A program made the position numbers and the translations under genes. Source: a virus. From it: a DNA stretch of 35,327 nucleotides. The stretch is from the IMG/VR virus record IMGVR_UViG_3300046010_003447, positions 1 to 35,327 of that record. One strand, given 5' to 3'. Under the pieces are notes generated by a model that searched no databases, was not told where the DNA came from, and worked only from the letters and a program-made list of their open reading frames with translations. Below are positions 1 through 35,327 of this stretch, piece by piece; within the stretch, counting starts at the first letter, position 1, and every line of letters begins with the position of its first letter.

Positions 1-215
1 TAAATAAAAAGGAATAGGGTATAGATAAAACACCTAAAAATCAAGTATATTAAGTATATTGCGTAACAAGTATTGATAATGAACAACTTACATAAAAATA
101 AAATTATTGAATATTTATACAACCATGTAGATATTAACCGGCTTATTAATTCAGTTGATCCGGAGCATCTAAGAGACGATTTAAAGCAAGAGATGGCCTT
201 AGCCTTACTATCTAT
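1..215. repeat. Terminal direct repeat, left copy
   Basis: These 215 bases recur at 35113-35327 with one difference: C at 91 versus G at 35203, a His or Asp codon in the sigma-like gene. The sequence is therefore a closed circle, or a terminally redundant or circularly permuted genome, of about 35,112 bp. The repeat covers the 5' part of a gene and its upstream region, which is what an assembly overlap looks like; a true physical direct terminal repeat cannot be excluded. Confidence 0.95.
40..57 (-). repeat. Inverted iteron pair
   Basis: Two adjacent 9-mers, ATCAAGTAT and ATTAAGTAT, are reverse complements of the ATACTYAAT units at 34989-35080. They lie 22 bases upstream of the sigma-like start. 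On the circle they face the other iterons across the poly-G tract, so they probably belong to the same origin or operator region. Confidence 0.6.
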
Positions 216-606
216 GCCGGACGATAAGATAAGCGAAATTTGGGCCTCCAATGGCCTTGTAGGCTTTACTATAAAGATTATTACTAACATGGCGTTTAGC
301 AGCACCTCACCTTTTTATAAAAAGTTTCGCAAAAATGACTACCAAAAAGCACTAGAATATTACCGAAGCCAACAAAAACTACCGGAACTTAACCTTAACT
401 TTGCTAATATTGCTAACAAACGATTAGCCATAAAGTACCAAGAGGACGAACTGCAAGCACACGAAGCGATATTGTTTACTAAATATGTAGAATTAAGATC
501 ATGTAAAAAGGTAGCAGACTTTTATACCATACCCGAAAAACATGTAAAAGATATTATCCGTAAAACAAAACTTGAACTTAAAACATTATGCTTACAACAA
601 TTTTAG
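79..606 (+). CDS. Sigma-70-like protein
   Basis: This 175-residue protein probably acts as a phage RNA polymerase sigma-like factor. The N-terminal half has a region-2-like helix pattern (LRDDLKQEMALALL near residues 31-44, then GFTIKIITNMAFSS and SPFYKKFRK). The last 35 residues (SCKKVADFY..PEKHVKDIIRKTK) resemble a region-4 helix-turn-helix. I place the start at ATG 79; an in-frame TTG at 73 would add two residues. No strong Shine-Dalgarno is present, as usual in Bacteroidota. It is the first gene of the rightward late block and overlaps the next gene by 19 bases, so it may direct late transcription. The family call is from pattern recognition only; a DNA-binding protein of other type is possible. 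Confidence 0.6.
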   Translation: MNNLHKNKIIEYLYNHVDINRLINSVDPEHLRDDLKQEMALALLSMPDDKISEIWASNGLVGFTIKIITNMAFSSTSPFYKKFRKNDYQKALEYYRSQQKLPELNLNFANIANKRLAIKYQEDELQAHEAILFTKYVELRSCKKVADFYTIPEKHVKDIIRKTKLELKTLCLQQF

Positions 607-827
607 CGGCTTTCTTTTTTGCTTACTACTTTGTAGAAGTGGCCAAAATAATTTACGTTATTAAAAAAGTATGGAGAATACCATTTGAGAAACGAATGAA
701 ACCTTTTGACTGCGTAACATGCTTAAGCGTGTGGATGGCAGTAGTGTTTTATTTTTTGCCATTTGAGTTGGTGCAATTTATTTGTATTATATTTGGGGCC
801 GGATTCATAGGACAAAAAATTAAATAA
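588..827 (+). CDS. Small membrane protein with CxxC
   Basis: A 79-residue protein with a hydrophobic N-terminal helix (residues 1-17), a second membrane segment (about 48-74), and between them a basic stretch followed by DCVTCLSVW. The Cys-x-x-Cys-x-x-x-Trp motif recalls small DUF1360-like membrane proteins. It starts inside the end of the sigma-like gene and is followed after 2 bases by the next gene, so it is translated within the same operon. Its function is not known; it likely sits in the host inner membrane. Confidence 0.7.
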   Translation: MLTTILAAFFFAYYFVEVAKIIYVIKKVWRIPFEKRMKPFDCVTCLSVWMAVVFYFLPFELVQFICIIFGAGFIGQKIK

Positions 828-829
828 TT

Positions 830-1063
830 ATGCAACCAGTACTACTACCCTTACTTTGCCATAACGAGAATACTATTCTCTTTGATGAACTTGGCGTTGA
901 CTACAACTACGAGAACCTAACAAGCGTAGAGTTTATGTTCTTTAATATTGACTATGCATGTAGCAATACAAAGAATGATCGTGAGTTCACGGAAATAGTT
1001 AGCAATGGCGATAGCTTTGTTGTTGACTTAAGATGGCATGAATTTAAAAAACTATTTAGATAA
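830..1063 (+). CDS. Hypothetical protein, 77 aa
   Basis: An acidic 77-residue protein with no motif I recognise. It has one Cys near the N-terminus (LLCHNEN) and an aromatic, acidic middle part, with no signal peptide or membrane segment. It is packed between two genes with gaps of 2 bases and 1 base, and its codon use matches its neighbours, which supports it as a real gene. Its position next to the small basic protein at 1065 may mean a shared function, but this is only inference. Confidence 0.65.
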   Translation: MQPVLLPLLCHNENTILFDELGVDYNYENLTSVEFMFFNIDYACSNTKNDREFTEIVSNGDSFVVDLRWHEFKKLFR

Positions 1064-1064
1064 T

Positions 1065-1187
1065 ATGGCAAAGGCAACAAACGATTCACGCAAGCTAACT
1101 TTTGGCAAACGCAAAAGCGGAAGGGCAAAGAAAAGTTATAACAAGCATTCACCAAAACCAAAGCAATATCGTGGACAAGGACGCTAA
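1065..1187 (+). CDS. Small basic protein, 40 aa
   Basis: The sequence runs from MAKATNDSRKLTFGKRKSG to a tail ending PKPKQYRGQGR. About a third of the residues are Lys or Arg, and there is no hydrophobic core, so it is probably a nucleic-acid-binding or ribosome-associated peptide. Small proteins with a similar NKHSPKPK..YRGQGR tail are, from memory, common in Bacteroidota phages including crAss-like ones. The start lies 1 base after the previous stop. Its 3' end overlaps the possible starts of the glycosyltransferase gene in another frame. Confidence 0.65.
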   Translation: MAKATNDSRKLTFGKRKSGRAKKSYNKHSPKPKQYRGQGR

Positions 1188-2196
1188 GATTATACAAGTG
1201 CTAGGCATAACACAAAGAGTAAGCGGGTGCGGGTGGCATAGAGTAATGCTACCTTTAGCATTTATGCCGGATGCTTATAACCATATTACCGATGTGCCTA
1301 GTAAGGAAATACTAGAAGAGCGCAACTTTGACATAGTGCTATATAATAGATTCAGTCCTTTTGATAATGCCTGGGATGAAACTAAGCAGCACTTTAAAGT
1401 TGTTATGGACTTAGACGATGACTGGGAGTTACCATACAACCATCCTTTATTCCCTTACTACGAGCCACAAAAGAAACGAGTAGTTAACAATATCTTTAAC
1501 GCAGACCTGGTGACATGCACCAACGAGCGCATAGCAGACAAGGTAAGTAAGTATAACAAGAACGTTTTAATCTTACCTAACTGCTTACCTTATGGCGAGC
1601 AGCAATATAATGACCATAGACACGATAGCGATTTGGTGCGTATCTTTTGGGCCGGAGGTAGCACACACCTAGAAGATATAAGATTACTTGCTAACCCATT
1701 AAAAAGATTAAGAGGCAACAAAGGATTTGAAATGGTATTAGGTGGATACACGGACACCGATCCGGTTAGTAAAGCATATTGGGATCAAGTGCATAGCATG
1801 TTTACTTTTGGCGGTAAGTTTACTAATAGAAAACTTAAGAGCGAGTTGCCAAATAACTATATGACTCATTTTGAGCATGCGGATATTATGTTAGTGCCAT
1901 TACAAGAAAGCGATTGGCATGCAAGCAAAAGCAATCTTAAGATACTTGAGGCTGCAAGCAAACGCATTGCGGTAATATGTAGCTTTGTAGAACCTTATAG
2001 CAAAGATAGCGACGCACCGGTGCTTTGGGTAAAAAGCCAAGGCGATTGGTATAAACATATAAACTACTTATTAAACAACCCGCAAGAAAGGATCAAGCTA
2101 GGCCAAGAACTTTACGAGTGGGCTAAAACCAAATACAATTATGAGTCAATCGGAGCAACTAGACGCCAAGCATTTGGCGACCTTGTTAAAGCATAA
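1171..2196 (+). CDS. GT-B (GT4-like) glycosyltransferase
   Basis: A probable nucleotide-sugar glycosyltransferase of the GT-B fold, about 341 residues. The C-terminal Rossmann half shows IFWAGGSTHLEDI (from about residue 158), a DIMLVPL strand (about 238) and the donor-site motif SKSNLKILEAAS (about 252-263), where the Glu is the usual GT4 contact. I chose GTG 1171 because it limits overlap with the 40-aa gene; an in-frame TTG at 1102 is also open. It heads a three-gene sugar cassette with the acyltransferase and the GT-A enzyme downstream. Likely roles are modifying the host surface glycan, to exclude other phages, or glycosylating the virion. The substrate cannot be read from sequence. Confidence 0.8.
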   Translation: MDKDAKIIQVLGITQRVSGCGWHRVMLPLAFMPDAYNHITDVPSKEILEERNFDIVLYNRFSPFDNAWDETKQHFKVVMDLDDDWELPYNHPLFPYYEPQKKRVVNNIFNADLVTCTNERIADKVSKYNKNVLILPNCLPYGEQQYNDHRHDSDLVRIFWAGGSTHLEDIRLLANPLKRLRGNKGFEMVLGGYTDTDPVSKAYWDQVHSMFTFGGKFTNRKLKSELPNNYMTHFEHADIMLVPLQESDWHASKSNLKILEAASKRIAVICSFVEPYSKDSDAPVLWVKSQGDWYKHINYLLNNPQERIKLGQELYEWAKTKYNYESIGATRRQAFGDLVKA

Positions 2197-2383
2197 GCAC
2201 TACTACGATTTGTTTAAAGCTACTGGTGAACTGGTGGCGTTTACGCATGAAGTACAAAACGAACTATTAGAAGTTATGCGCACGCGTGATCAATACTATC
2301 AATACAACGGACGCTGCGGTGCATGCGTCGGAACCTTTTTAAATAACGTTTACAATACATTCAATGAGCAACTACATTCATAA
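2141..2383 (+). CDS. Hypothetical protein, 80 aa
   Basis: An 80-residue protein that overlaps the glycosyltransferase end by 56 bases and the next gene by 20. It has a helical N-terminal half (LLKHKHYYDLFKATG.LVAF) and a YNGRCGACVGTFLNNVYN segment with a Cys-x-x-Cys pair that could bind metal. Similar small proteins with a C-G-x-C-V segment occur in Bacteroidota phages as far as I recall, without known function. The start at ATG 2141 is the only ATG before the conserved-looking part; a TTG near 2174 is an alternative. Confidence 0.6.
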   Translation: MSQSEQLDAKHLATLLKHKHYYDLFKATGELVAFTHEVQNELLEVMRTRDQYYQYNGRCGACVGTFLNNVYNTFNEQLHS

Positions 2384-2849
2384 GACGGCCATAGTAGGGC
2401 CAAACGTAACCCTTGGAGATAATGTTTATATCGGGCCATACTGCGTAATAGGAGAACCAGCCGAGCATAAGCTTTTTTGGAATGCGCCAATAGGCGAAGT
2501 GGTAATAGGCGACAACTGCGTAATAACCGGCCACGTCACTATTGATGCGGGTACTACCGAAGTAACAACCATTGGTGCCGGAACCTGGATGCTTAAGCAT
2601 AGCCACGTCGGACATGATTGCCAAATAGGTAACAACGTAACGATAAGCTGCGGTGCAAAGATAGGCGGCCACACACGTATCGGCAATCATTGTAATATTG
2701 GACTTAACGCAGTCATTCATCAAAAGCAAGTAATTGCGCCTGGCTGCATGATCGGCATGGGTGCCGTAGTTACACGCAAGCTTTATACTATTCACGCCAC
2801 AAAGTATGCTGGTAACCCGGCAAAGGAAATAGGTAAAAATATAGTTTAA
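2364..2849 (+). CDS. Hexapeptide-repeat acyltransferase
   Basis: A left-handed beta-helix acyltransferase of 161 residues, built from repeated [IV]-G-x-x-x-x units (IVGPNVTLGDNVYIGPYCVIG, VVIGDNCVITG, IGNNVTISCGAKIGG, IGNHCNIG, IGMGAVV). The His-containing segment KHSHVGHDCQIG is typical of the active site in LpxA/WbpD-like enzymes, and the KYAGNPAKEIGK ending matches the usual ...GNPA.. cap. Members transfer acetyl or longer acyl groups to sugars. It is embedded between two glycosyltransferases, with the next ATG inside its stop codon region, so it likely acylates a sugar made or transferred by this cassette. The exact donor and acceptor are unknown. Confidence 0.85.
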   Translation: MSNYIHKTAIVGPNVTLGDNVYIGPYCVIGEPAEHKLFWNAPIGEVVIGDNCVITGHVTIDAGTTEVTTIGAGTWMLKHSHVGHDCQIGNNVTISCGAKIGGHTRIGNHCNIGLNAVIHQKQVIAPGCMIGMGAVVTRKLYTIHATKYAGNPAKEIGKNIV

Positions 2850-3451
2850 TGAAAATACTAATAGCCGGCTTAGTTTACGGATCAAGGCCAATAGATGTCT
2901 TAGTTAATAACTTGTCTAATTTAAACTATGAGAATGCGCACTTTGTGGCAATCAATACCGAAGGCATAGCTAACGCTATGAACGAAGCTATTGACATAGC
3001 CGGAGTTGATGGCTACGATGCCATTGCATATTTAGCTAACGATATAATAGAGCCGGAGAATTGGTTGCCAAAAAAGATAGAAGCATTGCAGACTTATCCA
3101 AGTGCCGGCATAGTTGCTAGTAGTTTAGATCATGTTAGGCGCGGAGTTAATAGCCAGCACATTATAAGCAACTGGTTACTTAGCATGAAGGTAGTAGAGC
3201 AAATAGGTATCTTTAATGAGTCAATGTTTCCTTATGGGCCAATAGACCTGGACTATTGTGAGCGGGCCAACCTAGCCGGTTTTAATACTTACTATGTGAT
3301 GGATTGTCTTGCCGAGCATATAGGCGGGCATGCAAGCGGTGACGAATACGGATATAACAAAGCCGAACTATTACAAAAGAATTGGGCTAAGCACGAAGCC
3401 GATATAAGAAGCTATCGCGATGGCTCTAAAAATATTAAGATATGGAAATAA
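2849..3451 (+). CDS. GT-A (GT2-like) glycosyltransferase
   Basis: A 200-residue single-domain GT-A glycosyltransferase. An AIAYLANDII strand (59-67) carries the metal-binding DxD equivalent as AND, and GIFNESMFPYGPIDLDYCERA (120-140) is the typical acceptor-side motif with the catalytic acidic pair. It is shorter than bacterial GT2 enzymes, as many phage versions are. It overlaps both the acyltransferase (by 1 base) and the terminase small subunit (by 10 bases), so the sugar cassette is transcribed and probably translationally coupled with packaging genes and is expressed late. The substrate is unknown. Confidence 0.8.
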   Translation: MKILIAGLVYGSRPIDVLVNNLSNLNYENAHFVAINTEGIANAMNEAIDIAGVDGYDAIAYLANDIIEPENWLPKKIEALQTYPSAGIVASSLDHVRRGVNSQHIISNWLLSMKVVEQIGIFNESMFPYGPIDLDYCERANLAGFNTYYVMDCLAEHIGGHASGDEYGYNKAELLQKNWAKHEADIRSYRDGSKNIKIWK

Positions 3452-3870
3452 GAGAACATGTGACAAGAAAGTTTAAAGACGTAGACGAAGATAAACTTAT
3501 GGAGTTGGCCTTCGCTTACTGCGATAATTGTATGGAGGGGCAAAAGCAAGTGGCTACCGGAAGCGGTAAGATAGTAGAAATACGCGACCGCTTTGTGCCA
3601 ACGATTGATTATTTTTTAGATCATTGGTTGCGTAAGCATGACTTTGATTTTTATACAAGAATGGGCCTTTGGAAAATAAGGCAAGATCCTACGCATCCTT
3701 ATCATGAGGTTGCTAATAGGATTGTAACAATGTTTAAGTCCTTAGCTATTGACATAGTAGCAAATGAGGGCAAAGCTATTTTCTATGCTAAGAATGCTTT
3801 AGGCATGACCGATAGAGCCATGACCGAGAATACAAACATTGATACTATTACAATCAAGTATGAATCTTGA
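3442..3870 (+). CDS. terS: Terminase small subunit
   Basis: A 142-residue protein directly upstream of, and overlapping, the large terminase. It is largely helical, with RDRFVPTIDYFLDHWLRKH followed by an aromatic segment and a C-terminal GKAIFYAKNALGMTDR element that I associate with small terminases of Bacteroidota phages. It should bind the packaging site on phage DNA and load the large subunit. The N-terminal part would be the DNA-binding region. Start is ATG 3442, within the end of the glycosyltransferase gene. The assignment rests on position and on the KN..G..D motif. Confidence 0.8.
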   Translation: MEIREHVTRKFKDVDEDKLMELAFAYCDNCMEGQKQVATGSGKIVEIRDRFVPTIDYFLDHWLRKHDFDFYTRMGLWKIRQDPTHPYHEVANRIVTMFKSLAIDIVANEGKAIFYAKNALGMTDRAMTENTNIDTITIKYES

Positions 3871-5026
3871 TATAAAACTTTGTAAGCCACACCCAGCACA
3901 AAAGCAAGTCTTGGACTCCGATGCTCGTTTTAGAGTAATGATGTGCGGGCGTAGGTTTGGTAAGTCTTTAATCAGTCAAAACATAAGTATAGAGACGGGC
4001 CTACAAAGGCAGCACGTAGCATACATAACACCTACTTACCAATTAGGTAAGATGTTCTTTAAGGAAATATGTAAGCTATTGCCGGACAAGGTTTATAAAA
4101 AGAACGAGACCGATTTACTTATTGACTTTGTTACTGGTGGCTCGGTTAGGTTTTACACCGGTGAGCGATTAGACGCGATGCGCGGAACCAAATACCATTT
4201 AGTTATTATAGACGAAGCGAGTTATATACCTAACTTAGAAGAGGGATGGAATAATAGTATTAGACCAACGCTAACTGACTTTAAAGGTAAGGCTATCTTT
4301 TTAAGCACGCCCAGGGGCAAGAACTATTTTTATAGCTTATTCATGCGAGGCGGTGAGCCTAACTGGGAATCGTTTAAGTTTAGCACTTATGACAACCCGC
4401 ACATAGATCCTACGGAAATAGATGCCGCAGCGGCGCAGCTACCTAGCGTAGTATTTAAGCAAGAGTACATGGCAGATCCTATGGAGAATGCAGCTAACCC
4501 GTTTGGCTCCGAGTTTATATATGCTTGCACCCGCGAGACTAAAGGCACGGCCGTTTACTATGGTATTGACTTAGCTAAGTCGGTAGACTGGAGCGTTATT
4601 ATAGGCATGGATAAGCAAGGCAACGTGGTGCATTTTGAGCGCTTTCAAAAAGACTGGATGCAAACCAAAGAAACAATATTAAGGCTACCAAGAAACATAC
4701 CGATAGTAATTGATAGCACCGGCGTAGGCGACGCCATAGTAGAAGACTTACAAAAAAAGTTTAATAAGATGTACGGCTTTAAGTTTACGGCTACAAGTAA
4801 GCAGCAACTACTTGAGTCACTAAGCAGCGCCATACAAACTAAGTCTATAAGCTATCCGGATGGCCCGATAAAACAAGAACTAGAAGTATTTGAGTACACC
4901 TTTACACCTACCGGAGTAAGGTACTCGGCACCGCAAGGCTTTCACGATGATTGCGTTATTGCCTTGGCTTTGGCTAATAAGTGCCGTATTGAGCATAAAG
5001 AGGTGGGTAAGTACCACGTTATATAA
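3860..5026 (+). CDS. terL: Terminase large subunit
   Basis: The packaging motor and nuclease, 388 residues from ATG 3860. The ATPase domain has Walker A GRRFGKS (30-36), Walker B LVIIDEA (114-120) and the coupling motif LSTPRG (about 148-153). The RNase-H-like nuclease domain shows the three expected acidic sites: GIDLA (Asp237), VIDSTG (Asp285) and HDD (Asp363/364). The in-frame upstream TTG at 3839 would place the start deeper inside the small subunit gene; ATG 3860 gives an 11-base overlap and a natural N-terminus. It is complete and of usual length. The portal gene is not adjacent but 11.6 kb downstream, which is uncommon. Confidence 0.95.
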   Translation: MNLDIKLCKPHPAQKQVLDSDARFRVMMCGRRFGKSLISQNISIETGLQRQHVAYITPTYQLGKMFFKEICKLLPDKVYKKNETDLLIDFVTGGSVRFYTGERLDAMRGTKYHLVIIDEASYIPNLEEGWNNSIRPTLTDFKGKAIFLSTPRGKNYFYSLFMRGGEPNWESFKFSTYDNPHIDPTEIDAAAAQLPSVVFKQEYMADPMENAANPFGSEFIYACTRETKGTAVYYGIDLAKSVDWSVIIGMDKQGNVVHFERFQKDWMQTKETILRLPRNIPIVIDSTGVGDAIVEDLQKKFNKMYGFKFTATSKQQLLESLSSAIQTKSISYPDGPIKQELEVFEYTFTPTGVRYSAPQGFHDDCVIALALANKCRIEHKEVGKYHVI

Positions 5027-5045
5027 AAAGTATATTTATAAGAGT

Positions 5046-5684
5046 ATGAAGCTAACAATTGATAAATTCCAAAGACTGCAAGCAATTGCAACCTTAGACA
5101 CCGAGGAAATAGAAAAGGCTAGCCGTTTAGTGCAAGTATTGCTTGATAAAAGCGAGGCTGAAGTAGACGCTATGCCGTTAAGTAAGTTTGGTAAGCTATG
5201 CGATAAGTTAAAAAAAGCGTTTGATTTGACAATAGACGCAGCTACTATGAGCAAGCCTAAGACTTTGATAGTGGCAAATAACAATGTCTACAATTTAAAC
5301 TTTGACATTAAGCCGCCATTTAACACGGGGCGATATATTGAAGTCTTGACGTTTAGCAAAGATGATCCTATTATGAACATGCATAATATCCTGGCTAGCA
5401 TTTGTACGCCAATGAAATGGAGTTGGAGAAAGTTTAACTATGTTAAGCAGCCATACGATACGTTAAAGCATGAAGACTATGCAAACGATTTTAAGCAAGC
5501 AGACTTTAGACACGGATACTTTGCGATGGTTTTTTTTTATTCATTATTAACCAATTCAACGGGCGGTACAATGGACTCTTTAATAGCGCAGATGAATTTG
5601 AGAAAGGTGAACAAAAAAAGAGTGTTACAATTGAAGAGAGTTTTGCAGACAATTGGGGGTGGATCTATAACGCAAAACAAGTAA
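5046..5684 (+). CDS. Putative tail assembly chaperone, zero-frame product
   Basis: From ATG 5046 the zero-frame product is 212 residues. The first about 164 residues look like a folded domain with two helical segments (LQAIATLDTEEIEKASRLVQ.., LSKFGKLCDKLKKAF) and a beta part (FDIKPPFNTGRYIEV). A nine-T run at 5530-5538 then begins. Beyond it the zero frame encodes a low-quality basic tail, while the -1 frame stays protein-like for 94 more residues. This short/long arrangement is the behaviour of tail assembly chaperones such as lambda G/GT. The family itself is not recognised by motif, so the function is inferred from the frameshift, the WGW motif in the extension and the tail-gene context. 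Confidence 0.65.
   Translation: MKLTIDKFQRLQAIATLDTEEIEKASRLVQVLLDKSEAEVDAMPLSKFGKLCDKLKKAFDLTIDAATMSKPKTLIVANNNVYNLNFDIKPPFNTGRYIEVLTFSKDDPIMNMHNILASICTPMKWSWRKFNYVKQPYDTLKHEDYANDFKQADFRHGYFAMVFFYSLLTNSTGGTMDSLIAQMNLRKVNKKRVLQLKRVLQTIGGGSITQNK
5531..5537 (+). promoter_or_regulatory. T_TTT_TTT slippery site for -1 frameshift
   Basis: The zero frame reads ATG GTT TTT TTT TAT here. The heptamer T_TTT_TTT fits the canonical X_XXY_YYZ slippery pattern, and slipping back one base continues as TTA TTC ATT into a long, well-formed -1 frame. It is an expected position for programmed frameshifting in a tail chaperone gene. A homopolymer undercall (ten T instead of nine) would give the same picture and must be considered. 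Confidence 0.6.
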
Positions 5685-5821
5685 GTGAGTTTGAAGCAAT
5701 AGCACTAGACCTGGTTTATGATTTACCAGTAGTGCAATTCTTAAACGACTTGAGTTATTTAAAAAGTAAAAGACAACTAGATGAGCATCAATATAAACAG
5801 AGCGCAAGCGGATTTTCTTAG
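5537..5821 (+). CDS. -1 frame extension of the tail chaperone gene
   Basis: Reading in -1 frame from 5537 to the TAG at 5819-5821 gives 94 residues that join to the first 164 of the gene at 5046, for a 258-residue fusion. The extension starts LFIINQFNGRYNGLFNSADEF, then a charged linker, then FADNWGWIYNAKQ and a helical VVQFLNDLSYLKSKRQ end. The Asn-Trp-Gly-Trp core recalls tail assembly chaperones. Codon use fits the neighbours, and the zero-frame stop at 5684 lies within it. The end overlaps the next gene by 41 bases. The extension has no ATG of its own near the T run, so it is most simply made by frameshifting. Confidence 0.65.
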   Translation, partial: LFIINQFNGRYNGLFNSADEFEKGEQKKSVTIEESFADNWGWIYNAKQVSEFEAIALDLVYDLPVVQFLNDLSYLKSKRQLDEHQYKQSASGFS

Positions 5822-6428
5822 GGAGGGTGGCGACTTAGGTGGTAGCGACATTGTTGAGTTTGGGGTAGTTGCTAGTATGCTTGAACAATATGGTGCGGAG
5901 TTGCTTACAAATATTAGCTACTTTGGTAACAATAAAGGCGTTGTCGGTAGTGGTGATTTGCTTAGTAGTATGGTGCCGGAATTAACCGAGGAAAACGGCG
6001 TAGACATATTTAGGTTAAGGATGCTAGATTATTACGACTATCCCAACGAAGGGGTAAAAGGCGTTGATAGTTCTAGCAATGCTCCAGGTTCGCCGTACCA
6101 GTATAGGAATTATGGAATGAGTAGCGAAGGTAGAGCATCACTAAAAAAATATATACTAAGTGGCAAGGCAAAGATAACGAGCGTAAGGAATGATAAGGCT
6201 TTAGGTAAGGGAGGCGAAAAGATAGGCGTAGCATTTAGTAAAAGCAAGTCCTTAATAGATCAGCAAGTAGACACGCTTGCTTATTTGATTAAACGATTTG
6301 GTATTAAAAAGACTAACTATTTTACGGATGCTTTTAACAAGACCTTTAAAACCTTTGAGGTTGATATGGTAGAAGCGGCCGGAAGGGATATAGTAATAAC
6401 ATTTAATAGATTAAATAAAAGAAAATAA
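5781..6428 (+). CDS. Tail/neck structural protein, unknown
   Basis: A 215-residue soluble protein. The middle contains MLDYYDYPNEGVKGVDSS and APGSPYQYRNYGMS, a pattern I recall from conserved structural proteins of Bacteroidota phages but cannot name. An N-terminal amphipathic region and a C-terminal DIVITFNRLNKRK beta/basic end suggest a ring- or sheath-forming tail or neck component. It sits between the frameshifted chaperone and the distal-tail-like protein and shares one base with the next gene (TAATG junction). No enzymatic motif is visible. Confidence 0.6.
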   Translation: MSININRAQADFLREGGDLGGSDIVEFGVVASMLEQYGAELLTNISYFGNNKGVVGSGDLLSSMVPELTEENGVDIFRLRMLDYYDYPNEGVKGVDSSSNAPGSPYQYRNYGMSSEGRASLKKYILSGKAKITSVRNDKALGKGGEKIGVAFSKSKSLIDQQVDTLAYLIKRFGIKKTNYFTDAFNKTFKTFEVDMVEAAGRDIVITFNRLNKRK

Positions 6429-7558
6429 TGGCAATAACAAATATAGCCTACCCTAGTGGATCGCCTAGCTTACAAGATACGCTTTGGCATATCTTTGATA
6501 GCAATATAACTAGCGCAGATTTAAAGTACGTTATGGATATTTACGTAGGCGGCACGCAACAAGTAAGAGTTAAATTATATCCGGAGCCTACAACTGGCAT
6601 CGGTTATTTTGATGCTGGGCCTATCGTACGTAATACAATGACTTACGAGTGGCTAACACCAAACAACAATGTATTAATGTGCGAGCCTAGCGTAAGCGGA
6701 CAAGTAGCGCAGACTTACCAATATAGAATTGGCGAAGAGACAAGCGGCGTAACAACCTTAAACTTAGCTAGCGGAAGCGTTATAGCTTATAACTTTGTGG
6801 CACCTACATTCAAGCGCAAGGTTACCGATTTAAGCGTTTACAATGGCAAGGCTATGACTAATAGACCTACAACAATAGAAGCTGGCTTAGGCGATAATAT
6901 TTATATTCCGGTTAAAGATGTATCCGGTTTGGTGGTTAGTACTTATAATGCTAGCAACGTAAAGATAGCAGACACTACTTATAGCTTAGGTAGCACTAAA
7001 GCTTTTGGTCAATTAAACATTGGATCGCCAGCTTTAAACAACCCGACTAGCGTTATTACAAGCGCGGTTAAATATTATTTAGTGCAAATTGGTACTAGCA
7101 GTTATCAAGTAAACCTTGACTGCAATCCTAAATACGAAAGCTATAACTTGCATTTTATGAACCATCTAGGTATGTTTGACACGGCTAGATTTGATTTGGC
7201 TAGTAGGCTTACCATGGAGGTAACGCGTAAAAGCTTTACTAAAAGAGACTACTCTTTAGGTGCTACCGCGGTTAGTTACTACGATGCGAATAATAAATAT
7301 GTAAGCAGCAAGATTGATTATTTAAACAAAAAAGACCATAGCTATAAGCTTACAATGAATGCGCCAACCGATGCGGAGTACGAATGGCTTAATGAATTGA
7401 TAGACTCGCCTCAAGTTTACTTTGAACAAGATGGCTATTTTTATCCAGTAAGCATCAAGAATAACAATTACGAATATAGTAAATATGTAAACAATAGACT
7501 TAGAGTTTTTGAAGTTGACATAGATATTAACCAAACGCGTTATAGCCAATTAAGATAA
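6428..7558 (+). CDS. Distal tail-like structural protein
   Basis: A 376-residue, beta-rich protein. The N-terminal half has alternating strands (YVGGTQQVRVKLYPEP, IGYFDAGPIVRNTM). The C-terminal part has a compact module (DAEYEWLNELIDSPQVYFE followed by YFYPVSIKNNNYEYS.. and LRVFEVDIDINQ) reminiscent of the C-terminal beta domain of distal-tail (Dit-like) proteins. It lies immediately upstream of the hub-like protein at 7560, as distal tail proteins normally do. It is likely a ring at the tail tip; the fold is inferred from pattern and position, not from a catalytic motif. Confidence 0.6.
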   Translation: MAITNIAYPSGSPSLQDTLWHIFDSNITSADLKYVMDIYVGGTQQVRVKLYPEPTTGIGYFDAGPIVRNTMTYEWLTPNNNVLMCEPSVSGQVAQTYQYRIGEETSGVTTLNLASGSVIAYNFVAPTFKRKVTDLSVYNGKAMTNRPTTIEAGLGDNIYIPVKDVSGLVVSTYNASNVKIADTTYSLGSTKAFGQLNIGSPALNNPTSVITSAVKYYLVQIGTSSYQVNLDCNPKYESYNLHFMNHLGMFDTARFDLASRLTMEVTRKSFTKRDYSLGATAVSYYDANNKYVSSKIDYLNKKDHSYKLTMNAPTDAEYEWLNELIDSPQVYFEQDGYFYPVSIKNNNYEYSKYVNNRLRVFEVDIDINQTRYSQLR

Positions 7559-7559
7559 T

Positions 7560-10500
7560 ATGACTAGAATATTTATTGAAGGATATGAACTAGATTTAAC
7601 GCAAGGCATAAGCAATCAAATTACTTATGCTATTGATGATTTACAAAACTTAGATAGTAAAAGTACAAGCTTTACTAAAACTATTGTATTACCTGGTACT
7701 GCTAACAATAATAAGCTTTTAGGAAATATCTTTGAGTTAAACAATGCAAACTTTGACAATCCTTTAGACGCAAACGTGCTAGCAAATTTTAACGCATCAC
7801 GTAGCGCGGTAGCACGCATAGAAGTAAACGGCTTGCAGATAATGAAAGGCGTTTTAAGACTTTTAGAAATAGTACATATAGACGGAGCGGTAGAATATGA
7901 GTGCGCTATTTTTGGCGAACTTGGTGGCTTTATAAATGCGCTAGGTAATAATAGAATAGAAGATTTAAACTTTGACTCTTACAACCATACTTATAGCTAT
8001 GCAAATATTGTAGCAAGCTGGGATACTAGCGGAAGTACCGGCTATTGCTATCCTTTAGTTGATTACGGAAATGTAAGCACGGGAACTTATGGCGTTGCTA
8101 AAAAAGACTTTCAATACACTACATTTAAGCCGGCCTTATTTTTAAGAGAATACATAACAAAGATAATAGAAAATAGCGGTTATACTTACGAGTGCGATTT
8201 TTTTGATACTGCTAAATTTAGGAATATAATTATCCCTAATAATTCAAAGCAGTTAACTAAACAAACAAGCAACATACTTGGTTTAAGCAAAGCGATTAAT
8301 CAAAGCATGAATACTGGAGGCACGCAAGACTTTGTAAGCTACGAAACTAAGGTAGGTAGCTTATTTACTGCAAGCGTTGGCGATACTCTTTTCACTTATA
8401 CCGGAACGCCTACTTTAACTACTAATTTAACAATAGAACTTTTTGGTGATTATACTTTAGCTGCAAGACCTTTAACAATAGCTTTGCTAAAAAATGGCGT
8501 TGTAATTCCTTTAAGTAGCCAAACATATAACGGCACCGATTTACTTTATTATAACAAAACATTAAGCGTACAATTTGCAACTAACGATACTTTAAGAGTT
8601 AGGACTACATGCGTACTTGATATTGGCGACGAAGTTAATGTTAGCGAAAGTACTATAAACATATTAAACGACGTAGCTACAACATCACCTATTGAATTAA
8701 ATGATGAAATAATTGTAAATAATATAATCCCAAAAGGTATATTCCAAAAAGATTTATTTATATCGGTACTTAAAATGTTTAACCTTTTAGTAACTGAAGA
8801 TAAAAACAAGACTAACCATTTAATAATTAAACCTTATATTGACTTTTGGACTGGCGATATATTAGACTGGTCGGATAAGATGGATAGAAGTAAGGCTATT
8901 AAGATTAAGCCAATGAGTGAAGTTAATGCTAGGTATTACAATTTTAAATATAAACAAGATAATGATTTTTACAATGAAGATTATCGCAAGAAATTTAATG
9001 AGGGATATGGTGATAGGATTTACGATAATGGTCTTGAGTTTGCAAAAGATACTGAAAGCGTTGAAGTAATATTTGCAGCAAGCCCGTTATTTGGCACTAG
9101 CACAACCGACAAAGTTTTTCCGGCTATTTACAAAAAGTCTAACGAGAATACTAAAGAGGATTCTATGGATCACGTTGTGCGTATTATGCAGATTAAAAAA
9201 GTTACTAGCGTAGCTAGCTGGAATATTTTAAACCTAGCTACAAACTTAGGATCTAATACCGCGTATTTATATGCCGGTCATTTAAACAATCCTACAACGC
9301 CTACCGATGATATTAACTACGGAGCGCCGCAACAATTGTACTTTAACTTAACAAGTGGCGACTTAAGTAATAACTTATTTAATACTTATTATTCATCTTA
9401 TCTAGCAGAAATAACCGACAAAGATAGTCGCTTATTAAACGCATATTTTAATCTTACTGACTTAGATATTTTTAACCTAGACTTTAGTAAGTTTATTTAT
9501 ATAGACGGCGGACTTTATAGAATTAACAAAGTGATGGACTATGCTCCGGAAAATAATGAGTTAACAAAAGTTGACTTATTAAGAGTTATTGAAAAGGAAT
9601 ATATTGAGCAACCTCCACTACCTACAACAACTAGTACAACAACTACTACTACAACGGCTGCGCCTACAACAACTACTACTACAACGGCTGCGCCTACAAC
9701 AACTACTACTACAACGGCTGCGCCGACTACAACAACTACAACAACGGCTGCACCTACAACAACTACTACTACAACGGCTGCGCCTACAACAACTACTACT
9801 ACAACGGCTGCGCCGACTACAACAACTACTACAACGGCTGCACCTACAACAACTACTACTACAACGGCTGCGCCTACAACAACTACTACAACAAGTACAA
9901 CAACTACTACAACAACGGCTGCGCCTACAACAACTACGACTACAACGGCTGCTCCGACTACGACTACGACTACAACGGCTGCGCCTACAACAACTACTAC
10001 AAGTACAACTACAACAACAACTACCGATCCTTATGACTATTATATTGCGGATGAAATTGATTGCTCTAATTGTTCAGTAGTAGCGGCGGATCAAAGAGTA
10101 TCATTCCCAACCGGTACAAGTGTAACATTAAATAGGTATTATAGATACGTAGGTTTTGAAAATGATTTTACTTATTATGTTAAAAGTGTAACAACGGCTG
10201 GTGGTGCAGTATTATTAGAATTGCCTTCATATACAACTTGTAATGCAGCTTGTGGCAATACTACTACAACAAGTACAACTACTACTACAACAACGCCGGC
10301 ACCGACAACAACGACGACAAGTACAACTACTACTACAACAACGCCGGCACCGACAACAACGACAACAAGTACAACAACTACTACTACTACTTTAGGTTAT
10401 GCATTTGTTGATATTGCTAACGACACGGCCGGTACCGATATTACTAACATCACTATAAACGGAGTACAAGTAGACGGGGCAGTATTCCCAATTGTTGCTG

Positions 10501-10712
10501 GTGACGGCGCAAGTGCTACAACAACGCAAACCGGTGGCTCAAGAACAATAGTAGTATCTTATACAAATGTAGGCGGCGATTCAGTTCAAGTTATTGATAC
10601 TGCGTCAAACCTTAATTGTACTGGTGCTGGCTCAACAAGTAGGTCATTTGCTGGACAAGTTGTAGGCGATGGAGGTACATTATTTATATCAATGTTTGAC
10701 GGATCATGCTAA
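7560..10712 (+). CDS. Baseplate/hub protein with mucin-like threonine repeats
   Basis: A 1050-residue tail-tip protein. Residues 1 to about 688 form the structural part: an N-terminal beta module (FIEGYELDLTQGISNQITYAI, SFTKTIVLPGTANNNK), an FKPALFLREYITKIIENSGY segment and a long beta region, similar to hub or tail-associated proteins of Bacteroidota phages. Residues 689-822 are almost pure threonine in 10-residue units (seven Thr, Ala-Ala-Pro), residues 823-900 a small Cys-containing domain (CSNC ... CNAAC), 901-944 a second Thr-rich linker, and 945-1050 a C-terminal beta domain with two Cys. The layout suggests surface domains on stalks that could bind receptor or glycan. The Thr tracts are natural targets for O-glycosylation, and a glycosyltransferase gene follows 13 bases later. 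Confidence 0.75.
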   Translation: MTRIFIEGYELDLTQGISNQITYAIDDLQNLDSKSTSFTKTIVLPGTANNNKLLGNIFELNNANFDNPLDANVLANFNASRSAVARIEVNGLQIMKGVLRLLEIVHIDGAVEYECAIFGELGGFINALGNNRIEDLNFDSYNHTYSYANIVASWDTSGSTGYCYPLVDYGNVSTGTYGVAKKDFQYTTFKPALFLREYITKIIENSGYTYECDFFDTAKFRNIIIPNNSKQLTKQTSNILGLSKAINQSMNTGGTQDFVSYETKVGSLFTASVGDTLFTYTGTPTLTTNLTIELFGDYTLAARPLTIALLKNGVVIPLSSQTYNGTDLLYYNKTLSVQFATNDTLRVRTTCVLDIGDEVNVSESTINILNDVATTSPIELNDEIIVNNIIPKGIFQKDLFISVLKMFNLLVTEDKNKTNHLIIKPYIDFWTGDILDWSDKMDRSKAIKIKPMSEVNARYYNFKYKQDNDFYNEDYRKKFNEGYGDRIYDNGLEFAKDTESVEVIFAASPLFGTSTTDKVFPAIYKKSNENTKEDSMDHVVRIMQIKKVTSVASWNILNLATNLGSNTAYLYAGHLNNPTTPTDDINYGAPQQLYFNLTSGDLSNNLFNTYYSSYLAEITDKDSRLLNAYFNLTDLDIFNLDFSKFIYIDGGLYRINKVMDYAPENNELTKVDLLRVIEKEYIEQPPLPTTTSTTTTTTTAAPTTTTTTTAAPTTTTTTTAAPTTTTTTTAAPTTTTTTTAAPTTTTTTTAAPTTTTTTTAAPTTTTTTTAAPTTTTTTSTTTTTTTAAPTTTTTTTAAPTTTTTTTAAPTTTTTSTTTTTTTDPYDYYIADEIDCSNCSVVAADQRVSFPTGTSVTLNRYYRYVGFENDFTYYVKSVTTAGGAVLLELPSYTTCNAACGNTTTTSTTTTTTTPAPTTTTTSTTTTTTTPAPTTTTTSTTTTTTTLGYAFVDIANDTAGTDITNITINGVQVDGAVFPIVAGDGASATTTQTGGSRTIVVSYTNVGGDSVQVIDTASNLNCTGAGSTSRSFAGQVVGDGGTLFISMFDGSC
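9624..10025 (+). repeat. 30-bp coding tandem repeat, Thr-rich stalk 1
   Basis: A run of ACN codons interrupted by GCT-GCN-CC(N) at a 30-base period encodes eleven Ala-Ala-Pro marks in a 134-residue tract, plus a few Ser. Several units are identical at the DNA level while others carry synonymous changes (GCGCCG, GCACCT, GCTCCG), which shows both recent duplication and older copies. Such a tract can change length by recombination or replication slippage and may collapse in short-read assembly. Confidence 0.95.
10260..10391 (+). repeat. Thr-rich stalk 2 coding repeat
   Basis: A second threonine-rich tract of 44 residues with two Pro-Ala-Pro marks and interspersed Ser. It has a repeat unit of about 48 bases (ACAAGTACAACTACTACT start, GCCGGCACCGACA end) present twice. 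It links the small Cys domain to the C-terminal domain of the hub protein. It differs from the first tract in using Pro-Ala-Pro instead of Ala-Ala-Pro. Confidence 0.9.
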
Positions 10713-10725
10713 TAAAAAAAACAAT

Positions 10726-11691
10726 ATGATTTATATTTGCACACAACCTAAAATAATCTATTACGCTTGGCACCTAGAAGTAATGCTTACCAACTTTAAG
10801 TCGGTAGGCATTCCCGATAATAATATACACGTTTTATTGTCGGTAAGTAAAGACCAGGACGACAAGACTAACTTGCCCGAAACAAAGCAAATATTTGATA
10901 AGCTAAAAGAAAAGTTTAACAATATAGCTTTCTTTGAGTACACCGATACAAGGGTAATGCCTAACTATATCCCTAGCGTTATAATGAATGCAGTAAAGCA
11001 CCACTATAAAGCTTATCCATATTTACAAATGGAGAATGTTTTTTTACATGACTGCGATATGATATTCACTAAGCCGGTAGACTTTACTGACTTAGAGCAA
11101 GACGATACATGCTACGTAAGTGATAGCAAAAGTTTTATTTGGAGTGATTACATATTAGAAAAAGGCCAAGACCTTTACAATGATATGTGCGACATAGTAG
11201 GACTAGATTACAACGTGCCGATAGATAATAGACTACATAGCGGAGGCTCGCAATACATTTTTAAAAATACTGACTATAAGTTTTGGCAAAAGGTAGAAAG
11301 CGATAGCGTTGCTTTATATGATTACTTTCAAAAGAGCGAGCCATTAAGAGTGCAAAAAAATCCAAGCTACTACGGCATCCAACAATTTACTGCGGGTATG
11401 TGGGGCATGCTTTGGAATTGCTGGTATTATAATCTTGATGTAAAAATAACACCAAGACTAGATTTTTGTTGGGGTACCGATCCAATAGAAAAATGGAGCA
11501 AGTGCGATATTTTCCATAATTCCGGAGTGACCTACGACATTGGCAAAAGTCATAATATATTCTACAAGGGCGCTTATACCGATAAGCTACCTTATGAAGA
11601 TGTAATGAATAACGAATACAATGAGGCCTTTGGCTCTTATAATTATACTAACCTAATAAGACAAGTAGGCTTAAGCACTTGTTTAAAATAA
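10726..11691 (+). CDS. Putative GT-A glycosyltransferase in the tail operon
   Basis: A 321-residue protein from ATG 10726; longer in-frame starts would run into the hub gene. A Rossmann-like N-terminus is followed by VFLHDCDMIF with a DxD-type metal site (Asp109, Asp111), and a late FHNSGV segment contains a His as in GT8-like or related GT-A enzymes. There is no signal peptide or membrane segment. It lies between the Thr-rich hub gene and the tape measure, an unusual place for an enzyme, so it probably acts on a virion protein; the threonine tracts just upstream are the obvious candidate. That pairing is inference. The family cannot be fixed from sequence alone. Confidence 0.65.
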   Translation: MIYICTQPKIIYYAWHLEVMLTNFKSVGIPDNNIHVLLSVSKDQDDKTNLPETKQIFDKLKEKFNNIAFFEYTDTRVMPNYIPSVIMNAVKHHYKAYPYLQMENVFLHDCDMIFTKPVDFTDLEQDDTCYVSDSKSFIWSDYILEKGQDLYNDMCDIVGLDYNVPIDNRLHSGGSQYIFKNTDYKFWQKVESDSVALYDYFQKSEPLRVQKNPSYYGIQQFTAGMWGMLWNCWYYNLDVKITPRLDFCWGTDPIEKWSKCDIFHNSGVTYDIGKSHNIFYKGAYTDKLPYEDVMNNEYNEAFGSYNYTNLIRQVGLSTCLK

Positions 11692-11697
11692 AATAAC

Positions 11698-13275
11698 ATG
11701 GCAACTAAAAAGACACAAGTAGTCGTTGAAATAAAAACGGACTCCACACAAGCAACGACTGAAGCAAATAAAACCAAAGACGAAGTAGCCGGTATTGGCA
11801 AGGCTGCGGCTGGTAGTATTGCCGAACTTAAAGAACTTAAAAAAGCTTTAAAGCAAGCGGCGGCCGGCTCCGAAGATTTTAATCAATTATCCGCAAAAAT
11901 TAGAGACGTTGAAGACGGCATTGAAAATGCTAAAGTAGGTGCGAATGATTTTGCCGGTGCTTTAGAAAATGCCGGCGGGCCGGTAGGAATGCTAGGTAAA
12001 GGAATAAGACAATTAGAAATAATTACCTCTTCATGGGGTGCCGCTTTAAAAGCTACCGGGATAGGTTTACTTGTTGGATTGGTTGGCGCTCTTGCGGCTG
12101 CGTTTGCTAAGAACGAAAGCGCAATGAAAAAGCTTGATCCTATTATCAATCAATTTGGTAGGATTCTTAATGGAATTTTAGGAGCAATGGAGCCATTAAT
12201 TAATGCTTTTATAAGTCTTGCAGAAAAAGCCTTGCCTTATGTTAGCAAAGGTTTTGAAGTTGCTTATAGCGCTTTAAGTTCATTTTTGCAAGGTGTGGGC
12301 TTAGTAGGCTCGGCGGTTAAAAAGTTTATAAGTGGTGACTTTGCCGGTGCCTGGGATGATGCAAAAAAATCGGTTACCGAATTTGGTACAAGATATGAGG
12401 CTGCAAACGAAAGGTTTATTGCTGGCAGTAAAGAGTTAACCGACGCAGAAAAAGCCGAGCAAGAAAAAAGATTAGCCGATCAAAAAGCGGCTGCGGAAAA
12501 AGCGGAGCAAATAAGAAAGCAAGCAGAAGAAAAAAGAAGGCAAGAAATACTTGATAAACAAAAGTGGGATCTAGAAAGAAAAAATTACGAACTTGAACAA
12601 GATAGAGAATTAAAAGAAAGCGGCGACCAAATCATAGCAGACGCAGCAAAGGCGGACGCAGAAAGGGAGGCAAAAGCAAGAAAGGACAGAGAGGATGCTT
12701 TGAAATATAGGACTCAATTAACGATTGATAATTATAAAAGAGAACAAGATTTAAAAGACTTAGACAAAGCAAACGATGATAAATTAGCTAAAGCTAAATT
12801 AGATAATCTAAGAGCTATTGGAAATGCAACGGAGGCCTTAGGTGCTATTATTGGCCAACAAACTACGGCCGGCAAAGCGCTAGGAATTGCAACTGCTTTA
12901 ATAAATACTTATATTGGTGCGTCCGAAGTGATAAGAGCAAAGTCCGTATTGCCGGAACCATTCGGCACAATACAAAAAATTGCATCCGTTGCCGGTATTA
13001 TTGCAACGGGTATTCAATCCGTTAAGTCTATTATGGGCGTAAAGGTGCCAAGTGTTAAAGGATCAAGCGGTGGCGCAAGCGGTGGCTCTACGCCTAGCAT
13101 TCCGTCAATGAATGTAAGCGCACCTTTAATGGCGCAAGCAAGCACAACTACTTTAAATCAAGCACAAGTAAACCAAATAGGCAACGTGGCAGCTAGGGCC
13201 TTTGTAGTTGAAAGCGACGTGAGTGGTAACCAGGAACGTATCTTAAGACTTAACCGCGCGGCTAGAATTAATTAA
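11698..13275 (+). CDS. Tail tape measure protein
   Basis: A 525-residue, strongly helical protein. It has an N-terminal coiled coil (residues about 15-80), a glycine/alanine-rich hydrophobic segment GIGLLVGLVGALAAAF (about 121-136) that could enter the host membrane, a long charged coiled coil rich in Lys, Glu and Ala (about 245-375), a second hydrophobic stretch (about 390-440) and a Gly/Ser-rich region before the C-terminus. This mix is typical for tape measures, which set tail length and help DNA entry. At about 1.5 angstrom per residue it would give a tail under 80 nm. It is the only such protein in the genome. It follows the glycosyltransferase by 6 bases. Confidence 0.85.
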   Translation: MATKKTQVVVEIKTDSTQATTEANKTKDEVAGIGKAAAGSIAELKELKKALKQAAAGSEDFNQLSAKIRDVEDGIENAKVGANDFAGALENAGGPVGMLGKGIRQLEIITSSWGAALKATGIGLLVGLVGALAAAFAKNESAMKKLDPIINQFGRILNGILGAMEPLINAFISLAEKALPYVSKGFEVAYSALSSFLQGVGLVGSAVKKFISGDFAGAWDDAKKSVTEFGTRYEAANERFIAGSKELTDAEKAEQEKRLADQKAAAEKAEQIRKQAEEKRRQEILDKQKWDLERKNYELEQDRELKESGDQIIADAAKADAEREAKARKDREDALKYRTQLTIDNYKREQDLKDLDKANDDKLAKAKLDNLRAIGNATEALGAIIGQQTTAGKALGIATALINTYIGASEVIRAKSVLPEPFGTIQKIASVAGIIATGIQSVKSIMGVKVPSVKGSSGGASGGSTPSIPSMNVSAPLMAQASTTTLNQAQVNQIGNVAARAFVVESDVSGNQERILRLNRAARIN

Positions 13276-13310
13276 AAGTACATAAACTATAAAAAAGATA
13301 TTTATTAAGT

Positions 13311-14060
13311 ATGGACTTACCTATTTACGAACTTAAAATACAAGAGGAACTGCAAGATGATGCGGAAGTATCTTTTATTGCACTTGTAGACAAGCCGGCT
13401 ATTCAGCGTGACTTTGTGGCATTTAGCCAAGATTTTATTGAGCCAGCAAAAGGCGAAGCCAAAGACGCATTTTTACCTAGATGCATAAGCTATGTTATTA
13501 ATGAAGGCAAAGAAAGTGAACAAGCGGTAGCTATTTGCAATTCAATGTGGGAGCAGCATTTTTCAAATGATAAGCCAAAACTTAATTTTGCTATCCAGGA
13601 CGAAGACAAGCATATTATAAGCGGCCCATTAATGCTAGCAGACAAGCCTATTTATAGAAACAATAAAAAATTTGGTGAGCATTTTGTAACCTTTAGCGCA
13701 GAAACTATAAAAGACATTGCGATTAAGTTTAGCAAGAAAGGCTACCAAGGCAATGTTAATTTAATGCACGATCAAGACATGCAGCTTGACGGACTTATTA
13801 TGTTTGAAAGTTTTATTGTAGACAAAGCAAGAGGCATACAACCGATGGCCGGATTTGAAGATGCTAAAGACGGAAGCTGGTTTGGTAGTTTTTATGTAGA
13901 AAATGAACAAGCATGGCAGCTAATAAAACAAGGCAAGGTAAAAGGTTTTAGTGTAGAGGGATACTTTGAATACCCTAGCGAAAAAAAAGATCCTACCTAT
14001 GCAGAACAAAAACTAGCAGAACTAGCAGAATTATTAAAAGTACCTTTAACACATAAATAA
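13311..14060 (+). CDS. Prohead protease, XkdF-like
   Basis: A capsid maturation protease of 249 residues. The serine protease core has ISGPLMLADKPIYR (103-116), VTFSAETIKDIA, NLMHDQD with the likely catalytic His153, FESFIVD (165-171), DGSWFGSFYVEN and KGFSVEGYF with the likely catalytic Ser214. Residues about 52-82 carry an insertion-like module (FLPRCISYVINEGK..EQAVAICNSMWEQ) with two Cys. It would cleave the scaffold and capsid N-termini inside the prohead, and it sits right upstream of the scaffold-like and capsid genes as expected. Confidence 0.85.
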   Translation: MDLPIYELKIQEELQDDAEVSFIALVDKPAIQRDFVAFSQDFIEPAKGEAKDAFLPRCISYVINEGKESEQAVAICNSMWEQHFSNDKPKLNFAIQDEDKHIISGPLMLADKPIYRNNKKFGEHFVTFSAETIKDIAIKFSKKGYQGNVNLMHDQDMQLDGLIMFESFIVDKARGIQPMAGFEDAKDGSWFGSFYVENEQAWQLIKQGKVKGFSVEGYFEYPSEKKDPTYAEQKLAELAELLKVPLTHK

Positions 14061-14071
14061 TATATATAAAC

Positions 14072-14650
14072 ATGGAACAAGCACAAAACATTTTAAACAA
14101 AGTTTCTATGTTCTTTGCAGAACTTGTAGGAAACGAATCAATGCCAATGCCTAGCGGTGAAACTGCGGCACCGGTTAAAATGATGGAAGCCAAACTAAAA
14201 GACGGCACCATTGTTGAAGTAACTGAATTAGCAGTTGGCGGTATTGTAACTATTGAAGGCGTACCGGCTCCAGTTGGCGAGCATATCCTTGAAAGTGGTG
14301 AAACTATTGTCTTAGCTGACAACGGAGTTATCATGGAAATTAAACCAAAGATGGAAGATATGCCGGAAGTAGAAAGTCCAGTAGTTGAAGATATGAGCGC
14401 AAAATTTGCAGCTTTTGAATCAGCAACAAACGAGAAATTTACTGCATACGAATCTAAGTTTGCTCAATACGAAGCTAAACTAGGTCAAGCAAATAAAGTA
14501 ATTGAGGGCTTAATGCAAATTAGCAAGATGCTAGTTGAAGCACCTCAATCAGCACCGGATGCTGGTGTTAAAACAAGCAACGCTTTTGCGGATCAAAAAT
14601 TAGATGCAAAGAGCGAGTTTGAAAAATTTTCAAAATCAATTTGTTCATAA
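14072..14650 (+). CDS. Scaffold-like / capsid assembly protein
   Basis: A 192-residue acidic protein between protease and major capsid. The middle has a small beta domain (KLKDGTIVEVTELAVGGIV, PAPVGEHILESGETIVLADNG), followed by a coiled coil (about residues 109-152) rich in Glu, Lys and Ala, and a flexible C-terminus. The position and coiled coil fit a scaffolding protein. The beta module occurs, as I recall, in the corresponding protein of other Bacteroidota phages. It may be removed by the upstream protease. Confidence 0.7.
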   Translation: MEQAQNILNKVSMFFAELVGNESMPMPSGETAAPVKMMEAKLKDGTIVEVTELAVGGIVTIEGVPAPVGEHILESGETIVLADNGVIMEIKPKMEDMPEVESPVVEDMSAKFAAFESATNEKFTAYESKFAQYEAKLGQANKVIEGLMQISKMLVEAPQSAPDAGVKTSNAFADQKLDAKSEFEKFSKSICS

Positions 14651-14667
14651 ACTAAAATTATAATAAA

Positions 14668-15627
14668 ATGGCATTATCATTCAGCGGCATAAGCGCATAT
14701 ACTAAACAAGAAATTGCGCCTTTATTAACCGAAGCCGTATTCGCGGCAAAAACGCAGTCTTTATTAAAGGCTGGTGGTATCTTATTACCTAAGACTAAGT
14801 CTAGCGTAAAAGTACCTAAGTTAGCTACTAACGCAAACTTTCAAACTGACTCTTGCGGTTGGAACCCTAGTGGTACAACAACTTTAAGTCAAGCTGAAGT
14901 TGTAGTAGGTAAAATCAAAATTGAAGAGACAATTTGTCCTAAAGATTTTGAAGCTTACTTTACTCAAGAGGCTTTAAAAGCTGGATCAACTTACGAAGAT
15001 TTTGGATGGGCAGATTTTCAAACTAAGTTTACCGAGCAAAAAAACAAGATGATTGCTAAGCAATTAGAGGTTGGAATTTGGCAAGGTAATACGTCTAGTG
15101 GTAATCCAAACCTTTCTCCATTTGACGGCTTGATTAAGTTAATTGATGCTGGTTCTCCAGTTGACGCTAACGTATCCGGTTATGTATCGGGCGGCCCAAT
15201 TGCAACAATTACCGCTGCTAACGTAGTGAGTGTATTGAATGCAGTTTACAAAGCTATCCCAGTTGAAATCATTGACGCTGAAGACTTAAAAGTTATGTGT
15301 GGTAACGATGTTTATAGATTAGCAGTTTTAGCTTATCAAGCATTGAACCTTTACAACTACAAAGTTGACGGAGATGCAAACCAAACTTTTGTTATTCCAG
15401 GAACTAACGTAGAGTTAGTAGCGGTTAACGGATTGAATGGAACTGGTGACATTTACGCAACTACTTTGTCTAATATCGCTATGGCGTTTGACTTAGAAGC
15501 TGAAGAGGAAAACTACATGATTTGGTATTCTAAAGATAATAACGAGGTTCGTTATAGAGTAGCATTCAAATTAGGTGTGAACGTAGCTTACACAACTTTA
15601 TGTGTTAAGTTTAAGTCTGCAATCTAA
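14668..15627 (+). CDS. Major capsid protein, HK97 fold
   Basis: A 319-residue major capsid protein. Support: location after protease and scaffold; an N-terminal helix; an elongated beta-rich E-loop-like part (KSSVKVPKLATNANFQTD); a P-domain helix (EDFGWADFQTKFTEQKNKMIAKQLEVG); and a C-terminal A-domain with DLKVMCGNDVYRLAVLAYQAL and YSKDNNEVRYRVAFKLGVNVAY. The length is that of compact HK97-like capsids. Codon choice shifts towards GTT, GCT and AAC compared with its neighbours, as expected for a very highly expressed gene, and a strong terminator follows directly. Confidence 0.88.
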   Translation: MALSFSGISAYTKQEIAPLLTEAVFAAKTQSLLKAGGILLPKTKSSVKVPKLATNANFQTDSCGWNPSGTTTLSQAEVVVGKIKIEETICPKDFEAYFTQEALKAGSTYEDFGWADFQTKFTEQKNKMIAKQLEVGIWQGNTSSGNPNLSPFDGLIKLIDAGSPVDANVSGYVSGGPIATITAANVVSVLNAVYKAIPVEIIDAEDLKVMCGNDVYRLAVLAYQALNLYNYKVDGDANQTFVIPGTNVELVAVNGLNGTGDIYATTLSNIAMAFDLEAEEENYMIWYSKDNNEVRYRVAFKLGVNVAYTTLCVKFKSAI

Positions 15628-15643
15628 TTAATATATAATCAAG

Positions 15644-15674
15644 AAAAGGCGGTGAAATAAGCCGCCTTTTTTTT
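15644..15674 (+). terminator. Rho-independent terminator after capsid gene
   Basis: A perfect 9-bp stem AAAAGGCGG / CCGCCTTTT with a 9-base loop is followed by further T residues (eight T in all from the stem end). It lies 16 bases after the capsid stop and only 14 bases before the next start, so it probably caps abundant capsid mRNA while letting part of the transcription through. Confidence 0.9.
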
Positions 15675-15688
15675 AAACTTTTTTTAAC

Positions 15689-16207
15689 ATGCCATGTGTA
15701 ATAACTAGCGGATATACAATTGATTGCCGCGAAAATATCGGAGGCTTACAAGCCGTTTTTTTAGCCGAGTTTGGTAATATTTCCGGTGTTACCGAGGTAA
15801 GCGGTCTAGTTACCGGCATTACTAAAGTAGCTGGTAAAAGATTTTACAAATTTGAGGTGCCACGTGCAACCGCAAATACAAGTTCTAATGCAACTGCGTC
15901 CGAGGAAAACGGATCAGTATTTTATACACACCAGGTTGTATTCCCTTTAAACAAGAGAGATTCTACAACTGCTAACATTGTACGTACTTTAGCCAAGAAT
16001 AAATTAATTGCGGTTACTTTAGATATGGACGGAGTTTATAGAATGTACGGCGAAAACAATGGTCTTTACTTAGCTTCTACGGAGTCAACAAGTGGAACTG
16101 CGGCTGGTGATCGTAACGGATATAATATTACTTTGACTGGTATTGAAAAGGATGATTTTTTACAAGTGTCTAATGCAGTAGGCTTAGCGCTTGAGACTGC
16201 TGGGTAA
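15689..16207 (+). CDS. Major tail tube protein
   Basis: A 172-residue beta-rich protein. It begins MPCVITSGYTIDCRENIGG, has VTKVAGKRFYKFEV-like strands, a HQVVFPLNKRD segment and ends with NITLTGIEKDD and a short helix. I recognise this as the tail tube type found in many Bacteroidota siphophages, with the C-G-G N-terminus and the GY.ItLTG.E C-terminal element. It is flanked by terminators on both sides, so it is made as a separate, presumably abundant transcript, which fits a tube subunit. The family call rests on pattern, not on a computed match. Confidence 0.7.
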   Translation: MPCVITSGYTIDCRENIGGLQAVFLAEFGNISGVTEVSGLVTGITKVAGKRFYKFEVPRATANTSSNATASEENGSVFYTHQVVFPLNKRDSTTANIVRTLAKNKLIAVTLDMDGVYRMYGENNGLYLASTESTSGTAAGDRNGYNITLTGIEKDDFLQVSNAVGLALETAG

Positions 16208-16230
16208 TTCTACCTAATAGTTATTTAATT

Positions 16231-16264
16231 ATGCCCTACCTACATTGCGTGGGTAGGGCATTTT
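16231..16264 (+). terminator. Rho-independent terminator after tail tube gene
   Basis: A 10-bp perfect stem ATGCCCTACC / GGTAGGGCAT with an 11-base loop, followed by TTTT. It lies 23 bases after the tail tube stop and ends 12 bases before the next start. Confidence 0.88.
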
Positions 16265-16276
16265 AATTTAAAACAA

Positions 16277-16648
16277 ATGTTACATATATATAAAGGGGTG
16301 GATAATAATTTGATATTTACTGGCTTAGAATTGGCGACAATTGCTAACCCTAAATATTTATTTATTTTTACAAGCGCTACCGAAGATAGTGTTATATTTG
16401 TAGGAACTAATATAAGCACCGAAGATAGATACCAAAAGGTCTTAGTCTTAAAGGCAGTTTTTGACAATGAAGAGTGTGGTACTTGGCGTTATAGAATCCG
16501 TGAGCAAGCAAGTGCTACAAATAAAAAAGAGGCTTTAAGTGGCGCAATAGTAGAAGAGGGCTTTATGTATTTACAAGAGGCCACGGAGTGCGCAGAACCG
16601 GTGTACGACGAACAATGTAACGAATTTAAAACCTATTCAAGTGAGTAA
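16277..16648 (+). CDS. Hypothetical phage protein, 123 aa
   Basis: A 123-residue protein with an N-terminal beta half (LHIYKGVDNNLIFTGLELATI, PKYLFIFTSA) and a middle strand pair (WRYRIREQ). I recall similar proteins beside the tail tube gene in Bacteroidota phages but no function. The context between tail tube and portal suggests a virion or assembly role. It overlaps the portal gene by 8 bases, so the two are translationally coupled. It has two Cys near the C-terminus. Confidence 0.65.
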   Translation: MLHIYKGVDNNLIFTGLELATIANPKYLFIFTSATEDSVIFVGTNISTEDRYQKVLVLKAVFDNEECGTWRYRIREQASATNKKEALSGAIVEEGFMYLQEATECAEPVYDEQCNEFKTYSSE

Positions 16649-18761
16649 AGCATATAACATAATTAACGTCCAATTTGATCAAGCGCAGCAACCTAAATTT
16701 GAAGAGAAAAGGGGCCGCAACTATATTGAGTTTGGCGAAAAAAACAATTACCCAACCTATCTAATAGACCTTTACGGCGAAAGTCCTAAGCATGGCGCTA
16801 TTATTAAAGGCAAGGTTAACTACATTTATGGCAAGGGATTTGAGGACATAACTCAAAAAGCCAACACCCACGGCGAGACCTGGAACCAAATTTTAAAACG
16901 ATCTATCTTAGACGATGAATTGCATGGCGGTTTTTACTTACAAATTATTTATAACGCCTTAGGTGTTATTAAAGATGTGTTTCATTTAGAATTCCAAAAG
17001 GTAAGAGCAAGCAAAGATTTAAGTTGTTTTTATGTTAAGAACGATTGGACTCTAAGTGACTTTAAAGAAAAGCCTAGAGAATACCCAGCGTTTAACATTA
17101 ACAATCCAACGGGTGCGCAGATTTTATATGTTAAGCAGTACAATCCTAAGAGTGACGTATATCCGTTACCTAGTTATTTTCAAGGTCTTAACTATATAGA
17201 AAGTGATATTCAAGTAAGTAGACACATTCTAGGTAATGCAAAGCATAACTTTGTCGCTACTAAGTTAATTAATTTTAACAATGGCTTACCTCAAGAAGAG
17301 GAGCAAGCCGATGTTGAAATGGATTTAAAAAAGAAATTTACAAACCATGACGGCGATCGCGTAGTAATTGCGTTTAACCCATCAAGGGAAAATGCAGTAG
17401 ACATTGTTGACCTTGGCGAAACAAGTTTAACAAAAGAGGACTTTACAAACGTCAATAATTTAATACAACAAGAGATATTTAGTTGCCATCAAGTTACAAG
17501 CCCTATGTTATTTGGTATTAAAACCGAAGGGCAACTAGGAGGCCGTAGCGAAATCCGTGACGCATACCAAATATTCCAAAACACATACGTTAACGAACGC
17601 CAGCAAGAACATGAAGTTACATTTAGTAAGCTTATGAACTTAGCCGGCATTCCTGGTGAGCATACAATTATACCAGTAGAACCTTTAAGCTTTGAATTTA
17701 CGGAGGCTATTATGGCTGCTAATTTGACTAAAGATGAAATAAGAGAATTGATGGGTAAGGAGGCTCTAGATACAAGCGTTAAAACACAAGCGCAAATTAT
17801 CAGCGATAACATTAATTCACTTAGTCCGTTGGTAGCTAATAAGGTTCTAGAAAGTATGACAAGCGATGAAATTAGAAGTTTAGCCGGCTTAGTACCTAAA
17901 GACATTACAATAGATGCAAGCGGAAATACGATTGCATCGCAACCGATAGCGGCTGCAAATGAGTCTATTAAAAACTTAACCGGACGTCAGCACCAAAACG
18001 TTATGCGTATTGTGCGTCAGTTTGCGAATGGCAAGATTAATAAAGCGCAAGCTAGCTTAATGCTTAAGAATGGTTTTGGATTTACCGAGGACGATGTTAA
18101 TACGTTCTTAGGTGTGGACGATGATCCAGCAACGGAGCAAGCATTCGCATCAATGCAAGACGAATTATTACTTAATGAGTTTGCAGCGTGTGGCGATAAT
18201 GTTAACGACTTTGACGTAGTAGAAACGCACGAAGCTAGAAACTACGAGAAGTTTGCAGACGAAGAGATTAACGTTCTTAAAGCAAACGTGCTAGATTTAA
18301 TTAGCAAAGACAAAAAAATAACGCCGGAGGTTTTAGCTAAGGTGCTTAACAAAAGCGTGCAACAAATAGATAATGCTTTAGAGGCGCTAAAGCTTGAGGG
18401 GTACTTAGTCCAAACCGGTATGGAAATAAGTATATTAGCCCCTAATTATACACCGGTAGTAAGAAAGTTAACCGAGCCACTTAAAAAAATTCCTGGTGGC
18501 GACAAAGCTACTAAGACCGAGGTGCTTTTAAGATATACTTACTATGGGCCGAAGGATGATAAGAATAGACCATTTTGTGCGCGAATGTTACAACTAGCCG
18601 AGACTAAGCTTTGGAGCCGTGCCGACATAGAGAACATAAGCGAGCGTCTAGGTTATTCGGTTTGGGATCGTAGAGGCGGTTGGTTTACGGAGCCTAACGG
18701 CAACCATAGACCATATTGTCGCCATCGTTGGAATGTAAAAATAGTAACTAGAAAAAAATAA
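16641..18761 (+). CDS. Portal protein fused to a MuF-like domain
   Basis: A 706-residue portal with GTG start at 16641. The N-terminal 450 residues form the portal core: NIINVQFD.., PKHGAIIKGKVNYIYGKG, then SPMLFGIKTEGQLGGRSEIRDAYQIFQN (about 285-312) and a stem/wing part. The region after that includes a helical linker and a small helix-turn-helix-like element (KITPEVLAKVLNKSVQQID). The last about 75 residues (YYGPKDDKNRPFCARMLQLAE ... GGWFTEP.G..RPYCRHRW) resemble the Mu gpF minor head domain, with CRHRW at about 692-696. Fusion of portal and minor head functions is uncommon. The gene comes after the capsid and tail tube genes instead of after the terminase. Confidence 0.85.
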   Translation: MSKAYNIINVQFDQAQQPKFEEKRGRNYIEFGEKNNYPTYLIDLYGESPKHGAIIKGKVNYIYGKGFEDITQKANTHGETWNQILKRSILDDELHGGFYLQIIYNALGVIKDVFHLEFQKVRASKDLSCFYVKNDWTLSDFKEKPREYPAFNINNPTGAQILYVKQYNPKSDVYPLPSYFQGLNYIESDIQVSRHILGNAKHNFVATKLINFNNGLPQEEEQADVEMDLKKKFTNHDGDRVVIAFNPSRENAVDIVDLGETSLTKEDFTNVNNLIQQEIFSCHQVTSPMLFGIKTEGQLGGRSEIRDAYQIFQNTYVNERQQEHEVTFSKLMNLAGIPGEHTIIPVEPLSFEFTEAIMAANLTKDEIRELMGKEALDTSVKTQAQIISDNINSLSPLVANKVLESMTSDEIRSLAGLVPKDITIDASGNTIASQPIAAANESIKNLTGRQHQNVMRIVRQFANGKINKAQASLMLKNGFGFTEDDVNTFLGVDDDPATEQAFASMQDELLLNEFAACGDNVNDFDVVETHEARNYEKFADEEINVLKANVLDLISKDKKITPEVLAKVLNKSVQQIDNALEALKLEGYLVQTGMEISILAPNYTPVVRKLTEPLKKIPGGDKATKTEVLLRYTYYGPKDDKNRPFCARMLQLAETKLWSRADIENISERLGYSVWDRRGGWFTEPNGNHRPYCRHRWNVKIVTRKK

Positions 18762-18764
18762 GCA

Positions 18765-19355
18765 ATGAGTTTAAACATACTTTTTATAAACGAGACTTTA
18801 ATTAAAAGCCGCACCGCGATAAGCGATGCTATTGATGGCAAGCAAATAAAGCCCGTTATTAAGTTAGCGCAAGATAAGTATATTATGCCGGCGCTTGGTA
18901 GCACCTTCTATAATAGATTACAAGACGGCATTGAAATAGGTGACTTAAGCCAGGACGAAAAGAACTTGCTTGATAACTATATAACGGATGCGCTTTGTTG
19001 GTTTACAATTGCTGAAATGGTTATAAGCACTAGCTTTCAATTTTTTAGTAAAGGCGTAATGCAAAAGACTAGCGAAGATAGTAGCAGCCCAAGCAAAGGC
19101 CAACTAGATTTACTTGAGCGTAAGTACATGAGTAACGGCGAATTTTATAAGCAAAGGCTTATAGATTATTTAAGAGAAAATTCTACTATGTTTAAAGAGT
19201 ATCTTACAATCGGTGGAGGTTACGATGTAATTGCACCGCAGATACAAGCTTACACCTCGCCTATTTATTTAGGCCGAGGCAATAATAGACGCAAAGTTAA
19301 TAACTTGGATTTGCCGTATAATTTTAACGATTATTATGAAAGTACGAAGCTATAA
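18765..19355 (+). CDS. Head-tail connector protein (DUF6712-like)
   Basis: A 196-residue helical protein. The N-terminus (FINETLIKSRTAISDAIDGKQIKPVIKLAQDKYIMPALG) matches the pattern of head completion/adaptor proteins of Bacteroidota phages. It follows the portal by three bases, the usual position for the adaptor, and ends in a flexible basic tail (GRGNNRRKVNNLDLPYNFND). No Cys or catalytic residues are evident. It most likely forms the ring that joins portal and tail. Confidence 0.75.
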   Translation: MSLNILFINETLIKSRTAISDAIDGKQIKPVIKLAQDKYIMPALGSTFYNRLQDGIEIGDLSQDEKNLLDNYITDALCWFTIAEMVISTSFQFFSKGVMQKTSEDSSSPSKGQLDLLERKYMSNGEFYKQRLIDYLRENSTMFKEYLTIGGGYDVIAPQIQAYTSPIYLGRGNNRRKVNNLDLPYNFNDYYESTKL

Positions 19356-19390
19356 GCGTGAGTTTTTAGACAAAGTAAAACAAAAATTTA

Positions 19391-19828
19391 ATGACCTACA
19401 ACCAAGTAATAAAGAACATAAAGACGATACTCGACACGCACGCGATGATAAAAAGCGTAAAGAGTGCGACGCCGCGCGAGTGGTTATTCGCGGATAGCCA
19501 GCCGGTTTTTCCAGTTGCTTGTTATGCGGTTAATTCGGGTAGCTTGAATGTAGGGCGTGAACAAAAATATAATTTAACCCTTTGGTTTTTAGATAAGTCC
19601 GGAATGGAGCGAGAATTCGAGGACGATGTAACTAGCGATCAGTTGCAGATTTGCGCGGACATTATTAGTAAGTTAAGAAACGGCGCGAACAATTGGGTAA
19701 TTGATGACAATATAACATATAATTTAATAAGCGATAAGTTTGAAGACTATTTGGCCGGTGTTGAACTTAGTTTTGACATGACCACTTTTTCCGATTTTGA
19801 TGCTTGTGACATACCATTAAACCCATAA
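19391..19828 (+). CDS. Neck/tail completion protein
   Basis: A 145-residue mixed alpha/beta protein starting at ATG 19391, with an N-terminal helix (YNQVIKNIKTILDTHAMIKSV) followed by strands (PVFPVACYAVN, YNLTLWFLDKSG) and a C-terminal helix and strand (DQLQICADIISKLRN, VELSFDMTTF). This helix-strand order, and placement behind the adaptor, are typical of head-tail joining or tail terminator proteins. It has no motif that names it. The 35 bases between it and the previous gene hold no other feature. Confidence 0.65.
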   Translation: MTYNQVIKNIKTILDTHAMIKSVKSATPREWLFADSQPVFPVACYAVNSGSLNVGREQKYNLTLWFLDKSGMEREFEDDVTSDQLQICADIISKLRNGANNWVIDDNITYNLISDKFEDYLAGVELSFDMTTFSDFDACDIPLNP

Positions 19829-19832
19829 AAAA

Positions 19833-20204
19833 ATGAGTTGCAGTAATAGCACTAGCGCGGATTTAAGACCAGCGCAATATAATGTAAAGATATGGCGTAA
19901 TGATACTTGGAGCCAAGTATTTGCAATACTTGCAGACACTACACCGGTAGACTTAAGCGGCTCTACTATTTTAATACAAGTAAGACCGGCACCGGCAAGC
20001 GCAAGCGTTGTTTTAACATTAAGCACCGCTAATAGTAGCATAAGCATAGGCGGTGTAAGTAGTAACCAAATAACCTTAAATAAAATAGTAGACGTAGCGG
20101 CTGGATCATACGTCTACGATATGAATGTAACCTTCCCAAGTGGCGAGGTCAAGACATATATTTGGGGTAACTTTATTGTTCAAGAAGACATAAGCAAAGT
20201 ATAA
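19833..20204 (+). CDS. Fibre-attachment / BppU-like protein
   Basis: A 123-residue beta-sandwich-like protein (IWRNDTWSQVFAIL, DLSGSTILIQVRPAP, GSYVYDMNVTFPSGEVKTYIWGNFIV). This strand pattern is what I associate with the N-terminal domain of BppU-type upper baseplate proteins, which anchor fibres. It lies 4 bases after its neighbour and shares one base with the tail fibre gene, so a docking role for the fibre is plausible. The family call is tentative. Confidence 0.6.
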   Translation: MSCSNSTSADLRPAQYNVKIWRNDTWSQVFAILADTTPVDLSGSTILIQVRPAPASASVVLTLSTANSSISIGGVSSNQITLNKIVDVAAGSYVYDMNVTFPSGEVKTYIWGNFIVQEDISKV

Positions 20205-23200
20205 TGGAAATAATAAACGTAAGCGACGAAATAATAGAAGTAAACGTAACCGAAGAGGTTGTAAATATAGTAACCCAAACGGGTGCTTATCCGTTGCCTA
20301 GTAACGTTTTTAGTGTATTTAATAGAGTTGGTAACGTAGTAGGACAAGCGGGCGATTATACTACTAGCTTAGTTACGGAAGGCACAAACCTTTATTATAC
20401 TAACGCACGTAGTAGAGCCGCGATAAGCGAAACAATTACTGGTATTAACTACGATAGTGCAAGCGGTATATTTAGCATGGCGAGCGGTTATGTTATACCG
20501 ACGCAAGTGATGCTTGATGCAAAGCAAGACGATTTAAACGGCACCGGAATAGTTAAGTCTACCGGTGGCACGATTTCATACTTAACGGATAATACTGCTA
20601 ATTGGGATGCTGCATATAATGATAAAATCAATAGTGCAGCGGTTACGGGTACAACAACTAAAGTTTTAACTTTAAACCAGCAAGACGGCGGCACAATTAC
20701 CGCTAGCTGGACTGACGATAACACCGACGCAGTAACTAGCGTATTCGGTAGAACGGGTGCGGTAATTTCGGCAAATGGTGATTATACAACAAGCCAAGTA
20801 ACCGAAGGCACAAATTTATATTTTACAAATGCAAGAGTGCATAGTGCTATAAGTGGCACGGCTCCGATTAGTGAGGTAAGTGGTGTTATAAGTATTGCTC
20901 AAAGTAATACAACAACGGACGGATATTTAAGCGCTACCGATTGGAATACGTTTAATAACAAAGAGAATTTTTTAGCAAGCGGTACAACGGCGCAATATTA
21001 TAGAGGTGACAAGACCTTTCAAACTTTAGACACTTTAGCAGTACCGGAAAATACTAACTTATATTATACGGCGACAAGATTTAATACTGCGTTTAGTGGT
21101 AAAAGTACTACGGATTTAAGCGAAGGTACAAACCTTTATTATACCGATGCACGTGCAAGGGCTGCAATAACCGGTACTTTGCCAATTAGTGTAACGAGCG
21201 GAGTAGTAAGCATAAGCCAGGCGGGCGGCGCAAGCGATGGCTATTTAAGTAGCACCGATTGGACTACCTTTAATAACAAGCAAGCGGCTCTTAACGGCAC
21301 CGGCTTTGTAAAGATTAGCGGCACTACTATAAGCTACGACAACAATACATATTTAACAACTATAAGCGGCATAGCTGCGGGCGGTGAGTTAAGCGGTACT
21401 TACGCTAACCCAACGCTAGTTAATAGCGCGGTGACGGGTAAGATTTTAACTGGACTTAATTTAGTAGGCGGCGGCACCATTGCAGACACGGATAGTATTT
21501 TGGGTGCGTTTGGAAAAGTTCAAAATCAAATTAGTGCTTTAGTTGGTGGCGTTATGTACGAGGGTACTTGGAACGCATCAACTAACACACCTACTATTGT
21601 TAGTAGCGTAGGATCTAAAGGCGACTATTATGTAGTTGCAACGGCGGGCAGTACAAACATAAACGGAATTACGGACTGGAAAATTGGTGACTGGATAATA
21701 TTTAACGGCACGACCTGGGATAAGGTAGACAACACCGACGCGGTTAGTTCGGTTAACGGATACACCGGCGCGGTTAGTTTAGTTACTAACGATATTGCAG
21801 AAAGCACAAACTTATATTTTACAAACGCTAGAGCAATAGGATCAACGTTAACTGGTTATACAAGCGGATCGGGTGTGGTGGCTGCAACGGATACTATCTT
21901 GCAAGCAATACAAAAGCTTAACGGAAATGTAAGCGGCTTAGTTACCGGCGTAAGTTCGGTATTCGGACGCACCGGAGCAGTAAGTGCAACCAGTGGTGAT
22001 TATAATACAAGCCAAGTAACGGAGAACACAAACCTTTATTATACCGAGGGACGCGTAAGCGCAAATACGGACGTAGCTGCTAACACGGCGGCAAGGCACG
22101 CGGCGGTTACAATAGGCACGGCAAATGGTCTAAGCTTAAGCACGCAAGCTTTAAGTCTTGCACTTGCTAGCGGATCTGCAACTGGTGCTTTAAGCAGTAC
22201 GGACTGGAATACATTTAACAACAAGTTAAGCACGGCAACGGCTGCATCTACTTATGTGCCTTATACCGGTGCAACGGGGAATGTAACCTTAGGCACAAAT
22301 AGTTTAACTGCCGGAGTTGGTAGCTTTGCATCAAGCGGTGGTAGTGATACCTTCACTATTAATCATTCAAGCGGTAGCGGCATAGCTTTAAACATAACCA
22401 AAGGCGGTAACGGCGAAGGTTTATATATAAACAAAACAAGCGGTAGTGGTAACGCTGCAACTATCATAGGTACATTAAACGCAACTACTTTAGTTAAGAA
22501 TGGCGGTACCTCAAGTCAGTTTTTAAAAGCAGACGGATCGGTAGACTCAAGCACTTACTTAACTACAAGCGCAGCATCAAGTACTTACTTGCCTTTAGCG
22601 GGTGGAACTTTAACTGGTGCTTTAAGTGGTACAAGTGCTACGTTCTCAAGTTTTGTAAGAGGATTAAATTTTATTTCTCCATCTACAAGGTCTAATACGA
22701 TTGATATTGGAAATGTAACTAATTACCCTAATTATAATTTTGTTGGATTTGATGGATATTGGGGAATAAGAACTGATTTAAGTAATGGATTTAATATAGA
22801 TATTTATAATGCTGGCACTCCTAAAAATGTTTTAAATATTACTCAAGGCGGTGCTGCTACATTCTCAAGTAGTGTAACGGCAAATGGGGATTTAACTTTA
22901 ACAAGTGCAGCAACAGGAGGGGTAATTATAACTAATAATAATAATGCACATATTAATTTATTTAGGTCTATAAGCCCTACTGCAAATTTTGGTATAAATA
23001 TAAATGGTAATGGTGATTTAAATATAGATGAATCAGGAGTAGCTACAAGACTAACCATAAAAAAGACAAGTGGTAACGTTGGAATCGGAACAAGTAATAT
23101 AAGTGCAAGATTAAATGTTCAAGCATCTGCAAACTTTGAAAATGCAACGCTTGGAACTGCAACAGGAACTATGGGTTACTTATCTGCTAATGGTGCTTAT

Positions 23201-23809
23201 GGTATGTATATTGGTATCGGTAATAGCGGTAACACTTGGATACAATCACAAAGGAACGATGGAAGCACAGATGCATATAATTTATTACTTAACCCGCAAG
23301 GTGGCAATGTAGGAATTGCTTGTATTCCCGCCTCCAATGTAAGATTAAGAATAAGAGGTGTTGACCAAAGTACAAGTAATTATGGATTAATTGTAGATAA
23401 TGCAGTTATAGATACTTTTTTAGTAAGAAATGATGGCGCTATATTTTTTCGACCTGATTATCCTTTTACTACCGCTTCAGGTGCTAATTTATGGATTGAT
23501 TCAAGTGGTGTAATTCAAAGAAACGTATCATCTATTAAGTATAAAACAGACGTACAAGATTATAATAAAGGATTAGCCGATTTAATGAAATTAAGAGCAG
23601 TATCTTATTTAAGCAAATCGGAAATAGACAATCCTAAAAGATATGCCGGTATGATTGCCGAAGAGTTATACGAATTAGGATTTAGTGAATATGTAAACCT
23701 TGATGAAAATGGTGAGCCTGATTCCATTTCTTATGCAAGCATGGTGGCTTTACTTGTAAAAGCGGTACAAGAACTTAAAGCAGAATTAGACGAATTAAAA
23801 AACAAATAG
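20204..23809 (+). CDS. Tail fibre with C-terminal S74 chaperone
   Basis: A 1201-residue fibre. The N-terminal 650 residues hold several copies of collar-like units of the form VFGRTGAV..GDY.TSQVTEGTNLYYT.AR and of DGYLS.TDWNTFNNK. The region from about residue 815 to 1105 looks like a receptor-binding knob of beta-rich repeats. The last about 95 residues (from SSIKYKTDVQDYN at about 1109) are the intramolecular chaperone of endosialidase (peptidase S74): self-cleavage would occur just before Ser1109/1110 with Lys1114 nearby, and the YAGMIAEELYELG and C-terminal coiled coil helix are typical. The knob is much more AT-rich and uses different codons than the N-terminal part, a sign of acquisition. 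Confidence 0.9.
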   Translation: MEIINVSDEIIEVNVTEEVVNIVTQTGAYPLPSNVFSVFNRVGNVVGQAGDYTTSLVTEGTNLYYTNARSRAAISETITGINYDSASGIFSMASGYVIPTQVMLDAKQDDLNGTGIVKSTGGTISYLTDNTANWDAAYNDKINSAAVTGTTTKVLTLNQQDGGTITASWTDDNTDAVTSVFGRTGAVISANGDYTTSQVTEGTNLYFTNARVHSAISGTAPISEVSGVISIAQSNTTTDGYLSATDWNTFNNKENFLASGTTAQYYRGDKTFQTLDTLAVPENTNLYYTATRFNTAFSGKSTTDLSEGTNLYYTDARARAAITGTLPISVTSGVVSISQAGGASDGYLSSTDWTTFNNKQAALNGTGFVKISGTTISYDNNTYLTTISGIAAGGELSGTYANPTLVNSAVTGKILTGLNLVGGGTIADTDSILGAFGKVQNQISALVGGVMYEGTWNASTNTPTIVSSVGSKGDYYVVATAGSTNINGITDWKIGDWIIFNGTTWDKVDNTDAVSSVNGYTGAVSLVTNDIAESTNLYFTNARAIGSTLTGYTSGSGVVAATDTILQAIQKLNGNVSGLVTGVSSVFGRTGAVSATSGDYNTSQVTENTNLYYTEGRVSANTDVAANTAARHAAVTIGTANGLSLSTQALSLALASGSATGALSSTDWNTFNNKLSTATAASTYVPYTGATGNVTLGTNSLTAGVGSFASSGGSDTFTINHSSGSGIALNITKGGNGEGLYINKTSGSGNAATIIGTLNATTLVKNGGTSSQFLKADGSVDSSTYLTTSAASSTYLPLAGGTLTGALSGTSATFSSFVRGLNFISPSTRSNTIDIGNVTNYPNYNFVGFDGYWGIRTDLSNGFNIDIYNAGTPKNVLNITQGGAATFSSSVTANGDLTLTSAATGGVIITNNNNAHINLFRSISPTANFGININGNGDLNIDESGVATRLTIKKTSGNVGIGTSNISARLNVQASANFENATLGTATGTMGYLSANGAYGMYIGIGNSGNTWIQSQRNDGSTDAYNLLLNPQGGNVGIACIPASNVRLRIRGVDQSTSNYGLIVDNAVIDTFLVRNDGAIFFRPDYPFTTASGANLWIDSSGVIQRNVSSIKYKTDVQDYNKGLADLMKLRAVSYLSKSEIDNPKRYAGMIAEELYELGFSEYVNLDENGEPDSISYASMVALLVKAVQELKAELDELKNK

Positions 23810-23810
23810 T

Positions 23811-23818
23811 TATATTTG
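23811..23818 (+). promoter_or_regulatory. TAnnTTTG promoter box for lysis cassette
   Basis: TATATTTG fits the Bacteroidota -7 consensus TAnnTTTG and lies 17 bases before ATG 23836, right after the fibre stop. A clear -33 TTTG is not visible, so it may be weak or sigma-like-factor dependent. Confidence 0.55.
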
Positions 23819-23835
23819 CAATAAAATTAAAAATT

Positions 23836-23982
23836 ATGATTACATTAAACGAGCAGCACTTAGCAGACTTAAAGGCCTTTATTAATAAAATCCCCACGGA
23901 GTTTGGCCTTCCTTTATTAACTTTCTTTGGTCAGCTTGAGCAAGAGCAAAAGCCAGTAGAAGAGCCTAAAACTGAAGAGTAA
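23836..23982 (+). CDS. Small acidic protein, 48 aa
   Basis: A 48-residue protein starting at ATG 23836 with a short hydrophobic/helical N-terminal part (LADLKAFINKIPTEFGLPLLTFFG) and an acidic tail (EQEQKPVEEPKTEE). It lies 17 bases downstream of a probable promoter and abuts the next gene with no gap between stop and ATG. It opens the lysis cassette. Its function is unknown; no transmembrane helix is convincing. Confidence 0.65.
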   Translation: MITLNEQHLADLKAFINKIPTEFGLPLLTFFGQLEQEQKPVEEPKTEE

Positions 23983-24171
23983 ATGACACAAGATAGCAGC
24001 CAAGCTTTAATCAATACCGGCGTATCAATGACCGCCGCGACTTTGTCAGTAACACAAGCGCAACCTTTTGTGACTTTAGTGGCCGGTTTGGTTGCTATCA
24101 TTTCGGGTTTTATGGCGATACGTTATTATTACAACGCCACTAAAAAAGTAAAAGATGAAATTCCTAAATAG
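23983..24171 (+). CDS. Small membrane protein, possible holin or antiholin
   Basis: A 62-residue protein with one clear membrane helix (PFVTLVAGLVAIISGFMAIRYYY, about residues 28-50), a polar N-terminus and a charged C-terminus (NATKKVKDEIPK). Length, single membrane segment and position upstream of endolysin fit a holin or antiholin. It overlaps the next small membrane protein by 17 bases; one of the two is presumably the holin and the other its partner. Confidence 0.6.
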   Translation: MTQDSSQALINTGVSMTAATLSVTQAQPFVTLVAGLVAIISGFMAIRYYYNATKKVKDEIPK

Positions 24172-24349
24172 TATTTACGGATCATGGCTTAAGCTTGCAC
24201 TTACGGCAATACTTACCATGGTTATAACTAAGGGCAATATTTACGAGGTAACCTTGCAAGAGTGCATAAGCGCTGCGGTTATATCATTTTTACCTATTAT
24301 CATTAACTGGTTAAATCCACACGATTTGCGCTATGGCACCAAAAAGTAA
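24155..24349 (+). CDS. Small membrane protein, probable holin
   Basis: A 64-residue protein with two hydrophobic segments (WLKLALTAILTMVITKG at about 11-27, and CISAAVISFLPIIINWLN at about 37-54) and a C-terminal charged tail (PHDLRYGTKK). A similar tail NP.D.RYG occurs, as I recall, in Bacteroidota phage holin-like proteins. The gene is overlapped by the spanin gene (17 bases), so holin and spanin would be co-translated. Confidence 0.6.
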   Translation: MKFLNSIYGSWLKLALTAILTMVITKGNIYEVTLQECISAAVISFLPIIINWLNPHDLRYGTKK

Positions 24350-24833
24350 GCTTTTACTTATTTACCTAGCAATCCTAGCATTGCTTATTTTAGCTGCGTG
24401 CAACCCATTACGTAAGGCCGAGCGTTTAGTTTTAAACAATAGAGACGCTAGCAATAGAGTCTTTAACACCTTGGCCCTGGAGCGTCCATGCGCAAACGAT
24501 ACTATGATAGTAACGTTAAGCGACACCACAATTTTACAAGATACCATCTTTGACTATAAGCGCGACACAATTAACAATGTTATAACTTTGACCGAGAAAG
24601 GCAAGACGATTGTTAAGACTATTAAGGTTGTAGACATTAAGACCGCTTATGTGCAAGATATGCGCATGGTAGCGATTCTAAGCGATAGCGTGCGATTCTA
24701 CAAGCTTTTATATCAAGCCGAACATAAGTACAAGAAAAAGGCCGAGAGCCGTTTTTGGTGGCTTATAATTGCAATAGTCGGTATATTCATTTTAAAACGT
24801 TATGTATGGTCATTTCTCAGCACGTTACCTTAG
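24333..24833 (+). CDS. Probable unimolecular spanin
   Basis: A 166-residue protein combining an N-terminal lipoprotein signal and a C-terminal membrane helix. Residues 7-22 are hydrophobic and end in the lipobox Leu20-Ala21-Ala22-Cys23; Asn at +2 favours sorting to the outer membrane. The middle (24-140) is periplasmic-looking, with beta strands and a short charged helix, and residues 142-154 (WWLIIAIVGIFIL) plus basic flanks form an inner membrane anchor. One chain spanning both membranes is the hallmark of a u-spanin (T1 gp11 type), which fuses the membranes at lysis. It overlaps the endolysin by 28 bases. No separate i-spanin/o-spanin pair is visible. Confidence 0.65.
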   Translation: MAPKSKLLLIYLAILALLILAACNPLRKAERLVLNNRDASNRVFNTLALERPCANDTMIVTLSDTTILQDTIFDYKRDTINNVITLTEKGKTIVKTIKVVDIKTAYVQDMRMVAILSDSVRFYKLLYQAEHKYKKKAESRFWWLIIAIVGIFILKRYVWSFLSTLP

Positions 24834-25255
24834 GCGAACTAATTAGATCCGAAACGGCAAAGCGCAACGGCATATCTAACATGCCAACGCCGGAGCATAT
24901 TGAAAATTTAAAGGCATTGTGCGAGCATATCTTTGAGCCTATCCGCGCCGAGTTTCGCGTGCCTATTTATATAAGCAGCGGTTATAGATCTCAAGCACTT
25001 AATAAATTGGTCAAGGGAAGCGCAAAATCGCAGCATTGCAAAGGCGAAGCGCTTGACCTGGACATGGACGCACATAGTCACGCCATTACCAATAAAGATA
25101 TATTTGACTTTATTGTAGCTAAGCTACCATTTGACCAGGTGATTAATGAGTTTAACTATTCCTGGATACATGTAAGCTATAAAAAAAACGGCCCACAAAG
25201 AGGTCAAATCTTGCGAGCCGTTAAGAACAATAGCGGGGGAACTATTTACTTATAG
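24806..25255 (+). CDS. M15 peptidase endolysin
   Basis: A 149-residue cell wall peptidase from ATG 24806 (a longer reading frame from 24755 lies inside the spanin gene and has no sense as start). It shows ISSGYRSQALN (57-66), SQHCKGEALDLD with zinc ligands His77 and Asp84, and the late WIHVSY with His122. These are the M15 (DD- or L-Ala-D-Glu) peptidase motifs. There is no signal peptide, so it depends on the holin to reach the wall. It is the last gene of the rightward late operon and its 3' end overlaps the end of the convergent DnaA-like gene by 14 bases. Confidence 0.9.
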   Translation: MVISQHVTLGELIRSETAKRNGISNMPTPEHIENLKALCEHIFEPIRAEFRVPIYISSGYRSQALNKLVKGSAKSQHCKGEALDLDMDAHSHAITNKDIFDFIVAKLPFDQVINEFNYSWIHVSYKKNGPQRGQILRAVKNNSGGTIYL

Positions 25256-25604
25256 TGTGTAAGATGGTAGCGTGATTCCTACCTAAATACCTAGCAATTT
25301 CCATAGGTCTAAAGCCGTTTAAGTAAGCATTTTTTACATAAGTATCGCGTTTGTCTACAACTTCTTGCAAGCGTCTACGTTGGCTTATATATTTAAAAGA
25401 CGTATTATTATCTAAAAAATATTTTTCGCTCCATACTTCTAGAGTAACCTTTGGCTTTTTAGCCCTTGTTAATACTCGTTCTACGTGTACTACCTTTTCT
25501 ATTATCTTAGGTACAAGTCTAGGTTCTAACATGACCTCAATACGTTTTAATGCGTGATCGTTGCAGCCCGTGTAAAGCTTAATATATTTAAGAATTTCCT
25601 TCAT
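25242..25604 (-). CDS. DnaA domain IV-like DNA-binding protein
   Basis: A 120-residue protein whose last about 25 residues (GFRPMEIARYLGRNHATILHTISK) match the DnaA box recognition helix-turn-helix, where bacterial DnaA has a G(R/G)DHTT(V/I)LHA motif. The rest is a long basic helix region with RRRLQEVVDKRDTYV. It lacks AAA+ ATPase sequence, so it is not a full DnaA. It may bind DnaA-box-like sites to recruit or block host initiation, or regulate transcription. It ends the leftward early operon, and its start overlaps the previous gene by 17 bases. Confidence 0.7.
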   Translation of the reverse strand: MKEILKYIKLYTGCNDHALKRIEVMLEPRLVPKIIEKVVHVERVLTRAKKPKVTLEVWSEKYFLDNNTSFKYISQRRRLQEVVDKRDTYVKNAYLNGFRPMEIARYLGRNHATILHTISK

Positions 25605-25770
25605 CGTTAATCTTTACTTCGTTAAACAATCCTAATAGTTCACTTGCTCCGACCCAATTTTTAAAAGCATTAAAGCTATCTAAATCGTTTTGCAGTAAGT
25701 GTGTAACCTTGCCGACTAAGTCGATTTTTTCTATAATGGTAAGGTCTTGCCATTCTTGATGATTTGCCAT
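25588..25770 (-). CDS. Hypothetical protein, 60 aa
   Basis: An acidic 60-residue protein, probably helical (WQDLTIIEKIDLVGKVTHLLQND), with no recognised motif. Support comes from tight packing: 2 bases from the gene upstream and overlapping the DnaA-like gene by 17 bases, all in one leftward transcription unit. Function unknown. Confidence 0.55.
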   Translation of the reverse strand: MANHQEWQDLTIIEKIDLVGKVTHLLQNDLDSFNAFKNWVGASELLGLFNEVKINDEGNS

Positions 25771-25772
25771 AA

Positions 25773-25973
25773 TTAAAACATTTTTTCTAAGATGATTATT
25801 AAATGATTGTAGCTAGTAAATTGTCTTCTTATTACTTTACAAAATAAACCTATGTCTTGAAAGTCTACTTTAAATTCCATAACGTCTCCAATTATAGGAG
25901 GTATGTCCGTCGGGTGTTCTAAGTAGGTGCAATTCATTTTCTCGTCGTAAAGTTGGTAACTTATTTTAGTCAT
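25773..25973 (-). CDS. Hypothetical protein, 66 aa
   Basis: A 66-residue protein with a beta-rich centre (GDVMEFKVDFQDIGLFCKVIRRQF) followed by a hydrophobic strand (HLIIILEKMF). It resembles small conserved proteins of Bacteroidota phage early regions, but I can give no function. It sits 2 bases upstream of the 25770 gene and 10 bases downstream of the zinc-ribbon gene. Confidence 0.6.
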   Translation of the reverse strand: MTKISYQLYDEKMNCTYLEHPTDIPPIIGDVMEFKVDFQDIGLFCKVIRRQFTSYNHLIIILEKMF

Positions 25974-25983
25974 TGTCTTGATT

Positions 25984-26166
25984 TTATCGACCTTGCCAAG
26001 CAGTAGCGTTGCCGCTTATACCGCCTTCGGTCTTATGGTTATTTAATATTTTTTCGTCGTTTGCTTCGTCCTCTTCGTCTTCCCAGTCGCAATGATCGCG
26101 ACACTCCGGACAAATATCAATTTCGGGCATACGGCTATAAGCGCCGCAACAAGTAGAATAAGCCAT
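25984..26166 (-). CDS. Small zinc-ribbon protein
   Basis: A 60-residue acidic protein with CC at residues 6-7 and a DICPECRDHCDW segment at about 17-28, giving a treble-clef or zinc ribbon of about four Cys. The remainder is highly acidic (DWEDEEDEANDEK) and probably flexible. Similar small Cys-Cys-Gly-Ala proteins are found in many phages without known function; binding to nucleic acid or to a host protein is plausible. It starts 2 bases after the stop of the small membrane protein. Confidence 0.7.
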   Translation of the reverse strand: MAYSTCCGAYSRMPEIDICPECRDHCDWEDEEDEANDEKILNNHKTEGGISGNATAWQGR

Positions 26167-26168
26167 GA

Positions 26169-26285
26169 TTATAAGTTTTTTAATTTAGATAAAAGCGTTG
26201 CAGTTAAATACAACGTGATTGCTAGTGGAAATGATATGAACGTAAAAAATATTAGTTCATAAATAAAAGTTATGTAGTGCCTCAT
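26169..26285 (-). CDS. Small membrane protein, 38 aa
   Basis: A 38-residue peptide (MRHYITFIYELIFFTF.., ending LLSKLKNL) with an almost continuous hydrophobic segment over residues 5-33. Its ATG overlaps the stop of the preceding gene as ATGA at 26285-26282, and the next gene begins 2 bases after its stop, so coupled translation is likely. It is probably inserted in the inner membrane. Function unknown; candidates are superinfection exclusion or inhibition of a host membrane protein, which is speculation. Confidence 0.6.
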   Translation of the reverse strand: MRHYITFIYELIFFTFISFPLAITLYLTATLLSKLKNL

Positions 26286-26410
26286 AGGTTTTGCATTATA
26301 GCGGTTACTAAAAATGCAAATAGTACAATGATAAAAGCATACATAGGATTAATACTTTCTTGAGCGTAACGCTCGTTGGCTTTTTGTTGTGGACTTTTTA
26401 ACTTGTTCAT
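26282..26410 (-). CDS. Small membrane protein, 42 aa
   Basis: A 42-residue peptide with a polar, basic N-terminus (MNKLKSPQQKANERYAQES) and a C-terminal membrane helix (MYAFIIVLFAFLVTAIM, residues 23-39). It is the first gene after a likely leftward promoter at 26434-26441, and its stop overlaps the next start as ATGA. The charge pattern suggests the N-terminus faces the cytoplasm. Function unknown. Confidence 0.6.
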   Translation of the reverse strand: MNKLKSPQQKANERYAQESINPMYAFIIVLFAFLVTAIMQNL

Positions 26411-26433
26411 GTTATTGGTTTTGATTATGAAAT

Positions 26434-26441
26434 CAAAGCTA
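26434..26441 (-). promoter_or_regulatory. TAnnTTTG promoter box, leftward
   Basis: On the minus strand the bases read TAGCTTTG, matching TAnnTTTG, 23 bases upstream of the ATG at 26410. The region above it is A/T-rich but shows no clear -33 TTTG. It would drive the distal part of the early operon from 26410 to 25242. Confidence 0.5.
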
Positions 26442-26470
26442 TAACAAACAATTTAAATAAAAAAATATTT

Positions 26471-27697
26471 TTAATATATTTTTTTAAAATGACTTAAAGT
26501 AAAGTCTTTTTTGTTTTGTACCATACCAAAAATACGCTCTTCAATGCCGCCCGCAGTAAATATCCAGTAGACTTTAGACGCCTCGGTGCGGTCTTTGGTT
26601 TGCATCCTGGCTCTTGATTGCCAATAGCTTACGGCGCTAAAGTCAATGTTATACATAACTAAAGCCTCGGCGGTGCTTAAGTTTATACCCTCCCGGCCGC
26701 TTTGTATTTGACTTATAAATACTGCGTCGCCTGATGCTTCATTAAAAGACATAGGATCATCGTAAATACGCCCTACAAAGTCTAGCCTTAGCTGCATACC
26801 CTCGGCAATGTACTTGTAAAATATAGCTATTTTTTGCCCTTTAAAACGCTCTTTAATAAACTTAGCCTTAGTATCGTCAAACATGATAGCGTTGCCGTCT
26901 TCAGTCTTAACCGATCCGCTACAAATTTGGTGTATCTTTTGCATTTCCTTAACCGATGTATCCGCCAGGATAACTTGCCCGTCCTTAGTTTTAAATAGCT
27001 TATCTTTTTTAATCTTGTCTACGGCCCACTTAACCTTGTCCGACATAGGTACGTAAAGAATAACCTCTTGAACTAAAGACTCAAAGCCCGCCTCTTGTTG
27101 CGTATAGGTAAGCATTAAATGCTGAATGTCACTTTGGATGCGCTCTTGCTTGACGTGTGTATAGTCCGGCACTTGCATATTATATAAGAACTTTGTCTTA
27201 GGAATGCCGTACTCTTTATGCCAGGCGTAAAAGTTTTTAAATTCTACAAACGGACTAAAACTACTTATAAAAAATTGATGATAAAACTGCGCGTAAGTTT
27301 CCGGACTTGGCGTGCCGCTTAAGTAAACTACCGGCTTGCCTATGCATATCTTTTTTAAATCCGTTACCCGATTGCTCGGCTTTGGAAATTGCCCTAAAGC
27401 GTGCGCTTCGTCAACTATAATAAAATCGTACTGGTGTTCTATCTTATGTAAGCTTTCGTAGTTTATAACAAGTAATTTATATAAACAATTGGACTGCTTA
27501 AAATCATCTTCAATGCTGCTTATAGCTTTTTTCTTTGTGACAAATAAAACCTTTTTAGCGCCATATAAACTAGCAATGTGCAAGCTAGTGATTGTCTTAC
27601 CAGTACGTACTTGCATCGCCAAATATACTAGCTTAAATTCCTTAAGTATATTTATGGCTTGCTCCGCAATGTCTACTTGGTAGTCTCTTAGTTGCAT
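26471..27697 (-). CDS. SF2 (SNF2-like) helicase
   Basis: A 408-residue ATP-dependent translocase or helicase. Motifs in order: Q-like LRDYQ (3-7), Walker A RTGKT (31-35), Ia-like VLFVTKKK, DEAH (96-99), SGTP (127-130), SGREGINLS (about 333) and QSRARMQ (about 359), the arginine-finger motif VI. The length and the reduced linker resemble phage SNF2-type helicases, often found with VRR-NUC nucleases; a VRR-NUC gene is present at 32205. It likely helps replication or recombination of phage DNA. Confidence 0.9.
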   Translation of the reverse strand: MQLRDYQVDIAEQAINILKEFKLVYLAMQVRTGKTITSLHIASLYGAKKVLFVTKKKAISSIEDDFKQSNCLYKLLVINYESLHKIEHQYDFIIVDEAHALGQFPKPSNRVTDLKKICIGKPVVYLSGTPSPETYAQFYHQFFISSFSPFVEFKNFYAWHKEYGIPKTKFLYNMQVPDYTHVKQERIQSDIQHLMLTYTQQEAGFESLVQEVILYVPMSDKVKWAVDKIKKDKLFKTKDGQVILADTSVKEMQKIHQICSGSVKTEDGNAIMFDDTKAKFIKERFKGQKIAIFYKYIAEGMQLRLDFVGRIYDDPMSFNEASGDAVFISQIQSGREGINLSTAEALVMYNIDFSAVSYWQSRARMQTKDRTEASKVYWIFTAGGIEERIFGMVQNKKDFTLSHFKKIY

Positions 27698-27752
27698 GGT
27701 ATTTTTTTAAAAGATAAGGCCGACGATACCCAATTACTAAATTCTCTCACCT

Positions 27753-28346
27753 TTAATTATTATATTCATAGGTTTTGTTTTGTGATTTATCAATAATTAA
27801 ACTATATCCATTTTCTTTCATTATTTCATTTATTTTATTCCATCCTATTGTTAGCTTATGTGTACCAATATACCCATCCCAATTATTACCTTCATTTGTC
27901 AATGGAGCTTCAAAATGAATGTATTTAACTCCTTTGCAATATTTAGCTAAATCTTGAAAATGATTATTACTTAGATGTTCAATAAAATGAGTAGCTATAA
28001 TAAGATCTGCTTCTATTGTTCTTTTATCTTTAAACCAATCAAATTTTGTAGGCAAAATATAATTAACCTCTTTGCATTTAGTTGAACCAATTGCAGCTTC
28101 GCAAATTTCTATACCATACCAGGCTGATATGTTAAAGTCTTGCATTGCTTGTTTAGCTAAATCGCCTTTCCAAGTTCCGAACTCCAATACTATTGGTTTA
28201 TTGCATAGTAATAACGCTTCCTTTACATTATCATAGTTGTAATGATTCTGTTCTGGATAACGTGCTTCTAAGTCATTATGATAAGCTATTTGCTCATCGA
28301 TTGTCATTGTGTCGTAGCTTTCACGCCACTTGTCAAATTCGTTCAT
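27753..28346 (-). CDS. SAM-dependent methyltransferase, acquired
   Basis: A 197-residue class I methyltransferase-like protein. SAM-binding motif I is VLEFGTWKG (53-61), followed by an acidic GIEICEAA strand, and DLIIATHFIEHL as motif IV-like. There is no DPPY or PPC motif, so DNA is not the obvious substrate; small molecules, sugars or proteins are possible. The gene is visibly more AT-rich and avoids the AGC/GCG-type codons common around it, and it sits between two short non-coding gaps, so it looks like a recently inserted extra gene. Confidence 0.7.
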   Translation of the reverse strand: MNEFDKWRESYDTMTIDEQIAYHNDLEARYPEQNHYNYDNVKEALLLCNKPIVLEFGTWKGDLAKQAMQDFNISAWYGIEICEAAIGSTKCKEVNYILPTKFDWFKDKRTIEADLIIATHFIEHLSNNHFQDLAKYCKGVKYIHFEAPLTNEGNNWDGYIGTHKLTIGWNKINEIMKENGYSLIIDKSQNKTYEYNN

Positions 28347-28368
28347 ATTTTTATATTTGGTTTATTTT

Positions 28369-28641
28369 CTATATTAAGCCGTCTTGTAGCGGCTCGTCCT
28401 CTTTTTGATCCACACGCCTATAACCCTCCCTCCATAAAATGCGTGTAAGCATAACGGAGTTTTTAACTATGGTAGCTTCCGAATTGCGCGGATATTGTAA
28501 GTGCAAAATTTCATGTATTAAAATCTCAAGGTGCTTTTTACCCTTTAGACGTTCATCAATTTCAATAACACCATCGCTACTGGCAAGGCCATGCGCTTGC
28601 TCACGTCCGAGTTTACGATATATAATCTTAATTTTAAGCAT
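28369..28641 (-). CDS. HExxH mini-metallopeptidase-like protein
   Basis: A 90-residue protein with LIHEILHLQYPRNSEATI. HEILH (43-47) is a complete HExxH zinc site and the Glu at residue 55 is a plausible third ligand. The rest includes a KKHLEI helix before it and a C-terminal TRILWREGYRRV helix. It is far shorter than normal metallopeptidases and may be a minimal protease or a catalytically silent zinc protein. It overlaps the next gene by 8 bases and lies in the early replication operon. Function unknown. Confidence 0.65.
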   Translation of the reverse strand: MLKIKIIYRKLGREQAHGLASSDGVIEIDERLKGKKHLEILIHEILHLQYPRNSEATIVKNSVMLTRILWREGYRRVDQKEDEPLQDGLI

Positions 28642-28804
28642 CCTTTTTTAATTCTATTTCATCAAGCCTATCTATTTCATCACTAGGAGTAAATATAACT
28701 TGCCCGCCACGAACTTTGGCTAGGTATCTTCTTATTTCTAATTCAAGGCCATGCACCTCGGCTAGCTTATTAGTAAGCCAGGTTTCTTGTTCGGATATTT
28801 TCAT
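28634..28804 (-). CDS. Small hypothetical protein, 56 aa
   Basis: A 56-residue protein beginning MKISEQETWLTNKLAEVHG. A longer reading starting at 28831 is open but would run into the DUF3310 gene; ATG 28804 gives a clean 4-base gap. The N-terminal part is an amphipathic helix (coiled-coil-like), the C-terminal half is acidic (SDEIDRLDEIELKKDA). No motif recognised. Confidence 0.55.
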   Translation of the reverse strand: MKISEQETWLTNKLAEVHGLELEIRRYLAKVRGGQVIFTPSDEIDRLDEIELKKDA

Positions 28805-28808
28805 TTTG

Positions 28809-29048
28809 TTAAATAACTTTGGTAGTCTCATACTCTAGTTTAATTAATAGGTCAATGTAATGCTTTGCTTTTTTTAAATCTTCTATGCCGTTTTTATTTT
28901 TATGTCGCATAACATACTTAATAATATTCCCCTCAATAAAAGGAATACTATTTGTGTGTATAAATTCCGTAGGTTGTATTTTATAAATCTTATAATGATC
29001 GCCACCTACTTGTCCGTCTTGCGGTGATGCTTCCCACACGTCTTGCAT
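28809..29048 (-). CDS. DUF3310 family protein
   Basis: A 79-residue protein with the DUF3310 signature: GGDHYK (15-20), IQPTEFI, GNIIKYVMRHKNKNGIEDLKKAKHYID. DUF3310 proteins are common near phage replication genes and have sometimes been called nucleotide kinase-like, which is not well shown. It starts inside the 3' end of the exonuclease gene (43-base overlap) in another frame. The conserved start Met falls just before the zinc-ribbon end of the exonuclease. Confidence 0.85.
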   Translation of the reverse strand: MQDVWEASPQDGQVGGDHYKIYKIQPTEFIHTNSIPFIEGNIIKYVMRHKNKNGIEDLKKAKHYIDLLIKLEYETTKVI

Positions 29049-29737
29049 TTGTAAATTATTTTAATGGTTCCGCTTGCTAAAATTTGTCTGCTATGTTTTT
29101 GTATATCATCCGATCCACACTCCGGGCATGTGCCTTTATATTGACCAAAGATAACGCCAAAGTGCGTCTTAGCTGGTATGTGATTATTTAAAAGCTTATG
29201 CACTTTTTCTAAAAGTATTACGTCCATCTTGCAATACTTAACCATTTTGTCTAAAGCCTTTTGATCGTTATGCAACGCAATGTCTTTCCATAAATCAAAT
29301 TCGGTTTTAATCTTTTGTCCGATACCTAAGTACTGCGCGATATAATTAAGCTTGTTACTATTAAACTTAAACTTACTGCGTGCAACCTTTAACGTGTCAA
29401 TCGTTGTATAGCTTGGAAACATATCTATTCCGTGAAACAAACAACGCGTGCGCACCCAGGCAAGGTCAAACTTATCGCCGTTGTGTCCTATTGTTTCGTC
29501 GGCGGTGTTCAAGACTTTAATAAATTCAACAAGCATTTTTTTATCGTTCTGCTTACTATCCCAGGTTAATGAGTGCGTTTCTTTTTCATCTTCCCACTTA
29601 TAGCAGATGCAAATAATAGCACGCTCTTTGATAATATTTTGCGGCCCGATATTTAATTTAAACCCACTTTGCCAAAAGAAACCGATGTTTGCACTGGTTT
29701 CAATGTCAAAGTACAATCGTTTTCTTTTGGTAGTCAT
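29006..29737 (-). CDS. DEDDy 3'-5' exonuclease with zinc ribbon
   Basis: A 243-residue RNase H-like exonuclease. ExoI is YFDIETS (Asp11, Glu13), ExoII is HNGDKFDLAW (Asp91), and ExoIII is YCKMD (Tyr168, Asp172), the DEDDy arrangement. Residues about 204-237 form a C-terminal zinc ribbon (CPECGSDD ... CKTCGK), unusual as an addition to this nuclease. It likely trims DNA in phage replication or recombination, or removes host DNA. It is followed by the DUF3310 gene in overlap and preceded by the PD-(D/E)XK nuclease gene with a 13-base gap. Confidence 0.88.
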   Translation of the reverse strand: MTTKRKRLYFDIETSANIGFFWQSGFKLNIGPQNIIKERAIICICYKWEDEKETHSLTWDSKQNDKKMLVEFIKVLNTADETIGHNGDKFDLAWVRTRCLFHGIDMFPSYTTIDTLKVARSKFKFNSNKLNYIAQYLGIGQKIKTEFDLWKDIALHNDQKALDKMVKYCKMDVILLEKVHKLLNNHIPAKTHFGVIFGQYKGTCPECGSDDIQKHSRQILASGTIKIIYKCKTCGKHHRKTDK

Positions 29738-29750
29738 GGGATAAAGTTAA

Positions 29751-30500
29751 TTACTTTTTATGAGAAAGTTGGTAACTAAATTCTTTTGGCTTGTCGCCTT
29801 CATGTTCGGCGTGCCATAATTGTTGGACGGCTTGGAATAAAGACCATTGTTTTGAGGTATCCATTTCCGTAACCATTTGCCATCCTGGGCCTTGTATTAC
29901 TCCGCCTTTGCCAAAAGTCCTGGTCTTAGCATTAAGCCATAAAATAGCCACGCCGTCAATGTCCGGCAAATTATCGGAGGTCTTTACTGAATTGTTATAT
30001 AATTCGCGATAGGCTGCCAACTGCAACCAATAACTATTATAGATGCCGTTGCTTGTTTTAATGTCAAGCACGTAAGTCTTACCATCAATAGTACAAACGC
30101 GGTCAATAGTGCCGGCAAAACCTAAGCCACCGCCTATAAACGTTTGCTCAATTAAGTGATGCTCCGGCTTATGGTTAGTGCTGAATTCAACGTAACGCTC
30201 AAACATAGACCATTCGTCTAAAGAGTATTTAGGCTTGCCATATTCGTCAAGCAAAGTACATTCAATGCCTTGGTCATAGTCTTCGGTAAGTTGATGCACC
30301 GCAGATCCGCGCTTGCCGGCTGCGTCTCTAATTTCGTCGGCTTTAGATCCTACCTCCTTCATCCACATAATTAACTGCGCCGGCTTTGGATATGCCTCAA
30401 GCAATGTAGTTGCACTAGGAAAATAGTTGCCGTTTTCGTCCGTGTAAAAACGGCCGTCTTTAAAAGTAAGCTGGTTAGATACTAGGTTTTTGATTAACAT
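29751..30500 (-). CDS. PD-(D/E)XK nuclease, RecB/Cas4-like
   Basis: A 249-residue nuclease of the PD-(D/E)XK superfamily. The motifs are GKRGSAVHQL (His69), FAGTIDRV (Asp133), YVLDIKTS (Asp146 and Lys148) and YWLQLAAYRELY (Gln160), in the order found in RecB-like and Cas4-like nucleases. There is no helicase domain, so it acts as a stand-alone exonuclease, probably in recombination with the SSB-like protein encoded upstream. It overlaps the 63-residue gene by 7 bases. Confidence 0.88.
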   Translation of the reverse strand: MLIKNLVSNQLTFKDGRFYTDENGNYFPSATTLLEAYPKPAQLIMWMKEVGSKADEIRDAAGKRGSAVHQLTEDYDQGIECTLLDEYGKPKYSLDEWSMFERYVEFSTNHKPEHHLIEQTFIGGGLGFAGTIDRVCTIDGKTYVLDIKTSNGIYNSYWLQLAAYRELYNNSVKTSDNLPDIDGVAILWLNAKTRTFGKGGVIQGPGWQMVTEMDTSKQWSLFQAVQQLWHAEHEGDKPKEFSYQLSHKK

Positions 30501-30685
30501 ATAATTTCTTTTATAGTGATTTCCTCGGTTTTTTCTTTGCCTCCGTGTGACGCTATTTGGTTTGCTACCTCTTCGGCTTTCTCTAAGGTGTCAAAGCCTT
30601 GTATAAACTTGCCGTCAATACGAATAAAATACCTTGTCTCGTTATGAATTAAATTTGTTTCGCTAGTTATTTTTACTACTGGCAT
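30494..30685 (-). CDS. Hypothetical protein, 63 aa
   Basis: A 63-residue protein with a beta start (VVKITSETNLIHNETRYFIRIDG), a helical middle (TLEKAEEVANQIASHGG) and an acidic/basic tail ending ITIKEIIC. It has the look of a small dsRBD- or ferredoxin-like fold, but I can give no family. It lies downstream of a probable terminator hairpin and overlaps the nuclease gene by 7 bases. It is probably translated together with the nuclease. Confidence 0.6.
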   Translation of the reverse strand: MPVVKITSETNLIHNETRYFIRIDGKFIQGFDTLEKAEEVANQIASHGGKEKTEEITIKEIIC

Positions 30686-30708
30686 AAAATTTTATTTATT
30701 GGTTTATA

Positions 30709-30736
30709 AAAATGTGGCTTTTTGTACGGAAGCCAC
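30709..30736 (-). terminator. Hairpin, possible terminator after the SSB-like gene
   Basis: On the minus strand a perfect 7-bp stem GTGGCTT / AAGCCAC is followed by ATTTTTA. It lies in the 76-base gap after the SSB-like gene. An outer pair, TATTGGTT at 30697-30704 and AACCAATA at 30746-30753, can pair around it. It is likely a partial terminator or a processing site, giving more SSB-like protein than the downstream enzymes. Confidence 0.6.
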
Positions 30737-30761
30737 GAAACCGCTAACCAATAATCACCAA

Positions 30762-31352
30762 CTAAAAAGGTGTTTCGTCTTCGTCTAAGACAATATTATT
30801 ATCGTTTTTGTCTGCAAATAGCTTTAAAGTAGTTTGCTCTAGAAATTGCATCATGTCGCTATCATCCCATTGCTCCTTGCCTTTAACTTTTATCTTAGTC
30901 ATTTGCGGTAAGCCGTTAGGATTTTCTTTGGTGTAAGCCGGTGCAATCTTTTCGCCGTCCTGGTATAAAGTAATACCGGTAATAGTTTTAGTTGCGTCAA
31001 GCTTGTCCTTCATGGCCCATGGCATAAAACGTAATACTTTATTTACGTCTACGTTAGGCAAAGCTTTTAAAAAGCTTGATGCGTAACGGCTAGAGTATGG
31101 CAAGCTAACTACGTAGCTATCGTCGCCGTCCGTAAAATGTAGCTGCCATTGCGTGCCATAGTCATTCGTACGCGTGTTGATAGTTTCTAGTTTTGCAGTA
31201 AGATCCTTAAAACGCTCTTCATAAACTAGCTTCCCGGTTTTTGTTAAGCGCTCCGTTGTGCGCTCGTTTGGTTGCTTGTGTTGGCGTACTAAGTTGCCGT
31301 CAGCAACGTTGAGGTAAGTTGTGTTAACACCTCCTAAATTTGTTAATGCCAT
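30762..31352 (-). CDS. Probable single-stranded DNA-binding protein
   Basis: A 196-residue protein starting at ATG 31352 (MALTNLGGVN); a longer frame to 31388 would overlap the promoter box. The sequence is beta-rich (TQWQLHFTDGDDSYVVSLPY, KTITGITLYQDGEKIA) and ends in an acidic tip LDEDETPF, similar to the DDDIPF tip by which SSB proteins recruit partners. It is the first gene of the leftward operon, next to two nucleases and a helicase. The OB fold is not proven by the sequence; the tip and context are the main support. Confidence 0.6.
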   Translation of the reverse strand: MALTNLGGVNTTYLNVADGNLVRQHKQPNERTTERLTKTGKLVYEERFKDLTAKLETINTRTNDYGTQWQLHFTDGDDSYVVSLPYSSRYASSFLKALPNVDVNKVLRFMPWAMKDKLDATKTITGITLYQDGEKIAPAYTKENPNGLPQMTKIKVKGKEQWDDSDMMQFLEQTTLKLFADKNDNNIVLDEDETPF

Positions 31353-31361
31353 AAAATTAAA

Positions 31362-31381
31362 GTCGTTTGTTTTATAACGAC
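31362..31381. repeat. Inverted repeat at the SSB-like promoter
   Basis: GTCGTT and AACGAC (6-bp arms, 8-base spacer) lie between the promoter box at 31386-31393 and the SSB-like start at 31352, at or just after the likely transcription start. They could be an operator for autoregulation or a 5'-leader hairpin. Confidence 0.45.
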
Positions 31382-31385
31382 ATTG

Positions 31386-31393
31386 CAAATATA
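31386..31393 (-). promoter_or_regulatory. TAnnTTTG promoter box, leftward early operon
   Basis: The minus strand reads TATATTTG, an exact fit to TAnnTTTG, 33 bases upstream of the SSB-like start. The upstream part is A/T tract DNA. This is likely the main early leftward promoter, paired with the rightward box at 31440. Confidence 0.65.
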
Positions 31394-31439
31394 GTATTTT
31401 GTTTTAAATAAAAAACTTTTTTTTTAAATTTATTTTAAG

Positions 31440-31447
31440 TAAGTTTG
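31440..31447 (+). promoter_or_regulatory. TAnnTTTG promoter box, rightward arm
   Basis: TAAGTTTG matches TAnnTTTG and lies 16 bases before ATG 31464. It is arranged back to back with the leftward box at 31386-31393 across an A/T tract, so a shared activator or repressor may act on both. Confidence 0.65.
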
Positions 31448-31463
31448 CAGCAAAACACATAAA

Positions 31464-32072
31464 ATGAATGTATTAGAATTGTTTGCCGGAAGCCGCTCTA
31501 TTGGTAATGCGGCTAAAGAATTAGGTTATAATGTTTATTCATCGGATATAAACAATTTTAAAGACATAGATTATGTAATTAATGTTTTAGACTTTGACTA
31601 TAATAAGGTACCTTTTAAGCCGGATATTATATGGGCATCGCCTCCATGTACGGGCTTTAGTGTTGCTGCTATTGGTAGGAATTGGAACCATGATAAAACG
31701 CCTAAAACTGATAGCGCAAGGTTAGGTATTGAATTAGTTAAAAAGACTATTGAAATAATTAACTACTATAAACCTAAGTTTTGGTTTATGGAAAACCCTA
31801 GAGGTATGTTAAGAAAGCTAGATATTGTTAAAGACTTTAAAATTAATACTATTACTTATTGTCAATATGGTGATGCGAGAATGAAGCCTACTGATATTTG
31901 GAATAATAGTAATTTATGGCAATCAAAACCAATGTGCAAAAATGGTGATACTTGTCATGTTTCGGCACCTAGGGGAAGTAGAACTGGAACCCAAGGATTA
32001 AAAGATGCTTACGAAAGGTCTAAAATACCAAACGAATTATGTATTGAAATTTTAAAAAGTTGTATTAAATAA
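31464..32072 (+). CDS. Compact C5-cytosine DNA methyltransferase
   Basis: A 202-residue C5-type methyltransferase. Motif I is LELFAGSRSIG (4-14), motif IV is ASPPCTGFS with catalytic Cys62, motif VI is MENPRG (109-114), and the motif VIII-like part is CQYGDARMKPTDIW (133-146). The C-terminal SKIPNELCIEI fits motif X. At about 200 residues it is far shorter than bacterial enzymes (over 300) and lacks an obvious target recognition domain. It has no restriction enzyme next to it. It could protect phage DNA from host restriction. Its base composition is more AT-rich than that of the primase gene, a sign of transfer. Confidence 0.85.
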   Translation: MNVLELFAGSRSIGNAAKELGYNVYSSDINNFKDIDYVINVLDFDYNKVPFKPDIIWASPPCTGFSVAAIGRNWNHDKTPKTDSARLGIELVKKTIEIINYYKPKFWFMENPRGMLRKLDIVKDFKINTITYCQYGDARMKPTDIWNNSNLWQSKPMCKNGDTCHVSAPRGSRTGTQGLKDAYERSKIPNELCIEILKSCIK

Positions 32073-32089
32073 ACAAAAACAAAACACAC

Positions 32090-32230
32090 ATGAAAAAAGA
32101 AACACGCGGCCGTAAAGCCCTACCCGAAAAGGAAAAAAAGAAACCATTATACATAATGGTAAAACAAAAGTTTATTAAAGAAGTACACCCAAAACTTAAA
32201 GAACTTGAGAGAGAGTATTCTACAAAGTAA
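32090..32230 (+). CDS. Small basic protein, 46 aa
   Basis: A 46-residue protein: MKKETRGRKALPEKEKKK, then LYIMVKQKFIKEV and LKELEREYSTK. The RGRKALPEKEKK element resembles an AT-hook-like or Rep-linker motif, and the rest could form a helix that packs on DNA. Short proteins with a KK.GR...EK.K start are common near phage replication genes. It overlaps the VRR-NUC gene by 26 bases, which supports coupled translation. Confidence 0.6.
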   Translation: MKKETRGRKALPEKEKKKPLYIMVKQKFIKEVHPKLKELEREYSTK

Positions 32231-32459
32231 AGTGATCCGACATTTTGAGTTGCTAGGCTGGTACGTAGTTAAAATAATACAATGCAACAAGAACGGCATG
32301 CCCGACCTTATGCTGCTTAAAGATGGCAAGACATTCTTTATAGAATGCAAGGCCGAGAAAGGTAGACTAAGTGAGTTGCAAAAGTACCGGCATGAGCAAC
32401 TACAAGAACTAGGATTTGAGGTACGAACAATTTATAAAATGCAAGAACTTAACCAATGA
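32205..32459 (+). CDS. VRR-NUC domain nuclease
   Basis: An 84-residue VRR-NUC nuclease with TTG start at 32205: MRESILQSKVIRHFELLGWYVVK.. is the family's normal beginning. The active site is GMPDLMLL (Asp34), FFIECKAEKGRLSELQ (Glu47, Lys49, Gln59). VRR-NUC proteins cut branched DNA, for example as Holliday junction resolvases, and often travel with SNF2-like helicases, one of which is encoded at 26471. It overlaps the primase start by 4 bases (ATGA). Confidence 0.88.
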   Translation: MRESILQSKVIRHFELLGWYVVKIIQCNKNGMPDLMLLKDGKTFFIECKAEKGRLSELQKYRHEQLQELGFEVRTIYKMQELNQ

Positions 32460-34936
32460 TTAAAGCTGCCAACTATTACACAAAGCAAGGATTCTCCGTT
32501 ATACCAATAGGAGAAAATAAGCGTGCCGTTTTTCCTTGGACGGAGTTTCAATCGTCTATTATGGACGATGCAACTATTAAGGCCCAGTTCACAAATGATC
32601 GTTGCAAGAACATTGCTATCATCGGTGGCGGTGTTTCGGGTGGCCTTGAAATTATTGACGTTGATCTTAAGTACGACGTAAGCGGTAACCTTTGGGATAG
32701 ACTTAAAGATGCCCTAACGGATCTTATGCCACTACTTTACGTGGTGCGTACTAAGTCCGGGGGCTACCATCTTTACTACCGCTGCGAACTTGTAGAGGGC
32801 AATCAAAAGCTAGCCATGCGTCACGCTACTAAAGATGAACTAAGCGAAACACCACACGCCAAGGAAATAGTTTTAATAGAAACTAGAGGCGAGGGCGGCT
32901 ATGTCCTAGCACCGCCATCCGAAGGGTACACCAAAGAACGTGAGTTTAAGGTTAACACAATAACGCTAGAGCAACGCGACTCAATACTATCTATATGCCG
33001 TAGTTTTAACGAGGTTGTCAAAGAGGTGCGTGCGCAAGTAGTGGCAGACTCCGAAGCCTACGCCACAACGCCCTGGGATGATTACAACGCCAAGTGCGAC
33101 GTCGTAGCTTTACTTGAGGCTAACGGCTGGACGTGGATAGAAACTAGAGGCGAGCGTGACTTTCTTAAGCGTCCTGGTAAGACCGACTCACATATAAGCG
33201 CAGACTATCATAAAGGCCTCGGCTTGTTTAAAGTCTTTAGCACAAGCACGCAGTTTGAGACCGGCCGAGGTTATAAACCTTTTGCCATCTATGCAATGCT
33301 TGAACATAACGGCAACTTTAGCCAGGCTGCTAAGCAACTTATTAAAGACGGCTACGGCGAAGGACGCAACAAAGTTAGCACGAACATAAAAAAAGATTAC
33401 CTAGGCAAAAAAGACGAAGGCATTGACTCCGAAAATATCGCAGCATTTATAAGTCAAAAACATAAGCTAGATATTAACAAGGCAAAGCAATTAGTGACCG
33501 ACCTAGATAATGATACACAAACCGAACTGCTTAGCTTTTGGTCAGTTACCAAAGGTGTTATTGCAATAGATCGTTATAAGCTTATAAACCTTTTAAGTTC
33601 GGAGGGTGGCTTTTACTTATACTACTATGACAAAAAGCTTAACTATCAATTAGTACGTATCGTTGATAACTTTGTGAGCGATACTAACATGGAGCAGATT
33701 AAAAAGTTTTTGATTAATTACATAGACTCTATTCCTTATGATAACTTTGACGGCATCAATAAGAACCGACTACGTGAAATAATCTATAAGGGAGCCGACG
33801 CATATTTTAATAAGGGCCTTTTTGAGTTTATGACTAACGTAGAACTTAAACTACTTAAGCATACTAAAGACTCCGCTTACTATCCATTCCTTAATGGCGT
33901 GGTGCATGTAACCAAGAACAAAAAAGAACTGCTTAAATATGGCGCTATTAACATGCACGTATGGCGTGACCAAGTGATACCATACGAAATTAATATAGAC
34001 CAGGACTTAGACCTTAACAACGTAGCTTACCTTAAGTTTATAGAAAAGATAAGCAACGACGAAGCCGCACGAACTGAATATACTAAGTCTTTAATAGGTT
34101 ACCTTTTACACACCTATAAAGATCCTACAAAATCTTATGCAGTTATCCTAGCCGAAGAGACCGAAGACGAAGCCGAAGGTGGCGGCGCTGGTAAAGGCTT
34201 ATTCTTTAAGGCAATAGGTAAGCTAATAAACTTAGTGTCTATTGATGGCAAGAACTTTAAGCTTGACAAGTCCTTTGCATTTCAAAGAGTAGAGTTAAGC
34301 ACGCAACTAATAGTCATAGAAGATTGCCGTAAGAACGTAGACTTTGAAGGTTTTTATAGTAAGATAACCGAAGGCGTAACCATAGAGAAAAAGAACAAAG
34401 ACGAAATATATATAGGATATGAAGATGCACCTAAGTTTGGATTTACTACCAATTACACTATAAACTATTCCGGAGGTCACGGCAAGCGTAGAGTTAAGGT
34501 GCTAGAGTTTAGCAACTTTTTTAACCATAACAATACACCTTTAGATTTCTTTGGGGGCAAGGCTATGTTTAGCAATGACTGGGATCGTGACGAATGGAAT
34601 AGGTTTTATAACTTTATGATTGACTCGGTGCAAAACTACCTACTAAACGGAATACCTAAAATAGATAATAGTCAAACTATTAATCGTAAGAATATTAAGC
34701 TTAACTTTGGCGAGGACTTTCTTGACTATTTTGAATTAATAGAGTTTGATAAGTGGCTAGAGTTTGGCAATGAGTACTTAAACTTTTTAAACACTAACGA
34801 CCTAGAGAAAAAAGATTATAGTCAAATAAAGTTTAAGAAAGCACTCAAGGTAGCTGCGGACATATTTACTTTAAACCTAATAACTAGACGAAACACTCAA
34901 AATAATAACAAAAATGAATTTAAAATTCTTGCTTGA
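32456..34936 (+). CDS. Primase-polymerase/SF3-like helicase fusion
   Basis: An 826-residue replication protein. The N-terminal AEP primase-polymerase has EIIDVDLK (Asp68 and Asp70), SGGYHLYY (101-108) and ETRGEGGYVLAPPS (142-155). The middle part has a helical, less conserved region. The C-terminal SF3-like ATPase has Walker A GGGAGKG (575-581), Walker B LIVIEDCR (618-625), a sensor Asn in FGFTTNY (661-667), and GKRRVKVLEF with an arginine finger (from 676). It likely primes and unwinds phage DNA. The iteron region begins about 50 bases downstream. Confidence 0.9.
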   Translation: MIKAANYYTKQGFSVIPIGENKRAVFPWTEFQSSIMDDATIKAQFTNDRCKNIAIIGGGVSGGLEIIDVDLKYDVSGNLWDRLKDALTDLMPLLYVVRTKSGGYHLYYRCELVEGNQKLAMRHATKDELSETPHAKEIVLIETRGEGGYVLAPPSEGYTKEREFKVNTITLEQRDSILSICRSFNEVVKEVRAQVVADSEAYATTPWDDYNAKCDVVALLEANGWTWIETRGERDFLKRPGKTDSHISADYHKGLGLFKVFSTSTQFETGRGYKPFAIYAMLEHNGNFSQAAKQLIKDGYGEGRNKVSTNIKKDYLGKKDEGIDSENIAAFISQKHKLDINKAKQLVTDLDNDTQTELLSFWSVTKGVIAIDRYKLINLLSSEGGFYLYYYDKKLNYQLVRIVDNFVSDTNMEQIKKFLINYIDSIPYDNFDGINKNRLREIIYKGADAYFNKGLFEFMTNVELKLLKHTKDSAYYPFLNGVVHVTKNKKELLKYGAINMHVWRDQVIPYEINIDQDLDLNNVAYLKFIEKISNDEAARTEYTKSLIGYLLHTYKDPTKSYAVILAEETEDEAEGGGAGKGLFFKAIGKLINLVSIDGKNFKLDKSFAFQRVELSTQLIVIEDCRKNVDFEGFYSKITEGVTIEKKNKDEIYIGYEDAPKFGFTTNYTINYSGGHGKRRVKVLEFSNFFNHNNTPLDFFGGKAMFSNDWDRDEWNRFYNFMIDSVQNYLLNGIPKIDNSQTINRKNIKLNFGEDFLDYFELIEFDKWLEFGNEYLNFLNTNDLEKKDYSQIKFKKALKVAADIFTLNLITRRNTQNNNKNEFKILA

Positions 34937-35036
34937 ATTTGACAAATGGCTTAAGAAAAACCCTCAAGGGGGCATTTTCATACACGATATACTTAATTTG
35001 CGAGTTTCAATACGCGATTTGACAAATCGTAACTAA
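34914..35036 (+). CDS. Small ORF, 40 aa, in the origin region
   Basis: A 40-residue reading frame (MNLKFLLEFDKWLKKNPQGG .. ending RDLTNRN) that overlaps the end of the primase gene by 23 bases. It contains EFDKWL, which also occurs near the primase C-terminus (IEFDKWLEF). The frame covers one iteron copy and both palindromes, so it may be coincidental. If real, it is a small helical protein made with the primase. Confidence 0.4.
   Translation: MNLKFLLEFDKWLKKNPQGGIFIHDILNLRVSIRDLTNRN
34937..35029. repeat. Two identical 11-bp palindromes
   Basis: ATTTGACAAAT occurs at 34937-34947 and 35017-35027, 80 bases apart. The second is extended to a 15-base palindrome, CGATTTG-A-CAAATCG, at 35015-35029. 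They flank an iteron copy and may be binding sites for a dimeric initiator or repressor. Confidence 0.5.
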
Positions 35037-35080
35037 TTGATATTCAATAGTAAATACTCAATATACTCAATATACTTAAT
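34989..35080 (+). repeat. Iterons ATACTYAAT
   Basis: The 9-mer ATACTCAAT occurs twice in tandem at 35054-35071, followed directly by ATACTTAAT at 35072-35080. A variant ATATTCAAT lies at 35040-35048 and another ATACTTAAT at 34989-34997. This clustered direct array next to the primase gene is typical of replication origins or of multi-copy operator arrays. Confidence 0.7.
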
Positions 35081-35095
35081 TTATTTAACTTTTAA

Positions 35096-35107
35096 GGGGG
35101 GGGGGGG
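35096..35107 (+). other. Twelve-G homopolymer tract
   Basis: An unbroken run of 12 G in a very AT-rich stretch, between the iterons and the terminal repeat. It may be a structural element (G-quadruplex-prone, packaging or replication block) or a sequencing artefact. Confidence 0.85.
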
Positions 35108-35112
35108 TAAAA

Positions 35113-35327
35113 TAAATAAAAAGGAATAGGGTATAGATAAAACACCTAAAAATCAAGTATATTAAGTATATTGCGTAACAAGTATTGATAATGAACAACT
35201 TAGATAAAAATAAAATTATTGAATATTTATACAACCATGTAGATATTAACCGGCTTATTAATTCAGTTGATCCGGAGCATCTAAGAGACGATTTAAAGCA
35301 AGAGATGGCCTTAGCCTTACTATCTAT
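35113..35327. repeat. Terminal direct repeat, right copy
   Basis: This copy equals 1-215 except G at 35203 in place of C at 91. It contains the upstream region and the first part of the sigma-like gene. Confidence 0.95.
35191..35327 (+). CDS. Sigma-like gene, truncated second copy
   Basis: The first 137 bases of the gene at 79, cut off by the window end. It encodes Asp instead of His at residue 5. On a circular genome this is the same gene as the one at the left end. Confidence 0.85.
   Translation, partial: MNNLDKNKIIEYLYNHVDINRLINSVDPEHLRDDLKQEMALALLS

Follow-up and report, generated by a model that had tools for sequence, protein, structure and literature searches.

The tail assembly chaperone system of phage lambda consists of a short product (gpG) and a -1-extended product (gpGT) that have an N-terminal domain in common, the extension adding a further domain. 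P2 gene E, whose products gpE and gpE+E' are placed together with Mu gp41 in the Pfam family Phage_TAC_7, also uses a T-rich -1 slip. The tail assembly chaperone (TAC) of HK97 has a solved structure (2ob9). The tail-chaperone frameshifts described in a published review are all ribosomal, and the heptamer U_UUU_UUU is less shift-prone in E. coli than A_AAA_AAG (PMC5009743). The overlapping ORFs of Shigella mxiE, a transcription activator gene, are joined by one extra nucleotide at a run of U (PMC1088944).

The gene studied here lies at positions 5046-5821 of an IMG/VR virus record of 35,327 bases, the whole of which is referred to as the window. It is very probably a two-product tail assembly chaperone gene, giving a short zero-frame product and a long -1 product by slippage at a run of nine T (T9). 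As in lambda, the predicted products have a common N-terminal domain and the -1 extension adds a second one. The gene differs from that of lambda in its slip site, which is T9 rather than the lambda heptamer, in its location next to the terminase gene, with the probable tape measure gene 5.9 kb downstream, and in its long zero-frame tail (36-85 codons among relatives); no sequence similarity to lambda gpG/gpGT was detected in the libraries searched. The likeness to P2 gpE/gpE+E' and Mu gp41 consists of a weak, sub-cut-off profile match of one relative, whereas the present protein is longer, carries an added domain and is encoded in a different gene order. With mxiE, which is not a phage gene, the parallel lies in two overlapping ORFs that one inserted nucleotide at a run of U would bring into a single frame, transcriptional slippage being a candidate in the present gene.

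Gene layout and genome neighbourhood

The zero-frame ORF (5046-5684, plus strand) starts with ATG at 5046, ends with TAA at 5682-5684 and encodes the putative short, G-like product of 212 amino acids, which is conserved in 48 relatives. The T9 run occupies positions 5530-5538 and is read in the zero frame as GTT TTT TTT TAT (5529-5540), with the heptamer T_TTT_TTT at 5531-5537 in the phase for a -1 slip. The 164 residues encoded up to this point (5046-5537) constitute the domain common to both products. The -1 frame is open from upstream of the T9 run to TAG at 5819-5821; its extension past the slip (5537-5821) comprises 94 amino acids and would end the predicted GT-like product, so that slippage would yield 164+94 = 258 amino acids. 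The segment 5539-5684 is dual-coding, containing both the zero-frame tail (48 amino acids) and the first half of the -1 extension. The lengths, coordinates and heptamer phase given in the initial annotation were all reproduced on recomputation. In the proposed mechanism, most translation would end in the zero frame and produce the 212-residue protein, composed of the 164-residue chaperone domain and the 48-residue tail, while a minority would enter the -1 frame at T9 and produce the 258-residue protein, which ends in a helical domain. The analogy with lambda gpG/gpGT suggests that many short copies would coat the tape measure protein and that a few long copies would recruit the tail tube protein.

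An alternative is that two separate genes are present, the downstream one starting on its own inside the overlap, and this is how the locus is annotated in the two cultured phages described below. No ATG, GTG or TTG occurs in the -1 frame of the window ahead of codon 65, a position already downstream of the conserved GWIYNAK motif, and many relatives likewise have no early start in this frame. Independent initiation at a usual start codon therefore cannot yield the conserved part of the extension. As both parts are also fused in one relative (L101, see below), two separate genes are very unlikely.

The gene for the terminase large subunit (3860-5026, plus strand; phrog_2, E 2e-46) is located directly upstream, and a terminase match is found upstream in 42 of 46 tested loci. 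The next gene (5781-6428, plus strand), encoding 215 amino acids, shares 41 nt with the end of the -1 frame and is syntenic in 43 of the 46 loci, and the 376-aa gene that follows it keeps its place in 41. The probable tape measure protein (525 amino acids; 11698-13275, plus strand) was recognized by a weak match to phrog_1538 (E 4.2e-5), with four genes between it and the frameshift gene. Both positional claims of the initial annotation, adjacency to the terminase and a location well apart from the tape measure, are thus borne out, and the gene does not occupy the usual tail-chaperone place between the tail tube and tape measure genes.

The order of the structural genes in the window (3860-18761) is itself unusual: terminase, chaperone, unassigned genes, tape measure, protease, virion structural proteins and, last, portal. 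The second half of a 1050-aa protein encoded at 7560-10712 contains long threonine repeats of the form TTTTTTTAAP; the protein is without a family match. A run of twelve G occurs at 35096-35107, close to the end of the contig, where the surrounding sequence is AT-rich, and may be a sequencing artefact or a regulatory tract.

Conservation of the slip site and selection on the two frames

With the zero-frame protein as query, 48 IMG/VR loci were obtained, with relatives reaching down to about 28-30% protein identity. All 48 possess exactly nine T in the same phase, and in all of them the -1 frame continues for about 90-95 codons past the slip, except for L041, which is cut by the contig end. So that the slip site itself could not bias the outcome, searches were repeated with four alignments of only the -1 part, and these reached relatives at about 30% identity. 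The extension was located in the relatives with a profile, and the best 80 loci per search were taken. Among the matches listed there are 211 distinct slip regions, of which 209 contain exactly T9 in phase and two contain T10 (L143 and L101). In L143 the base following the run is also T, a substitution that leaves the two-frame layout and the frame relation intact. In L101 the two parts are fused into one continuous gene of 246 codons (L101:847-1584), and the region matching the zero-frame tail still resembles that of relatives but has stop codons. The conservation of T9 in phase exceeds what chance would give. The dipeptide FF is encoded by TTTTTT in 92 of 256 cases outside the slip site in these loci, and always by TTTTTT at the slip. 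The initial annotation had raised two opposing outcomes, ten T in one continuous gene and a zero-frame tail conserved without a -1 extension; both were checked on relatives, and neither was borne out. T9 with two frames prevails, L101 being the only continuous T10 gene, and the extension is conserved together with an open tail.

Both frames bear the marks of selection. In a test of wobble positions on 30 distinct sequences of clade A, the most variable position before the run is the third position of the zero frame (pi 0.455 vs 0.146-0.186), and past the zero-frame stop it is the third position of the -1 frame (pi 0.320 vs 0.102-0.209). The wobble-position signal thus moves from the zero frame to the -1 frame, as expected from the frame switch at the run that had been proposed. 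The mean pN/pS is 0.23 for the zero-frame N-terminus (codons 1-161) and 0.20 for the -1 frame beyond the zero-frame stop, with intermediate values for both readings in the overlap. Judged by these ratios, the -1 extension is under purifying selection, and its FGWIYNAK...QFLNDLxYLKxK motif is kept. For the zero-frame tail, synonymous codons were resampled given the -1 protein in 45 representatives (5000 simulated means). The tail is open for a mean of 54 codons, against 17 expected, and the highest simulated mean is 28. Taken with the pN/pS values, this openness argues that selection acts on both tails, at least in keeping each frame open. The decayed tail of the T10-fused L101 suggests that the tail is probably maintained in the other relatives; it appears to persist as long as the slip is needed and to decay otherwise. 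Fold searches matched both halves to a 243-aa BFVD protein (A0A6J7WJY4) as well.

These data bear on the reading of the junction as a sequencing error, a disrupted gene, or phase variation through T9/T10 replication slippage. A homopolymer at a frame junction invites such a reading, as does L101 with its T10 and continuous frame. However, T9 occurs in 209 of the 211 distinct sequences among the matches listed, from many metagenomes, as well as in two cultured genomes; both frames are under selection; and the lone T10 fusion has a decayed zero-frame tail, unlike a switching state. This reading is accordingly highly improbable in all three of its forms and, like internal initiation, was rejected on the evidence given above.

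The cultured relatives are the Nonlabens (Persicivirga) phages P12024L and P12024S, with genomes of 35.7 kb. They surfaced only through a viral fold search, which led to P12024S, as tblastn of the family proteins against cultured phages gave no match. In both, the gene after the terminase reads CTT TTT TTT TAT, a T9 run in the same phase (24388-24396 of JQ823123 in P12024L), and the -1 frame carries a KWGW motif, so that the T9, the two-frame layout and the WGW motif are all present. Their N-domains are homologous to those of the family (hhalign probability 96.4%, E 1e-9); the extensions are too diverged to align significantly on their own, giving a weak alignment. The records of the two phages annotate the locus as two separate hypothetical genes, and no report of a frameshift in either phage was found in the literature searched. 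Another weak fold match, Flavobacterium phage 6H, was set aside, its gene being without a clean T run plus -1 extension. No relative was found in the bacterial genome contigs searched, and hence no host or prophage could be named from them; the Nonlabens phages suggest that the host of the virus is probably a member of the Bacteroidetes.

Identity of the products

The 164-residue shared domain was modelled by AlphaFold2 with a pLDDT of 87.7. Its residues 1-60 resemble tail assembly chaperones, the top solved-structure match, best of 162, being HK97 TAC (2ob9) over 57 residues with an rmsd of 3.1; the Z score of 3.8 is low and the match extends over no more than the first third of the domain. 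Sequence searches against solved structures gave no match; the resemblance to HK97 TAC is one of fold. Residues 14-63 of one relative (L048) match Phage_TAC_7 with an E of 2.1e-4, at 21.7 bits against a curated cut-off of 25; no match to this family was found in the window's own record. PHROG families annotated "tail protein" are weakly matched by 14 of 41 members and those annotated "tail assembly chaperone" by two of the 41; for the protein of the window, neither Pfam nor PHROG gave a significant match. The model of the extension is helical and comprises two long helices and a linker of low confidence; a fold search with this C-terminal model was uninformative, its matches being generic helical proteins, for the most part histones, with Z below 4.

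Taken one by one, these fold and profile matches are weak. In combination with the two-product layout they favour a tail assembly chaperone above other readings of the gene, as supportive rather than decisive evidence. Counting against the overall reading, besides the weakness of the matches, are the distance of the gene from that of the tape measure, the failure to find a conserved stimulatory element (see below) and the lower shift-proneness of the U heptamer in E. coli (PMC5009743). The lambda G/GT-like interpretation of the initial annotation is therefore supported by the conserved T9 and by selection on two frames, and by chaperone matches that are independent but individually weak. What the sequences show is the architecture, its conservation and selection on both frames; the occurrence of slippage, its rate and the chaperone function of the products are inferred.

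Proposed slippage: ribosomal or transcriptional

The shift may occur in transcription, a level which the initial annotation did not consider. In one reading, the ribosome alone slips by -1 at U_UUU_UUU and RNA polymerase reads T9 faithfully; in the other, RNA polymerase slips at T9, so that U10 mRNA would give the long product and U9 mRNA the short one, each by normal ribosome reading, as in Shigella mxiE. By our own estimate the former has close to an even chance and the latter is somewhat short of one, while a contribution of both is unlikely.

The heptamer is correctly phased in all two-frame members, which speaks for the ribosome, as do the ribosomal tail-chaperone cases of the review; the latter also count against the polymerase (PMC5009743). 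The conservation searches yielded neither of the elements that stimulate ribosomal shifts: no conserved RNA structure was found around the slip (consensus energy of -0.05 kcal/mol and a mean z close to 0) and no conserved Shine-Dalgarno-like stimulator upstream of it (GGAG in none of 45). This tells against the ribosome and in favour of the polymerase. The length of the run points the same way. All 211 runs among the matches listed have nine or ten T, though seven suffice for the ribosomal heptamer, and positions 1 and 9 of the run, which lie outside the heptamer, are invariant. The last heptamer base is never C: the change from TTT to TTC at this position would be doubly synonymous, and TTC accounts for 30% of Phe codons. 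On the other side, protein constraint could fix both outer Ts, as each is the middle base of a codon, a hydrophobic one for position 1 and a -1 Leu/Phe one for position 9.

Insertion by E. coli RNA polymerase at T7 and T8 gave 5% and 10% rescue (PMC6260861), rates that exceed the 30:1 ratio cited for lambda (PMC5009743) and favour polymerase slippage. Third-frame stops are no closer than chance and provide no argument for transcriptional slippage.

The avoidance of homopolymers in these genomes bears on both readings. In the genes of the 45 representative loci, the window and locus L288, T runs of at least 7 and A runs of at least 8 are avoided; T runs of at least 8 in genes outside the slip site number one, against 12 expected. 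The avoidance of both T and A runs is stronger when they are in phase for a -1 slip, and T runs of at least 7 are depleted further in phase than out of phase (0.41 vs 0.63). The stronger depletion of in-phase heptamers, both T and A, is in line with ribosomal slippage and is a point against the polymerase. Within genes, depletion sets in at length 6-7 for T runs and only at 8 for A runs, near the polymerase thresholds reported for E. coli (PMC6260861), and selection against A/T runs appears at length nine in many bacteria (PMC1088944), both in line with the polymerase. The pattern of T-run avoidance as a whole favours neither enzyme clearly. A second T9 run is located at 31417-31425 of the window, apparently in the intergenic region between an ORF at 30762-31388 (minus strand) and an ORF that starts at 31464 (plus strand).

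The description of this gene as a previously unannotated lambda G/GT-like system, unusually placed and carrying an invariant T run, is well supported by the comparison of its sequences. The two-product gene is conserved in about 200 distinct phage contigs and has been split into two hypothetical genes in two cultured phages, and it represents a tail-chaperone-like gene beside the terminase, where position-based searches do not look. Since all relatives have at least nine T and slippage by E. coli polymerase is measurable at T7/T8, the gene makes the question of ribosome versus polymerase directly testable in the cultured pair, P12024L on Persicivirga sp. IMCC12024. It is possible, at somewhat less than even chances, that RNA-polymerase slippage at an invariant T9, and not the ribosome, sets the ratio of the two chaperone products across a widespread group of tailed phages. 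If the slip proves transcriptional, this would be, to our knowledge, the first tail assembly chaperone known to work at the transcript level, and the gene would be more than a variant of the known G/GT kind.
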